A DNA stretch of 64,000 nucleotides from Desulfovibrio sp. Fe33 (lineage in GTDB: Bacteria; Desulfobacterota; Desulfovibrionia; Desulfovibrionales; Desulfovibrionaceae), in assembly GCF_028532725.1 (NCBI RefSeq), contig NZ_JAQKGU010000003.1, forward strand, positions 124,001 through 188,000, in the 5' to 3' direction. The notes under the pieces are model-generated. The model worked only from the letters and a program-made list of their open reading frames with translations. It made no database searches and had not been told where the DNA came from. Below, piece by piece: positions 1 through 64,000 of this stretch (positions are counted from its first letter, which is position 1; each line of letters opens with the position of its first letter). The position numbers and the translations under genes were made by a program.

Positions 1-2
1 GG

Positions 3-806
3 GGCGCGTATTGCCCGGACATGCTCCCTGCCGAAGCCGTCAATCCCGAAGCTTCGCCCAAAGGAGGCGGCATCGGCGTCGTCCTGGCCGGACGCGAATC
101 CCGCCGCTCGCTGCCCGCGCCCTTGCTGGCGCAGATCGCGGCCACGTTGGCCGGTTCGCGCAAGGCGCAACGCCTCGTCCTCCTGGGCGGGCAGGGCGAG
201 CACGCTGTGGGGCAGGCGGTACTCAAGGAGCTGCCGACCGCCGTGCAACGCAACACCGAGAACCTTGCCGGCGGAACCGACTGGAAACAGCTTGTCGAGA
301 CCGTCGCCGGGTTGGATCTGCTGATAACCCCGGATACAGGGACCATGCACCTTGCCGCTCATTTGGGCACGCCCGTGGCCGCGTTTTTTCTCTCTTCGGC
401 CTGGTGCCACGAAACGGGACCGTACGGCCTCGGACACATTGTTTACCAGGCCTCGACAAACTGTTCGCCGTGCCTGGAAACCGCGCCTTGCCAGGAAAAC
501 GTCAAGTGCCTGAGCGGTTTTGCGGCCCCCGGATTCCGGCGGTTTCTCGTCACGGCAAAACCCGAGCACTCTCCGGGCGGCATTTTGACCCTGCATTCGG
601 GATTCGACGCATTGGGGCAGACTTACACTCCGATCGCCGGGAACGATCCTGACGCGCCTCGGCGAGAGGTGATGAGACGCTTCCTTCTTCATCACCTCAG
701 CGGCTCGAAAACGCGTTTCGACGAGCTGGAACTGAATTTCGCCCGGCAATTATACCGGGAAAAGGACTGGATGACCGCTGACACGCCCCACAGGACACAG
801 GGATAA
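3..806 (+). CDS. Glycosyltransferase family 9 protein (heptosyltransferase-like), 5' truncated by the window edge
   Basis: The reading frame is open from the first bases of the window, so the true start lies upstream and only the C-terminal part is seen. The GT9 nucleotide-binding half is recognisable: a GVVLAGRESRRSLP segment after the linker, VLLGGQGE, then DLLITPDTGTMHLAAHLGTPVAAFF, the classic ADP-heptose:LPS heptosyltransferase motif that contacts the donor sugar nucleotide. The tail after about residue 140 is cysteine-containing (NCSPCLETAPC), as in many GT9 proteins. Family members transfer heptose or related sugars to LPS core or other glycans on the cytoplasmic face. The next gene is also a glycosyltransferase and starts 3 nt after this stop, so the two are co-transcribed. 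The exact donor and acceptor cannot be told. Confidence 0.85.
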   Translation, partial: GAYCPDMLPAEAVNPEASPKGGGIGVVLAGRESRRSLPAPLLAQIAATLAGSRKAQRLVLLGGQGEHAVGQAVLKELPTAVQRNTENLAGGTDWKQLVETVAGLDLLITPDTGTMHLAAHLGTPVAAFFLSSAWCHETGPYGLGHIVYQASTNCSPCLETAPCQENVKCLSGFAAPGFRRFLVTAKPEHSPGGILTLHSGFDALGQTYTPIAGNDPDAPRREVMRRFLLHHLSGSKTRFDELELNFARQLYREKDWMTADTPHRTQG

Positions 807-809
807 CCA

Positions 810-2084
810 ATGGAAACGCTACGCATTCTCGTAATACTGCCGCTCTACGGCGGCTCCCTGCCCATCGGCCGGTATGTGGCCTCGGCACTGAAACAGGAAG
901 GGCACCTGACCGAGGTATTCGAGGCTCCGGCCTTTTATCCGGCATATACCGCCCTCAACGACCTCAAGGTAACCACCGATCGTTTGGATTATTTGCAGAA
1001 TTCCTTTCTTAACGTGGTCAGCCAGTCCATCCTGGCAAAGGTGGAGACCTTTCAGCCCGACCTGGTCCTGGCCATGGCGCAGGCCCCGCTCAATCAGCAG
1101 GCCTTAAAAAGACTTCGCCGCGACGGAGTGGCCACCGCCATGTGGTTCGTCGAGGATTACAACCTTTTCACCTATTGGAAGACGTTCGCCCCGTTGTACG
1201 ACGTCTTCGCGGTGATCCAAAAGGGAAGTGTTTTCGAAGACCTGGCCGCCATCGGCCAAGCGAATGCGCTCTACCTGCCGCTGGCGGCGCAACCGGACTT
1301 CCATCGACCGATGGACTTGTCGTCCGTGGAACAACGCAAATTCGGCTCCGAGGTCTCGTTCATGGGCGCCGGGTACCCCAACCGGCGCAAGGCCTTCCGC
1401 GAGCTGGTCAACTTCGATTTCAAGATATGGGGCACGGAGTGGGAGGGCGACCATGTCCTCGAGCCGCTCGTCCAGCTTAAGGGAGCGCGTGTAACTCCCG
1501 AAGAATGCGTGAAAATATTCAACGCAACCAAGATCAACCTCAATCTCCATTCCAGTGTCCAGGCCGACGAGCTGGTCACGTTCGGCGATTTCGTCAATCC
1601 GCGTACGTTCGAGCTGGCCGCCTGCGGCGCATTTCAGTTGGTGGACAGGCGAACCCTCATGCCGGAGGCCTTTGCGGAAAACGAACTGGCTACCTTCTCT
1701 TCCATGGAGGAACTCGCTGAAAAAATTGAATACTTTTCTTCCCGTCCCGAGGAGCGGCAGGCTTATGCGGACAGGGCGCGCGCCCGGGTGCTCAAGGACC
1801 ACACCTATGCACAGCGCATGAACTCATTGCTTGAGTTCACGGCCGAACGAATTCCCGGCTGGCCAAAACCGCGTGATGCTTCGCCTGCCTTCGACGCGAA
1901 TTATCCCCCCGAACTGAAGCGGGACATTCTTGATCTGCTGTCCCGGCTCGGTCTGCCCGAAGATGTTTCTTTCGAAGACCTGGTCTGGGCGGTGCGGCAG
2001 CAGCAGGGCAAGCTGAACGACCTGGATACAGCCATTCTCTTTTTGGACGAATGGCGCAAATTGTATAAAAAAAGGTCCCAGTAA
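810..2084 (+). CDS. CgeB-like glycosyltransferase (DUF3880 / glycosyl transferase group 1 type)
   Basis: A 424-aa cytoplasmic protein. The N-terminal half starts with a Rossmann-like strand (LRILVILPLYGGSLPIGRYVASAL) and contains PDLVLAMAQAPL and AMWFVEDYN, typical of the CgeB/DUF3880 fold. The C-terminal GT-B half has INLNLHSSVQ, FVNPRTFELAACGAFQLVDRR and FSSMEELAEKIEYFSSRPEER, matching the donor-binding region of group 1 glycosyltransferases where a Glu and a following Gly hold the nucleotide sugar. About 90 C-terminal residues form an extra tail of unknown role. It follows the GT9 gene by 3 nt and is closed by a strong terminator. The specificity is unknown; a surface glycan or flagellin glycosylation role is possible but not shown. 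Confidence 0.8.
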   Translation: METLRILVILPLYGGSLPIGRYVASALKQEGHLTEVFEAPAFYPAYTALNDLKVTTDRLDYLQNSFLNVVSQSILAKVETFQPDLVLAMAQAPLNQQALKRLRRDGVATAMWFVEDYNLFTYWKTFAPLYDVFAVIQKGSVFEDLAAIGQANALYLPLAAQPDFHRPMDLSSVEQRKFGSEVSFMGAGYPNRRKAFRELVNFDFKIWGTEWEGDHVLEPLVQLKGARVTPEECVKIFNATKINLNLHSSVQADELVTFGDFVNPRTFELAACGAFQLVDRRTLMPEAFAENELATFSSMEELAEKIEYFSSRPEERQAYADRARARVLKDHTYAQRMNSLLEFTAERIPGWPKPRDASPAFDANYPPELKRDILDLLSRLGLPEDVSFEDLVWAVRQQQGKLNDLDTAILFLDEWRKLYKKRSQ

Positions 2085-2106
2085 AAACCTAAAGTACTTC
2101 ATGAAG

Positions 2107-2141
2107 AAAAAGCCTGGTCAATTTGCTAACCAGGCTTTTTT
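2107..2141. terminator. Bidirectional rho-independent terminator
   Basis: An 8-bp perfect stem (agcctggt / accaggct, 2111-2118 with 2129-2136) has a T run after it on the plus strand and an A run before it. It can end the glycosyltransferase operon (+) and rarA (-), which converge here. Confidence 0.85.
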
Positions 2142-2152
2142 GCAGAATTTAA

Positions 2153-3376
2153 TTACCGCTGTTTTTTGAATTGGCGCAACCAGGCATTGAGTCGCGGCTC
2201 TTCGCCCTGGTCTTTGGGGTGATAGAACCGACGCCCGGCAAGCTCGACGGGAAGATAGTCCTGATCGGCCCAACTGCGCGGGAAATTATGGGGGTAAAGA
2301 TAGCCTCGCCCATAGCCCCATTCCCGCTGTAGCGAACTGGTCGCGTTGCGCAGATGGAGCGGGACAGGTTGCGGCCCGTTTTCTCGCACTTCCTTTTGGG
2401 CTGTACGATAGGAGGCGTAAGTGGAGTTGCTCTTGGGAGCGAGAGCAAGATACACGGCGGTCTGAGCCATGGGGATGAATCCTTCCGGCATACCGATGGC
2501 TTCCACGGCCTGATGGCAGGCCATGGCCTGGTTCAAGGCGAACGGATCGCCGAGGCCGACATCCTCCGAAGCGGAAATGACCAGTCGTCTGGTGACGAAA
2601 CGCGGGTCCTCACCGCTTTCCAACAGGCAGGCGAGATAATAGAGTGCCGCGTCCGGGTCCGAACCGCGAATGGACTTAATCATGGCCGAGACCAACTCAT
2701 AGTGGGAATCGCCGTCGCGATCGCCCCTGACAACGATTTCCGGCAGAGAATCGCGCAGACATTCCGGGCACCGTTTGTCTTTGGGGAGCTCAGCAGTATA
2801 TTCAAGTAAATTCAAGAGAGTGCGGGCATCTCCTCCAGCCATGGCCGCGAGCATCTTGTGGCTTTCCTCCTCAAGATCAACGCCAAGTTCCTCGGCTCCG
2901 CGATGGGATACGCCTATCAGTTCCTCACGGCTGAGCTGGCGCAGCCGCAGGACATGCAGCCGGGAAAGGAGCTGACGGGTGACGCTGAAGGAGGGGTTTT
3001 CCGTGGTAGTGGCCAGCAGGGTGATCTCGCCGCTTTCGAGTATGGGCAGAAAAAAGTCCTGTTGAGCCTTGGAAAATCGGTGCAACTCGTCAAGAATGAG
3101 CACTTCCTGCCCAGGCAGCATCTTGCGGAGCGCGGTAAGTCCGGCCTCGGGGGCGCTGACTCGCAAATATTTCTTCCCGGTCAATTGCGCCAGCAGAAGC
3201 GCCAGAGTGGACTTGCCGCAGCCGGGAGGCCCAAAGAGCAACAGGCTGGGCATACGTTTGGATTTGGCAAAAGCCTCGATCCGATTGCGGATATGGCTCT
3301 GGCCAACGAAATCGTCCATCGAGACAGGCCTGATCCTGTCGGCAAGTGGTTGGCTTTCTTCTATTTCAAGCTGCAT
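2153..3376 (-). CDS. rarA: Replication-associated recombination protein A (AAA+ ATPase)
   Basis: A 407-aa AAA+ ATPase of the RarA/MgsA/WRNIP1 family, which is related to clamp-loader subunits and acts at stalled replication forks. Visible motifs are PLADRIRP...DDFVGQSH at the N-terminus, Walker A GPPGCGKST (about residues 49-57), Walker B VLILDELHRF, sensor 1 TTENPSF and the Arg-finger region QLLSRLHVLRL. The C-terminal part has the family signature SEDVGLGDPFAL and then GFIPMAQTAVYLALAPKSNS, the tetramerisation domain. Length fits the family. The start codon overlaps the end of rsmE by 16 nt, so translation is probably coupled. Confidence 0.95.
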   Translation of the reverse strand: MQLEIEESQPLADRIRPVSMDDFVGQSHIRNRIEAFAKSKRMPSLLLFGPPGCGKSTLALLLAQLTGKKYLRVSAPEAGLTALRKMLPGQEVLILDELHRFSKAQQDFFLPILESGEITLLATTTENPSFSVTRQLLSRLHVLRLRQLSREELIGVSHRGAEELGVDLEEESHKMLAAMAGGDARTLLNLLEYTAELPKDKRCPECLRDSLPEIVVRGDRDGDSHYELVSAMIKSIRGSDPDAALYYLACLLESGEDPRFVTRRLVISASEDVGLGDPFALNQAMACHQAVEAIGMPEGFIPMAQTAVYLALAPKSNSTYASYRTAQKEVRENGPQPVPLHLRNATSSLQREWGYGRGYLYPHNFPRSWADQDYLPVELAGRRFYHPKDQGEEPRLNAWLRQFKKQR

Positions 3377-4113
3377 GACCTATCCTGTGCGCCAAACAAG
3401 GCGAGACTGAGGCAGTAAACGGCGGCAGTCTCCCATCGCAGAATGGAAGGCCCGAGCGTAACCGGAGCGAATCCGGCACCGATAAGCCTGTCCGCTTCGG
3501 CGGAGTCGAAACCGCCTTCGGGACCGATTACTACAAGAGTGCGTCCTTTGGAAAGCATTGAAGGCGACAGGGCGACGGAGGCCTCTTCCGCCTCCCAGGC
3601 CAGATACAAGCTGTCAAAATCCCCGGCAAGGGAGAGCAGACCCTCCAGGCCGCCGGAAACCGTTTCGAGAGCGGGCAAACGGACGGCCCCGCACTGCTTG
3701 GCCGCCTGGATGAATTTCTCGTTCCAAGTGCCCTTGGGGTCGTCGGGAGGGGTTCCCTGACTGCGCGCGGCCCGCCAGAAAACAATGCCGCGCCCCTGGA
3801 GTTCCACTGCCTTTTCCAGAAGATAGTCCCGTCTTTTGGATTTGCCCCAGCCTATAGCCAGGGTCAGGCCGCCCTCGGGCTCTGGATGCTCGGTCAGTTC
3901 AACGGCCTCCAGCTCAGCGCGATTCTTGGCAATATCAAGCACCTTGAAGAGCCCGTCGCGCCCTTGCCCGTCAAAAAAACGAACCACCTGGTCGCGTTCC
4001 GTACGCAGGATGGTTCCCATGTGCCGAGCCTCGGGGCCGGTGAGAATAACGATGTCCCCGCAACTTGCGGGCCATTGATCCGGCGGCAGGTGGAAGGTGT
4101 TCAATCGCGCCAT
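3361..4113 (-). CDS. rsmE: 16S rRNA (uracil(1498)-N3)-methyltransferase
   Basis: A 250-aa SPOUT-class methyltransferase that methylates U1498 of 16S rRNA with SAM. The N-terminal PUA-like part contains GPEARHMGTILRTERDQVVRFFDGQG. The C-terminal trefoil-knot domain carries the SAM-binding signature VIGPEGGFDSAEAD and the closing TLGPSILRWETAAVYCLSLALFG. These two signatures define RsmE. It overlaps rarA by 16 nt and lies downstream of the lysA terminator, so it probably has its own promoter in the 4114-4160 gap or relies on read-through. No strong Shine-Dalgarno is visible before the chosen ATG. Confidence 0.95.
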   Translation of the reverse strand: MARLNTFHLPPDQWPASCGDIVILTGPEARHMGTILRTERDQVVRFFDGQGRDGLFKVLDIAKNRAELEAVELTEHPEPEGGLTLAIGWGKSKRRDYLLEKAVELQGRGIVFWRAARSQGTPPDDPKGTWNEKFIQAAKQCGAVRLPALETVSGGLEGLLSLAGDFDSLYLAWEAEEASVALSPSMLSKGRTLVVIGPEGGFDSAEADRLIGAGFAPVTLGPSILRWETAAVYCLSLALFGAQDRSCSLK

Positions 4114-4123
4114 GGCAAATCCG

Positions 4124-4152
4124 AAAAAAAGGCCGGAGGCGAACCTCCGGCC
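4124..4152 (-). terminator. Rho-independent terminator after lysA
   Basis: A 9-bp perfect GC-rich stem (ggccggagg / cctccggcc) with a 4-nt loop is followed on the minus strand by seven T residues. Confidence 0.9.
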
Positions 4153-4159
4153 CTTCGCG

Positions 4160-5398
4160 CTAGAGTTCGTTTTCTATAAGGTCTTCATACGTTTCCCGCT
4201 TCCGGGCGACAATGACCTTGTCTCCATCCACCAGCAATTCGCAGGCGCGCGGCCTGGAGTTGTAATTGGAAGACATGGTGAAGCCATAGGCTCCGGCCGA
4301 ATAGAGAACCAGCCTTTCGCCCTGTTCGACGGCGGGCAGTTCCCTGTCGCGGGCCAAAAAGTCGCCGGACTCGCAGATGGGGCCGACCACGTCGTAAACC
4401 TTGGGATCGCGTCCCTTGGGCTCCACTTCCGCGATGCGATGGTAGGAACCATAGAGGCTCGGGCGGACCAGGTCGTTCATGGCCGCATCAACGATAAGAA
4501 AGTTCTTGGTCGGATTGGACTTGGTGTAGACCACTTCCGTGACCAGGATGCCCGCGTTGCCCGCAATGACACGCCCCGGTTCGAGGATGACCTTGAGAGG
4601 CAGCGCCTTGAGCCGCTCGCTCAACGCCTTGCCGAATTCGGCGGGGTGGGGCGGTTCCTCTTCGTTGTAGGGGATGCCCAAACCGCCGCCCAGATCAAGG
4701 TACTTGATCTTGATGCCGAGTTCGCCGAGCTTTTCGTAGAAGACAAGGAGCTTGTCCAGAGCTTCCAGGAACGGGTCAAGGCTGGTCAGCTGGGAGCCGA
4801 TGTGGCAATCCATGCCCACAGGCTCGATGTGTTCAAGTTCGGCGGCACGCTTGTAGGCCTCCATGGACAGGTCTATGTCCAATCCAAACTTGTTCTTCTG
4901 CATTCCGGTGGAAATATAGGGATGGGTTTGCGGGTCCACATCCGGATTGATGCGGAAGCTGATCCGTGCGACGGTGCCCATTTCACCGGCCACCTGATTG
5001 ATGCGCTCCAATTCCGCCATGGATTCCACGTTGAACATGAGAATGCGCGCTTCCAGGGCCTCGCGAATCTCTGAATCCCGCTTGCCCACGCCGGAATAGA
5101 CAATCCGACCGGGGTCAACCCCGGCCCGCAGGGCGCGATAGAGTTCGCCGCCGGAAACGATATCCATGCCCGCGCCTTCTTTGGCGAGCATTTTGAGCAC
5201 GGACAGATTGGAGTTGGCCTTGACCGAGAAGCAGGTCAGATGGTCCAGCTCGTTGAAAGCGGAATCAAAAGCATGAAAATGCCGCTTGAAGGTCGCGGTG
5301 GAGTAAATATAAAGCGGTGTGCCATACTGGCTCGCCAGTTCAGGAACACTCACTTCCTCGGCAAAAAGGACGCCGTCCCGATGTTCGAAATGATGCAT
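4160..5398 (-). CDS. lysA: Diaminopimelate decarboxylase
   Basis: A 412-aa PLP enzyme of fold type III that decarboxylates meso-diaminopimelate to L-lysine, the last step of lysine synthesis. The PLP lysine is in CFSVKANSN (K60). HIGSQL, LDLGGGLGIPY, LEPGRVIAGNAG (phosphate-binding loop), PICESGDFLARDREL (active-site Cys, Glu and Asp from the partner subunit) and GAYGFTMSSNYNSRPR are all present. A Shine-Dalgarno (aggaga) precedes the ATG at the usual spacing. The window also carries dapL, so lysine is probably made by the aminotransferase variant of the pathway. A strong terminator follows. Confidence 0.97.
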   Translation of the reverse strand: MHHFEHRDGVLFAEEVSVPELASQYGTPLYIYSTATFKRHFHAFDSAFNELDHLTCFSVKANSNLSVLKMLAKEGAGMDIVSGGELYRALRAGVDPGRIVYSGVGKRDSEIREALEARILMFNVESMAELERINQVAGEMGTVARISFRINPDVDPQTHPYISTGMQKNKFGLDIDLSMEAYKRAAELEHIEPVGMDCHIGSQLTSLDPFLEALDKLLVFYEKLGELGIKIKYLDLGGGLGIPYNEEEPPHPAEFGKALSERLKALPLKVILEPGRVIAGNAGILVTEVVYTKSNPTKNFLIVDAAMNDLVRPSLYGSYHRIAEVEPKGRDPKVYDVVGPICESGDFLARDRELPAVEQGERLVLYSAGAYGFTMSSNYNSRPRACELLVDGDKVIVARKRETYEDLIENEL

Positions 5399-5496
5399 GA
5401 GGTTCGATCTCCTGATAAAGATGTATGGGGATCAATACGCCCTAAAAAACAATATCATCCAATACTTTTCAGATATAAAAAGAAATGCCCGGCCCT

Positions 5497-5943
5497 CTAG
5501 GGCTCGGCCTGGAACACGTCGGTATACTCCAAGGCCATGGTCGGAAGCTCGCTTTTCCCGGACACCCGGAATCGATACTCGACCCCCGGTTCAAGCCCGC
5601 AGATGCTCAGCTTCAGGACATTGCCGTCCAAGTCGAACCCCTCCTGGCCGCGAGTGAAATGCCGGGCATTGCGCGGGACGAACGGACATCCTGCACACCC
5701 CTGGCCCGCGCCGTCGCCAACCGCTTCATAAAGGACGCTTGCCCGCCACAGCCGATTCGTCGCGCCGCGAACGTCCACTTCAAGGACCAGACATTCATCC
5801 TGCCGGACGCCTTCGATAAGCCTGAGGGTGAAGCGGTCCTCGCTTCTGGCAGCCTGTGGCCACTGTTTGCGCCCCATGGCGCAGCTTGACAGCGAGGTCA
5901 GCCCGAAGAGGAGGAGAGCGGTTATGACGACGAATTTGCGCAT
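5497..5943 (-). CDS. Predicted lipoprotein of unknown function
   Basis: A 148-aa protein with a lipoprotein signal peptide: basic MRK, a hydrophobic core, and the lipobox LSSC with Cys at about residue 21. The mature part has seven or so beta-type segments and a cysteine pair (CAGC) near the middle. The end, CGLEPGVEYRFRVSGKSE, resembles the final strands of a fibronectin-III-like fold, but I do not recognise a named family. It starts 3 nt after the mutS stop and is surely co-transcribed with it. The location is the outer or inner membrane facing the periplasm, an inference from the lipobox. Confidence 0.75.
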   Translation of the reverse strand: MRKFVVITALLLFGLTSLSSCAMGRKQWPQAARSEDRFTLRLIEGVRQDECLVLEVDVRGATNRLWRASVLYEAVGDGAGQGCAGCPFVPRNARHFTRGQEGFDLDGNVLKLSICGLEPGVEYRFRVSGKSELPTMALEYTDVFQAEP

Positions 5944-5946
5944 GGA

Positions 5947-8580
5947 TCAGTCCTTAATCATGTCCTTCCACTGATTGAGAAGCATGAGCGCCTGAATGGG
6001 GGGCATGCCGTCCACATCCAGATCCGTGAGCTGGGTGATGATCGGGTGCTCGCACAGCTCCCGGTCGATCTTGATGGGCGGTGCGCCGAAACCGGGCAAC
6101 AACGTCTGGGACGCGCGGTCCACCGCCCCTTTAGCTTGGCTATCCTGCGATTTTTCTTCGAGCTTCGCAAGAATTTCCCTGGCGCGTTCCACCACGGGGC
6201 GGGGCACTCCGGCGAGACGGGCAACTTCAATGCCGTAGCTGCGGTCGGCCGGACCGGGAACAAGCCTGCGTAAAAACACGATATCCCCTTTCCACTCCTT
6301 GACCGCGATGTTGAGATTCCGCAATCCCTCGATCTTGCCTTCCAGGCTGGTCAGTTCGTGATAGTGGGTGGCGAACAGGGTACGGACCGAGCCCCCGGCG
6401 CGCGTGGACAATTCCTCGACCACGGCCCAGGCGAGCGAAAGGCCGTCGTAGGTGCTGGTGCCTCGGCCGATCTCGTCGAGAATAACCAGGCTTCGTTTGG
6501 TGGCTTGTCTCAGGATGCGCGCGGTCTCGGTCATTTCGACCATGAACGTGGAATGCCCCTGAGCCAGGTTGTCCGAAGCGCCCACCCGGGAAAAAACGCG
6601 GTCCGCCAGACCGATGCGAGCGCTGCGGGCCGGAATGAACGAGCCGATCTGGGCCATGATGGTTATGATGGCCACCTGGCGGAGCACCGTGGATTTACCC
6701 GCCATGTTCGGCCCGGTGATGAGCAGGATACGGCGGCTTTCGTCCATATGGAGATCGCCGGGAATGTAATTCGACGCCCCCATGGCCGCTTCAACTACGG
6801 GATGGCGTCCTTGTTCGATATCGATTTCAAGCCCTTCGTGCAGGACGGGACGGGTCCATTCGTTGACCCGGGCCGCCTCGGCCAATCCCTGCCAGTAATC
6901 CAGCGAGGCGATCACATCGGCCATGAACAGGAACCGGGACCGGGCCTTGGCCAGCAATTCGCGCAAATCCTGGAACAACTTGTATTCGAGGCTCTTGCGT
7001 TCTTCGCTTGCGGAAATGATCCTATCTTCCAGTTCCTTCAGCTCGGGAGTGATATACCGTTCGCTGTTGACCAGGGTCTGACGGCGGATAAAGTGATCCG
7101 GTACCTGTCCTTTGTACGCCTTGGAGACCTCGAAATAATAGCCGAAAACTTTGTTGAAGCCGAGTTTGAGCTTCGGAATGTCGCTTTTGGCCATTTCGGC
7201 CCGGTGCAGCTCCTTGAGCCGGTCCTCGCCGTGCTCATTGAGCTCGATCAACTCGTCCAGAACCGGATCGTATCCCTTACGGAACAGGCCGCCGTCCGAA
7301 ATTACGGGCGGCGGACAGTCGACAAGGGCGCTATCCAGCAGGGCGCACAGGTCCTCCATGGCATCCCATTTATTGAAGATACGCTTCAAGTCCGGAGCGG
7401 GCTCTAGAGATTCCTCGGCGGCAAGGAGCTTGCGGAGCGGAGGTAGCATTGTCAAACTGCGCCGCAGAGCGATGAAATCCTTGGGATTCGCTCGGCCAAG
7501 GAAAATGCGTGTGGAAAGCCGTTCCAAATCGTAGACCGAGTCAAGGCCATGCCGGATATCGCCGCGCAGACGGTCTCGGTCGAAGAGAAACGCCACGCAC
7601 TCCTGGGTCTTTTCGATGGGTGTGAGGTTGCGCCAGGGTTGACGCAGGCGGGCTTCAAGCAAGCGGCCGCCCATCGGCGTCATAGTCCGGTCCATGACCT
7701 GCCACAGGGTGCCGAGACCGGTTCTACCGTCAAGCCTGCGGAAAATTTCAAGATTGCGTTCGGTGACTTCGTCAAGCAGGAGATGCTTGCCGAGGTTCAA
7801 CGGCTTGAATTCGCCCAAGTGGCCGAATTCGCCTTTCTGCGTCTGATCCAGATAGGTGAGAAGCGCTCCGCACGCCCTGACCAGTTCGTCTTTGCCCGTC
7901 AGCCCGAGGGCTTCCAGATCGGCGACTTTCTGCACCTCCAGGACGCGGTTTCTCGCCCCGGCCAAATCAAAGAATGCGCCGGCTGCCACGGATGTGACCT
8001 GACCGGCCAGGTCATTGAACTGGGGCGGCACCTTCACGCCTTGAGGCAGAAGCAATTCGCTCGGGTCGATCTTGACCATCCACTGCCACAGTTCCGGCTC
8101 CCTGCGGCTGTATAAACCGGACCACTGCCCCGTGGAGAAATCGACCCAGGCTATCCCTCCGGCATCCTTGGCGCTGTCCCAGTAGAGCGCGCCGAGATAG
8201 TTGTTGGCCTTGGACTTGAGATTGGAATCCTCAACCACGGTGCCGGGAGTGAGAACGCGGGTCACGTCGCGCTTTACCAGCCCCTTGGCTTCCTTCGGGT
8301 CCTCAACCTGGTCGCAGATGGCGATCTTGTATCCCTTGTCGAGGAGCTGACTCAAATACGGCTCCACGGAGTGGTGGGGCATACCGCACATGGGGATGGG
8401 ATTTTCGTCGTTGGGATTGCGGCTCGTAAGAGCGATCTGAACCGCGCGGGAAACTACCTCTGCATCCTCGAAGAAGAGTTCATAGAAGTCGCCCATGCGA
8501 AAAAACAGCAGGCAGCCCGGATTTTCCTCCTTGAAGCGGAGGTACTGCTCGAGCATAGGAGTCAGTTTCTTTTGTACCAC
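5947..8580 (-). CDS. mutS: DNA mismatch repair protein MutS
   Basis: An 877-aa MutS of normal length. The mismatch-reading Phe-X-Glu motif is at F32-Y33-E34 (GDFYELFF). The core and clamp domains follow, and the ATPase has Walker A GPNMAGKST, the Walker B region SLVILDEIGRGTSTYDGLSLAWA, and FATHYHEL. The C-terminus ends in the short helical tail found in MutS1 proteins. It recognises base mismatches and small loops and, with MutL (not in this window), starts repair. It sits in a minus-strand operon after lapB (21-nt gap) and before the small lipoprotein gene. Confidence 0.98.
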   Translation of the reverse strand: MVQKKLTPMLEQYLRFKEENPGCLLFFRMGDFYELFFEDAEVVSRAVQIALTSRNPNDENPIPMCGMPHHSVEPYLSQLLDKGYKIAICDQVEDPKEAKGLVKRDVTRVLTPGTVVEDSNLKSKANNYLGALYWDSAKDAGGIAWVDFSTGQWSGLYSRREPELWQWMVKIDPSELLLPQGVKVPPQFNDLAGQVTSVAAGAFFDLAGARNRVLEVQKVADLEALGLTGKDELVRACGALLTYLDQTQKGEFGHLGEFKPLNLGKHLLLDEVTERNLEIFRRLDGRTGLGTLWQVMDRTMTPMGGRLLEARLRQPWRNLTPIEKTQECVAFLFDRDRLRGDIRHGLDSVYDLERLSTRIFLGRANPKDFIALRRSLTMLPPLRKLLAAEESLEPAPDLKRIFNKWDAMEDLCALLDSALVDCPPPVISDGGLFRKGYDPVLDELIELNEHGEDRLKELHRAEMAKSDIPKLKLGFNKVFGYYFEVSKAYKGQVPDHFIRRQTLVNSERYITPELKELEDRIISASEERKSLEYKLFQDLRELLAKARSRFLFMADVIASLDYWQGLAEAARVNEWTRPVLHEGLEIDIEQGRHPVVEAAMGASNYIPGDLHMDESRRILLITGPNMAGKSTVLRQVAIITIMAQIGSFIPARSARIGLADRVFSRVGASDNLAQGHSTFMVEMTETARILRQATKRSLVILDEIGRGTSTYDGLSLAWAVVEELSTRAGGSVRTLFATHYHELTSLEGKIEGLRNLNIAVKEWKGDIVFLRRLVPGPADRSYGIEVARLAGVPRPVVERAREILAKLEEKSQDSQAKGAVDRASQTLLPGFGAPPIKIDRELCEHPIITQLTDLDVDGMPPIQALMLLNQWKDMIKD

Positions 8581-8601
8581 GAGAAGATCTGTACGCTTGA
8601 A

Positions 8602-9747
8602 TTATTCGTTGATCTCGGTTCTGAAGGCAATGGAGTGCCAGCTATGGCAACGCGGGCAGTTGAAGAAAATCTGATCGCGCTTCAGGCCGCAATGGCGGCA
8701 GAAGAACCGCCGGACCTGCCTGGCCCGGTCGATGAAAAAGGAGAGCTGTTCCTTGAAAAAAGGCGTCAGGGTTTGCTCGGTCCGGGACAGGTCGAACAGC
8801 TCAAGCCGCGCCTGCCAGAAATCGGCGTTGAGCATGAGCGCCTTTTCAAGCCAGGGGCGGGCGTTTTCCGTGTCCTCGATGCGAAGGAGCAATAGGGCCC
8901 CGTAGTGAAGCAGCAGGACGTCCGGCTCCTGGGTCTCAATGATGGGGACCACCACACGGACGACCTTTTCGTCAGGACACGTCCCTGACCATTCCGTTTC
9001 TTCGCCGAAAGAGTTGACCCGGGCTCTTTCCGCCTGGTCCAGAGCCTGCAACAGGCCCTCGAAGAGGACGAAACGCAATTCCGGGGCCACATACGCCAGG
9101 GCCTGGGCGAGGATGTCGCCGACCTTGGCCGCATTGCCGCTCTTGTACGCCTGAACCATCTGCTCCAGCCATGCCTCCACAGCACCCGGATAGGCGCGAA
9201 TGGCATGGCGAAGGGCGCGATGGCCCTGGGAGGCATTTCCCTCGGCGAAACGATCCTTGGCCAGACGGACCAGGAAATGCGCCTGCGGCAAGGGCAGATC
9301 AAGCTGGCCATAGGATTCGGCGGCTTTTTCGTAGTCACCGCGCTCGGCCGTCAGCCGGGCCATTTCCCTATGTATGGAGATGGGGTCCTGCCCGAGAGAG
9401 CGGGCCTGATGAAAGGCTTTTTCGGCCCGGTCCAGAAAACCGGCGCGACGAAAATCGCGCCCCAGTTCAAACCAGGCGCGGGCCTTGAACTCGCGGTCCA
9501 GGCCCGGCCTGACAATGAGACTGTTTCTAATCTGGATGGCGCGCTCAATCTCGCCCTGAGATCGGTAGAGACTGCCGAGAGCCAGGTAGATTTCAACCGC
9601 TTCCGGGTCGTTCTGGACGACCTTGCTGAGTTCCTCGATGGCCGCACGGGTATCCTGCACCGGCAGGGATTCCCCGTTGCCAGCGGCCCGAGTCGCATCA
9701 CTCGTGAAGCTCGGTGTCTTCTTGCGGTTGAATATATTCCAGCCCAT
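8602..9747 (-). CDS. lapB: LapB/YciM-like TPR protein with C-terminal zinc ribbon
   Basis: A 381-aa protein built of tetratricopeptide repeats (for example residues 35-70, 70-105, 105-140) and ending in a rubredoxin-like ribbon with two CxxC knuckles (CRHCGL and CPRCHS). This is the architecture of LapB, which in E. coli controls LpxC turnover by FtsH and so LPS synthesis. The N-terminus (MGWNIFNRK) lacks a clear membrane anchor, unlike the E. coli protein. It follows lapA by 8 nt, and the lapA-lapB pairing supports the call. Whether it controls LpxC in this organism is inference. Confidence 0.85.
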   Translation of the reverse strand: MGWNIFNRKKTPSFTSDATRAAGNGESLPVQDTRAAIEELSKVVQNDPEAVEIYLALGSLYRSQGEIERAIQIRNSLIVRPGLDREFKARAWFELGRDFRRAGFLDRAEKAFHQARSLGQDPISIHREMARLTAERGDYEKAAESYGQLDLPLPQAHFLVRLAKDRFAEGNASQGHRALRHAIRAYPGAVEAWLEQMVQAYKSGNAAKVGDILAQALAYVAPELRFVLFEGLLQALDQAERARVNSFGEETEWSGTCPDEKVVRVVVPIIETQEPDVLLLHYGALLLLRIEDTENARPWLEKALMLNADFWQARLELFDLSRTEQTLTPFFKEQLSFFIDRARQVRRFFCRHCGLKRDQIFFNCPRCHSWHSIAFRTEINE

Positions 9748-9755
9748 GGCGATTC

Positions 9756-10115
9756 CTAGGCGTTTTCCTCTTCCTTGTTCTCGACGGAGGAGAAGGAAGT
9801 GTCAGCGCTGATGGGCATGTTGCGCAGGGAGTTGAGCTCCTGCTCCAGGCTGGCCATGCGGGTGCGGCATTCCTTGAGCTTGGAGGCGCCGCGGAATTTG
9901 TCCACCGCGAAATAGATCATGGTCAGCAGGGCGCCGGCCACGAAAGCGGTCAGGATCAGAAATCCGAAGGGCAGGGGAATGGAATGCAGGGTGGCTACGT
10001 AGGGAATATCGAGAACCAGTACCAGGTTCTGAAGCAGGACATCATTGTTCTGGCTGAAGAACAAGATGGAAAAAACGAAAAGCACCAACAGAAACAGGAC
10101 CTTGATAAAACGCAT
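9756..10115 (-). CDS. lapA: LapA-domain membrane protein
   Basis: A 119-aa protein with two transmembrane helices (about residues 5-22 and 44-66). They are separated by a short loop with the conserved FSQNNDVLLQNLVLVLDIP pattern of the LapA/DUF1049 family, and a charged coiled-coil tail (ECRTRMASLEQELNSLRN) follows. In E. coli LapA works with LapB in LPS assembly. It sits directly before lapB and 10 nt after the HIT-family gene. Confidence 0.85.
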   Translation of the reverse strand: MRFIKVLFLLVLFVFSILFFSQNNDVLLQNLVLVLDIPYVATLHSIPLPFGFLILTAFVAGALLTMIYFAVDKFRGASKLKECRTRMASLEQELNSLRNMPISADTSFSSVENKEEENA

Positions 10116-10125
10116 GCGGTTCTCC

Positions 10126-10614
10126 TTAAGCTGTTATCGCATCAAACAGCGGCTTGAGACGGCTGTAGGTTGAAGACAGGTGTTCGGGGATGACCGTGGT
10201 CTCGCCGAAGACGGCCATAAACGACGCGTCCCCATTCCACCGGGGGACAATCTGAAAATGCATGTGCTGGGCGATACCGGCCCCTGCCGCCTCACCCAGA
10301 TTGAGCCCCATATTGATCCCTTGGGGGTGGAATGCCTTTTCCAGCACTTCGATGCAGCGCCTGATCCAGAGCATACAGTCTTGGGACTCTTCCAAAGTCA
10401 GATCCGTCAAGTGGCTCACATGACGGTAGGGGGTGACCATGAGGTGCCCGTTGTTGTACGGGAACTTGTTCATGATTACGAAACAATGTTCGCCTCGGGC
10501 GAGGATGCACCGCTCCTCGTCCTCACTCGTGCCCTCGGGAATGCAGAAGACGCACTCCTCGGGTTTGGGACCGAGTATATATTCAAGACGCCAAGGCGCC
10601 CACAGAACATCCAT
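10126..10614 (-). CDS. HIT-family nucleotide hydrolase/phosphorylase
   Basis: A 162-aa HIT-domain protein. It opens with MDVLWAPWRLEYILGP and a CVFC zinc knuckle and has the histidine-triad region AGAGIAQHMHFQIVPRW, where the last triad position is Gln (HxHxQ). That is the form seen in Ap4A-phosphorylase-type and many actinobacterial and deltaproteobacterial HIT proteins. It probably acts on dinucleoside polyphosphates or other nucleotide conjugates. I chose the ATG at 10614 because a GGAAG Shine-Dalgarno lies about 7 nt upstream and homologues of this type start with this motif; an ATG eight codons upstream has no such site. Confidence 0.85.
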   Translation of the reverse strand: MDVLWAPWRLEYILGPKPEECVFCIPEGTSEDEERCILARGEHCFVIMNKFPYNNGHLMVTPYRHVSHLTDLTLEESQDCMLWIRRCIEVLEKAFHPQGINMGLNLGEAAGAGIAQHMHFQIVPRWNGDASFMAVFGETTVIPEHLSSTYSRLKPLFDAITA

Positions 10615-10732
10615 TATCCACTTCCGTTTCAATTTCATGAGGTTGAAGGTTGTATTCGCGACAACCGCTCACACATACCAACACCTTGATTTTCTACACG
10701 GCTTGTCCGTAGAGGGCAAGGGGGTAAAGCGT

Positions 10733-13420
10733 CTAGTCCTCACCCTTTTCAGCGTAACTCGCCGAGAGCTCCCTGTTCAACCTCTTGGCCAGATTCAATT
10801 GTTCGTGACGGGTTTCAGCGCGTCCGTCGATCTTGGCGATCATCAGCTTGTCCAGAATGGCCGTGTAAATGGGGCCGGGCTCAATACCGATGTTCTTGAG
10901 GTCCTTGCCGTTAACATCTATTTCAATATATTGCAATCTAGCGAGATATTGAGAAATATTCCTTCTGATATATTCCTTTCGGCTGCGCGCCATGAGGAAG
11001 AGAACCCCCTCGACAGGGACGGGGTGAAGAATCTGATAAAGACGGCTCAATTTGGAGCGTCCCTCTTTCCAGCCCATGAGCTTCATCAGCGCTTCGCCGA
11101 TCATATCCCGCAGTTGGAAGAAATCCCGTTCCTCTTTTTGGGTGAAATGCAGCCGCTTCGTCACCTGGCCGAGATCCTCCCGCTTGATGCCCATGGTCAT
11201 GCCCAGAATGTAGAGTTTCCAAGGGATAACAGACGGCTCCAGGTAAAGTAGCTTGTACCAGTTATGGACCTTGGCCAGTTCTGTCAGAATCTGGATTCGA
11301 TCACGGTCGAGGCTCAAAAGAGGGTGGATGGCTTCCATGATGCCCAGTTCCTGCATACGCAGCAGGCAGGAAAGAGGGTCGTCCTCATTCATGATGAGCT
11401 GCAACTCGTGCATGACGCGGGTCCCGGAAAGCTTGCTGAAAAGCTTGAGACTGAGCGCGTTCTTGATAAGCCGCATGGTCTGACCGCCGATCTGGAAATC
11501 GAATCGCCGCTCGAACCGTATGGCCCTGAGAATGCGTGTAGGGTCTTCCACGAAGCTCAGGGAATGGAGCACGCGGATGGCCCGGTTGCGGATGTCCCGG
11601 TCCGCCCCGAAAAAGTCCACGAGTTGACCGAAACGGCCGGGGTTGATGCGCAGGGCGAGGGCGTTGATCGTAAAATCACGCCGATACAGGTCCATCTTGA
11701 TGGACGAAAGCTCCACCGTGGGCAGGGCTGCGGGGTATTCGTAGTATTCCAGCCGGGCCGTGGCCACGTCCACCCGTTGGCCGTCCTCAAGAATGACAAG
11801 GGCGGTCTTGAACTTGGAATGCGCCTTGACCCGGCCGCCGAGCCTGTCCGCAAACCGTTTGGCGAAAACAATGCCTTCCCCCTCGACCACCAGGTCGAGA
11901 TCGAGATTGGGCCGTCCCAGCAGGATGTCACGCACAAAACCGCCGACCGCATAGACCTCCCAACCCAACTCGGCTCCCAGGTCGCCCGCTTCCTTGAGCA
12001 GATCGAGCATACGCTGAGGCAGCCGATTCCTGACCTGCGCGGCGATATTCCGCTCCCTGCGGCGGTCAGGCATAAGTGAATCGGGGATGCGCGCAGGCTC
12101 CTCGATCAGCATGTTCATGAGGTCCGTACGGGTGATGACCCCCACCAGGTTTTCGTCTTCCACCACGGGAAGCATCCGCTGGCGGTTGTTCAGTATTATT
12201 TCCATGACCCGATAGAGATCGGTCTTTGACTCCACCGTCTCGAAATTCCTGGTCATGTACTCGCTCAGCCCCACCTCGCCGAGATGGTGGGAAAGGGCCT
12301 TGTCCGCGATCTTGTGGCCGATGATGCCGATGCACCGCATGGTCCCGCCCGCCACAACCGGCACATCCTTGAGCCCGTAACGGGTCATCAGTTCGACCGC
12401 GTCCGCAATGGTCTTGTCGCCCTCGATGACCACGGGAGGGCGGGACATGAGGGATTCCACCACGATCTGCGGATTGATCTGGGAATAAAAGAGGGCGAAC
12501 AGGTCGTCGCGCACCTCGGCAAGGGTGCGGTCCTTGATAGTGGCCGAGGCCGCCGAATCATGCCCGCCGCCTCCAAGGGACGAGCAGATGCGGCCGACAT
12601 TGACGTCCGGGCTTTTGGACCGGGCCACCAAATGGATGCGGTCGGCCATGCGCCCCAGCGCAAAGACAACCTTGATCTTCTCCATGTCCATAAGCTTATG
12701 CACCAGCAGGGCGAAATCCGGAACGAATTTGTCCGTGGACATCTCGGTGATGACCACATCCACGCCATGGATGTCATAGGTCTTTGCATTCTTGAACAAT
12801 TCACCAAGATACGTAACCTGCATGGCCGACAGGTCATGGGACAGCAGATCGGCGATAACCTCGAGATTCATGCCCTGGGACTTGAGCCAGCCCGCAGCTT
12901 CGAAATCCTGTGGAGTAGTGGTGTTGAAACCGAAAGAGCCGGTGTCCTCGTATATGCCGACACCAAGCAGGGTGGCTTCCTCTTCGTTGAGGGAGAGGCC
13001 ACGCTCCCGTATCTCATGCACTATTATAGTAGTGGTGGAGCCCCAATCCCGGACCACGACCTTCTCTGCGGGCAAATCCTCCTCGCTGTCCGGGTGATGG
13101 TCGTAGAGATGTATGCGTAAGCCCTCGTTGTCCAGAACGGGCCGCACGTGGGAAATCCGCGATCGCTGCCGGGTATCCACGACCACCAGCAGCTTCACGG
13201 AGTCGGGATCAATATCCTTAAACGCCTTGAAATTGAAAAGATATGTGGTGCTCTCGATAAAGAAGTTTCGCAGGTTGGATTCCTGGCTGCCCGGGAAAAT
13301 AAGCACTGCGCCGGGGTAGAGCTTGCTGGCCGCGACCATGGCCCCCAGAGCGTCGAAGTCCGCATTGGCGTGGGCCGTGATCACGGTCGGGGCCTTTATC
13401 TTATCTGGCGTGTTTTTCAT
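10733..13420 (-). CDS. DHH phosphoesterase - CBS - tRNA nucleotidyltransferase/poly(A) polymerase fusion
   Basis: An 895-aa multidomain protein. Residues 15-300 form a DHH/DHHA1 phosphoesterase (HANADFDALGA, VVDTRQ, the DHH triad at 107-109, GGGGHDSAA at 283-291). Residues 322-440 carry two CBS domains. Residues 485 to the end are a class II nucleotidyltransferase (GG at 493-494, DLDLVVEG with the metal-binding D507 and D509, RRDFTINALAL, EDPTRILRAIRFERR). Such fusions occur in deltaproteobacteria, where they act as A-adding (or CCA-end) enzymes on tRNA 3' ends or as poly(A) polymerases. The DHH part resembles NrnA-like exonucleases. The exact activity cannot be told from sequence. It follows xerD by 24 nt. 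Confidence 0.92.
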   Translation of the reverse strand: MKNTPDKIKAPTVITAHANADFDALGAMVAASKLYPGAVLIFPGSQESNLRNFFIESTTYLFNFKAFKDIDPDSVKLLVVVDTRQRSRISHVRPVLDNEGLRIHLYDHHPDSEEDLPAEKVVVRDWGSTTTIIVHEIRERGLSLNEEEATLLGVGIYEDTGSFGFNTTTPQDFEAAGWLKSQGMNLEVIADLLSHDLSAMQVTYLGELFKNAKTYDIHGVDVVITEMSTDKFVPDFALLVHKLMDMEKIKVVFALGRMADRIHLVARSKSPDVNVGRICSSLGGGGHDSAASATIKDRTLAEVRDDLFALFYSQINPQIVVESLMSRPPVVIEGDKTIADAVELMTRYGLKDVPVVAGGTMRCIGIIGHKIADKALSHHLGEVGLSEYMTRNFETVESKTDLYRVMEIILNNRQRMLPVVEDENLVGVITRTDLMNMLIEEPARIPDSLMPDRRRERNIAAQVRNRLPQRMLDLLKEAGDLGAELGWEVYAVGGFVRDILLGRPNLDLDLVVEGEGIVFAKRFADRLGGRVKAHSKFKTALVILEDGQRVDVATARLEYYEYPAALPTVELSSIKMDLYRRDFTINALALRINPGRFGQLVDFFGADRDIRNRAIRVLHSLSFVEDPTRILRAIRFERRFDFQIGGQTMRLIKNALSLKLFSKLSGTRVMHELQLIMNEDDPLSCLLRMQELGIMEAIHPLLSLDRDRIQILTELAKVHNWYKLLYLEPSVIPWKLYILGMTMGIKREDLGQVTKRLHFTQKEERDFFQLRDMIGEALMKLMGWKEGRSKLSRLYQILHPVPVEGVLFLMARSRKEYIRRNISQYLARLQYIEIDVNGKDLKNIGIEPGPIYTAILDKLMIAKIDGRAETRHEQLNLAKRLNRELSASYAEKGED

Positions 13421-13444
13421 AAGGTGTTCTGGCGGTTGCAGTGA

Positions 13445-14374
13445 TCACATGGTTGATCTTGGATGGAATTTGCGGTGCAGGGCCTTCAACCTGCTGGACT
13501 CCACATGGGTATAAATCTCGGTGGCGCTGATGTCCGCATGGCCAAGAAGAATCTGCACGGTTCGCAGGTCCGCGCCGCCCTCCAGCAGATGCGTGGCAAA
13601 GGAGTGACGGAAGGTGTGAGGGGAAATCGGGCGCTTTATGCCCGCCGCCTCGGCGTATTTCTTGATGAGTTTCCAAACTCCCTGGCGGGTCAGTCCCTTG
13701 CCCGAACGATTGAGGAACATGAAGTCCGCGCAAGGCTTGAACCCGGGCCGGGTAAACTCCAGATAATGGTTGAGATAGTCCTGGGCCGTGTAGTGGATGG
13801 GGATGAGGCGGTCCTTTGCGCCCTTGCCGAAAACCTTAAGCATCCCCACCTGTGGGTCGTAGTCCAAAACCTTCATCCCGATCAGTTCGGAAACCCGCAG
13901 GCCCGCCGCATAGAGAAGCTCCAACATCACCTTGTCGCGCATACCGAGCGGAGTGGAGGTGTCAGGCAGGGCAAGCACCCGCCCCACCTCCTCACGGGTC
14001 AGGAATTCAGGCAACTTGCGCGGCAGTTTTGGGTTTTCGAGGAGCTGGCCGGGGTCTTCCTTGTACCATTTCTCTCCCACGGCAAAAGCGAAAAAGCCGC
14101 GTAGGGAGGAGAGGTGACGCGCCAGGGAGCGGCTTTTCAGACCTCTGGCACGAAGATGCGTCAGATAAAGGAAAAGAGTCCTGTCGGTCAGATCCTTCAG
14201 GGCGAAGGAGCGTTCTTCCAGAAAGGCGAGGAGGGAACTAAGGTCGTTGGCGTAACCCGTCAGACTGTTCTCGGACAACCCCTTTTCGATCAGCAGGTAC
14301 TCAAGATAACGGTCCACCCAGGGATGATTGTACTCGTTGATGTTTTTTTCTTTTTCCGGGTGTGTCATAATCAC
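13445..14374 (-). CDS. xerD: Site-specific tyrosine recombinase XerD (XerC/D type)
   Basis: A 309-aa tyrosine recombinase of the Xer group, which resolves chromosome dimers at dif with FtsK (encoded at 38514-40769). The SAM-like N-terminal domain spans residues 15-105. All catalytic residues are visible: R160 (AAGLRVSEL), K184 (FGKGAKDR), H253 and R256 (PHTFRHSFATHLLEGG), H279 (LLGHADISATEIYTHV) and Y288. It heads the long minus-strand housekeeping run. XerC versus XerD cannot be fully separated without alignment, and the symbol follows the closer overall pattern. Two in-frame ATGs lie near the start (MIM), so the start could be 6 nt shorter. Confidence 0.9.
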   Translation of the reverse strand: MIMTHPEKEKNINEYNHPWVDRYLEYLLIEKGLSENSLTGYANDLSSLLAFLEERSFALKDLTDRTLFLYLTHLRARGLKSRSLARHLSSLRGFFAFAVGEKWYKEDPGQLLENPKLPRKLPEFLTREEVGRVLALPDTSTPLGMRDKVMLELLYAAGLRVSELIGMKVLDYDPQVGMLKVFGKGAKDRLIPIHYTAQDYLNHYLEFTRPGFKPCADFMFLNRSGKGLTRQGVWKLIKKYAEAAGIKRPISPHTFRHSFATHLLEGGADLRTVQILLGHADISATEIYTHVESSRLKALHRKFHPRSTM

Positions 14375-14574
14375 TGCCGAATCGGTTTGATACTATTAAA
14401 GTATTGGATGATATCCCGTATAAAAAGGTAATTGCCGCACTGCACGGGAAACAAGCACGATCGCCAGCATCCTTGCTACCAAGGTGAGGGTCAAAGCGCA
14501 ATGGTTCGCATTGACACAGGGTCATGCCCCCATTATGAAAGTGCTTCAATATCGGATTCCAAGGAGAGACATAC

Positions 14575-15741
14575 ATGTCTGAATTCAAACTGGCCGACCG
14601 TTTGTCGACCCTGCCTCCGTACCTTTTCGCCGCCATCGACAAGGCCAAGGCGGAAGTAGCCAAAAAGGGCATGGACATCATCAGCCTGGGTATCGGCGAC
14701 CCCGACCTGCCCACCCCTGACTTCATCATCGAAGCCCTGTACGAGAGCGCCAAGAAGGCTCCGAACCATAGGTACCCCGACTACATAGGCATGTTGGCTT
14801 TCCGCCAGGCCGTGTCCGACTGGTACAAACAGCGCTTCAACGTCGACCTCGATCCCAAGACCGAGATTGTCAGCCTGATCGGCTCCAAGGAGGGCATCGC
14901 CCACTTCCCGCTGGCCTACGTCAATCCCGGCGACACGGTCCTGGTGGCCACTCCCAACTATCCGGTATACGGCATCGCCACTGAATTCGCGGGCGGCAGG
15001 GTGGAATACCTGCCTCTGCTCGAGGAAAACGACTTCCTCGTCGACCTGGACGCGATTTCCGACGACACCTGGGCCAAGGCCAAGATGATCTTCGTCTGTT
15101 ATCCGAACAACCCGACCGCGGCCACGGCGACCAAGCCGTTCTATGAGAAGCTCATCGAGAAGGCCAAGGAATTCAACGTAATTGTTGTTTCCGACGCAGC
15201 CTACACCGAAATTTACTACGATCCCGAGAACAAGCCCCTGTCCATCATGGAATGCAAGGACGCCAAAGACGTCTGCATCGAATTCCATTCCCTGTCCAAG
15301 ACCTACAACATGACCGGCTGGCGTATCGGCATGGCCGTCGGCAACGCGAGTCTCGTCGCGGGCCTGGGCAAGATTAAGGAAAACGTGGACTCCGGCATTT
15401 TCCAGGCCGTGCAGGAAGCCGGCATCGCCGCCCTGAGAGAAGGCGAGCCTTTTGCCGAAAGCTTCCGGGCCATCTACAAGGAGCGCAGGGACGTCGTCAG
15501 CGCCGCCCTGACCAAAATCGGCATCAAGCACCGCGTCCCGGACGCGTCCTTCTACCTTTGGTGCAACGTTCCGGAAGGGCACAAGTCAGCTGAATTCGTT
15601 ACGAACGTCCTCATGAAGACCGGCGTTGTCCTGACTCCCGGAAACGGCTTCGGCACGCCTGGAGAAGGGTACTTCCGCATCTCCCTGACCGTGAACAACG
15701 ACAAGCTCGAGGAGGCAGTATCCAGAATTTCGAAACTGTGA
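14575..15741 (+). CDS. dapL: LL-diaminopimelate aminotransferase
   Basis: A 388-aa fold-type-I PLP aminotransferase. Recognisable parts are ISLGIGDPDLPTP, YPDYIGMLAFRQAV, GSKEGIAHFPLAYVNPGD, CYPNNPTAA, VVSDAAYTEIYYD, the PLP lysine in SLSKTYNMTGWRIG, and FRISLT for the substrate carboxylate. This pattern matches DapL, which converts tetrahydrodipicolinate directly to LL-DAP and bypasses the succinylase steps. It is the known route in many Desulfovibrio. A Shine-Dalgarno (aaggaga) precedes the ATG. It overlaps folK by 4 nt (GTGA), so the two are translationally coupled. Confidence 0.93.
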   Translation: MSEFKLADRLSTLPPYLFAAIDKAKAEVAKKGMDIISLGIGDPDLPTPDFIIEALYESAKKAPNHRYPDYIGMLAFRQAVSDWYKQRFNVDLDPKTEIVSLIGSKEGIAHFPLAYVNPGDTVLVATPNYPVYGIATEFAGGRVEYLPLLEENDFLVDLDAISDDTWAKAKMIFVCYPNNPTAATATKPFYEKLIEKAKEFNVIVVSDAAYTEIYYDPENKPLSIMECKDAKDVCIEFHSLSKTYNMTGWRIGMAVGNASLVAGLGKIKENVDSGIFQAVQEAGIAALREGEPFAESFRAIYKERRDVVSAALTKIGIKHRVPDASFYLWCNVPEGHKSAEFVTNVLMKTGVVLTPGNGFGTPGEGYFRISLTVNNDKLEEAVSRISKL

Positions 15742-16241
15742 TCTGCTACGTGAGCCTAGGCTCGAACGTGGGAGACACTGAAGAAAACCTCCACGAGGCT
15801 TTGGTCCTGCTTGAGGACTACGGCGACGACATCCGCTTGCGGAAGGTCTCTGAATGCTACGTGACCGAGCCTCAGGGGCAGGTCAAGGATCAGCCGTGGT
15901 TCACCAACCAGGTGGTGGAGCTCGAAATCGACGCCGAGATCTGGTCGCCGCCGGGCTTTCTGTCCACCTGTACGGCCATTGAGGCCAAAATGGGCCGCAC
16001 CCGGGCTGTCCCGGGAGGTCCCAGGCCCTTGGATATGGACATCATCGCGTGGGGCGACACCGTTATGGATATGGATTTCCTGACCCTGCCGCATCCTCGC
16101 GCCAAGGAAAGGGCGTTTGTTCTGGTGCCGCTCAAAGAAATCGCGCCGAATTACGTCTTTCCGGACGGCACGACCATAGACGAGGCCCTGGACGCCATCG
16201 AATATCGGCTGGAAGATCGAAAGATCTGGCAGGACTCCTGA
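15738..16241 (+). CDS. folK: 2-amino-4-hydroxy-6-hydroxymethyldihydropteridine pyrophosphokinase
   Basis: A 167-aa HPPK that pyrophosphorylates hydroxymethyl-dihydropterin in folate synthesis. The start ICYVSLGSNVGDTEENL and the signature GPRPLDMDIIAWGD (pterin and Mg-ATP binding) are clear, with LPHPRAKERAFVLVPLKEIAPNY after it. The start is GTG and overlaps the dapL stop. It is about the usual length. Confidence 0.95.
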   Translation: MICYVSLGSNVGDTEENLHEALVLLEDYGDDIRLRKVSECYVTEPQGQVKDQPWFTNQVVELEIDAEIWSPPGFLSTCTAIEAKMGRTRAVPGGPRPLDMDIIAWGDTVMDMDFLTLPHPRAKERAFVLVPLKEIAPNYVFPDGTTIDEALDAIEYRLEDRKIWQDS

Positions 16242-16265
16242 TAAAACCAACCAACGAGGCTACCC

Positions 16266-16541
16266 ATGCTTAAATTTCTTGTCATCGCGGCTGCATTGTT
16301 TCTGGTCTACAAGCTCTTCATGGGCGACAAGCAAAAACGGGAAATGCGAAAGGACAAGTCCATCAAGCAGAAGGTTGCCTCCGGCGAAATGGTCAAGGAC
16401 CCGTCCTGCGGGACCTATGTTGACAAGGATGGAGACATCCGCGTCCGTGAAGGGGACAAGGTCCACGTCTTCTGTTCCTACGAATGCCGTGACAAGTACC
16501 TGAAACGCATCGGCGCATCGGTTCCGAAAGAAGAAGAATAG
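16266..16541 (+). CDS. Small membrane-anchored YHS/TRASH-like protein
   Basis: A 91-aa protein with one N-terminal transmembrane helix (residues 2-18). A cytoplasmic cysteine motif follows: MVKDPSCGTYV, then VHVFCSYECRDKYLKR. The spacing of one Cys in DPxCGxxV and a CxxxC with following aromatic and basic residues is that of PP0621/YHS-TRASH-like metal-binding domains. It may bind a metal ion; no function is established. A GAGG Shine-Dalgarno precedes the ATG, the gap to folK is 24 nt, and a terminator follows, so it closes the dapL-folK operon. Confidence 0.8.
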   Translation: MLKFLVIAAALFLVYKLFMGDKQKREMRKDKSIKQKVASGEMVKDPSCGTYVDKDGDIRVREGDKVHVFCSYECRDKYLKRIGASVPKEEE

Positions 16542-16565
16542 GCTTCCAGACCACATCCTAAAATC

Positions 16566-16591
16566 AAAGGCCCGACTCAGGGCCTTTTTTT
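16566..16591 (+). terminator. Rho-independent terminator of the dapL-folK operon
   Basis: The stem aaaggccc pairs with gggccttt around a 6-nt loop and is followed by a run of T. Confidence 0.88.
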
Positions 16592-17309
16592 ACGCCCTCA
16601 GTCAGCCCTTAAGACGATTTGGCCTCCAAAACGCCCCTTGCCTGCAAGACCCAACAAAACTCGGCTCAGACGAGTTCCCGAAGGCAGGGCGGCTTCCTGT
16701 CGGTTAACGGCTCAATCAAGGGCTAACACGACCTGAAGCAAGGCATCCGCACATGCCAAGACGCGGAGGCTGTCGATGGCGAATCCTTCCCATGCCAAGG
16801 GACCGCCTGGAGCGTGATGTCGACGTCTGTGCCGACTAGGCATTCTTATCCAGATTACGCTCAATACGACCCGCATATAAATTTAGCTCTCAGTTCAGCG
16901 GAGAGCGATTTTCCCTTTCAAAACAATGTCGACATCGGCCGCAACCCCAAAAACGCAGCACAGAGCATTTGTCGCAACCGATCTTTCGTGAAGTCATCAG
17001 TAGGCGACGATGTGACCAACTTACAAAGTGAGCTTTAAGAATTTTAATCTAACTTTCCAGTGTGTTATATATTTGTCTCATAATGTAAATTATGTAAACT
17101 TTTAACAAATAAAGTCCCAAAAGGGACAATCGTAACCGTTCGGATTCACCCTTCGGCTTCTTTGCGGATCAGCAACGAAACGACTCCCAAGCACCTGTCG
17201 GACATTCGAGATGCCGACCAAGGGACCCATTGAGCATTTTTTATGCGGCTGATAATGATGCCCCATCATGAACAGATAAAAAGGCCATTCCGGCCGGATT
17301 CGAGGAACA
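16592..17309. other. Intergenic stretch, no supported gene
   Basis: About 720 bp. Open frames here (for example 16814-17038 +) show no codon pattern or motif I can support. The right part (16850-17110) is AT-rich and may hold the promoter of the TPR gene. A short hairpin (gtccc aaaa gggac) lies near 17112-17125. Confidence 0.5.
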
Positions 17310-19373
17310 ATGAAATCGAGACTCGTATTTTCGCTTCTGGTGGCTTTTTTGGCAGTGGCTGGGCTCAACCCCGCCCATGCCGAAGAAAAACAGTCCTTCG
17401 AGCAATGGCTTGAACACTACCGGGCCTGGGACAGACTGGAAAAGGAATACGCGCACGAGCCCTCCGCCGACACGCCCGAGGCCGTGCTCAAACGCGCTCA
17501 GGTCTATCTGAATCTCAATTCACCAGAGAAAGCCCTTGAACTCATTGAAATGACGCCTGCTTTTACCGGCCAGTCGGAAGCCGACCGTCTGTGGCTCGGA
17601 GGACAAGCCCATCGAGGGCTGGGTGATCTGACCAAAGCCGTACTTTGGTACACTCAAGCCGCCAGGTTCATGCCCGACGAGGAACTCCGCTCCCGTTTCA
17701 AGGCCGAATCGGGCCTGGAGCCCATCTGGCACGATGTATGGCTCAAGATGTACTGGTCCTGGCTTGCCAATCACACCATTTCAAGAGATTCCCAGCGAGA
17801 AGCCCTGGACCTGATAATGGCCGTGGGCATCAAAGTCTGGCCCAACGAATTCTGGAACGGTGTCCATTCTCTCCTTCAGAACCAACCGTTGGCCAATGCC
17901 GCGCCGCCCGCTTCCGCCCTTGTGTCTTCCGCCGATACCATGCTCATCGCCAAGGCCATGGCCTCGATTTCTCTTGAAAAATTCGATGAAGCATCGACTC
18001 ATATCACCAAGCTGTCCAACGAAACAGTCCGCCAGTTCTGGGCTTCGACCCTGTATTTTCTCAATAGCGGCAACACGCCGACAAACATTGATGTTTTCCT
18101 CGAAGGAAACTATCTGAAGGCGTATGCATTCTGGTCGGGCAATGTCCTGGCGCCTTATTCCAAGTCCCGGACCGATTGGTTCCTGGGCAATCCGGACTCC
18201 GCCGCCTGGACAAAATTCCGCAACAACATCCTGAACATGCCCCCGGAAGCGGCGGAAAAAGCTATCGACAACGAGCTGGGCTCCATGCTCATTTCAGAGC
18301 AGACCGCCGCCTTGTTGCGTAATTTCAAGCTCGCCCTGTCTCTTGCCAACGGCAACACCTCTGCTGCGGCAACCACCTGGAACAGCACGGATAAAAGCAC
18401 TTTGCCAATCTGCCTCAGGCTGGCCGGGACCCTGGCCTTCAAGGAAAGCTTGAACAAAGTTCTGCCCGAAAATCCGGGCGAAGCCTTTGCTCTGTACCCG
18501 GTTTTGGCCGCCCTCTCCGGGGCCGCCGGTATGGATGTTCACCCCAAGACCGAAGCCCCCTTCTGGACCGCCGCCCCGCAGGACCAGTTGCAATCCCTTT
18601 CTACCGTCAGGTATCCCCTGGATCGGCTGCTGCTTTTAGCCTATTGGCAGCAACGCTTCACCCAATCTCCGTCCGTTGAACTGGCCAAACGCGGCGCTTA
18701 TCTTTTCGACGACACGTCCTTCGGCATACGCAGCCTGATTCATCTCGCCGACGACGCGGTGAAGAACAAGCAGTTACAACACGGGGCCTTTTATCTGAAC
18801 CGGATAGACGACACCGCCCTGCCACCCGAGTTGCGGATGGCCTGGCTGGATATCAAGACCCGCCTGGAACTGGACGCCGGAAGCCAAGGCAAGGCGCTTG
18901 AGACTTATCAGGACATGGTCAAGACCGATGAACCTATCCCGGTGATGACCCGGCTGCGCATGGCACTTCTTTACCAGCAGCGAAGGGAATATGAGGCTGC
19001 TCAAAAGGAATTGCTGGCCATGTGGGACGCCCGGGCGAGCATGACCACCGCTTTGCAGGCCGAGACCTTGTTCTGGCTCGGCGAGGGCGAACAGGCCATG
19101 CGCAACCCGGATAAGGCCTTGGACTATTACCTCAAATTGGCGTGGCAATATCCCCAGGAAAACATCTGGGCCTTGACCGCCATGTATCGCGCCTCCCTGA
19201 TCTATGAAAAACGGGGCAAATACGAAACCGCCAAAAAGCTGCTCGGAACCGTGGTGCGCAACGCTGCCCGCAAGGAACAGCGAGTCGCCGCCCAAGCCCG
19301 CATCGACGCCATCGACAAGAAGATGGGCGAGGAAAAGAACGAGGGTGAAAGCACGCTGGTCTACCCGTTCTAG
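17310..19373 (+). CDS. Secreted/periplasmic TPR-repeat protein, function unknown
   Basis: A 687-aa protein with a Sec signal peptide (MKSRLVFSLLVAFLAVAGLNPAHA, cleavage after about residue 24). The rest is mainly helical repeats: TPR-like units are clear at about residues 50-110 (AEVLKRAQVYLNLNSPEKALELIE; LWLGGQAHRGLGDLTKAVLWY) and again at about 560-670 (RMALLYQQRREYEAAQKELLAM; LFWLGEGEQAMRNPDKALDYYLKLAWQYP; MYRASLIYEKRGKYETAKKLLGTVV). The middle 350 residues show no motif I know. It resembles outer-membrane assembly or BamD/YbgF-type helper proteins in style only. It is monocistronic, with a GAGGA Shine-Dalgarno before the ATG and a large hairpin after the stop. Confidence 0.75.
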   Translation: MKSRLVFSLLVAFLAVAGLNPAHAEEKQSFEQWLEHYRAWDRLEKEYAHEPSADTPEAVLKRAQVYLNLNSPEKALELIEMTPAFTGQSEADRLWLGGQAHRGLGDLTKAVLWYTQAARFMPDEELRSRFKAESGLEPIWHDVWLKMYWSWLANHTISRDSQREALDLIMAVGIKVWPNEFWNGVHSLLQNQPLANAAPPASALVSSADTMLIAKAMASISLEKFDEASTHITKLSNETVRQFWASTLYFLNSGNTPTNIDVFLEGNYLKAYAFWSGNVLAPYSKSRTDWFLGNPDSAAWTKFRNNILNMPPEAAEKAIDNELGSMLISEQTAALLRNFKLALSLANGNTSAAATTWNSTDKSTLPICLRLAGTLAFKESLNKVLPENPGEAFALYPVLAALSGAAGMDVHPKTEAPFWTAAPQDQLQSLSTVRYPLDRLLLLAYWQQRFTQSPSVELAKRGAYLFDDTSFGIRSLIHLADDAVKNKQLQHGAFYLNRIDDTALPPELRMAWLDIKTRLELDAGSQGKALETYQDMVKTDEPIPVMTRLRMALLYQQRREYEAAQKELLAMWDARASMTTALQAETLFWLGEGEQAMRNPDKALDYYLKLAWQYPQENIWALTAMYRASLIYEKRGKYETAKKLLGTVVRNAARKEQRVAAQARIDAIDKKMGEEKNEGESTLVYPF

Positions 19374-19401
19374 GCGAGACGACCGGACTGACCATTGAAT
19401 C

Positions 19402-19440
19402 GGCCATCGGCAGGGTGCCTTGAGCACCCTGCCGATGGCC
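19402..19440. terminator. Large perfect hairpin after the TPR gene
   Basis: A perfect 17-bp stem (19402-19418 with 19424-19440) with a 5-nt loop. It lacks a T run, so it may act as an mRNA 3'-end stabiliser or a non-canonical terminator. Confidence 0.6.
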
Positions 19441-19930
19441 CTCAGCGTCAACGTCCCGGCTATTTCTCATTGTAACTCTCCGCCCACCTGTCCATAGGCT
19501 CATCCCAGACTCCATGGGTGCAGAGGCCCCCGCTACTCCCCTCCACCTGCCAGACCATTTTGTGTTCGACGGCCTCTCCGGCGAATTCCCCCCGACTAGC
19601 TGCCGCCAATTCCCGAATAACATGGAGACCAACGGCAAATAATGCGTTTGGGAATGAGACTTCATCTCATCCTCGATTTGCCGAAAGTACAGGGTGGCCC
19701 AACGTGGGACATGCAAATCTCAAAACACACGCACATCTTTCATTGAGATCTTCGGACAGGGCATACACATGAAGCTTGACGGCTATAGCCTTAACGAATA
19801 GCCGACTAAGAAAAGGAAAGGGTTGCAACCAACCGGCTGCAACCCTTAATTTTACTCTTTATGGAGAGGTGATACTTGGTATTTATCCGAGCATAGCCCT
19901 ACTCGGCTGATCTTTTGGCCTTCAAGCCCA
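19441..19930. other. Intergenic stretch between the TPR gene and the phosphonate cluster
   Basis: About 490 bp with no supported gene. A hairpin, agggttgca / tgcaaccct, at 19819-19846 lies between two convergent transcription units. It shares its stem sequence with the terminator after tRNA-Leu at 27535-27564. Confidence 0.5.
19817..19855. terminator. Probable terminator, bidirectional
   Basis: A stem of about 10 bp (aagggttgca / tgcaaccctt) with a 10-nt loop is followed by an AT-rich stretch on plus. On minus the stem is followed by ctttcctttt. It can end the operon that finishes at 19931. Confidence 0.65.
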
Positions 19931-20794
19931 CTACCGAATGTACCGCTTTTCATTTTCCTTCATGGCCGCCACGTCCTGCAACCTGAAAATTTCCGTTACC
20001 GGAACAACGTGGCTGTCGGCATTTTGGATACCGCCATCCCGCCGTATCTCGGCAAAGACATCCTGCATCGCCTTGACCGAAGCGCGTATGGCGTGATTGC
20101 CGTATATGACGACGCCGACCTTTCCGGTCCGCTTCATTTTCTCTTCGGTCAACTCGGGATAGCTGGTAGGGATCAGGACCACGGGCACCCGTCCGCTCCA
20201 CTTGTCCAGAAAACCGAGGATTTCATCGGGACTCTTTGATTTGGAGTGCACAAGGATCATATCGGCTCCGGCCTCAACGTAGGCATCGGCGCGGGCCAGA
20301 GCCTCTTCGATCCCCTTTCCCGCAATCAGCGCTTCGGTACGGGCGATTATTACAAAGTCGGGCGATCGCCTGGCTGCGACAGCCGCCTCCACTTTGCCTT
20401 GAAATTCCTGAATGGGAACCAATTCCTGCCGCCCCCCTTTCAAGAGGCTTGTATCCTTCGGGAACTTCTTGTCTTCCATGACGACCGCTGCCGCCCCAGC
20501 CTGCTCGTAGGCGCTGACCACATGCATTACATTGATGGCATTGCCGTACCCTGTGTCGATGTCGGCAATAATGGGTATCGACACTTGCGAAGCCATGGCC
20601 CGTGTGTTGTCGAGATGCTGCGTCAACGACAGCAGGCTGGCGTCAGGGATGCCGTATGCCGCCGACAGCTCAAAACCGCTCGCCCAAATCCCATTAAATC
20701 CGGCCTCTTCGGCAAGCTTGGCGGAAAGGGGGTTATGCGCGGCCATCGCATGAAAAATGCCGTTCTGCTCTATGATGCTTTTAATTCTGTTCAT
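19931..20794 (-). CDS. palA: Phosphonopyruvate hydrolase-like enzyme (PEP mutase / isocitrate lyase superfamily)
   Basis: A 287-aa TIM-barrel protein. Seen directly: the metal and substrate residues D78 and D80 (IIADIDTGYGN), the gating loop E107-D108-K109 ... F111-P112-K113-D114-T115-S116, R152 (IIARTEA) and NHAIRAS near the end. Known of the family: PEP mutases carry Asn at the loop position held here by T115 (EDKxxxxxNS), whereas phosphonopyruvate hydrolase (PalA of Variovorax sp. Pal2) carries Thr. I therefore infer hydrolysis of 3-phosphonopyruvate to pyruvate and phosphate rather than phosphonate synthesis. The context agrees: an aminotransferase lies 14 nt upstream, then an ABC importer, and a divergent LysR regulator, while phosphonopyruvate decarboxylase (needed with PEP mutase) is absent. 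Last gene of the operon. Confidence 0.75.
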   Translation of the reverse strand: MNRIKSIIEQNGIFHAMAAHNPLSAKLAEEAGFNGIWASGFELSAAYGIPDASLLSLTQHLDNTRAMASQVSIPIIADIDTGYGNAINVMHVVSAYEQAGAAAVVMEDKKFPKDTSLLKGGRQELVPIQEFQGKVEAAVAARRSPDFVIIARTEALIAGKGIEEALARADAYVEAGADMILVHSKSKSPDEILGFLDKWSGRVPVVLIPTSYPELTEEKMKRTGKVGVVIYGNHAIRASVKAMQDVFAEIRRDGGIQNADSHVVPVTEIFRLQDVAAMKENEKRYIR

Positions 20795-20807
20795 AATGGC
20801 CCTCCCG

Positions 20808-22010
20808 TTATTTCAACTCGGCGCAGGACGCTTCTATCCGGTCGATTCCCTTGGAAAGGTTCTCCAGGGAAGCGGCGCAGGAAATCCTGAAATGCCCGGG
20901 AGCGAAGAACGCCGAACCCGGTACAACGGCGACGCCCGCCGATTCCATGAAGTGCATCCCAAGCTCTATGTCATTGGCTATGGTTTCGCCTTCAGGCGTC
21001 TTTTTACCGATCAAATCGGAACAATCGACAAAGACATAAAAGGAACCGCTCGGCATCGAACAATTCAACCCGTCTATCTTGTTGATTCTTTCGACTGTAA
21101 ACTGGATTCGCCGATAGTAATCCTCGATGAACTGAGTGATGTGCTCCTGCGGACCGTTGAGCGCCTCGATTGCGGCCACCTGCGAAATGGAGCAGGCATG
21201 GGATGTCGTTTGGGACTGGACCAGATTCATCGTTTTTATCAGATGCGCCGGACCCGCGCCGTATCCTACCCGCCAACCCGTCATGCAGTATGTCTTCGAA
21301 AGACTGTTGACCACCAGGCAGCGATCGGCCAAATCAGGCGCGACTTCGGCCATGGTGGCGAATCGGGTCCCGGGATAGGTAAATTTTTCGTATACATCGT
21401 CAGACATGACGGAGACATGGGGATAGCGCCGAAGCAGCTCGGCGATGATCTTGAGGTCCCCTTCCTGATACACCGCGCCCGACGGATTGTTGGGCGAATT
21501 GAATATGATCCATTTTGTCCGGTCTGTAATTTTGGCTTCAAGCTCTTGGGGATCAAGCAGATAGGAATTATCCTTGCGGCATTCCACGAAAATCGGAGTT
21601 CCCCCTGCGAGTGAAACCATATCGGGATAGGACACCCAGCACGGCGTGGGGATCAGGACCTCGTCCCCCTTGTCCAGGGTCGCCACCAGGGCGTTGTACA
21701 ACACCTGCTTGGCGCCCGTGCCGACCGTTATCTGGTCGGGCGTGTACCTGAGGTTGTTATCCTTCGCCAATTTGTCGCATATGGCTTCCCGAAGAGGGAG
21801 AATGCCGGGGACGGAGGTGTATCGAGTATGCCCTTCACGCATAGCCCTTTCTCCCGCATCGATGATGTTCATGGGAGTATCGTAGTCGGGTTCGCCGAGG
21901 CTGAGGGAAATGACTTCCCGCCCCTGCGCGTTCAGGTTGGCGGCGATCTGTGCGATCGCCTTGGTCTGGGAAGGCTTCACGTTGGCCAATTTTTTCGCGA
22001 TATTGATCAT
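20808..22010 (-). CDS. palB: Class I/II PLP aminotransferase, probable phosphonoalanine transaminase
   Basis: A 400-aa aspartate/aromatic-type (subgroup I gamma) aminotransferase. Visible: SLGEPDYDTP, YTSVPGILPLREAI, GTGAKQVLYNALVATLDKGDEV, NSPNNPSGAV, SDDVYEKFTY, the PLP lysine in NSLSKTYCMTGWRVGYGAGP, and HFRISCA with the Arg that binds the substrate alpha-carboxylate. By family alone it would be called aspartate aminotransferase. Being only 14 nt upstream of the phosphonopyruvate-hydrolase-like gene, I infer that it transaminates L-phosphonoalanine to phosphonopyruvate (a structural analogue of aspartate to oxaloacetate), as PalB is proposed to do in Variovorax. Confidence 0.72.
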   Translation of the reverse strand: MINIAKKLANVKPSQTKAIAQIAANLNAQGREVISLSLGEPDYDTPMNIIDAGERAMREGHTRYTSVPGILPLREAICDKLAKDNNLRYTPDQITVGTGAKQVLYNALVATLDKGDEVLIPTPCWVSYPDMVSLAGGTPIFVECRKDNSYLLDPQELEAKITDRTKWIIFNSPNNPSGAVYQEGDLKIIAELLRRYPHVSVMSDDVYEKFTYPGTRFATMAEVAPDLADRCLVVNSLSKTYCMTGWRVGYGAGPAHLIKTMNLVQSQTTSHACSISQVAAIEALNGPQEHITQFIEDYYRRIQFTVERINKIDGLNCSMPSGSFYVFVDCSDLIGKKTPEGETIANDIELGMHFMESAGVAVVPGSAFFAPGHFRISCAASLENLSKGIDRIEASCAELK

Positions 22011-22099
22011 TTAGGTACCTATGCCCATGAAAGTCTTCCGAACGAAACCTTCGAATGGGATAAAAGTTGAGGGGGAAACAATTCAGGGCGCCCTTCCCT

Positions 22100-22133
22100 A
22101 GGCGGATTCGAGGTTACGGCCCCGAATCCGCCT
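22100..22133. terminator. Intercistronic hairpin inside the phosphonate operon
   Basis: An 11-bp perfect stem (22100-22110 with 22123-22133) lies in the 142-bp gap between the binding-protein gene and the aminotransferase gene. No T run follows on the minus strand, so it is more likely an mRNA stabiliser or partial terminator that keeps binding-protein mRNA abundant than a full stop. Confidence 0.5.
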
Positions 22134-22152
22134 CAAAAGAGGGATTTATCTT

Positions 22153-23127
22153 TTATTTGGAAGCGAGCGCATCCTTCCAGATCTTGATGACCTTGTCCTT
22201 TTCGGCTCCGGCCTGCTGCTGATCAACGGGGAAGACCTTGATGTCCTTCATGTTGGGAAGCGCCGAAGATGCGGAGACATCGACATCGGCTCTCGTAGGT
22301 CTTCTGAAGCTCTTCTCGAAAATCGTCTGCTGAGCCTCTTTGGACATCATGATATCAAACAGCTTCTTCGCGTTTTCGGCATGGGGCGCGCCCTTGATGA
22401 TGAACATGCCTTCGGGAGACAGGAACGTTCCTTCCTCGGGGTACACAAGCTTGATGGAACGCTGTCCGCTGGCCACATAGCGATAAGCGGCGTATTCAAT
22501 CGTGACGCCGATCGGATATTCACCCTGGGCCACGCCCTTGTAGACGCTGCTGGAACCACCGGTGACCGTGACGCGCTTCGCCAGTTTTTTCACGCCCTCT
22601 TCACCGTACTTCTTGTAAATGCCGTAAAGCTGAAGATAGGCGGAACTGGATGCGGACGGATCGGCAAAGGCTATTCTGTCCTCGCCTGCACCGTTGAGAA
22701 TGTCGTCCCAGCCCTTGGGCATTTCCCCTTTGACCTGATCTTTGTTGACCATCAAAACGACCACATGGACATTGGTGCCGAGCCATTTGCCGTCAGGTCC
22801 GCGCAGAGATTCAGGGACGGTTTTCCCCTGTTCGGAATCATACGATTCCGCCATGTCGACGTAACCGGCGAGGGTGCCGAAACCGCTGCTCCAAAAGACA
22901 TCACCGCTCGGCGCACCCTTTTCCGCGACAACGCGCTGAAGCAATACGCCAGTTTTTCCTCTGATGACGTTCACATGCATATCCGGGGCCTGCTTTTTGA
23001 CCGTTTCGAGAATGACCTGAACGGAGTCTTCGCTATTGGTAGCGTAAAGCGTCACATCTTCCCCGGCGCGGGCTTGCGTTGCGAACGCCGCAAGGCAAAC
23101 AAGAAAGGCGGCTAACAACTTTTTCAT
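22153..23127 (-). CDS. ABC transporter periplasmic substrate-binding protein (iron/aminoethylphosphonate type)
   Basis: A 324-aa protein with a Sec signal peptide (MKKLLAAFLVCLAAFATQARA). The mature part is a class II (Fbp/AfuA-like) binding fold: VTLYATNSEDSVQVILETVKKQAPDMHVNVIRGKTGVLLQRVVAEKGAPSGDVFWSSG, then TGGSSSVYKGVAQGEYPIGVTIEYAAY. Tyrosine-rich iron ligands of true ferric-binding proteins are not obvious, and the G(K/R)TG and TGGSSS loops would suit an oxyanion. The same family includes 2-aminoethylphosphonate binders (PhnS). With its neighbours I infer binding of phosphonoalanine or a related phosphonate. Confidence 0.82.
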   Translation of the reverse strand: MKKLLAAFLVCLAAFATQARAGEDVTLYATNSEDSVQVILETVKKQAPDMHVNVIRGKTGVLLQRVVAEKGAPSGDVFWSSGFGTLAGYVDMAESYDSEQGKTVPESLRGPDGKWLGTNVHVVVLMVNKDQVKGEMPKGWDDILNGAGEDRIAFADPSASSSAYLQLYGIYKKYGEEGVKKLAKRVTVTGGSSSVYKGVAQGEYPIGVTIEYAAYRYVASGQRSIKLVYPEEGTFLSPEGMFIIKGAPHAENAKKLFDIMMSKEAQQTIFEKSFRRPTRADVDVSASSALPNMKDIKVFPVDQQQAGAEKDKVIKIWKDALASK

Positions 23128-23165
23128 TGGAATCTCCTTTTGCTCTTTTTCAATTATTTTAGGGG

Positions 23166-24824
23166 TTATTTAAACAATTCCACTTTAGTGAATTTGGTGA
23201 CCAGGAAAATGGGCGTCAGAATAAGGACGATCATGACCACTCCATAAGCGGAGGCTTGCGCCATGAGATCGCTGTCGATCAAATTGTAGATTTTTATGGG
23301 CAATGTTTCCTGGCTGGGGTGATACAGCAGGAGTGTCGACGCCAGTTCCGCCATGGTCATCGCCCACATCAGAACCGCGGCGGAAGTAATGCCGGGGGCC
23401 ATGAGCGGGGCAACCACCTTCCGGAAGCTCTTCATCGGAGAGGTGCCGAGGCTGATGGCGGCCTCCTCTATCGAGTCGGGTATGTTGAACAAGTTGGCGG
23501 AAGCATTTCTGACGGAAAACGGCAGTCGCCGGAGGGTCAACGCCAAAACCATAATGATGGGAGTGCCGGTTAACGGAATCAATCCCGCATTGAAGGTTTG
23601 AGAAAGGGCTATCCCCAGCACGGTTCCGAAAATGGCCATCGGAAGCATGACCATGAAATCAAGGGCTTCGGTCAATGCATTTTTCTTCTTGATGATCAGA
23701 TAGGAAGCAGTCGTGCCGAATACGACGCCCAAGACCGTTGCCGAAAATGCGTATGAAATGGAATTGACTATGATTTCCACTCCATAATCGGCTACGTTGG
23801 CGAAATGTTTCAGGGTGAAATGGCCCCAATGCATCACCGGCCCGGTGGAATCGGTGATCGAACCGGCCAAGACAAGCCCGAGGGGAAGCAGCGTCACAGC
23901 CAAAAGGGCAAGCACGGCCACATACGCGGCAACGCCCCATGCTCCTTTGATCGGAAGCGCTTTCATGGAGCGGCCCTGCCTCATTTCAAAACGCGATTTT
24001 CCGACAAACCGCTTCTGAACGAACAGAATCAACCCGACGAGGACTATGGAAATGGTTGCCAATGCGCTCTGCATCAAAGGATTCAAGCCTACCTCGCTGA
24101 GAAAGCTGTTGTAGGTCATAACCGACAGGAGCGGGACGCTCGGTCCCAGTATGATCGCGATCGAGAAATTTCCCAAAACGAGAGTGAACACAACAAGAGC
24201 GCTGGAGAGAATTGCCGGCGCCATCAGCGGGACCATGGTCCTGATCCGTGCGGAAATCGGCGATCGGCCCAAACTTTGCGCGGCCTCCTCCAGTTGAACG
24301 TCGAAGCTCCTCAAAGCTGCGAGAGACGCCATATACACATGAACATAATAAGTAATGGCCATGACGAAGATCAGCCCGGTCCACCCGTAAAATCGAGGGG
24401 CCCTGATGCCCAATTCGAGCAGCATCTGCGTAACGAACCCATTGTAGCCGAAAACAAGCAGCCAGGATTGAGTGGTAATCAATTCCGGAATAATAACGAC
24501 GGTAATCGGCAGGATGCTCAACAAGGATTTGAAAGGGAAATCATAGTAAACGGTGACATAGGCAAGAGGCACACCGATAAGGACGGTTACGACGGTAACG
24601 GCGGCCGCAAGAAACAAGGAGTTGAAGAGACCTTGGAGGTAATCCCCTTCCGTAAAGAAAATCTTAAACCCTTCCAGAGTTAATGCCCCGTCGGCATTCT
24701 GAAGGCTCGCCAGAATCACCTTGAAGATCGGCAGGAGCAGAAACACTGCCAGGAAAAGGCAGGAAAGAAGGGTCAGGGCTCCCCAAGGCATGAATTTATT
24801 CATCGTCCTTAGCTCCTGACACAC
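23166..24824 (-). CDS. ABC transporter permease with two fused membrane domains
   Basis: A 552-aa inner-membrane protein with about 12 transmembrane helices. It has two tandem BPD-type permease domains, each with an EAA loop: the first is LEEAAQSLGRSPISARIRTMVPLMAP (about residue 175-200), the second IEEAAISLGTSPMKSFRKVVAPLMAP (about residue 450-475). This fused form is the FbpB/AfuB and PhnU/V-like arrangement, in which one polypeptide replaces the permease dimer. It overlaps the ATPase gene by 16 nt and is followed by the binding protein gene. Confidence 0.9.
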   Translation of the reverse strand: MCQELRTMNKFMPWGALTLLSCLFLAVFLLLPIFKVILASLQNADGALTLEGFKIFFTEGDYLQGLFNSLFLAAAVTVVTVLIGVPLAYVTVYYDFPFKSLLSILPITVVIIPELITTQSWLLVFGYNGFVTQMLLELGIRAPRFYGWTGLIFVMAITYYVHVYMASLAALRSFDVQLEEAAQSLGRSPISARIRTMVPLMAPAILSSALVVFTLVLGNFSIAIILGPSVPLLSVMTYNSFLSEVGLNPLMQSALATISIVLVGLILFVQKRFVGKSRFEMRQGRSMKALPIKGAWGVAAYVAVLALLAVTLLPLGLVLAGSITDSTGPVMHWGHFTLKHFANVADYGVEIIVNSISYAFSATVLGVVFGTTASYLIIKKKNALTEALDFMVMLPMAIFGTVLGIALSQTFNAGLIPLTGTPIIMVLALTLRRLPFSVRNASANLFNIPDSIEEAAISLGTSPMKSFRKVVAPLMAPGITSAAVLMWAMTMAELASTLLLYHPSQETLPIKIYNLIDSDLMAQASAYGVVMIVLILTPIFLVTKFTKVELFK

Positions 24825-25882
24825 CGCAGAGAGGCAGGCAGCGTGGCGTATACCCTGCTTCCCTGAGCTATTTCACCGCTGGCCTTCGTCAGCGCATCAT
24901 CCACGACCAGGAATTGATCTTCCGCTAATTTTACAAGGTATGACATGCTCCGGCCATGGTACCGGACCTGGACAACCCTACCCTCCAGTTGTTTGATGCC
25001 TGGAGCGGGCCTGGTTGCCACTAAAATGTCTTCAGGTCGAACAATCAGTTTTGTCCCGCCGATTTCCTCTATTTCCTGATCGTTATCGATGTGAATATCC
25101 TGCCCGCAGGACAAGGCGCAGCAAATACGATTCTCGGGGGTAAGCCGCATGGATTCAACGTCCAGAATATTGGCAGCTCCGATGAAGTCCGCAACAAAAG
25201 CCGTTTGCGGCTTTGCATAGACATCCCTTGGCGTACCAAGCTGTTCGATGGCCCCCTTTCTGATCACGGCCACGTCCGTTGCGAGTTCAAGCGCTTCCTC
25301 TTGATCGTGGGTGACCAAGACCGTTGTCGTGCCGATTTCACGCTGAATCTCCGCGATGAGCGAACGCATTTCGATTCTGAGTTTGCAGTCTAAGCTGGAA
25401 AGAGGCTCATCCATCAACAAGACGGAAGGTTTGACGACCAAAGCCCTGGCCAAAGCCACACGTTGTTGCTGACCGCCGCTCAACTCGGACGGGAACCTGT
25501 CGAGCAAATCCCCGAGGCCGACTTTTGTAGCGATATCCATGACTTCGGCATTGATGGACTTTTTACGGAACTTCCGCACCTTGAGCCCGTACGCGATATT
25601 GTCGTGAACCGTCAGGTTCGGGAAAAGCGCATGGTCCTGAAAGACAAAGCCTATGTTGCGCAAATGTGCGGGAACATGCGTCAAATCCCGATCATCGAAA
25701 TAAAGGTTGCCGGAGGTGGGCTTGATAAAACCTGCAATCGTTCGCAACAAAGTGGTCTTTCCGCACCCGCTAGCCCCTAACAGCACGAAAAAACTCCCGT
25801 CTTCAATATCCAGACTGAGACGATCAATCACGGTTGTTGCGCCGTATTGAATCGTAAGATTGTGAAAATGAATAGCCGACAT
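24809..25882 (-). CDS. ABC transporter ATP-binding protein
   Basis: A 357-aa ATPase of the FbpC/PotA/PhnT group. Walker A GASGCGKTT (about residues 36-44), Q-loop FVFQDHALFP, signature LSGGQQQRVALARAL, Walker B VLLMDEPLSSLD and the switch His in VLVTHDQEEAL are all present. A C-terminal TOBE-like domain (about 280-357) contains RPEDILVATRP. It energises uptake by the fused permease that overlaps its 3' end. It is the first gene of the operon, facing the LysR gene across a 256-bp divergent promoter region. Confidence 0.93.
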   Translation of the reverse strand: MSAIHFHNLTIQYGATTVIDRLSLDIEDGSFFVLLGASGCGKTTLLRTIAGFIKPTSGNLYFDDRDLTHVPAHLRNIGFVFQDHALFPNLTVHDNIAYGLKVRKFRKKSINAEVMDIATKVGLGDLLDRFPSELSGGQQQRVALARALVVKPSVLLMDEPLSSLDCKLRIEMRSLIAEIQREIGTTTVLVTHDQEEALELATDVAVIRKGAIEQLGTPRDVYAKPQTAFVADFIGAANILDVESMRLTPENRICCALSCGQDIHIDNDQEIEEIGGTKLIVRPEDILVATRPAPGIKQLEGRVVQVRYHGRSMSYLVKLAEDQFLVVDDALTKASGEIAQGSRVYATLPASLRCVRS

Positions 25883-26064
25883 AAGGTCCCCAGGTTAATA
25901 GTGCCTAAAAGTGTTGCCACGAACACTTCGTAGAATCAGAACACGACTGTAACAATTCGCATTCAATTTTAATGTAAAATGAACAAATTTATTGTTGTAA
26001 TACCAATATGCATTGAAATTCTCTGCACAAGAGAAGTACAACATTAAATTTTACGCTTTTCAAA

Positions 26065-26102
26065 CGATAATATCGAATGCAAACCGTTGAGAAAATCTCA
26101 AC
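26065..26102. promoter_or_regulatory. Candidate operators in the divergent LysR/operon promoter region
   Basis: Two palindromes lie between the LysR gene and the transporter operon: cgata-a-tatcg (26065-26075) and gttgag-aaaat-ctcaac (26086-26102). The second contains a T-N11-A core typical of LysR boxes and is 37 nt before the LysR start. The whole 25883-26138 gap is AT-rich. Assignment as binding sites is inference. Confidence 0.45.
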
Positions 26103-26138
26103 AGTAACGACTTACAGCTTGTTTATACAGAGAAAAAA

Positions 26139-27017
26139 GTGTCCAGCAATTCTCCACTGAATGCGATAAATGTATTTGAAGTATCAGCACGATTGGGTAG
26201 CTTTCAAAAAGCCGCAAAAGAGCTGTGCGTAACTCCCGGTGCTGTAAGCAGACAGGTCAAACACCTGGAAGACTACGTAGGGAAGAAGTTATTCAGGCGA
26301 AAATCAAGGCGAATCGAACTCACGACCGCCGGGCGGATGTACTATTCCAAGGTGGGAGTTTCACTGGATGTTCTGCACAAGGCCACCCAGGAAATTCAAT
26401 CTGCGGACGAAAAGGAAATCATTTTGATCGAGACGCCATTGACCTTTGCGATGCACTGGCTCATCCCGCGTCTCGCGGACTTCAAAAAACAATTTCCAAA
26501 GATTGACCTTCGATTGAGAACCAGCTCGGAACCGATACTGGTGCACAGGGAAATCGACCTGTTCATCCGGCGAAGTCCGAATCAGTTTTCAGGCCTTAAG
26601 GGTAAGAAATTCCTTACGGAAAAGTCGCGGCTGGTATGCGCGCCCGAAGTACTTGGAGACTTGCAGTCCTGGTCCGACGAAATGATCTATTCCTTGCCGG
26701 TTATTTCCATGCGTTCCCGACAGGACTTGTGGCCAATGTGGTTCAGGAAAGCGGAATTGAACATGAACTCGGTTGAAAACCAGATTCTCTTGGACAACAC
26801 GGTTCTGGCTATCGAAGCGGCAATCCAAGGACTGGGAATCGCGCTGATTCCGGAACTTTTCTTGACGCAATACATCGACAAAGGAAGCCTTGTTTACATT
26901 CCGAAATCGCAAAAGATTACATCAGGGGCATACTACTACTTGAAATCACCCATGCATGATGAAGATAAAGCGGCCAAATTTCTCAAGTGGATCAAAAATA
27001 CAATAAAAACAGACTGA
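26139..27017 (+). CDS. LysR-family transcriptional regulator (PalR-like)
   Basis: A 292-aa LysR regulator of the GcvA-like group. The N-terminal winged HTH is clear (LNAINVFEVSARLGSFQKAAKELCVTPGAVSRQVKHLEDYVGKKLFRR, residues 7-55). An effector domain from about 90 to 290 includes the GLGIALIPELF segment. The start is GTG. It is divergently transcribed from the phosphonate operon, the usual place for a LysR activator, and the Variovorax phosphonopyruvate hydrolase gene is also under a LysR protein (PalR). The effector would be phosphonoalanine or phosphonopyruvate by inference. Confidence 0.88.
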   Translation: MSSNSPLNAINVFEVSARLGSFQKAAKELCVTPGAVSRQVKHLEDYVGKKLFRRKSRRIELTTAGRMYYSKVGVSLDVLHKATQEIQSADEKEIILIETPLTFAMHWLIPRLADFKKQFPKIDLRLRTSSEPILVHREIDLFIRRSPNQFSGLKGKKFLTEKSRLVCAPEVLGDLQSWSDEMIYSLPVISMRSRQDLWPMWFRKAELNMNSVENQILLDNTVLAIEAAIQGLGIALIPELFLTQYIDKGSLVYIPKSQKITSGAYYYLKSPMHDEDKAAKFLKWIKNTIKTD

Positions 27018-27573
27018 CATTATCAGGCATAAGAAACACACAGCCACAGGAAATCTAAAAAAATCCATCACGAGCAATTCACTCGTTTTTCCCTGCCCCC
27101 CCCATTCGTCCGCCGCGCAATCCATCAGCTTTTGCAAAAACGCCACAGAGTAACGCCGAGTGTCCAACAACAAAGCTCGCAACGCACAACCTCAGGTCGA
27201 CTAAACCCTTCCGGCGACTTGATTTGATATGTAAGAGGACACGAAGATAGAATAAAATTGCGCGTACTTGCGCAGACAAAGATGCGGAAAGGCCGACAGC
27301 TTGGGACAATCCAGCCGAGACTGCTGAGAATCTTTGGTTTGATGGAAGGACGGCAAAAAGAAGGCGGAGGCGAATGTATTTGTACGGTTGTGCCAAGAGG
27401 AAGCCTCATTCGCTCCCTTTCCCCCAAAGGCCGTCCCGACTTACCGGCACAAACAACGCGACCGAAACCAGAGCCCTACATTCAATTCAAAATGAGCCGA
27501 TTCAGAACAAACAATCATATCGCCAAAAAAGAGGAAGGGTTGCAGCTTGTTAGCTGCAACCCTTTTGATTTCG
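27018..27573. other. Intergenic stretch after the LysR gene
   Basis: About 555 bp without a supported gene. A small hairpin with a T run (acgag / ctcgt, 27070-27090) can terminate the LysR transcript. The rest shows no recognised RNA or coding motif. Confidence 0.5.
27525..27564 (-). terminator. Rho-independent terminator after tRNA-Leu
   Basis: A perfect 12-bp stem (aagggttgcagc / gctgcaaccctt, 27535-27546 with 27553-27564) is followed on minus by cctcttttttgg. Confidence 0.88.
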
Positions 27574-27660
27574 TGGTGCCGAGGGGGGGATTCGAACCCC
27601 CACGGAATTTCTTCCACTGCCCCCTCAAGACAGCGTGTCTACCAATTCCACCACCTCGGC
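27574..27660 (-). tRNA. tRNA-Leu (anticodon GAG)
   Basis: On the minus strand the gene begins GCCGAGG and ends CCTCGGC-A-CCA, giving a perfect 7-bp acceptor stem with an encoded CCA. The anticodon stem CTGTC/GGCAG encloses TTGAGGG, so the anticodon is GAG. A long variable arm, as expected for Leu, precedes the GGGGGTTCGAATCCCCC T arm. It lies just downstream of secG, the same order as secG-leuU in E. coli. Confidence 0.96.
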
Positions 27661-27676
27661 ACGATATGCTTTGAGC

Positions 27677-28027
27677 TTATTCGCTCTTGGCGTCGTCGCC
27701 GGTATCCTTGAAAGTGACTCCGGGCTTGGCCGGAGCGGCCGGCGCCTCAGTCTCAGCCGCAGGGATATTCTGCTGCAGCATGATGGAGTCCTGGCTGGAT
27801 ACCTTGTTGCCCGTAAGGACATTGTACCCGAGGGAAGTTACCAGAAAAACCGTTGCAAGTCCAGCGGTTACCTTAACCAGGAGTCCGCCTGCGCCGGTGC
27901 TTCCGAACATTGTGCTGCTCCCGCCGCCGAAGATGACTCCCATCCCCTCGTGACCGGACTGAAGCATTACAGCACCGATCAGAAAGATGCAAGCCAAAAC
28001 ATGGATGACGATGACGATGGTTTCCAC
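27677..28027 (-). CDS. secG: Preprotein translocase subunit SecG
   Basis: A 116-aa membrane protein of the SecYEG translocon. Helix 1 is METIVIVIHVLACIFLIGAVMLQ, followed by the conserved cytoplasmic loop SGHEGMGVIFGGGSSTMFGSTGAGGLL and helix 2 (VTAGLATVFLVTSLGYNVL). An Ala/Pro-rich tail follows. It sits after tpiA in the rimI-pgk-tpiA-secG-tRNA run. Confidence 0.95.
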   Translation of the reverse strand: METIVIVIHVLACIFLIGAVMLQSGHEGMGVIFGGGSSTMFGSTGAGGLLVKVTAGLATVFLVTSLGYNVLTGNKVSSQDSIMLQQNIPAAETEAPAAPAKPGVTFKDTGDDAKSE

Positions 28028-28067
28028 AATTTTTCCCTTTTCTTAAAACTTCTTTCCGCTTACAATA

Positions 28068-28823
28068 TCAAGCCAGTACGATTCGGCTGAAGCTTTCGCC
28101 GTGCAAGCTCGCGCCTCCTACCAACACTCCGTCCACGTTGTCAAGCGCAATAATGTCGCCGCAATTATCCGGCTTGACACTTCCACCATATAAAATCCTA
28201 ATTTCATTAGCTTTTTTCCCAAAGAGAGAAATAAGATTTTTCCGGATAAAAGCATGAGCTTCGACAATTTCAGTCGGCCCCGCCACCTCACCGGTGCCGA
28301 TAGCCCAGACAGGTTCGTAGGCTACCGACAATTGCTCGGGATCAAGGTCCCCGGGAACACCCCCAAGACCTATCCGCAACTGGCGTTCCAGGACTTCATG
28401 CACTCGGCCCGCCCTGCGTTCCTCGATAAGCTCTCCGATGCACAGGATGACCTTCAGCCCACGGGAGAGCCCATAGGCGGTTTTGCGGCCAACACACTCA
28501 TCATCCTCGCCCAGGACGTGCCTACGCTCGGAATGACCGGTCAGGCCGTATGCCGCTCCGACGTCCGCAAGCATGACCGGCGATATCTCTCCGGTAAACG
28601 CCCCTTCATCTTCATAATAATAGTCCTGTCCGCCCGTGGAGAAACCGTCCACCGGGTTCAGGATATCGCTCACCGCCTTGAGTGCCGTGAATGGAGGGAA
28701 GACAAGCACTTCCCTGTCTTCAGGGAGCTTGCTCGCGGCCAGGTCGACCAGATCCCGGGCCGTGGCTTCAGCCTCGCCCCAGGTCTTGTACATCTTCCAA
28801 TTGGCTGCCATCAGCTTCTTCAT
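28068..28823 (-). CDS. tpiA: Triosephosphate isomerase
   Basis: A TIM of about 251 aa interconverting dihydroxyacetone phosphate and glyceraldehyde-3-phosphate. The N-terminal catalytic Asn and Lys are in MAANWKMYKT, the electrophilic His in GLTGHSERRH, the catalytic Glu in VAYEPVWAIGTG, and the phosphate loop in ILYGGSVKPDN and GVLVGGASL. I place the start at MKKLMAANWK (28823), 2 nt after the pgk stop. A longer frame from 28835 would overlap pgk. Confidence 0.96.
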   Translation of the reverse strand: MKKLMAANWKMYKTWGEAEATARDLVDLAASKLPEDREVLVFPPFTALKAVSDILNPVDGFSTGGQDYYYEDEGAFTGEISPVMLADVGAAYGLTGHSERRHVLGEDDECVGRKTAYGLSRGLKVILCIGELIEERRAGRVHEVLERQLRIGLGGVPGDLDPEQLSVAYEPVWAIGTGEVAGPTEIVEAHAFIRKNLISLFGKKANEIRILYGGSVKPDNCGDIIALDNVDGVLVGGASLHGESFSRIVLA

Positions 28824-28825
28824 TA

Positions 28826-30022
28826 TTAAACGCACTCCTTTAAGGCTTTGAAGGCCGGAAGCTCCTTACCTTCAAGAAATTCCAGGAAAGAACCGCCGCC
28901 GGTGGAAATGAAGCTGAATTTATCTTCCAACTTCATCAGATGAACAACGGCATCGGTATCTCCGCCGCCCACAATGGTCAGGGACTTGTCCAGTCCGGCG
29001 ATGGCTTCGCAGACCGCCAGCGAACCGTTCGCGAAGGCGGTGGTCTCGAAAAGCCCCATGGGCCCATTCCATACGACGGTTTTGGCCAGCTTGAGGATGG
29101 AGACGAAGTAGGTGATGGTTTCCGGGCCGATGTCCAGAACTAAGGCGTCCGACGGGATAGTCTTGGCCGAACACACGCCTTCAGCCTGCTTTGCCTTGGG
29201 CGTTTTGGCGTAGAGAAAGTCCACAGGCAGATGCAGCTCCGACCCCATCGACTTGGCTTTGGCCATGATCTCCGCGGCCGCATCCACCAGGTCCGGCTCA
29301 ACCAGCGACTGGCCCACGTCGTATCCCTGAGCCAACAGGAAGGTATTGGCCATGGCCCCGCCGATGATGATGTCGTCCACCTTGCCCAACAGGTTGTTCA
29401 GAATACCCAGCTTGGTGGACACCTTGGCGCCGCCGGAAACGCAGACGTAAGGCCGTTTTGGGGACTTTAACGCTTCGCCGAGATACTCGTACTCACGTTG
29501 CAGCAAAAAGCCGCAGCAGCAGACCTTGGCGTACCTGGGCACATCCACCACCGAAGCATTTTCGCGATGCGCGACTCCAAAGGCGTCGTTCACATACACG
29601 TCGGCCAGGGAAGCCAGCAACTTGCCGAAATCGCCCCGCTCTTCCGGCGTCTTGCCGGTCTCCTCCGGATTGAAACGCAGGTTGTCGAGCATGATGACTT
29701 GCCCAGGCTGGAGGTCGGCGGCCATCTTTACGGCCTGATCGCCGATCCGTCCCGGCACCAGGGGAACGCCCTTGCCGAGCAATTCGCCGGTCCGATTGGC
29801 CACAGGACCAAGGGAAAGCTCGGGCACGACTTTGCCCTTGGGCTTGCCCAGGTGCGCGCAAAGAATGACCGAAGCCCCCTTGTCCAGGGCGTACCGGATG
29901 GTCGGCAGGGCCGCGCGGATGCGGTTGTCGTCGGTGATGACGCCGTCTTCGATCGGAACGTTGAAGTCCACTCTGAAGAGCAATTTTTTCCCTGCGATAT
30001 CCACCTGATCTATAAACAGCAT
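28826..30022 (-). CDS. pgk: Phosphoglycerate kinase
   Basis: A 398-aa PGK. Conserved blocks: LFRVDFNVPIEDG (substrate-binding Asp-Asn), SVILCAHLGKPKG, LDNLRFNPEET, YVNDAFGVAHREN, the hinge region with SGGAKVSTKLGILNNLL (Lys for nucleotide phosphate), NGPMGLFE, and GGGDTDAVV followed by FSFISTGGGSFLEFLEGKELP. It catalyses ATP formation from 1,3-bisphosphoglycerate. It lies in a run with tpiA, as is common. Confidence 0.97.
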   Translation of the reverse strand: MLFIDQVDIAGKKLLFRVDFNVPIEDGVITDDNRIRAALPTIRYALDKGASVILCAHLGKPKGKVVPELSLGPVANRTGELLGKGVPLVPGRIGDQAVKMAADLQPGQVIMLDNLRFNPEETGKTPEERGDFGKLLASLADVYVNDAFGVAHRENASVVDVPRYAKVCCCGFLLQREYEYLGEALKSPKRPYVCVSGGAKVSTKLGILNNLLGKVDDIIIGGAMANTFLLAQGYDVGQSLVEPDLVDAAAEIMAKAKSMGSELHLPVDFLYAKTPKAKQAEGVCSAKTIPSDALVLDIGPETITYFVSILKLAKTVVWNGPMGLFETTAFANGSLAVCEAIAGLDKSLTIVGGGDTDAVVHLMKLEDKFSFISTGGGSFLEFLEGKELPAFKALKECV

Positions 30023-30033
30023 ACGTCAAATCC

Positions 30034-30489
30034 TCACGCTTCGTTGTTTTGAAAGTCGTACCGGAACAACAGTGCGTCTTCCCTGGTGTCCGGGTAATAT
30101 TTCTTCCTTACGCCAATCTTCTTGTATCCGAACTTGCGGTATAAAGCCAAGGCCGGATCATTGGAGACCTTTACATCCAAAAAACTCTTGGTAATGCCGC
30201 TTTGGCTGCAAATTTCAAAACTCCTGGCCAGAAGGGCTTCGCCGAGCCCCTGCCGTCTGAAATCAGGATGCACGGCCAGATTCAGAATTTCCATCTCGTC
30301 GGCAATAAGGGAAAAGGCCATGTATCCGGCGAGAACACCGTCCCGACGCACGCCGATCACCTTGAAGGCTCCCGCCTCCAGGCCAAGCAGAAACTGCTCC
30401 CTGGTCCAGTGGTAGTCGAAGCAAAGCGCCTCAAGCTCGATGAGATCGCCGACGTCCGGCTCCCCCAATTCGACGACTTCGTCTTTCAT
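30034..30489 (-). CDS. rimI: Ribosomal-protein-alanine N-acetyltransferase (GNAT)
   Basis: A GNAT acetyltransferase of about 151 aa. The acetyl-CoA binding motif A is seen in LNLAVHPDFRRQGLGEALLARSFEIC, and the tail LDVKVSNDPALALYRKFGYKKIGVRKKYYPDTREDALLFRYDF is typical of RimI (S18 N-terminal acetylation). I use the internal ATG (MKDEVVELGEPD) as start; the frame is open to 30561, but that part has no family-like sequence. It is first in the pgk-tpiA-secG run. Closely related GNATs with other protein targets cannot be excluded. Confidence 0.82.
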   Translation of the reverse strand: MKDEVVELGEPDVGDLIELEALCFDYHWTREQFLLGLEAGAFKVIGVRRDGVLAGYMAFSLIADEMEILNLAVHPDFRRQGLGEALLARSFEICSQSGITKSFLDVKVSNDPALALYRKFGYKKIGVRKKYYPDTREDALLFRYDFQNNEA

Positions 30490-30575
30490 GGCCTCTCCGT
30501 GCCCATATGGGGCTGGATATGTTGAAACATTGCGTGTATACAGGGTTTGAAAGCAAAACAAAAGAGCACACGGAT

Positions 30576-31112
30576 ATGATCTCTCCCCAAGACTCCCTCG
30601 AACAAGACGCGGACCATCTGGTCGAAGTCATCGACAAGGACAACCGCCCGCTGGCCGTGCTTTCCAAGCGCAGCGTACACCGGCAGTTGCTGATGCACCG
30701 CTCCGTCCAGGTGCTCGTTTTCAACCCCGAAAAAAAAATCTTCCTGCAAAAGCGCAACCAGAACAAACTGTTCTTCCCAGGCAGATGGGACATCTCCGCC
30801 CGCACTCATCCCAGGGCCGGTGAATCCGCGTTCGATGCCGCCGTGCGTGCTCTCAGGGAAGAGTTGAACCTGGAGATCGAACATCCTCAGTTGGTCAAAG
30901 AGCTGCCCGCCGGACCGGAAACGGGTTTTGAGCACGTTTCCCTGTTCGAGGTGACCAGAAACATCTTGCCGGTTGTTCCCAATGAGGATTCGGCATCGGA
31001 AGGATTCTACTACTCTCCGGAGGAACTGACCTGCCTGGTCAAGGAATTCCGGGAGCTGCTCACGCCGAACCTCGTGATTCTCTGGGAATCCGGCCTGCTC
31101 GTACCGGCCTAA
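30576..31112 (+). CDS. NUDIX hydrolase (IPP-isomerase-like group)
   Basis: A NUDIX protein of about 178 aa. The Nudix box is recognisable in ARTHPRAGESAFDAAVRALREELNLE (GX5EX7REUXEEXGU with substitutions). The N-terminal EVIDKDNRPLAVLSKRSVHRQLLMHRSVQVLVFNPEKKIFLQKRNQNKLFFPGRWD is the pattern of the YfcD/Idi-like group. It may hydrolyse a nucleoside-diphosphate derivative or act as isopentenyl-diphosphate isomerase; the Cys and Glu of true type I Idi are not obvious. The start is uncertain (an in-frame ATG also occurs at 30507). Convergent with suhB, overlapping it by 4 nt. Confidence 0.8.
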   Translation: MISPQDSLEQDADHLVEVIDKDNRPLAVLSKRSVHRQLLMHRSVQVLVFNPEKKIFLQKRNQNKLFFPGRWDISARTHPRAGESAFDAAVRALREELNLEIEHPQLVKELPAGPETGFEHVSLFEVTRNILPVVPNEDSASEGFYYSPEELTCLVKEFRELLTPNLVILWESGLLVPA

Positions 31113-31903
31113 CTCCCGGCGATAAGTCCGCTCACCTTTCCGTGAATTCGGCCGTTGGTGGCCAGGATGCAGGACGATCCGAAAGCATACGGCCTGGAGG
31201 CATCATACTCACTCACCATGCCGCCCGCCTCTCGGACTAGCAGCATCCCCGCAGCCGTATCCCACGGATTGAGGGCGCGCTCGTAAAAGCCATCCAGCCG
31301 TCCGCAGGCGACATATGCCAGATCCACGGCCGCGGCACCCGCCCGGCGAATGCCCTGGGTCAAAGGCAGCAGCGTACGAAGGTTCTTCAGAATGTCTTCG
31401 AGGTGCGTCTCAATATCGTAGGGAAAACCGGTGGCCAAGAGGCATTGCTCAAGATCGCCCTCACCGGTCACGCTGATGGGTGCGCCGTTCAAGAAAGCGC
31501 CCCGCCCTTCCATTGCGGTGAACCGTTCATCCATGAGCGGCATGTTGACCATGCCGAGAACCACCCGATCACGACGCCACAAGGCGATGGAGTTGGCCAC
31601 GAACGGAAGTCCGTGAGCGAAATTCGTGGTCCCGTCCACCGGATCAATGATCCAGGTCAATTCTCCAAGGTCGGTATCCTTGGCCGTCTCCTCGGCCAGA
31701 AAATCAGAACCGGGCAGAAGTGCGGCCAATTCATCCTTGAGCATGGTCTCCACGGCCATGTCGGTCTCGGTGACCAGGTCGATGCGGCCCTTGTGCCTGA
31801 TCTTCCGAGTCCGGCCCGCGCCTTCCCGCACTATTTCACCGGCCCTGTCCGCAACGAGCTCAAGCCCTTGCATAACGCGCGCGACATCGAAATCACCCGT
31901 CAT
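31109..31903 (-). CDS. suhB: Inositol-1-monophosphatase family protein
   Basis: A 264-aa Mg-dependent, Li-sensitive-type phosphatase. Metal ligands are in FLAEETAKDT (Glu), WIIDPVDGTTNFAHGLPF (DPxDGTxN) and NPWDTAAGMLLVREAGG (WDxAAG). It probably dephosphorylates inositol-1-phosphate or a related sugar phosphate. SuhB can also act in transcription antitermination in other bacteria, which cannot be judged here. A terminator separates it from the gene upstream. Confidence 0.9.
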   Translation of the reverse strand: MTGDFDVARVMQGLELVADRAGEIVREGAGRTRKIRHKGRIDLVTETDMAVETMLKDELAALLPGSDFLAEETAKDTDLGELTWIIDPVDGTTNFAHGLPFVANSIALWRRDRVVLGMVNMPLMDERFTAMEGRGAFLNGAPISVTGEGDLEQCLLATGFPYDIETHLEDILKNLRTLLPLTQGIRRAGAAAVDLAYVACGRLDGFYERALNPWDTAAGMLLVREAGGMVSEYDASRPYAFGSSCILATNGRIHGKVSGLIAGS

Positions 31904-31917
31904 ATATACCTCTTCTC

Positions 31918-31950
31918 AAGAAAAAGGGCGGTCAACCGGCCGCCCTGCTT
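31918..31950 (-). terminator. Terminator after the DUF6485 gene
   Basis: The minus strand reads agggcgg...ccgccct followed by tttttc, a GC-rich stem with a T run between the DUF6485 gene and suhB. Confidence 0.75.
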
Positions 31951-31971
31951 TAATATCCCGGTAGCGCGGGT

Positions 31972-32175
31972 TCAGGACCTGCGCTGAATGAAAAATTCCA
32001 AGGACCTGTTGAAGGTTTTTTCCTCTTCCTTGGTGAAGTAGCAGGCAGGGAGCTCCCCCCTCTGCCGATGGTAGTGCAGACATTCGCAACAAATGCCGTG
32101 CCTGTCACAGTTATGGGTGCAAGTACAATATTGCTCGTTGATTTTCGATCGCGGGCATTGATCCTTCTTTTTCAT
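31972..32175 (-). CDS. DUF6485 family small cysteine-rich protein
   Basis: A 67-aa protein with nine or so cysteines and histidines in the pattern CPRSK...YCTCTHNCDRHGICCECLHYHRQRGELPACYF. This layout is that of the DUF6485 family found in anaerobes and is probably a metal or Fe-S binding module. The start at 32175 has a GAGGGG Shine-Dalgarno about 6 nt upstream; a longer frame to 32193 lacks one. Monocistronic. Confidence 0.85.
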   Translation of the reverse strand: MKKKDQCPRSKINEQYCTCTHNCDRHGICCECLHYHRQRGELPACYFTKEEEKTFNRSLEFFIQRRS

Positions 32176-32373
32176 GACAACCCCTCTGGTCACGCAGATG
32201 TGCGGTACGATTGATGCTCAAAAGCTTTGTCACAGTAGCCAACAGCAGGCAGAGAGTCAATTATTCAGGCCAATTGTTTCATCCCGGCCGGGCTGACCCG
32301 CATGAGCGCCCGGCGTGCCGCCAGGAAGCGTTTAACGCGATAAGAATACGCTAATCATTGTATTTCAGGGCAG

Positions 32374-34185
32374 ATGAGTATAAAGATATGTGATGATCAC
32401 ATGAGGCTGAACGCCTCTGCTCTTTTGACTCGACCCGGACTGCTTCCGATGTGGAAAAAAGCATTCAGCCAGGCGCCTGGCTACAAAAGACAAGGGAAAA
32501 AGAAGTCCCGCATCAGGCTCGAAACCCTTGAGGAGTTCAAGGAGTTCATCGATTACGAGCACATCAAGCACTGCCTGCTGAGACCCTATTTCGAAGAGCA
32601 GGACTACCCCCTTGTTGAGGCGCGGGAGCTGCTGCCCTCCTTCGAAGTCGATCTCTATGAGCACAAGAACCTGCCCGGGTTCTCCATGGTTGCCTTCGAA
32701 CGGCAGCTCAACTCCTTCCAGGAAATTTTTCAGTTCGACGCCCTGCATTCTCCGTCCGACTGGAAAGAAATGATGGTCCAGGACTCCTGTTCAGTGGAAG
32801 AAAACGTCCGGGCCACCAACATCCGCACCTTTCTGAGCCGCCTTCCCAAGCGTTACCATCCGGACTTTCAAGGCAAATTGGAATCCCGGGATATTTGCAG
32901 CATCCGCCACTACGACAAGATGCTGCCTTTTCTTCTGCAATTGGAACGGGCTCACGTCCTGGCGCTGAACTCCGCCGGGGAATTTACGCTGCAAGGAGTA
33001 TACGCCTCTCTGCCGTCCAACCTGGACAGCGAGCTCAAGCAATTCGGGCTGAAGATCGGCAAATTCAAGCCGGGCAACAATCTGCTCTACGAATGCAACC
33101 GCCTGTTCGTCTACCAGTTCATGATGGAATTGTACGGCTTTCCCATCGTCTCGGAACGGCGCACTTCTTCGGCCATGTTCGCCATCCGCCTGCTGCGCCA
33201 GCATGAACGATTCATCGTGCGCGTGCTGGGCCAGAGCGACCGGACCATTACCACTCTTATGTCCCCCCCCAAGGGAACGCCGAGACGGTCCACGAAATAC
33301 CCCAGGGTGGAAAAGATCGCCTTGGTCCAGGTCAACGAGAACCAGAAGGAACTGGCAGAAGTCCTTAAGGACCAGGGATTCTTCGTCGACCCTAAAAAAC
33401 GGGTGGTCATTCTCAGGGTCACCTACCAGCAACACGACTACAACCCCAAGAACGTGCGTGAAGACCGCGCCCTGTCCGTGTTCAAGCAGGAAATCATCCA
33501 TCCCGTGACCGGGCGTACCATCGAGGGCCTGAACATCATTCAGAACGTGCGCAACATGCTCCTGCGCCTGAACGACATCGTACGGGGCGAATACCGCATT
33601 CCCGTAAACTACAAGCGCCAGGAACTCCTCGAAAACACCGAAACGCACGAGAACCGCCTCAAGGTCCTGTTCGTCTGGCTTTCCAAGCATATGCACCGTA
33701 TCGTCGATTACTCCGACGACTACTACGCCCAGTTGGTCCGCGTCCTGGACGCCTATCTGCTGGCCCCGGACAACTACGACGTTTTCAACGAATACCATGA
33801 CCTGCACCAGGAAGTCTGGTCCCGGTACGGGCAGATTCAGCAAGCAAGAAAAATCAGGGTCCTTGAAGATCTGCGCTGTCGCAAGTACAAGGGTGAGACC
33901 ATTTCATACAAGTGTATGCTGGAACTGATGACCGAGATCCTAAACGATCTCAAATTTGAAATCGTCAACTATTTCGACAAGCTTGTGGTTAAAATATTGA
34001 TCATAGGCAATGACGTTGTCTCCGACCCATACCTTTTGCGCAAGTACGTGCATCGGGAGGACAAGGACCTCTCGCCCTATGGGCGGGACATCAAGAAACT
34101 GTACCAACAGCTGGTCATGCTGCTCGATGAGTTCCGTTCCATCCGGAAGTCCCGCATATCGAGCCAGGCCGGTTCGGGACAATAG
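32374..34185 (+). CDS. Uncharacterised 603-aa protein
   Basis: I do not recognise this protein. It is 603 aa, soluble, charged and predicted mostly helical, with no signal peptide or membrane segment. The C-terminal third (HENRLKVLFVWLSKHMHRIVDYSDDYYAQLVRVLDAYL, and RYGQIQQARKIRVLEDLR) is a helical bundle. The middle has IALVQVNENQKELAEVLKDQGFFV, which may be a small alpha/beta domain. Base composition and codon use match the backbone, so it is not a recent import. It lies 21 nt before gcvT and may be co-transcribed. The start is uncertain: ATGs at 32374, 32401 and 32449 are all possible and none has a strong Shine-Dalgarno. Confidence 0.75.
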   Translation: MSIKICDDHMRLNASALLTRPGLLPMWKKAFSQAPGYKRQGKKKSRIRLETLEEFKEFIDYEHIKHCLLRPYFEEQDYPLVEARELLPSFEVDLYEHKNLPGFSMVAFERQLNSFQEIFQFDALHSPSDWKEMMVQDSCSVEENVRATNIRTFLSRLPKRYHPDFQGKLESRDICSIRHYDKMLPFLLQLERAHVLALNSAGEFTLQGVYASLPSNLDSELKQFGLKIGKFKPGNNLLYECNRLFVYQFMMELYGFPIVSERRTSSAMFAIRLLRQHERFIVRVLGQSDRTITTLMSPPKGTPRRSTKYPRVEKIALVQVNENQKELAEVLKDQGFFVDPKKRVVILRVTYQQHDYNPKNVREDRALSVFKQEIIHPVTGRTIEGLNIIQNVRNMLLRLNDIVRGEYRIPVNYKRQELLENTETHENRLKVLFVWLSKHMHRIVDYSDDYYAQLVRVLDAYLLAPDNYDVFNEYHDLHQEVWSRYGQIQQARKIRVLEDLRCRKYKGETISYKCMLELMTEILNDLKFEIVNYFDKLVVKILIIGNDVVSDPYLLRKYVHREDKDLSPYGRDIKKLYQQLVMLLDEFRSIRKSRISSQAGSGQ

Positions 34186-34206
34186 CAACACCCCAAGGAG
34201 CATACA

Positions 34207-35292
34207 TTGGAAAACCTGCAGACCACCCCGCTCACCCGATGGCACAGGAACAACGGCGCCAAGATGGCCCCGTTCGCCGGTTTCGACATGCCCGTGCAGT
34301 ACAAGGGCATCATCATCGAGCACAAGCACACCCGGGAAAAGGCCGGCATCTTCGACATTTGCCACATGGGCGAATTCACCCTCTCCGGCAAGGGCGCCAA
34401 GGACGGACTGAACAAGATCGTCAGCCACGACCTGGATACGCTGGGTCCCGGCAAGTGCCGCTACGGCTTCCTTCTCAACGAAAACGGCGGCATCAACGAC
34501 GACCTGATCGTTTACTGCAAGGCCGAAGATGAATACATGCTCGTGGTCAACGGCGCATGTCGCCAAAAGGATTTCGACCACATCGCGGCCAACCTGCCCG
34601 AAGGCCTGGTTTTCACCGACATCAGCGACGAAACCGGCAAAATAGACGTGCAGGGCCCCGAAAGCCTGGAAGTGCTCAACGATCTCTTCGGATCGAAATG
34701 GAATCATTTGAAATACTTCAATTTCGAATCGACCGACGAAATGGGATTCCCCATGATCGTCAGCCGCACCGGCTATACTGGCGAGCTGGGCTATGAACTC
34801 TACCTGCCTGCAGACAAGGTCCAGGAAATCTGGGAAAAACTGATCGCCGACGAACGGGTTGAGCCGGTCGGCCTGGGCGCTCGCGACACCCTCCGCCTGG
34901 AAATAGGCTATCCGCTCTATGGCCAGGACCTGGACGAGCAACGCACCCCCGTTGAAGCCGGAGCCGGATTCTTCCTTAAAAAGGAATCCGACTACATCGG
35001 CAAATCCGGCCTGGACCGGGTGGACGAGACCTTGATTTCCCTGACCATCGAGGGCCGTCGAACCGCCCGGCATCACGATGAGGTCTTGCTGCCCGGCGGC
35101 GAGAAGACCGGCGTGATAACCAGCGGCTCCTTCGCCCCCAGCCTTGGTCACTGCGTCGCCCTGGCCTATGTTCGGGCCGAGGATGCGGATAAGGACACCT
35201 TCATCATCAAGACCGCCCGCGCCGAACTGGAAGCGAAAAAAACCAGCCTGCCCTTCTACAAGGAAGGGACGGCCAGAATGAAAACGGAATAA
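34207..35292 (+). CDS. gcvT: Glycine cleavage system T protein (aminomethyltransferase)
   Basis: A 361-aa GcvT that moves the aminomethyl carbon of glycine onto tetrahydrofolate. Motifs: MAPFAGFDMPVQYKGIIIEH, FDICHMGEFTLSG, LLNENGGINDDLIVY, the folate-site segment RTGYTGELGYELYLP, GLGARDTLRLEIGYPLYGQDLDEQRTPVEAGAGFFL and ITSGSFAPSLGHCVALAYV. The start codon is TTG at 34207, supported by an AAGGAG Shine-Dalgarno six nt upstream. No other gcv genes are nearby in this window. A strong terminator follows. Confidence 0.95.
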   Translation: MENLQTTPLTRWHRNNGAKMAPFAGFDMPVQYKGIIIEHKHTREKAGIFDICHMGEFTLSGKGAKDGLNKIVSHDLDTLGPGKCRYGFLLNENGGINDDLIVYCKAEDEYMLVVNGACRQKDFDHIAANLPEGLVFTDISDETGKIDVQGPESLEVLNDLFGSKWNHLKYFNFESTDEMGFPMIVSRTGYTGELGYELYLPADKVQEIWEKLIADERVEPVGLGARDTLRLEIGYPLYGQDLDEQRTPVEAGAGFFLKKESDYIGKSGLDRVDETLISLTIEGRRTARHHDEVLLPGGEKTGVITSGSFAPSLGHCVALAYVRAEDADKDTFIIKTARAELEAKKTSLPFYKEGTARMKTE

Positions 35293-35313
35293 CCGCTTCC
35301 TACCGATCAAACG

Positions 35314-35348
35314 AAAAGCCCCCGACCTTTGCGCCGGGGGCTTTTTTT
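35314..35348. terminator. Terminator between gcvT and the DUF374 gene
   Basis: The stem agcccccg / cgggggct is followed by a T run on plus and preceded by an A run, so it may serve both converging genes. Confidence 0.9.
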
Positions 35349-35405
35349 ACAGTGCAATCGCTCGAAATGACTTCAACCGCTCAGGGAATAAAGGAAATAA
35401 AGCCC

Positions 35406-36053
35406 CTACTCCGGACCGAGGGAAAGCATCCGCGCCTCAAGTTTCGCGGTCTCTTGGGCAAGGACCTCTTTGGTCAACTTTTCAGTGGTCACGGTCATGG
35501 GGTCTCCGATGTAAACCGGGCAGCGCGTAAACGGCATGGGCAAAACGAAATGATCCCATGATTTGTCGAAGATTTTTTTGCGCTGGGGGTAGGCTCGAAG
35601 CGGAATGATCTTGGCTCCGGTTCGCTGAGCCAGATAGATGACGCCTTCCTTGGCCTTGTGGCGAGGGCCCTTGGGGCCGTCTATGGTGAATACGGCCATG
35701 CGGTTTTCCCGCTCCATAACCCGTTTTGCCTGAAGCAGCGCCTTGACTCCGCCCCGCGTGCTCGACCCGCGCACCGTAGTGTGGCCGATCCGCTCCAGGA
35801 CCCGGGCGATGAACTCCCCGTCCTTGCTCTGGCTGACGAAAGTCACCAAATGGGAGCTCGTGATGTGTCCATAGGCGGTCACCGGAAAAATTTCACCATG
35901 CCATAAGGCCAAAACAGTGGGAGCGCCGTCCCTGTTCGCTTCAAGGAGTCTTTCGGGTTCGCCAAAGGGCTCGAAACGAATGGTCCGCGCCCACAACTTG
36001 AACAGCGAGGCGATGACAGGGGCGAATACGGCGGGATCAATCGGTATTTTCAT
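35406..36053 (-). CDS. DUF374 family lysophospholipid acyltransferase-like protein
   Basis: A 215-aa protein. The HX4D-like acyltransferase motif is modified as in the DUF374 family: VLALWHGEIFPV, then FVSQSKDGEFIARVLERIGHTTVRGSSTRGGVKAL and FTIDGPKGPRHKAKEGVIYLAQRTGAKIIPL. The N-terminal part is a short amphipathic segment that may rest on the membrane. The family is thought to acylate lipid A precursors or other lysolipids; the substrate is unknown. Divergent from yedF. Confidence 0.85.
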   Translation of the reverse strand: MKIPIDPAVFAPVIASLFKLWARTIRFEPFGEPERLLEANRDGAPTVLALWHGEIFPVTAYGHITSSHLVTFVSQSKDGEFIARVLERIGHTTVRGSSTRGGVKALLQAKRVMERENRMAVFTIDGPKGPRHKAKEGVIYLAQRTGAKIIPLRAYPQRKKIFDKSWDHFVLPMPFTRCPVYIGDPMTVTTEKLTKEVLAQETAKLEARMLSLGPE

Positions 36054-36216
36054 TAGGTCGCTCTTTTTCGGATTTTTCTTTCTCTACCGGCTCGCAGGAC
36101 GAAGGGCAAGAGGCTGTGGTCATTGAAATGATCTTTCGAATAACGTCGAAAGATGCATCTTATCGATTTGACCAGACAAGAAATTCTGTGCTGAGTTCAA
36201 AAGCAAAGGAGGAGAC

Positions 36217-36843
36217 ATGTCCGACATTTCCATTGATTGCAAAGGACTTCCCTGCCCTCAGCCCGTACTGCGCTGCAAGGAAACCATTGAAAAGGACGGC
36301 CCGGCCAAACTGGTGGTCGTCGTGGACAACGACGCCGCCAGGGAAAACGTATCCCGCTTCATGACCATGCAGGGGTATACGGTGCAAACGGAACGCTCCG
36401 GTTCGGAGCAGATCGTTACCGGCCTGCGTGAGGACGGGACCGGGAGCGGCACGGAATCCGATGAATGCGCCGTCATTGCCAAGGCCGAACTCAAATCCTC
36501 AGCCAACGAGAAAACGCTGGTCTTCGTGCCGGCCGAGACCATGGGTTCCGGCGACGACGAGCTTGGCGCCAGTCTTATGTTCAACTTCATGGTCACCTTG
36601 AAGGAACTCGGAGATGAACTCTGGCGCATCATCCTGGTCAATGGCGGCGTCAAGCTCGCCGTGCCCGGCAGCCGGTGCTTCGAAGAACTCAAGAAGCTGG
36701 AGGAAAGCGGCGTCTCCATCCTGGTTTGCGGCACCTGTCTGGAGTTCTTCGGCCTGACCGATCAACGCGGAGTGGGCGACGTGACCAACATGCTCGACGT
36801 GGTCACAAGCTTCCAGCTTGCCACCAAGACCATTCGGGTCTAG
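36217..36843 (+). CDS. yedF: YedF-type selenium-metabolism-associated protein (TusA-like plus DsrE-like)
   Basis: A 208-aa two-domain protein. Residues 1-75 form a TusA/SirA-like domain with the CPxP motif (DCKGLPCPQPVLRCKE). Residues 95-208 form a DsrE-like domain with FVPAETMGSGDDELGASLMFNFMVTL and VLVCGTCLEFFGL-type cysteines. This is the architecture of YedF, which is linked to selenium metabolism and is common in sulfate reducers. An AAAGGAGGAG Shine-Dalgarno precedes the ATG. Followed by rluB. Confidence 0.92.
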   Translation: MSDISIDCKGLPCPQPVLRCKETIEKDGPAKLVVVVDNDAARENVSRFMTMQGYTVQTERSGSEQIVTGLREDGTGSGTESDECAVIAKAELKSSANEKTLVFVPAETMGSGDDELGASLMFNFMVTLKELGDELWRIILVNGGVKLAVPGSRCFEELKKLEESGVSILVCGTCLEFFGLTDQRGVGDVTNMLDVVTSFQLATKTIRV

Positions 36844-36853
36844 AAGACGGGGC

Positions 36854-37609
36854 ATGATCAATGCCCCTTCCGAATCCATACGGCTGAACAAGTTCATCGC
36901 CCAATGCGGCGTCGCATCCCGTCGCGGCGCAGACGAAATGGTCTTTGCGGGCCGGGTGACCGTCAACGGCTCCGTGGCCGACTCGCCCGGCGTCAAAATC
37001 GACCCTGCCTGTGATGAAGTCTGCGTGGACGGCAAGTCCATTGGCCAGAAGGCAAGCGCCGACGACGTGACGCTCATCCTGCACAAGCCGGTGGAGACAG
37101 TGACCACCGCCAAAGACCCCCAGGGCCGCAAGACGGTTCTGGACCTTCTGCCTCCGGAAATCCGCAAAAGACGCCCTTTTCCGGTAGGAAGGCTGGACTT
37201 CTTTTCCGAAGGCCTGCTGCTGCTGACCACGGACGGCGACCTCTGCTACAGGCTGACGCACCCCAAATACCATCTTCCCAAGGTCTATCTCGTGACCATC
37301 CGGGGCAGTGTGCCGCAAAGCGCGGTGCTGACCATGCGCCAAGGCATGACCCTCAAGGAAGGCGAAAAGCTCGCACCGGCCAAAGTACGGGTAAAAAAAC
37401 CGATAGCTGGAACACAACAGCTTGAAATAACGCTTATCCAAGGGATCAACAGACAGATTCGCAGGATGTGCGACGAGCTCGGCCTGACCATCCTGCGCCT
37501 TATGCGGGTCAGCCAGGGGCCTGTGGCGTTGGGCGACCTCAAGCGCGGCGCGTGGCGGGAACTGACCGCCGAGGAAATAGCCGCGTTAAAAAAGAACGTC
37601 GGGCTTTAA
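36854..37609 (+). CDS. rluB: Ribosomal large-subunit pseudouridine synthase B-type
   Basis: A pseudouridine synthase of about 251 aa. It has an N-terminal S4 RNA-binding domain (IRLNKFIAQCGVASRRGADEMVFAGRVTVNGSV) and the catalytic domain with VGRLDFFSEGLLLLTTDGDLCYRLTHPKYHLPKVYLV (Asp nucleophile in RLD) and LIQGINRQIRRMCDELG. RluB, RluE and RsuA are close, so the exact rRNA site is uncertain. I use the ATG at 36854 (MINAPSES), 10 nt after yedF; an upstream frame from 36818 overlaps yedF and lacks family sequence. Confidence 0.9.
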   Translation: MINAPSESIRLNKFIAQCGVASRRGADEMVFAGRVTVNGSVADSPGVKIDPACDEVCVDGKSIGQKASADDVTLILHKPVETVTTAKDPQGRKTVLDLLPPEIRKRRPFPVGRLDFFSEGLLLLTTDGDLCYRLTHPKYHLPKVYLVTIRGSVPQSAVLTMRQGMTLKEGEKLAPAKVRVKKPIAGTQQLEITLIQGINRQIRRMCDELGLTILRLMRVSQGPVALGDLKRGAWRELTAEEIAALKKNVGL

Positions 37610-37649
37610 ACGGGAAACACTCTCTTCAACTCTCTGAAGAGTTGGCTCA

Positions 37650-37746
37650 GGCGATGAAAGCCGCTTCGCGGAAAAAATCGGGTGATTTCGCCTCCGGCGG
37701 GCAAGGATTCATCCCCCTTGCTTCCCCTGTAAGCGCCTTCGGCGCG
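37650..37746. repeat. REP-like dispersed repeat, copy 1
   Basis: This roughly 95-bp segment matches, in reverse complement, 60240-60334. Shared blocks are gaaagccgc-t-gcgg, tcgggtgatttcgcctccgg, cgggcaagg, cccttgc-tcccctgta and gcgccttcggcg. Each block pair can fold into a hairpin. It lies between convergent rluB and lolA. Confidence 0.8.
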
Positions 37747-37771
37747 GCCGTTTCCCGATCTACGCCGTTCT

Positions 37772-37787
37772 GCCCCGAAGACGGGGC
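37772..37787. terminator. Short GC-rich hairpin after lolA
   Basis: The 6-bp stem gccccg / cggggc around aaga lies between rluB and lolA. No T run on either strand, so the terminator role is uncertain. Confidence 0.4.
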
Positions 37788-37806
37788 GTTAACGCTATAG
37801 GTCTCT

Positions 37807-38499
37807 TTAAAATCCTTGGGTATTGTCCTCGACCTGCGTCCCCTGAGGCGGGGTGAACGTGAACATCTCGGGGGCGAGGTCCACATCGATCTCCACGTTG
37901 TCGAGCCTGACCTCGTTGCCGTTCCCGTAGAAATCCACGATCATGACCTGCTTGAGCAGGCCGGTGTCCGGCACTACGCCGATGAAAGCCAGAACCATGC
38001 CGGGTTCGGCCTCCTTGGGCAGAAGCTGCAACACGGTCAAATCCTTGCCCCATTTGGAGCGGACTTCGTCCGAGTTCGGCCAATCCGTCCTGACCACGAA
38101 GTCTTCCTTGATGTTGGCCTGTCCCGAAAGAAAACGCAGAATGGTTTTCGAATCGAGCAAAGTCCTCACCCCGTACTTGATGGCCAGTTCCTCGTCCGGA
38201 ATATAATCCCAGGCGAACTCTGGACCGACGACGAGGAGTTCCTTTTCCGGGGCCGAAGTCTCCCAACGGACCTGAGAAGGCTGGCGAAACCAAATTTTCC
38301 CTTCGCGCTTCTCAACTTCTCCGCTGGCCACATTGGTCAGTTCCTGGGAAAAATTAGCCCGAAAAGTTTTAAGGGTCTCATATCGCTTCTGAATGAGGTC
38401 AGGCAAATCCTGCGCCGGAATGGACTCCGCCGCCTGCGCGAAGACGGGCAGCAACAAGACTAATGCAGTGGCGAAAACGGTAGTGAAGACTCTAGACAT
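37807..38499 (-). CDS. lolA: Outer-membrane lipoprotein carrier protein LolA
   Basis: A 230-aa periplasmic protein with a Sec signal peptide (MSRVFTTVFATALVLLLPVFAQAA). The mature part follows the LolA pattern: LKTFRANFSQEL, EVEKREGKIWFRQPSQVRWETSAPEKELLVVGPEFAWDYIPDEE, and the ending TFTPPQGTQVEDNT. It carries lipoproteins from LolCDE to the outer membrane. It starts 14 nt after ftsK, and the efp-ftsK-lolA neighbourhood is usual. Confidence 0.93.
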   Translation of the reverse strand: MSRVFTTVFATALVLLLPVFAQAAESIPAQDLPDLIQKRYETLKTFRANFSQELTNVASGEVEKREGKIWFRQPSQVRWETSAPEKELLVVGPEFAWDYIPDEELAIKYGVRTLLDSKTILRFLSGQANIKEDFVVRTDWPNSDEVRSKWGKDLTVLQLLPKEAEPGMVLAFIGVVPDTGLLKQVMIVDFYGNGNEVRLDNVEIDVDLAPEMFTFTPPQGTQVEDNTQGF

Positions 38500-38513
38500 A
38501 GGATTTGCTCCAA

Positions 38514-40769
38514 TTATTCCGGCTTGATGACCTTGCGCGGTTTGCTCCCCTCCTGGGGACCGAGAATCCCATCCATTTCCATCTGCTCAATGAACCGCGC
38601 CGCGCGGTTGAATCCGATGCGCAACCTGCGCTGCAACAGGGATATGGACGCCTTGCCCTGAGAAAGCACGAACTGTACCGCTTCGTCGTACACGGGATCG
38701 CCCGTGGCCCCGACACCGCCGGAGTCGCCGTCATTCCCGCCGCTCGGGCTCCAGTCGCTGAAATCCAGCTCAAATTCCTGGGGAACGGCCTCTTTCCAAA
38801 AATCGACCACATGCGCAATTTCCGTTTCATCCACGTACGCGCCATGCATTCGCTGGAGCTTGCCGCCGCTCGGTTTGAAGAGCATGTCGCCCTTGCCGAG
38901 CAGCCGCTCGGCACCAACAGCATCGAGGATGGTCCGGGAGTCGAACTTGGACGTCACGAAAAAGGAAATACGCGTGGGGAAGTTGGCCTTGATAAGGCCG
39001 GTGACGACATCCACGCTGGGCCGCTGGGTGGCGAGGATCATGTGGATGCCCGCAGCGCGGGCCAACTGGGCCAGCCGCACGATGCACTGCTCCACATCCT
39101 TGGCCGCAGTCATCATCAGGTCGGCAAGCTCGTCGATGATAATGACCAGGTAGGGCATATGCTTCATATTCTCGAATTCCTCGGGAACGTCATCGCCCAT
39201 TTCCGCCAGCTTCTTGTTGTACCCCTCGATATTGCGCACACCGAGCTGCGCCATCTTCTCATAGCGGCAGTCCATCTCGAAAACCGCCCATTCGAGCGCA
39301 CTCTTGGCCATATTCATATCCGTGACCACGGGATGGACCAAATGCGGCAGGTCGGCATACGGGGCCAACTCAATACGTTTCGGGTCCACCAGGAGCAACT
39401 TCACATCCTCGGGCCCGGCCTTGTACAGCAGGGAAAGCAGGAATCCGTTGATGCCGACGGACTTGCCCGCGCCGGTTGCTCCGGCCACCAGAAGATGCGG
39501 CATACGCGCCAGGTCGGCCACCTTGGTGGCGCCTTGGATGTCCTTGCCCAGCGCCAGGGTCAACGGAGACTTGGAGCCGGTAAACTCTTTGGATTCCAGG
39601 ACCTCACGCAAATAGACCATCTCCCGCTCGATATTCGGGATCTCGACGCCCACGCTGTCCTTGCCCGGAATGGGAGCTTCGATGCGCACGGATTCGGCGC
39701 GCAGGGCCAAAGCGATATCGTCGGTCAGGTTCTCGATCTTCGAGACCTTGATGCCGGGCGCGGGCTTGAACTCGAACATGGTGACCACCGGGCCGGGAAC
39801 CACTCGCTGCATTTCGCCCTGTACATTGAAATCATTGAGGCATTCCTTAAGCCTGTCGGCCAGGGGTTGCAACACTGCCGAGGTCTGGGAAGTCTGCTGG
39901 GCTGGCGGCGCGGTGAGCAGGTCCGCACTGGGCAGACTGCCGGGCGCAGCCGCGACTTTGGATACCGCAGGTTTGGCCGGGACGGGTTTGATCTTCGGCT
40001 TGACGGGCTTTGGAGCTTGCGCGGGTTTGTCCGCACGGCTCTCCTCACCCGCATACAAATCCACAAACTGGAGCTCAAGATCCTCTTCTTCGGCAGGTTC
40101 CTCTTCCCGTTCTTCGGCCAGCGCCTTGGCTGCCCGGCGTTCAGCCCGCCGCTCGGCCCTTTTTTCGGCGCGGGCCATGGCTCCGTCGCGGAACACTCCC
40201 CACCAGTCGGCCAGCAGGGACCAGACGGAAGCCCAGGTAAAGCCGATTACGGCCTGGAGGGAAACAATGGTCACGAACAGCCAGACCAGGAACGATCCAA
40301 CAGGCCGCAGATACGGCATGGTGTACTTGGTAATGATGGACCGACCGAAGAAACCGCTGCCGATGAGACCGTAGGCGTCTTCAGGCACGTCGAAAAACCA
40401 GGGATGCATGGCCCAGGCTTCGATGGCCACGAACAGACCGGTCAGCCCAAGCCAACGCAAGGGCGAAAGCTTGAGCCGCGACACAAAACGGGCCAGACCG
40501 AGGTACAGGAAGTACAAAGGCCAAACAACCGCCCCCACGCCAAACATTTCCACGAGAAAACCGGCGCAGTAGGCTCCGGCGTACCCGACCACGTTCTGCA
40601 CCTTCCGCCCGGTGGTGACGGCTTGATTGAAGCTCGGATCGCCTGGGCTGAAGGATAGAATGCTCAGAAAAAGAAAAGCGGAGAGAAAAAGGAAAAAGAG
40701 TCCGACGGCCTCATTGCCCCGACCTTTCCGTTTCTCTACCTGAACCGTGGTTTTCCGTCGTCTCGCCAT
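38514..40769 (-). CDS. ftsK: DNA translocase FtsK
   Basis: A 751-aa membrane-anchored DNA pump. The N-terminus has four to five transmembrane helices (about residues 22-190). A charged and Pro/Ala-rich linker (about 200-310) follows, shorter than in E. coli. The motor domain has Walker A VAGATGAGKSVGIN, Walker B YLVIIIDELADLM and ATQRPSVDVVTGLIKANFPTRI. The C-terminal gamma domain (DPVYDEAVQFVLSQGKASISLLQRRLRIGFNRAARFIEQME) reads KOPS sequences and activates XerD (encoded at 13445-14374). It follows the efp terminator and is co-transcribed with lolA. Confidence 0.97.
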   Translation of the reverse strand: MARRRKTTVQVEKRKGRGNEAVGLFFLFLSAFLFLSILSFSPGDPSFNQAVTTGRKVQNVVGYAGAYCAGFLVEMFGVGAVVWPLYFLYLGLARFVSRLKLSPLRWLGLTGLFVAIEAWAMHPWFFDVPEDAYGLIGSGFFGRSIITKYTMPYLRPVGSFLVWLFVTIVSLQAVIGFTWASVWSLLADWWGVFRDGAMARAEKRAERRAERRAAKALAEEREEEPAEEEDLELQFVDLYAGEESRADKPAQAPKPVKPKIKPVPAKPAVSKVAAAPGSLPSADLLTAPPAQQTSQTSAVLQPLADRLKECLNDFNVQGEMQRVVPGPVVTMFEFKPAPGIKVSKIENLTDDIALALRAESVRIEAPIPGKDSVGVEIPNIEREMVYLREVLESKEFTGSKSPLTLALGKDIQGATKVADLARMPHLLVAGATGAGKSVGINGFLLSLLYKAGPEDVKLLLVDPKRIELAPYADLPHLVHPVVTDMNMAKSALEWAVFEMDCRYEKMAQLGVRNIEGYNKKLAEMGDDVPEEFENMKHMPYLVIIIDELADLMMTAAKDVEQCIVRLAQLARAAGIHMILATQRPSVDVVTGLIKANFPTRISFFVTSKFDSRTILDAVGAERLLGKGDMLFKPSGGKLQRMHGAYVDETEIAHVVDFWKEAVPQEFELDFSDWSPSGGNDGDSGGVGATGDPVYDEAVQFVLSQGKASISLLQRRLRIGFNRAARFIEQMEMDGILGPQEGSKPRKVIKPE

Positions 40770-40784
40770 TGAGCCTCACTTGAT

Positions 40785-40823
40785 GAAAAAGGTCCTGGGC
40801 GGCAACCCGCCCACGACCTTTTT
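40785..40823 (-). terminator. Terminator after efp
   Basis: An imperfect long stem (aaaaaggtc...gacctttt with an inner gggcgg / ccgccc) gives the minus strand a T run at its end. Confidence 0.82.
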
Positions 40824-40855
40824 ACGCAATTTACACAAGGTGTTGCAAGTCCGCT

Positions 40856-41413
40856 TTATTCGCGACCAAGGTACTCTCCGCTCCGGGTGTCCACCTTGAT
40901 GACGTCGCCCTCGTTGATGAAGAGCGGAACGTTTACCTTGAGCCCGGTTTGCATGGTGGCGGGTTTGGTGGCGTTGCTCACACGGTCGCCCTGAATGCCG
41001 GGATCGGTCTGGGATACGGTCAGGCTGACGTTGGCGGGCAGGTCGACACCGATGAGCTCGCCGTTGTACAAAAGGACCTTAACGGTGTCCCCTTCCTTGA
41101 TGAAGCCGCCCTTCTCGCCCACGTTGGCGCCGGGCACATGCATCTGCTCGTAGGTTTCGAGGTCCATGAAGACGAAGTGGTCGCCTTCCTTGAAGATGTA
41201 CTGCATCTCGGTGACGGTCATGTCAGGCTTGTCGACCTTTTCGCCGGAACGGAAGGTCTTGTCGAGCACCTGGCCGGACATCATCTGACGCAGCTTGGTG
41301 CGGACCATGGCGCCGCCCTTGCCGGGCTTGAAATGCTGAAATTCGATAATTTCGAAGGGTTTGCCGTCAATCTCAATCTTCAGGCCGGTCCTGAAATCCT
41401 TGGTTGAAATCAT
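40856..41413 (-). CDS. efp: Elongation factor P
   Basis: A 185-aa EF-P that relieves ribosome stalling at proline runs. Domain I has the tip loop [15 protein letters not shown] with the Lys that is modified in many species. Domains II and III contain [19 protein letters not shown] and [24 protein letters not shown]. Normal length. No modification enzyme gene (epmA, earP or ymfI) is visible in the window, so the mode of Lys modification is unknown. Transcribed after aroQ. Confidence 0.97.
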
Positions 41414-41461
41414 ATATTGTCTCCAAATGGTTTCCGGGATTTCCCCGGGTATTTTTACGAA

Positions 41462-41920
41462 TCAGCCCCGGAGCCGTTGGAACAGCGCCTGGACACCGAG
41501 GGCATAACCTAGAATCCCGAATCCGGCAATGACGCCGACGCACCTCTCGCCCATCAGGGATTGCTGCCGCAAGGGCTGGTCGGTACGCGCCCAGATATTG
41601 CTGATATGCACTTCAACGCAGGGGATGCCGATCCAGGCAAGGCAATCAGCCAAGGCCAGCGAGGTATGCGTGTAGGCTCCGGCATTGAAAACAACGCCGT
41701 CCACCTCCTCTTCCCGGGCCTGCTCCAGCCGGTCGATGAGTCCGCCCTCGGAGTTGGACTGGAAATAATCCAGATCCACCTCCGCGGCTTTGCCCCCCAT
41801 GACCTGCTCCAGCAGTTCAGGCATGTCGTACATGGTCCGGGTTCCGTAAATCTCGGGCTGGCGTTTGCCTATATGGCCGAGGTTGGGTCCGTTCAGAATA
41901 AGAATTTTGAGTTTGTCCAT
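41462..41920 (-). CDS. aroQ: 3-dehydroquinate dehydratase, type II
   Basis: A 152-aa type II dehydroquinase of the shikimate pathway. [22 protein letters not shown] (the catalytic lid with Arg and Tyr), [36 protein letters not shown] and [22 protein letters not shown] are as expected. First of the aroQ-efp pair; divergent from engB. Confidence 0.97.
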
Positions 41921-42028
41921 GCGTCTTCCCTTGTGCGGCGGGATGGTGTATTGCCCGCATCCTTGACGCGCCCCGAGAAAAAAAGAACAGTAGGGCGAGA
42001 AAAAACAACTGTAAAATGGTACCTAGTT

Positions 42029-42610
42029 ATGAACCGAACTATCGAGTTAGTCAAAACAATATACGAAATCAAGCAGCTTGAAGACTTCGAGGAGCCCCAA
42101 ATCGCCTTGGCGGGCCGCTCCAATGTGGGCAAGTCTTCACTGGTCAACCGGCTGGCCGGGCGCAAGGCCCTGGCCAAGATCAGCTCCAAGCCGGGCAAGA
42201 CGCGCAGCCTCAACTATTACCGTGTCGAACCGGATGGCTACTTCCTTGTGGACCTGCCAGGCTACGGCTATGCCAAGTGTTCCAAGCAGGAGCGAATCAA
42301 GTGGGCCAAGCTCATCGAAGCCTATATGAAGGACAACACCCGCCTCAAGGCCGTGGCCGTTCTTCTTGATTCGAGACTCTCCCCGCAAAAACTCGACCTG
42401 GAGCTCACATCCTACGTTCGCGGCCTTTCCATCCCGGTCATACCCATTCTGACCAAGGCGGACAAACCGAAGCAGAGCGAGCTGGCGAAACTGCAAAAGC
42501 AGTGGCAGGACATTCTGCAGCAGGACCGCCTTCCCCTGCTCTTTTCGAGCAAAACGGGAAAGGGCGAGGAAAAGCTGTGGGCAAGGCTCGGGGAATACGC
42601 CGGGGCGTAA
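42029..42610 (+). CDS. engB: Ribosome biogenesis GTP-binding protein YsxC/EngB
   Basis: A 193-aa GTPase for large-subunit assembly. G1 [11 protein letters not shown]2 region [12 protein letters not shown]3 [10 protein letters not shown]4 LTKADK and G5 FSSKTGKG are all visible. I use the ATG at 42029 ([10 protein letters not shown]); the frame is open far upstream but that part overlaps aroQ and lacks homology-like sequence. The stop abuts that of lptG (convergent, no gap). Confidence 0.95.
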
Positions 42611-43744
42611 TCACGCCCGCCGGGGAATAATTCCCTCGATAGCGGTCAGGATCATGGGCTTGAAACCGGGCATGGCCACCCAGGCCAAGCGCGCGCAAGC
42701 CAATGCGCCCATTATGCCGTTGCCGAGCCAGGAAGCCAGGATAGGCGGCAGGACGCCCTTCTCTCCTGCCGTCTCTCCAACCACATGGATGCCATACTGT
42801 ATAAATATGATAATAAGCGACAGGCCGATGTTGGCGTAAACGTTCTCGGAGTAGGTTACGAGCGTAAGGGCCAGCAGAGCCATTATCACCATTGAGAATG
42901 CATAGGACAGCTTGCCGTGCCATATGGTCTGGAGCATCTCGACGTTGGAGCCCGAATCCTTCAGCCGCTGTATGGCCTTTGACAACTCAAGCAACGGCAA
43001 TTGCGCCGTGTCACCCTTGAGCTCCACGGCGGCATAAGCCTTGAGATTCTGGCGCACGGACAAGAATTGTGACTGCCGGGACAAGGTGATGAACGTCCGG
43101 GTATCCAGTTCATGCACATCCAGAAGTCCCCAACCGTGGTCGTCGATGAGCGCCTTTTTGGCGGTCAGAATGCGGATCAGTTCCAGGTTGTCCGTGGTAA
43201 ATTCGTAAACAGTGATGTCGCTCGCCCGGCTCTTGCTCGGCTGGGCCTCCTTGGCGAGCACGATGAACGGACCGTCCCTGAACCACAGGTCGCGAATTGT
43301 CATCTCGTCCAGTTGCTTGTTGCGGACGTCCTCTTTCCAGATTCGATTGGCCTCCTGCTCGCCGAACACGCCGAGGACTTGGGAAAAGACCAACTGTCCG
43401 GCGCTCCAGATCAGGGCGTACACGACGAAGAAACGGATGAACCAACCGAAAGGCACGCCCCCGGCGCGCAGGGCCAGCATCTCCCTTGATCGAGTCAATA
43501 TCCCCAATTGAATGACCATGGACAAAAGAAACACCGCGGGCATGAGCTGAGAAACTATGAGCGGTATCTTTACTATGAAATAGAACAGGATCGTCTGCGC
43601 GCCCAATTCCGCCCGAACAAAATCGTCCAGCCGGTCAAACACGTCCGACAAAAGATAAAGGCTCGTGCCCACGGCCAAACAAATGGCCATGAGATAAAGA
43701 TTCTGCCGGATGAGATACCGGCTCAGAACGCCGACAATCTTCAC
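42611..43744 (-). CDS. lptG: LPS export ABC transporter permease LptG (LptF/LptG family)
   Basis: A 377-aa inner-membrane protein of the LptBFGC complex that extracts LPS. There are three N-terminal helices (about residues 12-95), a periplasmic jellyroll-like domain (about 110-270) and three C-terminal helices. The LptG-like start (VGVLSRYLIRQNLYLMAICLAVGTSLYLLSDVFDRLDDFV) is clear. The start is GTG at 43744, inside a GTGA overlap with the lptF stop, so the two are translationally coupled. A longer frame to 44035 overlaps lptF and is not used. Confidence 0.9.
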   Translation of the reverse strand: MKIVGVLSRYLIRQNLYLMAICLAVGTSLYLLSDVFDRLDDFVRAELGAQTILFYFIVKIPLIVSQLMPAVFLLSMVIQLGILTRSREMLALRAGGVPFGWFIRFFVVYALIWSAGQLVFSQVLGVFGEQEANRIWKEDVRNKQLDEMTIRDLWFRDGPFIVLAKEAQPSKSRASDITVYEFTTDNLELIRILTAKKALIDDHGWGLLDVHELDTRTFITLSRQSQFLSVRQNLKAYAAVELKGDTAQLPLLELSKAIQRLKDSGSNVEMLQTIWHGKLSYAFSMVIMALLALTLVTYSENVYANIGLSLIIIFIQYGIHVVGETAGEKGVLPPILASWLGNGIMGALACARLAWVAMPGFKPMILTAIEGIIPRRA

Positions 43745-44907
43745 GCCTCGGCCCTCCTGCGCAACCGCAGATGCAGCAGCCGGTGGACTAGCGAAGGCGT
43801 CCGCTCCAGGTTGGCGTAGCGCATACCGAACAGAGCCACGAACACGAAAAGGATATTCGGAGCCCACATGCCGTACTGTGGCGGAATCGAGCCGGATTCC
43901 CCCATGCTCACGCCGACGGAAAACATGGTGTAATAGACCATGAACAGGCCCATAGCCAAAAGCAGTCCGTATTGCTGCTTCAACCCTCTGAAAACCGAGG
44001 CGATGGGAATGGCGAACATGCCGAGGACGAAACATCCCATAGGCAGATTCAGCCGCTTGTAGTACTCGGTATCCACCTTTCTGAAAAAGCGGTCGCTCTC
44101 ATTCGGCATCAGGCTGTGATCCTTGCGGATGTCCCGCAAAAGGAAGAACGGCATGTCCTTGGCCTTCTGTTCGGCAAAGTTGAAGCCTTTCAGCAGCTTT
44201 CCGAGGTCGAGTTTGATGGCGTATTTGCCGAAACGGAGAATGTTCAGTTCGTCGCCATCCTGCCGAAAAATCCGGCCGTTATGGAAGACGACATGAATTT
44301 TCGCCTCCTGCGGGTTGGAGACGATCTCGGCCTCCGGGGCTACCACGACCACGGAAACGCCCTTGACGGAATCGTCGCGGACAAAGGCGAACTTCAACTC
44401 GCCCTTCTCGTTGTCCACCTGATGGGCGTAAAAGGTAATTCCTGGGAATTCCTTATTGAACACACCTGGTTGCAAGGCAAATTTGGAATGCGTCTTGGCG
44501 AACTGATAAAGCTTGGTCTTGAACATATCCATGCCCCAAGCCAATCCCCAGAAGGAAATGAAGAAGGCGAACAGCGTACACAAGCTGCAAAAAAGCACAG
44601 GAGCGGGAAGCATCCGGTACAGACTCACCCCACTGGCCTTGAGCGCTACGAGTTCGTTGTCCGAACTCATGCGCAAAAAAGTCAGGAAAACGCTGAGCAT
44701 TGTGGCGATGGGCGTTATCAGCAGCAGAAAAAAAGGCGTCAGAAAAAAGAATAGCTGAAGAATATTCAGCACGCCTATGTTCTGCGAAAGAAAAAGCGAA
44801 CGCAACTGAAGCATCCGACCCACAAGAATAAGACCGAGCAGGCAGGATACGGTCAAGCCGAAAAGCTTGAGAAGTTCGAAAAATATTTGGCGCTGGAGAA
44901 GCTTCAC
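43741..44907 (-). CDS. lptF: LPS export ABC transporter permease LptF
   Basis: A 388-aa partner of LptG with the same architecture: three helices at about residues 12-115 (LLQRQIFFELLKLFGLTVSCLLGLILVGRML; FFFLTPFFLLLITPIATMLSVFLTFLRMSSDNELVALKASG), a periplasmic beta domain, and three C-terminal helices (LPMGCFVLGMFAIPIAS and following). The NELVALKASGVS cytoplasmic loop contacts LptB. lptB itself is not in this window. Starts 9 nt after a small upstream gene. Confidence 0.92.
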   Translation of the reverse strand: MKLLQRQIFFELLKLFGLTVSCLLGLILVGRMLQLRSLFLSQNIGVLNILQLFFFLTPFFLLLITPIATMLSVFLTFLRMSSDNELVALKASGVSLYRMLPAPVLFCSLCTLFAFFISFWGLAWGMDMFKTKLYQFAKTHSKFALQPGVFNKEFPGITFYAHQVDNEKGELKFAFVRDDSVKGVSVVVVAPEAEIVSNPQEAKIHVVFHNGRIFRQDGDELNILRFGKYAIKLDLGKLLKGFNFAEQKAKDMPFFLLRDIRKDHSLMPNESDRFFRKVDTEYYKRLNLPMGCFVLGMFAIPIASVFRGLKQQYGLLLAMGLFMVYYTMFSVGVSMGESGSIPPQYGMWAPNILFVFVALFGMRYANLERTPSLVHRLLHLRLRRRAEA

Positions 44908-44916
44908 AGATTGAAA

Positions 44917-45099
44917 TCAGCCCTTGTTTTCCTTGAAGAAACGCAGGAGGAATTCCATATCCTTCGGGCCGAGATTGAAGCGGACGCCCGCTTCCTCGAT
45001 AAGAGCGGAGAGGGGTCTCTCGTCTCCGTTGTCCCGCATCTCGCAGACCCACGCCACGGCTTTGCGGTTCAATTCGCTTTGAGGCATTACGGTCGTCAT
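44917..45099 (-). CDS. Small conserved-looking protein at the head of the lptFG operon
   Basis: A 60-aa acidic, soluble, helical protein (MTTVMPQSELNRKAV ... FLLRFFKENKG). I do not recognise a family. It is judged real because a CAGGAG Shine-Dalgarno lies at good spacing before the ATG, base usage matches the backbone, and it ends 9 nt before lptF. Role unknown. Confidence 0.65.
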   Translation of the reverse strand: MTTVMPQSELNRKAVAWVCEMRDNGDERPLSALIEEAGVRFNLGPKDMEFLLRFFKENKG

Positions 45100-45234
45100 G
45101 AATAGGCTCCTGTCTTTTAACGTACTCTCAGCGAAAGGAAGTACACCAGCTTACGAGGGGTTGCAAGACGGTGTTAGTTGGTCTAGATCGTAGCCTAATA
45201 CGCATTCCAACCCCACATTACCCCTGAGGATCAT

Positions 45235-46026
45235 ATGGCACCCTGGTATGTTGCGATCATTCTCGGCATTGTCGAAGGCCTGACGGAATTTCTGCCCATA
45301 TCAAGCACCGGGCACTTGATTATTGCGGGCAACCTCCTTGATTTCACCGGGCCCAAAGCCGAAACCTTCGAGATCGTCATCCAGCTCGGAGCCATCCTGG
45401 CTGTGGTGGTTCTGTACTGGGACCGCTTCGTGGGACTGCTTTTCCCAGACAAAAACCGCAAGTTTTCCGGAATATACGGTCTCTGGCTTCTGTTCCTGAC
45501 GTCCCTGCCCGCCTCGATCGTCGGCCTGCTGGCGCACGGCTACATCAAGGAGTTCCTGTTCTCCCCCTTCACCGTGGCCGTGGCCCTGGCCGTGGGCGCG
45601 GCGCTCATTTTCATTGTAGAAGGGATGAACAAACGCGCCGTCACCCACTCCCTGGATGAGGTCACTCCGAAGATGGCCTTCGGCATCGGCCTGTTCCAAT
45701 GCCTGGCCCTGTGGCCGGGCTTCTCCAGATCGGCGTCCACCATAATGGGCGGTATGCTTCTGGGAGCAAAACGAACCGTCGCCGCCGAATACTCGTTCAT
45801 CGCCGCCGTGCCCATCATGTTCGCCGCAACCGGTTACGATTTTCTGAAAAACTACAAACTGTTCGAAAGCAGCGACCTTGTTTTCCTGCTCATCGGCTTC
45901 ATCGTTTCCTTCATTTCAGCCTGGCTTGCGATCAAAGGATTCATTGTCCTGCTCGGCAGGCTTACCTTGCGTCCTTTCGCAGTCTACCGCGTTATCCTCG
46001 CCGCCTTGATTCTCCTGTTTTTGTAA
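45235..46026 (+). CDS. uppP: Undecaprenyl-diphosphatase
   Basis: A 263-aa membrane protein with about eight helices (BacA/UppP). It dephosphorylates undecaprenyl pyrophosphate to recycle the peptidoglycan and glycan carrier and gives bacitracin tolerance. Both signatures are present: GLTEFLPISSTGHLII near the N-terminus and WPGFSRSASTIMGGMLLG near residue 160. A GAGG Shine-Dalgarno precedes the ATG. Confidence 0.96.
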   Translation: MAPWYVAIILGIVEGLTEFLPISSTGHLIIAGNLLDFTGPKAETFEIVIQLGAILAVVVLYWDRFVGLLFPDKNRKFSGIYGLWLLFLTSLPASIVGLLAHGYIKEFLFSPFTVAVALAVGAALIFIVEGMNKRAVTHSLDEVTPKMAFGIGLFQCLALWPGFSRSASTIMGGMLLGAKRTVAAEYSFIAAVPIMFAATGYDFLKNYKLFESSDLVFLLIGFIVSFISAWLAIKGFIVLLGRLTLRPFAVYRVILAALILLFL

Positions 46027-46119
46027 TATGTTCCATTTTTTTGCCTAAACAGGGATTTTCCACTTGCCAAGCCCAAAAAGACGGTCTATAGACTGTGACC
46101 GCTTCGACGGAACAAACGT

Positions 46120-46196
46120 GGCGAGGTAGCTCAGTTGGTTAGAGCATGCGGCTCATATCCGCAGCGTCGGAGGTTCAAGTCCTCTCCTCGCTACCA
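46120..46196 (+). tRNA. tRNA-Met (anticodon CAT)
   Basis: A 77-nt cloverleaf with encoded CCA. The acceptor stem GGCGAGG / CCTCGCT has a G-T first pair. The anticodon stem TGCGG/CCGCA encloses CTCATAT, giving CAT. The T arm is GGAGG TTCAAGT CCTCT. Elongator Met is most likely; a CAT anticodon can also belong to initiator or Ile2 tRNA, and the absence of three G-C pairs in the anticodon stem argues against the initiator. Confidence 0.95.
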
Positions 46197-46209
46197 CGAA
46201 TGAAATTGG

Positions 46210-46249
46210 AAGTCCTTGAAATCAAATAGGTTTCAAGGACTTTCTTTTT
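46210..46249 (+). terminator. Terminator after tRNA-Met
   Basis: A 12-bp stem (aagtccttgaaa / tttcaaggactt) with a 9-nt loop is followed by tcttttt. Confidence 0.88.
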
Positions 46250-46929
46250 CCCTTTTCTTATGGCCGCACGCGCTTCATGCGCCCGCCGCAGAAAATACCC
46301 CAATAGATTCAGGCTATATTGTTCTCAGCTCATGCCTATGCTCCTTGGCTATCCTGCATGTCGAAGAAGGTTCTATTCTTTATCCAACTGATTATTTTCC
46401 CCCACGCCGCCTGAATAAACCTCCGCGCAAAAAAACAGGCCGCATGTAATAGATTTCGACGCTCTGTATTTGGCAGCATAACCAACTGAATATAAAGTCT
46501 ATATTTGCAGCAGATTACAAGCGCCGATAAAGGCTTCCCATGAGCGAATAGGGCTTGGATGGACATCAAAATCCTCTCGCGAGTCAGGAACCCCCCTCTT
46601 TCTTCTTCGCATGGGATAATCCCGATAAGTTTGATTCTGGAAAAAACAGGATCAATCTTCCCATGTCCCTATTCTTTGCCAAAGCAAGGAATTTTCCAAA
46701 CAACAATCAATCATATTAACTCATTGCAATTTCACACCATCCTCTGAGTGGCTCTTCGTCAACACGCTACAGCCGGAGTTCCTTAAAACCGGCTTCCATT
46801 GTCCCGAACATGCGATACCTGAAAAGTGTAAACCAACGCCCACTCATGTCGGAATAATTTACACCAAATATGCTCTTACAGGGCCACAATAGCGATAATA
46901 ATTTACGATAATACAGTTAGTTATAAAAA
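46250..46929. other. Intergenic stretch between tRNA-Met and the PEP-CTERM gene
   Basis: About 680 bp, AT-richer than the neighbours. I see no supported gene. The right end carries the candidate sigma-54 promoter listed separately. Sites for an enhancer-binding activator could lie here but none was recognised. Confidence 0.5.
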
Positions 46930-46945
46930 TGGAACAGGTTGTGCA
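46930..46945 (+). promoter_or_regulatory. Candidate sigma-54 (-24/-12) promoter of the PEP-CTERM gene
   Basis: The sequence tggaacaggttgtgca matches the TGGCAC-N5-TTGCA consensus with the invariant GG and GC exactly 10 nt apart and two other mismatches. The predicted start is near 46955, just before the GGGAGGA Shine-Dalgarno (46961-46967) and ATG (46974). PEP-CTERM genes in other bacteria are often RpoN-driven. Confidence 0.55.
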
Positions 46946-46973
46946 TATCCCCAAGAAAAATGGGAGGACCGTT

Positions 46974-47825
46974 ATGAAGAAAATTTCGATCAAGTTATTG
47001 GCAGCCTTCTTCCTGATGATGCTCGTGACGCAACCTGCGTACGCTGCCTTCATCAATGAATGGACCTACTCGCTCTCCTACGAGCTGAGCGACTACACCA
47101 ACGAAGCGGGCACTCAGGCAGGAATGGATTTGGTAAACAACCCCGATGGCTGGAGCCTTACCTGGGGCGTCGACGCGACCCACCCCGAAGGGAGCTCCGT
47201 CGGTTCCTACGACAAGACCGGCACCGTAGCGACCAACAGCTCGACCGTCATCGAAGACCACCTCTACCACAACAACCAGGTCATCAGCGCAGACACCGAC
47301 TCTCTCATGAGCGGCAAGCTGAGCGCGACCCTGACCCTGCAGGGCTACAACCCTTACTCCGACACCGTCGCCACCTTCTCCACCGTTCTCGAATTCCTGT
47401 TCTTCGAGACTTCCAACAACTTCTTCTTCCCGAACACCAACGACGTGTTTATCCTGCTGAACCCCGAAGCGGCTTCCCAGACCTTCATCTATGATGATTG
47501 GGAATACTCCTTCTCGTTCCTCAGCGGCATTGATCCCCTGGATCCCGACAGCCTGAGCAACATGTACATGGGACCTCCTGCCACTGACGGCGGCTACATC
47601 TCCGTGCTGGATCTGCTGCACGACGAAGAAAGCCCCTACTACTACGTCCCCGAAAGCGGCCTGTACTTCGGTTGGGAAACCGCGGAAAACGCCCTGACCT
47701 GGATCGACTCCGAACTGACGGTCACCGGCACCCCGCCCGTTCCCGAGCCGTCCACCTTCATCATCTTCGGTCTCGGCATCGCCACCCTGGCCTTTGTCGG
47801 CAGAAGGATGCAGCGCAAGCAATAG
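46974..47825 (+). CDS. PEP-CTERM sorted extracellular protein (THxN-like)
   Basis: A 283-aa exported protein. It has a Sec signal peptide (MKKISIKLLAAFFLMMLVTQPAYA) and a C-terminal PEP-CTERM tripartite signal: PVPEPST, a hydrophobic helix (FIIFGLGIATLAFVG) and the basic tail RRMQRKQ. Exosortase would cut at PEP and release or anchor the protein in the exopolysaccharide matrix. The mature domain has WSLTWGVDAT and an HLYHNNQVI segment followed by LTLQGYNP, which resembles the THxN family of PEP-CTERM proteins (tentative). I choose the ATG at 46974 over 46929 because of its Shine-Dalgarno and because the upstream ATG falls on the likely promoter. No exosortase gene is in the window. Low charge, Asn/Ser/Thr-rich, as usual. 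Confidence 0.9.
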   Translation: MKKISIKLLAAFFLMMLVTQPAYAAFINEWTYSLSYELSDYTNEAGTQAGMDLVNNPDGWSLTWGVDATHPEGSSVGSYDKTGTVATNSSTVIEDHLYHNNQVISADTDSLMSGKLSATLTLQGYNPYSDTVATFSTVLEFLFFETSNNFFFPNTNDVFILLNPEAASQTFIYDDWEYSFSFLSGIDPLDPDSLSNMYMGPPATDGGYISVLDLLHDEESPYYYVPESGLYFGWETAENALTWIDSELTVTGTPPVPEPSTFIIFGLGIATLAFVGRRMQRKQ

Positions 47826-47852
47826 CTTCATCAATCGACCAATCCCCCCCTC

Positions 47853-47887
47853 AAAGCCCATGTAGCAATACATGGGCTTTACTTTTT
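47853..47887 (+). terminator. Terminator after the PEP-CTERM gene
   Basis: A perfect 12-bp stem (aaagcccatgta / tacatgggcttt) with a 4-nt loop is followed by acttttt. Confidence 0.9.
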
Positions 47888-48103
47888 CCCTTTCACCCAA
47901 TACGCCGCCCCTTTTCCCCACGGCTAAAAGTGGCTCATCATGACTAGACGACACGTCATATGGTCATCTATCAAACTTCAAACTGCGCCCCAAAGTCGCC
48001 GCCATACCGCATGAATCCGAGCAGACGTTTGTCCCAATATGCTGAGCCATATTGTTTTTCCCTCAAAACAAGGGTAGAAATATACCAAAGAAATCGGAGC
48101 ATC

Positions 48104-49072
48104 ATGCTGAACGCGACACGCCTTATTCATATTTTCCTCACTCTGCTTCTCTTGGCGGCATGTTCCAATGAACCCGCCAACGTATTTCAGGGGTATGTGG
48201 AAGGCGAATACATTCATGTGGCCGCGGGCCTGGGCGGCACCCTCCAGGACTTGGCAGTGAAGCGAGGCCAGGTCGTGGCCGCAGGAGCCCCGCTTTTCAC
48301 GTTGGAACGCGATTACGAACAGGCGGCCGTAAACGAAGCGACGCACGGACTGCAACGTGCCCAAGACAATCTGGCCAATCTGCGCAAGGGCCAAAGACCT
48401 TCGGAGATAGCCTCCATCCAGGCCCGGCTGCAAAAAGCAAAGTCCTCCGTTTCCCTGGCGAAGATCGAATATGAGCGCCGCGTCAAGCTTGTGGCCGCCG
48501 CGACCATCTCCCAGGAAGAACTTGACCGGGCTGAAAGCGATTACGAGCAAAAGCAGCAACTCGTCAGCGAAATCGAGTCGGAACTGCGGACCGCCCGCCT
48601 GGGCGCACGCAGCGACCTCATTCTGGCGGCCGAGTCCGAAGTCCGCCAGGCCAGGGCGCAACTCGACCAGGCGCAATGGAGTTTCGATCAAAAGCACACC
48701 GTTGCACCGGTCGAAGGATTTGTGTTCGACACCCTCTTCCGGGTGGGCGAATGGGTCCCTGCCGGCCAGCCGGTGGTTTCCCTGCTGCCGCCCCAGAACA
48801 TCGAAGTGCGCTTCTATGTGCCGGAAACCGTGGTGGGCAAGCTGCAAGCGGGACAAACGGTCATTGTCAACTTCGATGGGGCCTCAACCCCGGTGGAAGC
48901 TACAGTCTCCTATATTTCTCCGTCCGCCGAATACACCCCCCCGGTCATCTATTCCAGCCAGAGCCGGGCCAAGCTGGTCTTCCAGCTCAAAGCCGCTCCT
49001 TCCCTTAAAAACGCGGCCAAGCTCCATCCTGGGCAGCCGGTGGATGTCACCGTACCAGACCTGGAACCCTGA
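48104..49072 (+). CDS. HlyD/YbhG-family membrane fusion lipoprotein
   Basis: A periplasmic adaptor of about 322 aa. The signal ends in a lipobox (LLLLAACS), so it is probably a lipoprotein. Then follow a biotinyl-lipoyl-like half (VEGEYIHVAAGLGGTLQDLAVKRGQVVAAGAPLFTLE), a long coiled-coil hairpin (about residues 75-180, ending RSDLILAAESEVRQARAQLDQAQWSFDQKHTVAPVEG), the second lipoyl half and a beta-barrel domain (VRFYVPETVVGKLQAGQTVIVNFDG). It links the ABC exporter encoded downstream to an outer-membrane channel. The ATG at 48104 has a GGAG Shine-Dalgarno. Confidence 0.88.
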   Translation: MLNATRLIHIFLTLLLLAACSNEPANVFQGYVEGEYIHVAAGLGGTLQDLAVKRGQVVAAGAPLFTLERDYEQAAVNEATHGLQRAQDNLANLRKGQRPSEIASIQARLQKAKSSVSLAKIEYERRVKLVAAATISQEELDRAESDYEQKQQLVSEIESELRTARLGARSDLILAAESEVRQARAQLDQAQWSFDQKHTVAPVEGFVFDTLFRVGEWVPAGQPVVSLLPPQNIEVRFYVPETVVGKLQAGQTVIVNFDGASTPVEATVSYISPSAEYTPPVIYSSQSRAKLVFQLKAAPSLKNAAKLHPGQPVDVTVPDLEP

Positions 49073-49088
49073 CCGCCCTATCCCGCCC

Positions 49089-50024
49089 ATGACTTCCGAC
49101 ATCATCATCGACGTCCAGGGACTGACCAAAACTTTCGGTCCCAAGACCGTGGTCGACGGTTTGAACATGCAAATCCGCAAAGGCGAGATTTACGGGTTCC
49201 TCGGCCCCAACGGCTCTGGCAAGACCACATCCATCCGAATGCTCTGCGGCCTGCTCAAGCCCAACGCCGGTTCCGGCACATGCCTTGGCTTCGACGTCAT
49301 CACCGAATCGGCAAGGATCAAACCGCATGTAGGCTACATGACGCAACAATTCAGCTTGTATGAGGATTTGACCGTCCGGGAAAATATCGAATTCACGGCC
49401 CGCATCTTCGGTCTTTCCGCTCCCGGGAAAAGAGCAAAAGACTGCATTGAGCGCATGGGACTCGGCCCCTTCGAAAAACAACTGGCCGGCAGCTTGTCCG
49501 GTGGATGGAAGCAGCGGCTATCATTGGGAGTGGCCACTTTGCATTCCCCAAAACTCCTCCTGCTCGATGAACCCACCGCGGGTGTGGACCCCGGCGCACG
49601 CCGCGATTTCTGGGATCAAATCCATGCCTTTGCCGCCGAAGGCATCACCGCTCTCATCAGCACCCACTACATGGACGAGGCGGAGCGGTGCCACAGACTG
49701 GCCTACATCGCCTACGGGAAGCTCCTGGCCAGGGGCACTGTGGAAGACATGATCCGGGATGCGAAACTCACAACCTGGGCTGTAAGCTCAAAAGACAACG
49801 GAGCGCCTCTTCACCTCTTGGCTGCACACCTCAAACCGCTTCCCGGCGTGGACCAGGTGGTCGCCTTCGGCAATACGCTGCACGTAAGCGGGCGTGATGC
49901 CGAAACGCTCAAGCGAAGCATTGAACCTTTCCGCAACGAGCCCTACCAGTGGTCCCGCATCGAGACGAGTCTGGAGGAAGTCTTCATCGACCTCACGCAA
50001 CAGAGCAAGGGGGCGCTTAAATGA
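49089..50024 (+). CDS. ABC-2 exporter ATP-binding protein (YbhF-like)
   Basis: A 311-aa ATPase. Walker A GPNGSGKTT, Q-loop YMTQQFSLYEDLTVREN, signature SLSGGWKQRLSLG, Walker B LLLLDEPTAGVDPGARRDFWD and switch ISTHYMDEAERC are visible. The C-terminal extension fits drug or antibiotic exporters of the DrrA/CcmA type. It lacks the second ATPase domain of E. coli YbhF. It overlaps the permease gene by 4 nt (ATGA) and follows the adaptor gene by 16 nt. Confidence 0.92.
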   Translation: MTSDIIIDVQGLTKTFGPKTVVDGLNMQIRKGEIYGFLGPNGSGKTTSIRMLCGLLKPNAGSGTCLGFDVITESARIKPHVGYMTQQFSLYEDLTVRENIEFTARIFGLSAPGKRAKDCIERMGLGPFEKQLAGSLSGGWKQRLSLGVATLHSPKLLLLDEPTAGVDPGARRDFWDQIHAFAAEGITALISTHYMDEAERCHRLAYIAYGKLLARGTVEDMIRDAKLTTWAVSSKDNGAPLHLLAAHLKPLPGVDQVVAFGNTLHVSGRDAETLKRSIEPFRNEPYQWSRIETSLEEVFIDLTQQSKGALK

Positions 50025-51154
50025 GCCTCTTTTCCTTCAAACGGTTCGGAGCCATGGTCGCCAAGGAATTCGTGCAGATGCGCAGGGATCGGCTGACCTT
50101 TGCGATGCTCATCGGCATCCCGCTCATCCAGCTCATACTCTTCGGCTATGCCATCAACTCCGATCCCCGGCATCTGCCTACAGCTGTGCTCAGCGGCGAC
50201 AATTCTCCGTATTCCCGGGCCATCGTCGCCGGGATGCAGGCCAGCACTTTTTTCGACATCACCAAACATCCGGCGACCAGAGCCGAGGCCGAACAACTGC
50301 TGAACGAAGGAACCGTTCAATTCGTCCTGACCATTCCCGAATATTTCGCCCGGGATCTGTTACGGGGAGACCGCCCCGTGCTGCTCCTGGAAGCCGATGC
50401 CACGGACCCCATGGCCACCGGCAATGCAGGCGGCGCCTTCCCCGAAATCGTGCGGCGTGCCCTGGCCAAGGACCTTACCGGCCCGGTCCTCGCCCTGAAT
50501 CAGAAGCAATCGCCTGTGGATATCCGAATTCATTATGATTACAACCCCGAAGTCGAGACGCAATACAACATCGTCCCCGGCCTCATGGGCGTCATTTTGA
50601 CCCTGACTCTGGTCATGATTACTTCACTGGCCATCACAAGGGAGTCGGAACGCGGCACCATGGAACACCTCCTGTCCACCCCCGTTCGTCCTCTTGAAGT
50701 CATGCTCGGCAAAATCATTCCCTATATTTTCGTCGGCTACATCCAGATGACCCTCATCATCACTGCCGCCAGGCTTCTGTTCGGCGTGCCCATGCATGGC
50801 AGCATCACCCTGGTATTCGCCCTGTCCCTGATCTTCATCGGCGCAAATCTGTCCGTGGGCGTCACCATATCCACCGCCGTGCGAAATCAGCTACAGGCGG
50901 TCCAGGTATCCATTTTCTTCTTCATGCCCTCCCTGCTCCTGTCCGGCTTCATGTTCCCATTTCGCGGGATGCCCCAATGGGCGCAGTGGGTCGGTTCCGT
51001 TCTTCCCCTGACCCACTATCTCCGCCTCATCCGCGGCATTCTGCTCAAGGGCAACGGCTGGCAGGAGTCAATGATCCATGTCTGGCCCATCCTCCTTTTC
51101 TGGCTCGTAATCGTCATCATCGGCCTCAAACGCTATCGCCGAACCCTGGACTAG
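50021..51154 (+). CDS. ABC-2 type permease (YbhR/YbhS-like)
   Basis: A 377-aa membrane protein. A first helix (about 22-45, FAMLIGIPLIQLILFGYAI) is followed by a large periplasmic domain (about 50-175) and five C-terminal helices (about 185-370) with the conserved ITRESERGTMEHLLSTPVRPLEVMLGKIIPY loop and SGFMFPFRGMPQWAQWVGSVLPLTHYLRLIRGILLKG. With the HlyD-like lipoprotein and the ATPase it forms a tripartite exporter. Only one permease gene is present, so it may form a homodimer. The substrate is unknown. Confidence 0.92.
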   Translation: MSLFSFKRFGAMVAKEFVQMRRDRLTFAMLIGIPLIQLILFGYAINSDPRHLPTAVLSGDNSPYSRAIVAGMQASTFFDITKHPATRAEAEQLLNEGTVQFVLTIPEYFARDLLRGDRPVLLLEADATDPMATGNAGGAFPEIVRRALAKDLTGPVLALNQKQSPVDIRIHYDYNPEVETQYNIVPGLMGVILTLTLVMITSLAITRESERGTMEHLLSTPVRPLEVMLGKIIPYIFVGYIQMTLIITAARLLFGVPMHGSITLVFALSLIFIGANLSVGVTISTAVRNQLQAVQVSIFFFMPSLLLSGFMFPFRGMPQWAQWVGSVLPLTHYLRLIRGILLKGNGWQESMIHVWPILLFWLVIVIIGLKRYRRTLD

Positions 51155-51611
51155 ACTCACAAGCGCCCGACCTCGACAATAAGGACGAGCACGATATCCC
51201 ACGGCCGCGCCCCCCCTCCGCCCCCCATACTTCAATTCGATGATACGCCTCTTACGACAGGGCGGCTTCATTATAGCTCTGCACACCGCTGACAGCGCGA
51301 ACAATTTTAATTGAGCATCCGCAACAGCCATCCGAACATGTTCACACGGCCTTGACCAAAGCCGTCACATCTCCAAAGCCGATTAAATCCCCCGTCCTCA
51401 CACGTCTGAAAGCGTTATGCTAAAGGCCAATTTCCAACCGATAGGATTCCAAAACGATGTTTTTTCCCGTCTAAAACACGCAGAATGTTGTTCTATAAAG
51501 TCTAGATTTTTTATAGACTATATCTAGATACTTTGTATATATCTGAAAAAAATAGCGATTTTATTAAAAAATTCAACTTTGCTCATAAAATTGGAAAAAC
51601 ACCGGTTTTGG
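51155..51611. other. Intergenic stretch before ssrA
   Basis: About 450 bp without a supported gene. It becomes AT-rich after 51430 toward the ssrA promoter. Confidence 0.5.
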
Positions 51612-51639
51612 TTGCCAAACAGGGGAAAGAACTTATATA
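51612..51639 (+). promoter_or_regulatory. Probable sigma-70 promoter of ssrA
   Basis: TTGCCA (51612-51617) and TATATA (51634-51639) are 16 nt apart. The start would fall near 51646, about 20 nt before the mature 5' end, leaving a leader for RNase P to remove. Confidence 0.55.
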
Positions 51640-51665
51640 GAACTTGTCCGAAAGTTCTTTGACAT

Positions 51666-52051
51666 GGGGGCGCACTGGTTTCGACGGGGATAGTTGAAGC
51701 CGAAGCTGCAGGTCGAGGTTGGTCGATGGCCTCGTTAAAATCGACCACAAAGATAATTGCCAACGACAATTACGAATACGCAATGGCTGCTTAATTGCAG
51801 AGTTGCACCTGACAACATAGCTTGTCACGATTCACTCGCCGACGCCTTATAAGCGGGCTGAGTCGTCAAAACATAAGGCTAGCACGTGGAGGTTCGTTCC
51901 TTACCGAAGCTGCGAAACACTCAAAGGTTCTAGTTCGATGGCCGTCCGGCCCGGAGCAAGCCATCGAGCGAAACCTTAATCCGGACCTAAACCTGTAGAC
52001 GCTTTCGCGGATCGTTCTCGGACGGGAGTTCGACTCTCCCCGCCTCCACCA
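51666..52051 (+). ncRNA. ssrA: Transfer-messenger RNA (tmRNA)
   Basis: A 386-nt tmRNA. The 5' end GGGGGCG pairs with the 3' CGCCTCC before A-CCA, and the tRNA-like GTTCGACTCTCCCCGCCTCCACCA end is present. The opening ggcgcactggtttcgacgggg is a tmRNA hallmark. The tag reading frame is 51759-51794 and encodes ANDNYEYAMAA then TAA, ending in the usual protease-recognised AA. The 3' end is the insertion site of the adjacent island. The hairpin that now follows (52056-52081) has no T run. Confidence 0.97.
52031..52051. repeat. Island attachment site, left (attL core)
   Basis: These 21 bp are the 3' end of ssrA and are repeated exactly at 59603-59623. The direct repeat bounds a 7.5-kb AT-rich segment that begins with an integrase gene. 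Confidence 0.93.
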
Positions 52052-52086
52052 GTCCATTGGGATAATTAACATTTTCCCAATAAAAA

Positions 52087-52135
52087 GGTTCATAGCAAGC
52101 CAAGTACGAGGTTTTAGTACAAAGCCTAGTACAAA
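52087..52135. promoter_or_regulatory. Left-end arm sites: ggttcatagc and three phased GTAC repeats
   Basis: The 10-mer ggttcatagc (52087-52096) is followed by agtac at 52103, 52116 and 52128, spaced 12-13 nt; the last two are tagtacaaa. The right end has the mirror set. These are likely integrase arm-type binding sites, and they abut the integrase start, so they may also autoregulate it. Confidence 0.65.
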
Positions 52136-52147
52136 ATGAGGATAGCT

Positions 52148-53887
52148 ATGAGCCTTTTTTTGTGCCTTCAGGGCCACACCTATCACTATCGAAAAGTCAT
52201 TCCGATTGCCCTTCGCCCCTATTTGGGAAAACGAGAGATCAAGAAAAGCCTTGAAACTGGGAATAAACTTGAAGCGAGGGGCAAGGCTTTGTTATTAGCT
52301 GTAAAAGTTGAAAGAGCTATAACTCAATCGAGAAAAACAATGAGTGACAAATCCCTTTCCAAATCTGAAAAAACAGCTCTCATAGCTGAGTATTTCCATT
52401 TCCTTTTAATGCTGCAAGACAGGCACCTTGATAGGGATTATGCTGATTATCCAATTATGAGAATGCTAGAAAAAGAAATGGGGTTAAATGTTCAACCCAA
52501 CATTGATGCCCTAAAATATAGCGAAGAATATTCCTTAGAAGACTCGCAATATCTTCATAAGAAGAGGGATTATGAACAGATTAAAACACTGATGCCTGCC
52601 TGTGCTTGTATTAATGGAAAAACAATTACTGAAGCAGATTTGACTGGCAGTTTTCTTCAAGCTCTTTCTTTGGCTCAAATTGATGCAAACAAGCTGATAT
52701 GCGCGAGGAAGAACGGAGAGAATCCTCCTATTCCCAGTCAATACGATTTAGACCCAATTGCCGAGGCCCACGACCCAATCCCTAAGTCTCACAGCACAGA
52801 GCCTTCCGTACCTTTTAAACAAGTCATTGAAGAATACACAAAGGACAGGCTTGCAATAGGTAAATGGACAGACAAAACGAAAGACGAAAACCATGCTTTA
52901 TATAACAATTTCATAGACTTTGCAGGGACTACAATCACTTGCGCTGAAATCAACTATCATCTTATCAGCGACTTTCGTGAAGCGTTGAAAAAACTTCCAG
53001 TCAATCGCAATAAATTCTCAAAATATAGGAATAAAACGATTTCTCAACTTATTGAAATGGATGTAGAAAAAACAATATCTACGACAACAGTCAACAAGAA
53101 CCTTAACAGGTTATCTACTCTGCTAAAATTTGCTGTAAAACTCGGCTACATGCCAAACAACCCCGCTGAAGGCATGGAAATACCAGTCGATCAAAAAGAC
53201 TCTGAGCAACGAGAAGTATTTTCAAACGCCGACTTGCAAAAACTATTCAATTCTTCCCAGTACATAGCAGATAATTTTGCACATGCCTTTATGTTCTGGT
53301 TTTGTCCGATCGCCCTTTTTACAGGAATGAGACAAACAGAAATAGCACAACTCCATTTGTCTGATATTTATCAAAAAGATGGAGTTTGGGTTATTGATGT
53401 TAATGACGACTCAAAGAACAAAAAGATAAAAAACAAAAACGCAAGGCGGCTTATCCCGCTTCATTCATTTTTATCGACAGGGCTGAACCTGCCAAACTAT
53501 GCCGCACACTTAAAAAGCAATGGGTATGACCGCTTATTCCCTGAACTCTCATATGGGCGTGATGGATACGGGCAAGCGGTTAGTCGCTGGTTCAATGGTC
53601 ATGGTGATGGCGTCACTAATGGCTACAAAAAAGCTTGTGGCATTAAGGGACAAAAGAAAGTCTTTCACTCATTTAGACACACGCTCATTAATCACCTGAA
53701 ACAAAAACAAGTCGATCAACTCTTGCTTCATGAATTTGACGGTCATTCCCACGGCACTATGACTTTAGACCGATACGGTAAGGCGTACACTCCTCAACTC
53801 ATGTACGATCAAATTGTGAGCCAGATAACATTCGACAAGGAATTGGACCTGGGCCACCTGATGAAGTCTAAATTTGTTTTAGATTGA
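52148..53887 (+). CDS. Tyrosine-type site-specific integrase of the island
   Basis: A phage-type integrase of about 579 aa. The N-terminal part (LFLCLQGHTYHYRKVIPIALRPYLGKREIKKSLETGNKLEARGKAL) is the DUF6538-like arm-binding domain. A SAM-like core-binding domain lies at about 210-320. The catalytic domain has Arg in LFTGMRQTEIAQL, a Lys-rich beta hairpin (NDDSKNKKIKNKNARRLIPLH), HSFRHTLINHL, and GHSHGTMTLDRYGKAY with the nucleophilic Tyr. It would integrate the island at ssrA and, with help, excise it. The ATG at 52148 has a GAGGA site; an ATG at 52136 is also in frame. Strongly AT-rich compared with the chromosome. Confidence 0.93.
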   Translation: MSLFLCLQGHTYHYRKVIPIALRPYLGKREIKKSLETGNKLEARGKALLLAVKVERAITQSRKTMSDKSLSKSEKTALIAEYFHFLLMLQDRHLDRDYADYPIMRMLEKEMGLNVQPNIDALKYSEEYSLEDSQYLHKKRDYEQIKTLMPACACINGKTITEADLTGSFLQALSLAQIDANKLICARKNGENPPIPSQYDLDPIAEAHDPIPKSHSTEPSVPFKQVIEEYTKDRLAIGKWTDKTKDENHALYNNFIDFAGTTITCAEINYHLISDFREALKKLPVNRNKFSKYRNKTISQLIEMDVEKTISTTTVNKNLNRLSTLLKFAVKLGYMPNNPAEGMEIPVDQKDSEQREVFSNADLQKLFNSSQYIADNFAHAFMFWFCPIALFTGMRQTEIAQLHLSDIYQKDGVWVIDVNDDSKNKKIKNKNARRLIPLHSFLSTGLNLPNYAAHLKSNGYDRLFPELSYGRDGYGQAVSRWFNGHGDGVTNGYKKACGIKGQKKVFHSFRHTLINHLKQKQVDQLLLHEFDGHSHGTMTLDRYGKAYTPQLMYDQIVSQITFDKELDLGHLMKSKFVLD

Positions 53888-53917
53888 ATAGTACAAGAGC
53901 ATCGCCGCCCAAAAGAA

Positions 53918-53946
53918 TAAAGCCGAACACATTAGTCCGGCTTTTT
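53918..53946 (+). terminator. Terminator after the integrase gene
   Basis: The stem agccg / cggct, extended by flanking a-t pairs, is followed by ttttta. Confidence 0.7.
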
Positions 53947-54077
53947 ATATCCTTGATTGGGGGAAGCGTACAGGAGTGTTCCGAGCAGATCTACGCTAAC
54001 CCTCAGAAGTGTCACAGTTGGCAAGAAATTGGTAATCGCTTCCCCTTGTCGAAAACAACCCTTCACTACTCTAGGGG

Positions 54078-54410
54078 CTACCTGAGGTTTCCATCAAAAT
54101 ACATATCTATTAATTTTGTATAATCATCTCCGATCATAAGTAATTTAATTTTACAGTCATATACAAATTTAGTGTAGCCATTATAACCTCCTAGCGAATT
54201 TTTGCCATCAAACTCGCCTCGTACAATATATGTTTGTGTTGATCTCCAGTATCCTTTTTCAATATTTCTAAATTTTGCCGATTCAGGATCTTTTAATCTC
54301 TCCCTTACAGCGTCTTTAGCTTCTTCTAAACTTGGACTATACAATGTGTCACAAGCTTGCAAACACCCAATCATAAAAAAAACGAGAATCAAACAACTCA
54401 CCCTGCGCAT
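54078..54410 (-). CDS. Small lipoprotein of the island
   Basis: A 110-aa lipoprotein: signal MRRVSCLILVFFMIGCLQAC with a lipobox (LQAC), then SPSLEEAKDAVRERLKDPESAKFRNI and VRGEFDGKNSLGGYNGYTKFVYD. This AVxxxLKDPxSAKFR...GxxNxKNSxGGYxG pattern is a widespread small exported family often found on phages and islands; no function is established. Superinfection exclusion is one idea but unproven. An AAGGAG Shine-Dalgarno precedes the ATG. Confidence 0.8.
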   Translation of the reverse strand: MRRVSCLILVFFMIGCLQACDTLYSPSLEEAKDAVRERLKDPESAKFRNIEKGYWRSTQTYIVRGEFDGKNSLGGYNGYTKFVYDCKIKLLMIGDDYTKLIDMYFDGNLR

Positions 54411-54612
54411 TGCATTCTCCTTTTATTCGAAATAATTATCTAAATCAAATATGTTCCTTCTGTTGTATAAACAGACAAATGAACTAAAAGACTCAAGTGT
54501 TGTCCTGCAAATCAACGGCTAAGGCACATATTTAATAGTCATGAATGCTAGCGTTACGTCTCATTGATGAATACCAATGCAAAGCCATTTTAGAGGGATG
54601 CCCCTAATGGTT

Positions 54613-54948
54613 TTAATCATTTGAAACCGCCTCAACTTCTGAGCCACAATGTTTGCATTTAACTGCCTTCGCCTTAATCAATTCAGCACAGTGAGGACAT
54701 TCTCTTTCATCGGACAAATCGGTCCGTGTTATGGGTTCAGGATGCTTGTCTGCATTTACTCGTTTTTTTGACCTCATCCGACTTCCCAAACCAACTAAAA
54801 TCAAGCCCGGAAATACGAAAACTAGCATATTAAACATTAACCCCATTGTTAATATGCCAGACGCCCCTGAAGTCCACGGCATACCAACAATGTTCCCGCC
54901 CCCTATAAGTGCCCAAATCCCTCCAATAACGATCAAAAGCGTTCCCAT
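54613..54948 (-). CDS. Membrane protein with C-terminal zinc ribbon
   Basis: A protein of about 111 aa: two transmembrane helices (about residues 2-24 and 33-57), a basic linker (GSRMRSKKR) and a zinc ribbon with two CxxC knuckles (CPHCAELIKAKAVKCKHCG). I choose the start at 54948 because an AGGAGGA Shine-Dalgarno lies 6 nt upstream; the longer frame to 55143 shows no family sequence. Such helix-plus-ribbon proteins are common on mobile elements and have no assigned role. Confidence 0.75.
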   Translation of the reverse strand: MGTLLIVIGGIWALIGGGNIVGMPWTSGASGILTMGLMFNMLVFVFPGLILVGLGSRMRSKKRVNADKHPEPITRTDLSDERECPHCAELIKAKAVKCKHCGSEVEAVSND

Positions 54949-54968
54949 TGTTCCTCCTATTTTTCTAC

Positions 54969-55023
54969 GTTCAGTATCCATATCTTTAATAGTCAAGTGT
55001 GTAAACACGGATAGATACTGAAC
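54969..55023. promoter_or_regulatory. Inverted repeat in the leader of the zinc-ribbon gene
   Basis: A perfect 10-bp inverted repeat (gttcagtatc / gatactgaac, 54969-54978 with 55014-55023) encloses a smaller palindrome gtgtgtaaacac. It lies 20-75 nt upstream of the gene start and could be an operator or an mRNA leader structure. Confidence 0.5.
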
Positions 55024-55428
55024 TTCAAAACTCTGAAAAAATCTGTGTCCAAGTCTCTGAGCGCATAGAAGGCACTGGGTACTCAAAGATTCAAACGAGG
55101 GGGGGCATGGTGGACCTCGGCTCTCTGTTTTTTCTCGTTTCAATAAATTCAGATGGTTACCCTAAAAGTCCTATATATCCAATCTCTCAAATAAATTTAA
55201 GGCGTTTTAGGTCTGTTCTGGTAGGTGGATACCATTTTAGCTCTAGGATGCGTCTACGCTCTAAGTTTATCCTTACAACGGGGCTTTCAAGGCACGTTTG
55301 GATTGCTTCCCTACCCTATTCTTTCCCTTCACTGAATTTGTCTCAATAGAGTGTACCCAACTGATACACGATCGGCCCCCCTGAAAAGCAAGGGTTTTCG
55401 TGTAACTTTAAGGTTGATTTTTATTTTG
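55024..55428. other. Gap between the zinc-ribbon gene and the serine recombinase
   Basis: About 400 bp with no supported gene; open frames here lack Shine-Dalgarno sites and motifs. Confidence 0.45.
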
Positions 55429-55457
55429 TTGACACAATTCTCATTTAGGTCTAAATC
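55429..55457 (+). promoter_or_regulatory. Probable sigma-70 promoter of the serine recombinase gene
   Basis: TTGACA (55429-55434) and TAAATC (55452-55457) are 17 nt apart, 46 nt before the chosen ATG. Confidence 0.6.
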
Positions 55458-55502
55458 TATTTGCAACAGATAGAAGCAATCAACCCCACGGAGATCGTCA
55501 GC

Positions 55503-56054
55503 ATGAGCAAGCATATTGGTTATATCAGAGTCAGCACGTTAGATCAGAACACAGAGCGTCAACTTGATGGCGTTAAACTCGACAAGGTGTATGAGGAAAA
55601 GATCAGCGGAGCGACCACACAGCGGCCCCAGCTCCAAGCTTGTCTGGATTATCTGAGAGACTCCGACTTTCTCCATATTCATTCAATGGACCGCCTTGCG
55701 CGAAGCATGAGAGACATTGAAGACCTCGTGAAGGAACTCACCGAAAGAGGCGTGACAGTTCAATTTCACAAGGAAGGATGGATATTCAACGGAAAGATGG
55801 ATGCAACTCAAACGCTCCTCTTCCAGATGCTCGGTGCTGTCTCGCAATTTGAGCGGTCTATCATCCGAGAGAGACAGGCAGAAGGGATTGCAAAGGCAAA
55901 AGCCAAGGGGAAGTACAAGGGCAGGAAGCCCAAGCTCTCTGAGGAGGAAATAAGCGAGATCAGGCGGCGCAGTGAGGAAGGCGAGGAAAAGAAGACGCTA
56001 GCTGAGGAATTCGGGATTAGTAGGCAGACTCTCTACAGGCTTATCAAGGTTTAA
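55503..56054 (+). CDS. Serine recombinase (resolvase/invertase family)
   Basis: A 183-aa protein. The catalytic Ser is S11 in YIRVSTLDQN. The catalytic core continues with FLHIHSMDRLARSMRDIEDLV and FQMLGAVSQFERSIIRERQAEGIAKAK, and a C-terminal HTH binds DNA (KLSEEEISEIRRRSEEGEEKKTLAEEFGISRQTLYRLIKV). It is of the Hin/Tn3-resolvase size. Its role on the island may be inversion, resolution of dimers or a second mode of movement. A GGAG Shine-Dalgarno supports the ATG at 55503. No obvious invertible segment is seen nearby. Confidence 0.93.
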   Translation: MSKHIGYIRVSTLDQNTERQLDGVKLDKVYEEKISGATTQRPQLQACLDYLRDSDFLHIHSMDRLARSMRDIEDLVKELTERGVTVQFHKEGWIFNGKMDATQTLLFQMLGAVSQFERSIIRERQAEGIAKAKAKGKYKGRKPKLSEEEISEIRRRSEEGEEKKTLAEEFGISRQTLYRLIKV

Positions 56055-56074
56055 CAAGATATGAATCAACTCCC

Positions 56075-56104
56075 AAAGGCCCATGTAACAGTGGGCTTTT
56101 CTTT
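56075..56104 (+). terminator. Terminator after the serine recombinase
   Basis: The stem aaggccca / tgggcttt is followed by tctttg. Confidence 0.7.
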
Positions 56105-56152
56105 GCTTCTTTCTATCTTGGCGTGTATCTGAATTTTGGAGGTCAAATAGCA

Positions 56153-57187
56153 ATGGCAGAATGGTCAAGAGAAGAGGTTACAGCAACGGTCCGTGACTAT
56201 CTGGAAATGCTCCAGGCTGAATTGAACGGGGAGAAGTATGTCAAAGCTCATCATCGAAAAGAGCTATTGAAATTTCTGGAAGATCGCACAAACGGAGCAG
56301 TTGAACGCAAGCACCAGAATATCAGCGCAGTTCTTCGCAAGCATGGCTATCCCTTTATTGAAGGGTATAAGCCTTTAAGTGCATATCAAGGGCTTTTGGA
56401 AGAGGTTGTTTTAGAAGAATTGAGCAAACAAGGAATTAATCGCTCATATCCTCAAACCTACCGTTCCTGGACAATCCTTTCACTTTCGTTAGCGACCAAG
56501 CAAATGGACAAGTCCTCATTTTTGCATCATGGCACAGGGGTTCCAAAGGAATTTGCCTACTTTTTCGAGTTCAATCCAAAAATGGAAAGTCGAGAAGTTA
56601 TTCTTGCCCATCGGGGTGTTGAATACTTTGCAAGCCTATACCCTGACCCAAAGGACCGGATTAGGCTGTTATGGCGTTCTGATTTCTCAACTGTTATCGA
56701 AACAACCTTCCCTTCATATTTTGAGAGATTCAGTGCTGACCTATCTGTGCCTTTGCCTCCCCACATGAAATTTGTGAAAGAGCGTTCTGACGTTTATCAA
56801 ATCAGCTTCGTTGTCCCAAATGAAGATGAATCGGACCAAGAGCAAAATGATATTCCTAGTCCGACACAAGGCAGAAATGAAGGGGCAAAAATATCATATC
56901 AGGCAACCCGATATGAAAGAAACCCTCAAAACCGCCTAGAAGCTATCAGGATTCATGGAACTAAGTGTTCTGTGTGCGGGATGGACTTTGGAGAAAAGTA
57001 TGGAACCTGGGGCGAGGGTTTTATTGAGATTCACCACGTTACCCCGTTGGCTATGGGAGAGGCTGAACAAGAAGTGAACCCAGCAACAGATCTGGTTCCT
57101 GTTTGCTCCAATTGCCATAGAATGATTCACCGTCATGGCAAGGTTTTATCAATTGCAGCCGCTAGAGACCTATTAGAGAAAAAATAG
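56153..57187 (+). CDS. HNH endonuclease (McrA-like), possible restriction enzyme
   Basis: A 344-aa protein. Residues 1-110 (MAEWSREEVTATVRDYLEMLQAELNGEKYVKAHHRKELLKFLEDRTNGAVERKHQNISAVLRKHGYPFIEGYKPL) form a conserved N-terminal domain found in many stand-alone HNH restriction-like proteins. The C-terminal HNH domain has CSVCGMDFG, EIHHVTPLAMGE, LVPVCSNCHRMIHR, that is, two zinc CxxC knuckles around the catalytic His. No methyltransferase is encoded next to it, so if it is a restriction enzyme it is likely to be type IV (acting on modified DNA). This is inference. A GGAGG site 11 nt upstream supports the ATG at 56153. AT-rich. Confidence 0.85.
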   Translation: MAEWSREEVTATVRDYLEMLQAELNGEKYVKAHHRKELLKFLEDRTNGAVERKHQNISAVLRKHGYPFIEGYKPLSAYQGLLEEVVLEELSKQGINRSYPQTYRSWTILSLSLATKQMDKSSFLHHGTGVPKEFAYFFEFNPKMESREVILAHRGVEYFASLYPDPKDRIRLLWRSDFSTVIETTFPSYFERFSADLSVPLPPHMKFVKERSDVYQISFVVPNEDESDQEQNDIPSPTQGRNEGAKISYQATRYERNPQNRLEAIRIHGTKCSVCGMDFGEKYGTWGEGFIEIHHVTPLAMGEAEQEVNPATDLVPVCSNCHRMIHRHGKVLSIAAARDLLEKK

Positions 57188-57486
57188 AGTACAGGGGAGC
57201 AAATCAAAACGAGCAAAAGAATAAGGTCATTTCAACCATTTAAAGGTCATAATTCCCAAAGCTCTTTAACATGCTGCAACTAATTGATATTTATTGTTAA
57301 TATTCAGTCGGGTTACGCTTGAATTAGATATGGTATCAAGTAAATCAGACACAAAAAACTCAAAATCGTAATACGTTTTGTAATACGTTTTTGATCTATG
57401 CTCTTTAGGAATTCTCAAGCATAAACGGATTGGACAAGAGAATAGGCTTACTTTGAGCGACTCGCAGGAATTCTGTCCAGTTCAAG
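57188..57486. other. Gap between convergent HNH and polymerase-like genes
   Basis: 300 bp, AT-rich, no gene. Near 57370-57393 the 12-mer gtaatacgtttt occurs twice in tandem, 14 nt apart. Confidence 0.5.
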
Positions 57487-58929
57487 CTAACCAATTCCAA
57501 TGGTGTTATTTGTTTTGAGCACACGCTGATACTCTTCAAGCATTTTTTGCCGTAATAGTTCCTCATCTTCTTCCCAGACAATGAAACTATCGTGAATGGG
57601 GAGACAGGGCTTTCCTTCCTTCGTGAAAAATTTAAGGATATTCGATGCAATGCAGCTATCAATGTTTTGTAGTCTTGTGCCGACTCCAGAAAAGAACCAA
57701 TTCGCTATTGGTGAGTGTAGTTCCTTCAGCCCATCGAAAATTGTACCAATTTCTTCAGTTGTTAGATTTTTCAAAAAACCTTTACTATCATAAATTTTAT
57801 CCCTAAAGGCTTTTTGGGCTTCATCATTATCTTCTGAATTGAACACTATGAGCATTGCCACTTTGCATTCATTTCGCCAATGTTCATAGCCTTTGATTGT
57901 ATATGCATCACCCTCAAAGGGCTTATTGTTAGAACGGGCATATAGCATATTGGCATGTAGGCAGTTGTAATCCAGCTCAACTGTTTTTTTGCCATCAATT
58001 AGAATGTATTCACGAAGTTTCAAAGGGTTGCCATCGGCCCCAAGCCTTCGGTTGTACAAGCACTGGGTAAAATGTCCATAAAACCTGCCTCCGTGGGTAA
58101 AGTTAGTATTGTCAATTTTATTGAAAACCCTCCTAACTTGACCAAAGGCAAAGGTGTCAGCATTGTCAAAGGCACACTGTTCATATGCGGCTTTTTTGAA
58201 ATCAGGCATCTTATCCATTGTAAACTCAAATTGAGACAAGAGTTGATTGTATTCTCTTATGAATTTCTCTTCCTTCTCAATGTTGATACGATAAGAAAGT
58301 CCTAATCCAGTATGACTCACCTTTGGTTTTATTTCATAATACTTTATTGCCTTCACTGACTTTGACTTTCTTTCTCTTCTTTCTCCATCTTTTTTCATTT
58401 TTCCGGTTTTCTTCTTCTCAACTATTTTTTCATGCACATAGATTGGATCAATTTCAGGTCTTAGTTGAACCCTTCCAATAAGAGAATTCAAATATTCTAA
58501 CTTGAAATTTTCGGTTAGAGTTATGATTGTGCATTTCCCTTTCTTAACATCATATTCTGAGAAAAAATTATTATGGCCTTTACGAATCTGAAAAAAGCCA
58601 GAATCTGCCAACTTGTTTACAATTTGAATTATATCCTTACTAAAACCGAGAGGATTATAAGCATTAGATTTGACCCAATAATTAGATGCAAATGGGATAA
58701 TTATTCCTTCATTAGATTTAGAATAACAATAAATGAAATTTAGTAATAATTGTTCCAATGCTAAATTTATTCTTGTTTGAGGCTTTATATTTGAGAAATC
58801 TATTTGAGAACAAATACTTTGAATAAAATTATCAACAAAATATTTATCAGAATCTTCACAAATATACTTTCTAATCCAAATAGATTTTATTTCATCAAAA
58901 CTATTCAATTTAATATCATCAACAGACAC
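57487..58929 (-). CDS. Uncharacterised protein with wHTH-like N-terminus and family-A-polymerase-like C-terminus
   Basis: A 480-aa protein. Residues 55-150 look like a winged helix (FSKDIIQIVNKLADSGFFQIRKG, then a beta wing), as in replication initiators. A Lys-rich linker (168-195) follows. The C-terminal half carries, in the order found in family-A DNA polymerases and T7-like RNA polymerases: GGRFYG (280-285, like the TGR/RGR loop), VELDYNCLHANMLYA (317-331, motif A with D320), R352-x3-K356 (like the O-helix R...K), and PCLPIHDSFIVWEED (441-455, motif C with H446-D447). No 3'-5' exonuclease motifs are seen. The start is GTG with GGAG at 58938-58941. The assignment as a polymerase is inference from motifs; it might instead be a replication or defence protein that has lost catalysis. 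Confidence 0.6.
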   Translation of the reverse strand: MSVDDIKLNSFDEIKSIWIRKYICEDSDKYFVDNFIQSICSQIDFSNIKPQTRINLALEQLLLNFIYCYSKSNEGIIIPFASNYWVKSNAYNPLGFSKDIIQIVNKLADSGFFQIRKGHNNFFSEYDVKKGKCTIITLTENFKLEYLNSLIGRVQLRPEIDPIYVHEKIVEKKKTGKMKKDGERRERKSKSVKAIKYYEIKPKVSHTGLGLSYRINIEKEEKFIREYNQLLSQFEFTMDKMPDFKKAAYEQCAFDNADTFAFGQVRRVFNKIDNTNFTHGGRFYGHFTQCLYNRRLGADGNPLKLREYILIDGKKTVELDYNCLHANMLYARSNNKPFEGDAYTIKGYEHWRNECKVAMLIVFNSEDNDEAQKAFRDKIYDSKGFLKNLTTEEIGTIFDGLKELHSPIANWFFSGVGTRLQNIDSCIASNILKFFTKEGKPCLPIHDSFIVWEEDEELLRQKMLEEYQRVLKTNNTIGIG

Positions 58930-59145
58930 TATAATAACTCCAATATATAACTAGTATAAAGTAAAAGAAGAAAGAAGAAACAATTCTATCATTAGCGGGA
59001 GAAAAGCCCAGAAAGCCTTTAATAGCAACAGAATCTTTGTCTCAAGCTTAAATTTGCATAATTAATAAAACTGTTAATAATATAATAAAACCATAAAGCA
59101 AATAAGACTTCTTCTGGCAAAGTCAAGAGGATGACTGGGTAGTTA
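58930..59145. other. AT-rich leader of the polymerase-like gene
   Basis: About 215 bp, very AT-rich, no gene; it should hold the promoter of the minus-strand gene. Confidence 0.4.
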
Positions 59146-59367
59146 CTACGGTCGACAAATACCACAAGGCTTGAACCCATCATTTATTGCATCATTTCTG
59201 CTTGAAAATACTACAGTGCAATTCTTACAGTTGAAGTACCAACATTCTTTTCTGTGAAAGACATGGGAACTCCTGTTGCCGTGGTACAGTCCTGAATCTG
59301 CTTGGAGCGTTGTTCTTGATTCTGAGAGGCTCTTGCCGTTTTTCCGGTATTCCCCGGCGGTATCGGG
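59146..59367 (-). pseudogene. Remnant of an Ada-type zinc-binding small protein
   Basis: On the minus strand a 73-codon frame is open between two stops and has no ATG, GTG or TTG start. Its end reads YHGNRSSHVFHRKECWYF, then NCKNCTVVFSSRNDAI and GFKPCGICRP, the four-cysteine pattern of the Ada metal-binding domain, which occurs in small exported Desulfovibrio proteins and at the end of some nucleases. The upstream part that should hold a start or signal peptide is missing or out of frame, so I call it a 5'-truncated gene. GC content is higher than in the rest of the island. Confidence 0.55.
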
Positions 59368-59533
59368 TTAGGATGGTTCCAAAGCCCTATTCTGGCTTTT
59401 TGTGCGCCGTTCTGAATCTCTTGCCAATCAGAGCAAAAGGCTTGATTGCAATATCAAATTTATAGTCATCCAGACCGACCGAGACAACCCAAACGAAGCT
59501 CTATTTGAGAACCTGATTGACAAATCATTTTTT

Positions 59534-59580
59534 TAGTACAAAGTTAGTACAAAAGCGGGTACAAAAAATCGCTATGAACC
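59534..59580. promoter_or_regulatory. Right-end arm sites: three phased GTAC repeats and gctatgaacc
   Basis: agtac at 59535 and 59546 and ggtac at 59558 are spaced 11-12 nt; the 10-mer gctatgaacc (59571-59580) is the exact reverse complement of that at 52087-52096. In a circularised island these sites flank the core symmetrically. Confidence 0.65.
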
Positions 59581-59602
59581 TATAATTTTTGCGCTTTTTA
59601 AC

Positions 59603-59623
59603 CGACTCTCCCCGCCTCCACCA
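59603..59623. repeat. Island attachment site, right (attR core)
   Basis: Exact 21-bp copy of the ssrA 3' end including CCA. The GC-rich backbone resumes right after it. Confidence 0.93.
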
Positions 59624-59634
59624 TTTAGACAAGC

Positions 59635-59667
59635 AAAAAGGCCACACCGATCAGGTGTGGCCTTTTT
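59635..59667. terminator. Bidirectional terminator, probably the original ssrA terminator
   Basis: A perfect 14-bp stem (aaaaaggccacacc / ggtgtggccttttt) with a 5-nt loop. It lies 12 nt after attR, that is, where ssrA would end if the island were absent; it also ends the minus-strand gene at 59699. Confidence 0.9.
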
Positions 59668-59698
59668 GCTTTCTTTCGGCGGATTGACGCAGTTGCAA

Positions 59699-60034
59699 TC
59701 AGCCTTTTTTCACGACCGAGGTTTTGAGGAACATTGAGCCGAAGCCAGGAATCTTGCAGGAAATGTCGTGCACGCCGTCTTCGGGCTCTATCAATCGAAT
59801 GTTTTTGACCTTGGTTCCCTTCTTGATATCCGAGGCGGCCCCTTTGACCTTGAGATCCTGAATGACGATGACGGTATCTCCATCAACGAGCACATTGCCG
59901 TTGGCGTCCTTGTAGACCTTTTCCGTTGCGTCTTCGGCCTGGAACTCAAAGCCGCATTCGGGGCAAATGAGAACGGTACCATCAGAGTACACGTACTCGC
60001 ACTGACACTGCGGACAATTCGGTAAATTTTCCAT
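59699..60034 (-). CDS. yjdM: PhnA/YjdM-family zinc-ribbon protein
   Basis: A protein of about 111 aa with an N-terminal zinc ribbon (CPQCQCEYVYSDGTVLICPECGFEF). The PhnA/YjdM domain follows: KDANGNVLVDGDTVIVIQDLKVKGAASDIKKGTKVKNIRLIE and the ending KIPGFGSMFLKTSVVKK. The family was once named for alkylphosphonate uptake, but its true role is unclear and it is not a phosphonatase. It is 32 kb from the phosphonate cluster, so no link is claimed. Start chosen at MENLPNCPQ. Confidence 0.9.
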   Translation of the reverse strand: MENLPNCPQCQCEYVYSDGTVLICPECGFEFQAEDATEKVYKDANGNVLVDGDTVIVIQDLKVKGAASDIKKGTKVKNIRLIEPEDGVHDISCKIPGFGSMFLKTSVVKKG

Positions 60035-60239
60035 GTTTCTCCAAATGAGGTTTAATTTCAAACTCTGTTCCCGGAGATATGGGCAGTACACAATAACCGG
60101 GAGCTAATCAAATTATAAACAGGCGCCCCTGAGGTTCCAAACCAAAAGCTGATGACGGAAACAAGGTCAATCCAGAACTTCGACGTCAATATTTAACTAC
60201 CCGCGTTTTCTACAAGACGCAGCAGAGTGGGAGAAAAAA

Positions 60240-60334
60240 CGCGCCGAAGGCGCATACAGGGGATGCAAGGGTGCGAGCCCTTGCCCGCCGGAGGCGAAAT
60301 CACCCGACTATTGCCGCAAGGCGGCTTTCAAAAC
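60240..60334. repeat. REP-like dispersed repeat, copy 2 (inverted relative to copy 1)
   Basis: Reverse-complement match of 37650-37746. It contains hairpins gcgccgaaggcgc, gcaaggg-tgcgag-cccttgc and gccgc-aag-gcggc. It lies downstream of the motB2 operon terminator. Confidence 0.8.
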
Positions 60335-60372
60335 CTGCCTTTCATCTTCAGGGAACTAAGCGAATAGTCCCT

Positions 60373-60405
60373 AAAAAAAAGGCCTCGTCTGCTTCGACGG
60401 GGCCT
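60373..60405 (-). terminator. Terminator of the fapA-motA-motB-motB2 operon
   Basis: A 10-bp stem (aggcctcgtc / gacggggcct) with a 5-nt loop is followed on minus by eight T residues. Confidence 0.88.
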
Positions 60406-60430
60406 CACGCTCAGGTATATCTTCGGGTGG

Positions 60431-61183
60431 TTACCACTTGGTTCGTCCAGGGGGAAGATAGAAAAATTCGACACGTCGATTCGCATTCCGATTCTCCTCG
60501 GATGTGCTGGGCAGAAGCGGTTTGGAGCCTGCGTAGCCAACAGCCTTCATGCGGGTGGCCGGGATGTCGGAATGCTCAAGAATATAACGCAGGCAACGGG
60601 CAGCGCGTGCGGCGGACAGGTCCCAATTGGAATTGTACAAATCCGATTCGGGCGTCTCGCCATCGGTATGACCACGGATCACGACATTGAAATCCGTCTT
60701 TTGCATTGAATCGATTATCATCTGCAAAGCCTGTCTGGCCTCGGAGGTCAACTCAATGGAGCCCTTGGCGAACACCACCTGGCTGTTCAACCGAAGCATT
60801 ACCCCGGACTTGTCGGTGCTGACTTTGGCCATGTGCGTCAAATCCCGAGCCATTATGGCCTTCTTGAGCAGGACTCCGAGTTCGACGATCTGCCGGTTGT
60901 CGCGGACGCTCTGCCGCTCCTGAAAAGTCGTGTCGGCGTAAGGAGTCGAAAGCGCGGCGCTATCCTCGTACTGCACCCCCAGGGCCTCCTGAATGGACCC
61001 CATGAGCTTGCGGAAGTTGGTGACGTCCTGATTGGTGAACGACAATAGCAGGACAAAAAAACACAAAAGCAGCGTGACCATGTCCGCAAAGGTAGCCATC
61101 CACGGCGGAATCCCCTCGTCGGGCTTGGGCGGATCGGACTTGGGTCCCCCGCCCTGCTGTTCCAATGCTTCCTGTTCTGCCAT
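60431..61183 (-). CDS. MotB-like OmpA-family protein, second copy
   Basis: A stator-type protein of about 250 aa: short cytoplasmic N-terminus, plug/TM segment PPWMATFADMVTLLLCFFVLLLSF with the proton-binding Asp in FADM, then a periplasmic OmpA/MotB peptidoglycan-binding domain (LNSQVVFAKGSIELTSEARQAL; VVIRGHTDGETPESDLYNSNWDLSAARAARCLRYIL; AVGYAGSKPL; NRRVEFFYLP). The start at 61183 lies 4 nt after the motB stop; the frame is open to 61228 inside motB. Two different MotB-type proteins beside one MotA suggest a mixed or alternative stator. Confidence 0.9.
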   Translation of the reverse strand: MAEQEALEQQGGGPKSDPPKPDEGIPPWMATFADMVTLLLCFFVLLLSFTNQDVTNFRKLMGSIQEALGVQYEDSAALSTPYADTTFQERQSVRDNRQIVELGVLLKKAIMARDLTHMAKVSTDKSGVMLRLNSQVVFAKGSIELTSEARQALQMIIDSMQKTDFNVVIRGHTDGETPESDLYNSNWDLSAARAARCLRYILEHSDIPATRMKAVGYAGSKPLLPSTSEENRNANRRVEFFYLPPGRTKW

Positions 61184-61187
61184 CTTC

Positions 61188-61952
61188 CTACCAGGCATCC
61201 CGTTGGGGCATATGCAAATAAAATTCAACCCGCTGGTTCGTCAGCCGATTTTCCATGGAATCATTGGGCACTTCGGGTCTGGTGTCGGCGTATCCCACGG
61301 CCTTGGCCCGGTTGATCTCAATGCCGCCCGTGTTGATAAGATAGTCCAAAGCCACGGCCGCCCGCGCGGCGGACAGCTCCCAGTTGGACGGATATTTCGG
61401 CGTATGTATGGGCCTGTCGTCGGTATGGCCCCTGACCACGATATTCAGCTTGTAATCCTTGAGAACTTTGACAACCGAATCAAGAATCTCAAAGGCGCGC
61501 GGCTTGAGCATGGCCGTATTGGGCTCGAACAAGGACGCCGAACTGGCGCGGAAAACCACGCCATCGCGGTCGGCGCTTACACCGGCACCCTCCTTGAGTA
61601 TCACGTCCATCTCCTCGAGCATGGACTTGATACGCATGACTACGGACAACAACAACCGCTCATCGCGGGAGATGGAAGCGGCCATCTCCTTGGTAGCCGT
61701 CGAACTGGAATTGAACTGTGCCATTTCTTCGGAAATTGCGCGCACTTCCTTGACCCCGAAAGCGCCCTTGAGCGACCCCAAGGCGTCGCGGAACTTCTCC
61801 TCGCTCTGCTGGGCAAAGGAAAGAAGCAAAACGAAAAAACAGAGAAGCAGCGTGACCATGTCGGCGAAAGTAGCCATCCACGGCGGCAACCCCTCGTCGC
61901 CCGGAGGATCTTCGGGCGGCCTTCTGCGTATAACTTCCTCGACCTTGGCCAT
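61188..61952 (-). CDS. motB: Flagellar motor protein MotB-like
   Basis: A 254-aa stator B subunit. The TM segment LPPWMATFADMVTLLLCFFVLLLSFA carries the conserved Asp; the periplasmic domain has VVFRASSASLFEPNTAMLKPRAFEIL, IVVRGHTDDRPIHTPKYPSNWELSAARAAVALDYLI, AVGYADTRPEVPN and NRLTNQRVEFYLH. It anchors the stator to peptidoglycan. The proton versus sodium type cannot be told. It follows motA by 21 nt. Confidence 0.93.
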   Translation of the reverse strand: MAKVEEVIRRRPPEDPPGDEGLPPWMATFADMVTLLLCFFVLLLSFAQQSEEKFRDALGSLKGAFGVKEVRAISEEMAQFNSSSTATKEMAASISRDERLLLSVVMRIKSMLEEMDVILKEGAGVSADRDGVVFRASSASLFEPNTAMLKPRAFEILDSVVKVLKDYKLNIVVRGHTDDRPIHTPKYPSNWELSAARAAVALDYLINTGGIEINRAKAVGYADTRPEVPNDSMENRLTNQRVEFYLHMPQRDAW

Positions 61953-61973
61953 AACTTCTCCGAATGCGGAAAA

Positions 61974-62726
61974 CTAAGCGTTCTCGCGCAGCGCCGGGGA
62001 AAGGAACGCCTGCAGCTTCTCCTTGACCACCGAAGGATGGTCGCCGCGCTGCAGGGAAGAAACGCCCTCAATCATGATCTGCATGAAAAGGACGTCCTCG
62101 GCGGACCGTTCCTCAAGCTTGGTGGCCATGGGCAGGAAAACACAGTTTGCCATGATGGCCCCGTAAAAGGTGGTCAGCAGGGCCACGGCCATGGCCGGAC
62201 CGATGGATGACGGGTCCGACAGATTAGAGAGCATGTTTACCAAACCGATGAGAGTGCCGATCATGCCAAAAGCCGGGGCCATGGTCCCCATACCCTTGAA
62301 AACGGCCTGTCCCTGCCTATGCCGCTGCTTCATGAATTCAAGCTCGATTTCCATGACGGAACGGACAAGCCCCTCGCTGGAACCGTCCACGACAAGCATC
62401 ACCCCTTTCTTGAGGAATGCATCGTCGATATTGACCTTTTCCAGAGAAACCAAGCTCTCCTTGCGGGCCTTGTCGGATAGGGACGTAATCAGCTTGATGA
62501 TGTCTTGCGGGTCCGAGGACTTGAACATCAACGTCTTCATGCCGACCTTGAAGGCATTGATGACCACACCCATGGGGAACATGACAAAGGTGACGGCGAA
62601 AGTACCGCCAATAACGACAACGATAGAGGGAACATCGAGGAATCCCGCCGCGTTGCCACCCATGAAAATTGTCGTGAAGACAAGACCAAAGGCTCCGGCC
62701 AGACCGATAAGAGTTGCGATATCCAT
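61974..62726 (-). CDS. motA: Flagellar motor stator protein MotA
   Basis: A 250-aa stator A subunit with four helices: TM1 at 2-22, TM2 at 31-52, TM3 and TM4 at about 148-200 (MGTMAPAFGMIGTLIGLVNML; MAVALLTTFYGAIMANCVFLPMATKLEER), and a charged cytoplasmic loop (about 70-140) that meets FliG. It follows the fapA-like gene by 3 nt. Confidence 0.95.
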   Translation of the reverse strand: MDIATLIGLAGAFGLVFTTIFMGGNAAGFLDVPSIVVVIGGTFAVTFVMFPMGVVINAFKVGMKTLMFKSSDPQDIIKLITSLSDKARKESLVSLEKVNIDDAFLKKGVMLVVDGSSEGLVRSVMEIELEFMKQRHRQGQAVFKGMGTMAPAFGMIGTLIGLVNMLSNLSDPSSIGPAMAVALLTTFYGAIMANCVFLPMATKLEERSAEDVLFMQIMIEGVSSLQRGDHPSVVKEKLQAFLSPALRENA

Positions 62727-62729
62727 ATG

Positions 62730-63851
62730 CTATTTCTTCATTTTCCCGGCTGAAGCGCCTATCTTCACTTCGCCGTTGTCGTAGTAGAAAAAAACGTCTT
62801 CCAGAAAATCATCCACTCTGTAATAAGCCGAGCCGATGCATATCTCCACGCCCGGCCTGACAACGCCTGGCGCCAGGACCCGGCAATCATCCAGCCGTTC
62901 GGTGGCGTAGATTCCGTTCCACAGCTCCACCTTCATATCCTTGAGCAATTCCAGCTCGTTGCGCGCCGACTCCAAACGAGGACCGTACTCGGCCCGAAAT
63001 TCATCACCCCTGTTCAGAGCCTTCTCAAAAAAAGCGATGTCCTCATGCAGGACCTTGATTCGTTGATTATAGCGCTGGTCGGCGTACAGCAGCCCGGGCT
63101 GATAACCCAAAATCAGAGATGTGTCCGTATCCATGCCGCCGCCGAGCTGTCCGCCCACATAGATATAGCTGTAGGCGCAAATGTTCCCGCCGGTGAGCCG
63201 CCCGCCCACCGCCAGGCGTTTTCCCGCGTAGGCGTCGCTGTGCATCAGCGCTCCCTTGACGAATATGTCGCCGCCGGCAAGCAACGTGGCATACTCGCAA
63301 AACGCGAGCCGCATATCCCTGGAAGCCCTGAGCAGAGCCTCCTTGCCGCCCTTGACTCCGCCCCGGCAGACCAGATTTCCACGAGCCGTGACGGTTGCGC
63401 CCTCGATCTGGTCATTAACCCGTACATCGTCAGCCGCCTCAATGGAAAACCCTGTCCGGACCGACCCTTCGACCACCACGCCGCCAACGAAATCGACATT
63501 TCCTGTATGGTAGTCGATGTCGGAATGAACCGTCAGCGGATTGCGGACAAGAATCCGGCCTTCCTTGTAGCAGACATATCCGTCCACGGCCGCGAAAAGC
63601 TTGTCCGGAAACTCTCGCCGTATACCCGTGCCCTTGCCCGCCGGAAACGCTTTTTCTTCGAACACAAAGCGTTCGTCCAGATCACCCCCGGCCTCCTCCA
63701 CAGGAAGCCATTCGGCGACAAGATCCCCGGCGGACACGTTCTTGACGAACTGACGCTCGTGATGATCCACGCTTCCGTCCGCCTGCTCCTCCGGCTTCAA
63801 CTTGGCCGGATCCCAGTCCGGATCGAAGTGGTGCTTCAGGAAAAACGGCAT
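62730..63851 (-). CDS. FapA-family (DUF342) protein
   Basis: A 373-aa protein of the FapA/DUF342 family. Residues 40-130 form the N-terminal FapA domain. From 105 the chain turns into repeated short beta units (DYHTGNVDFVGGVVVEGSV; VRVNDQIEGATVTARGNLVCRGGVKGGKEALLRASRDMRLAFCEYATLLAGGDIFVKGALMHSDAYAGKRLAVGG), a right-handed beta-helix. A coiled coil (about 285-320, QRIKVLHEDIAFFEKAL) and a final IGSAYYRVDD unit follow. FapA links to flagellar or polar assembly in other species; being first in a motAB operon supports a motility role. Confidence 0.88.
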   Translation of the reverse strand: MPFFLKHHFDPDWDPAKLKPEEQADGSVDHHERQFVKNVSAGDLVAEWLPVEEAGGDLDERFVFEEKAFPAGKGTGIRREFPDKLFAAVDGYVCYKEGRILVRNPLTVHSDIDYHTGNVDFVGGVVVEGSVRTGFSIEAADDVRVNDQIEGATVTARGNLVCRGGVKGGKEALLRASRDMRLAFCEYATLLAGGDIFVKGALMHSDAYAGKRLAVGGRLTGGNICAYSYIYVGGQLGGGMDTDTSLILGYQPGLLYADQRYNQRIKVLHEDIAFFEKALNRGDEFRAEYGPRLESARNELELLKDMKVELWNGIYATERLDDCRVLAPGVVRPGVEICIGSAYYRVDDFLEDVFFYYDNGEVKIGASAGKMKK

Positions 63852-64000
63852 TGCCCCTCTGAAGTTTTTTTATAAAACCGGATACGTCCCGTTGCTGAGC
63901 AGGCCTAGAAAGGCGAAGGCAAAACAACATGTTATAAGCCGATTAAAAAACAGTGAGATCATATTTGATTATCTACTTAGCGTCAATAACTAACACTATT
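63852..64000. other. Upstream region of the fapA-mot operon
   Basis: About 150 bp at the window edge, AT-rich toward 64000; it should hold the operon promoter, but no clear -24/-12 or flagellar consensus was recognised. Confidence 0.4.

Follow-up and report, generated by a model that had tools for sequence, protein, structure and literature searches.

What a polymerase-like gene does on a small integrative island is the question raised by positions 57487..58929 of the 64,000-nucleotide stretch of Desulfovibrio sp. Fe33 analysed here (hereafter, the window). The sequence-only reading of this gene proposed a divergent family-A-type polymerase, fused to a winged-helix domain and carried by a mobile island, that may replicate the island, prime synthesis, or act in defence. 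The gene encodes an intact and probably active polymerase (P0001; Table 1), and its family had already been described in outline.

Table 1. Features of the polymerase gene and its island, in window coordinates.
Feature	Position	Strand	Remarks
TV-Pol-like polymerase, 480 aa (P0001)	57487..58929	-	open frame
SD-like GGAG	58938..58941	-	8 nt ahead of polymerase GTG start
N-terminal domain, residues 20-162, predicted winged helix	58444..58872	-	separate AF2 model pLDDT 85.6, pTM 0.79, and fold lists
Template hairpin, palm and fingers, polymerase residues 266-480	57490..58134	-	R282, D320, H325, D341, R352, K356, N364, H446, D447
tmRNA gene, integration target	51666..52051	+	
attL, last 21 nt of tmRNA	52031..52051	+	
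attR, exact copy of the 21 nt	59603..59623	+	
Tyrosine recombinase with DUF6538, element integrase	52136..53887	+	Pfam
110-aa ORF, no family match	54078..54410	-	
ORF with zinc-ribbon end	54613..55143	-	match below curated cut-off
Gamma-delta-type serine resolvase, 183 aa from ATG	55503..56054 (frame listed from 55461)	+	Pfam Resolvase and HTH_7
HNH endonuclease, PDC-S36-type N-terminus, 344 aa from ATG	56153..57187 (frame listed from 56123)	+	candidate defence cargo
Block 90% identical in G047 island (resolvase and flank)	55036..56180		G047 is another genus of the same family
Block 90% identical in same G047 island (polymerase and upstream region)	57428..59163		

The motifs on which this proposal was built are found at the residues it gave. 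Their ordered pattern occurred in none of 20,000 shuffles of the protein, in 26/30 rows of alignment A1, gathered without motif patterns and including P0001 and its 89% relative, and in 89/100 rows of A2, gathered with an HDSF-containing pattern, so that conservation at residues 446-451 in A2 is partly circular. The product was also said to lack an exonuclease, and family scans and model features agree. P0001 belongs to phrog_4756 (E 3.4e-50), a PHROGs family whose function is not named. Pfam and PADLOC gave nothing for P0001, NCBIfam one chance row, and a PDB sequence search two chance rows only. DNA_pol_A (PF00476) did not match P0001 at E ≤ 1, and it is not one of the five families to which at least one of 100 members had a match at E ≤ 0.01. 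In a profile comparison by hhalign, the family and the PolA of relatives reached E 0.13, which is not significant, though D320 was placed on the Asp of DYSQIE. With T7 DNA polymerase, hhalign gave a chance stretch only.

A fold search with the model of P0001, proposed at the outset as a check, found as best solved matches family-A DNA polymerases and the yeast mitochondrial RNA polymerase, over about 230-270 residues, and the best 50 PDB matches listed by Foldseek were all family-A DNA polymerases. Together with the nearly invariant D320 and D447, these matches of the predicted structure support a family-A-type palm. A winged-helix-like N-terminus was predicted as well, by a separate AF2 model of residues 20-162 and its fold lists. 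A PDB search with the A2 profile gave three rows of E 0.16-1, in which the N-terminus is aligned to S19 and PadR-type winged-helix proteins. A winged-helix fold for this previously unassigned domain, as modelled, would be new as far as our searches reach.

The catalytic residues are nearly invariant. In A1, R282, R352, and K356 are present in 30/30 rows, D320, D447, and H325 in 29/30, and H446 and N364 in 28/30; in A2, the counts are 100/100 for R282, R352, and K356, 99/100 for D320 and for D447 (the latter within the partly circular stretch), 98/100 for N364, 96/100 for D341, and 94/100 for H325. The bulky H325 is aligned, by a non-significant hhalign comparison, to the DNA-polymerase gate Glu of DYSQIE, where T7 RNA polymerase has Gly by motif spacing. 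N364 is an Asn eight residues past K356, where T7 RNA polymerase has Tyr by spacing. The gate His and this Asn distinguish the family from Pol I as well as from T7 RNA polymerase. Going by the general role of steric gates, a bulky gate such as H325 may favour dNTPs.

These residues bear on a rather unlikely alternative, namely that the enzyme is an RNA polymerase that, as T7-like enzymes do, transcribes the element or phage or makes RNA primers on it. With T7-like and mitochondrial single-subunit RNA polymerases it shares the palm fold and the HDSF motif C, and hhalign of the family against T7 RNA polymerase reached E 0.036, over HDSF. However, P0001 has no match to Pfam RNA_pol (PF00940, matched by 1/100 members at E 0.0061), the best 50 Foldseek matches listed are DNA polymerases, and the position that is Gly in T7 RNA polymerase is His in 94/100 A2 rows, on an hhalign basis that is itself non-significant.

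The sequence-only reading mentioned similar unannotated proteins on bacterial mobile elements but no named activity. That point needs updating, since the features and neighbourhoods of P0001 fit the TV-Pols of Iyer et al. (2008) and its phage relatives were named divPolA2 in 2024. TV-Pols are recognised by a thumb made of two antiparallel helices, followed by a hairpin whose Arg is absolutely conserved, by a palm with two metal-binding Asp, and by fingers that bear a conserved Asp and RxxxK; they were predicted to have primase plus polymerase activity, and a subset has an N-terminal domain and lies beside a gamma-delta resolvase, lambda-type integrase, or transposase (Iyer, Abhiman, and Aravind 2008, PMC2579912). 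P0001 has the hairpin (model strands 266-273 and 276-284, with R282 invariant in A1 and A2), the two nearly invariant palm Asp (D320 and D447), the fingers D341 with RxxxK (R352 and K356, conserved in A2), and no exonuclease, and both a resolvase and an integrase lie on its island. Two helices (217-231 and 242-252) are predicted ahead of the hairpin and may correspond to the TV-Pol thumb. It differs in that the TV-Pol N-terminal domain was called uncharacterised and predicted to be all-helical (PMC2579912), whereas that of P0001 models as a winged helix, and in that no D5 helicase was found on the island. No strong direct sequence match between the family and a named TV-Pol was obtained. A plain HMM of the family found no TV-Pol in phage Ma-LMM01; hhalign aligned frame 22749-24293 of that record, with E 0.0052 and 78 columns that span hairpin, motif A, and RxxxK; this frame was second best by E-value among the frames of at least 200 aa, and we infer it to be the phage's TV-Pol. 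Plasmid searches with three family members returned three different plasmids in total, none from a species named by Iyer et al.

In the part of the 2024 paper considered here, divPolA2 is described from barbaviruses and other phages, with an unassigned N-terminal domain and proposed roles in repair or as an RNA polymerase; the phages also have another DNA polymerase, and the gene neighbourhoods are variable (Yutin et al. 2024, PMC11348598). P0001 shares with the divPolA2 so described the palm with intact motifs, the N-terminal globular domain, and the lack of a 3' exonuclease, and tblastn places the two in the same sequence family (115 Rheinheimera phage records, E about 2e-7 among the matches listed). 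The term TV-Pol occurs once in PMC11348598, in its Background, and the examined portion of PMC5512222 holds nothing on the family. Among open-licence papers, none was found that joins TV-Pol, divPolA2, phrog_4756, satellites, and Shango islands, and none reporting an activity for the winged-helix polymerase subfamily; the polymerase joins two published names, TV-Pol and divPolA2, that are not equated in the papers, or parts of papers, examined. A third comparison is with CCPol of SCC elements, which is placed in the TV-Pols and, in the parts of the reports covered here, primes DNA de novo bound to MP (PMC7581432, PMC10061031), a partner it requires for priming (PMC10061031). Like P0001, the CCPol of these accounts is a family-A palm on an element with a recombinase and conflict genes; unlike P0001, it keeps part of a 3'-5' exonuclease domain, is without the N-terminal domain of many TV-Pols, and is encoded in an operon that also holds a helicase and a small OB-fold partner (PMC7581432, PMC10061031). 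The six scanned ORFs of the P0001 island include no helicase family, and the 110-aa ORF, considered as a small partner of this kind, has no family match.

Among the genomes of the class that were searched, 37/348 have phrog_4756, as do 0/14 control genomes. By tblastn, 243/50,697 phage records contain relatives, most of them from phages of Rheinheimera (115) or Vibrio (102), and some records have them at two or three places. Scans of genome_contigs and viral_contigs with P0001 alone confirmed no relative; A1-guided profile scans confirmed 217/249 pattern matches in genome_contigs (80 kept) and 65/78 in viral_contigs. In a quick tree of 100 rows, in which P0001 occupies a long branch whose exact placement is unsure, virus and genome labels need 10 changes versus about 30 in shuffles, so the viral and genomic polymerases appear clustered yet intermixed more than once. 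A Pseudodesulfovibrio genome carries two distinct family members side by side (L067, 7668-9035 and 9284-10618). In viral contigs (L143-L183, many from ~90 kb records), the polymerase is often at or near the start of a rightward gene run that begins just past a switch from leftward genes, a placement that might befit an early gene or one sited at an origin.

The placement of the polymerase on a mobile island holds: 21-nt att repeats enclose the integrase, two small ORFs, the resolvase, the HNH gene, and the polymerase, and the island has a GC content of 0.35-0.45 per 2-kb interval versus mostly 0.50-0.60 elsewhere in the 64 kb. At one of 15 tmRNA loci (G006), the right-flank gene has a 70%-identical counterpart some 0.7 kb beyond the tmRNA, and this locus looks like an empty integration site. 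Pfam recognised no helicase, DnaG, or Rep family in the island's six scanned ORFs, no SSB-like partner was recognised on the island, and the region upstream of the polymerase showed no iterons or origin, with short chance-like repeats only. By its domains, the HNH gene is a candidate type IV-like restriction gene; its 66%-identical counterpart in another genome (G020) contains a stop codon.

Integration genes accompany the family more widely. In 50/81 bacterial and 6/65 viral loci, the polymerase has an integrase-like cluster no more than 6 kb away, clusters being built by single linkage from the ORFs of a simple caller; of the 65 members of the integrase cluster, no single seed directly matched more than 24. 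The random-place expectation is ~5%, an arithmetic figure from 253 integrase matches (Pfam) in 21 genomes of the window's relatives, whereas the 81 loci are mostly from other groups and were counted by clusters. A resolvase-like cluster is near the polymerase in 13/81 bacterial and 4/65 viral loci, and the next cluster in 8/81 bacterial loci. Flanking direct repeats were found at 27/138 polymerase loci (9/147 loci, under 6 kb, being left out) versus 54/551 control intervals of the same loci, only about twofold, with the control intervals often inside the same islands. Of the 27 loci with repeats, 22 are bacterial; leaving out L067 and L120, the repeats overlap a tRNA or tmRNA gene in 15/20 (13/18 by ARAGORN, plus the window and G047), and some short ones may reflect likeness between tRNAs.

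Small capsid-bearing elements also carry the polymerase. Contig L129 is probably a 9.8-kb circle, because its ends share an exact 127-bp repeat and a capsid gene runs off both. Among its 12 other ORFs of at least 100 aa are matches to capsid, protease, portal, head-completion, terminase, and HNH families, and none to a replication family. Its neighbours in the tree include L130 and L134, which match capsid or connector and terminase families, and the 10.2-kb Paracoccus contig L120, which has exact 88-bp end repeats and portal and adaptor matches; L126, at the base of the group, has capsid and terminase. By gene content, these five contigs (about 10 kb) look like capsid-forming satellites, and a link between TV-Pol, divPolA2, and small capsid circles has no precedent that our searches found. 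In the same tree group, the plasmid-like contig L142 (99-bp exact ends) encodes RepA and ParA besides the polymerase, which is therefore not the only replication gene in every case.

Phages and circles pull in different directions on the unlikely view that the gene is an accessory one whose product serves in repair or in translesion/gap-filling synthesis. The copies in phages occur beside a main polymerase and in variable neighbourhoods (PMC11348598, in the part considered), and for these reasons a divPolA2-type enzyme is probably not the main replicase of phages with another DNA polymerase; the two or three polymerase places in some phage records also fit repair. Against it stand the frequent link to integrases and att sites in bacterial loci and L129, a small capsid element with no other recognised replication gene.

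A second island, in G047, sharpens the comparison. It contains both 90%-identical blocks of Table 1, and the HNH gene between resolvase and polymerase is gone except for its first codons. This island lies at tRNA-Ser(GGA), with the tRNA end duplicated, its integrase is only 23% identical to that of the window, and the genes SngA, SngB, and SngC of a Shango defence system lie inside it (L191, 10233-16049). Because the blocks are 90% identical while integrase, target, and cargo differ, the resolvase-polymerase unit is, on sequence comparison, common to unlike islands; its sharing between unlike defence-bearing islands is new within the scope of our searches. Transfer of the unit as such would be the simplest reading; the other is that integrase and cargo were swapped around it. 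dN/dS is about 0.22 for the polymerase and about 0.09 for the resolvase, that is, purifying selection. A viral contig (L159, G348) holds three 100%-identical 3,347-bp units (10092-13438, 13439-16785, and 18098-21444), each a tyrosine recombinase (Pfam E 6e-37) plus a TV-Pol; two abut head to tail, and the units are flanked by about 93-bp imperfect copies of the unit start. This is a possible two-gene mobile element, or may be an assembly effect.

Some reverse transcriptases act in anti-phage defence, and membership of an anti-phage defence system is an improbable reading that the cargo of both islands brings up. The polymerase adjoins the HNH gene with its PDC-S36-type N-terminus in the window and lies near Shango genes in G047, but these defence genes differ while resolvase and polymerase stay, PADLOC has no defence-system match for the polymerase, and its relatives are common in phages themselves. 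That P0001 is a non-enzymatic or decaying relic, as its distance from any characterised enzyme and the lack of an assay in the literature found might suggest, is very improbable in view of its dN/dS and its nearly invariant catalytic residues.

On balance, we lean narrowly towards a TV-Pol-type enzyme that starts and/or extends strands on the excised element and thereby serves to maintain and copy it; the polymerase is most likely the element's own primase-polymerase. The reaction can be rationalized as follows. (i) The integrase would excise the island as a circle. (ii) The winged-helix part and a basic linker may hold the polymerase on element DNA. (iii) The predicted family-A palm lies behind the winged-helix domain, has no exonuclease, and keeps its catalytic residues intact; it would start and/or extend DNA strands on the circle, presumably from dNTPs, with help from the host helicase and replisome. 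(iv) The element would be kept and copied as a result, and the resolvase may resolve multimers or move the resolvase-polymerase unit. Several observations, read from sequences or models, argue for element replication: the intact, conserved catalytic motifs, palm fold, purifying selection, and att repeats with an integrase; integrase proximity in 50/81 bacterial loci and repeats on tRNA or tmRNA genes in 15/20; the 90%-identical unit in the G047 island at tRNA-Ser; and an island with no recognised helicase, DnaG, or Rep, together with L129 and its lack of another replication family. Priming is supported by CCPol, in Iyer's TV-Pol group, which primes de novo as CCPol-MP in the parts of the reports considered (PMC7581432, PMC10061031). 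Points against element replication are that open-licence papers gave no activity in print for the subfamily, that no helicase or SSB-like partner was recognised on the island where CCPol needs MP, that no iterons or origin were seen upstream, that an integrase-like cluster is near only 6/65 viral loci, that the phage members described in print are probably not the main replicase, that L142 has other replication genes as well, and that the comparison with PolA is not significant. Of the three roles proposed at the outset, copying or priming the element has better support than defence.

As a rule, family-A DNA polymerases act by extending primers. A broader proposal is tentative and, we think, possible rather than probable: the winged-helix-tethered family-A palm would be the self-contained replication starter of a large hidden class of minimal mobile elements, comprising 3-4 kb recombinase-plus-polymerase units that hop between integrase islands with swappable defence genes, 10-kb capsid circles that resemble satellites of phages, and insertions of a selfish kind in large phages; TV-Pol (2008) and divPolA2 (2024) would then be one and the same family. 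CCPol-MP, in the part of the report considered, shows that a mobile-element family-A polymerase is able to start strands (PMC7581432). A lineage fused to a winged helix would offer compact primase-polymerases that can be put to the test, and it could account for the self-copying of small islands and satellite-like circles.
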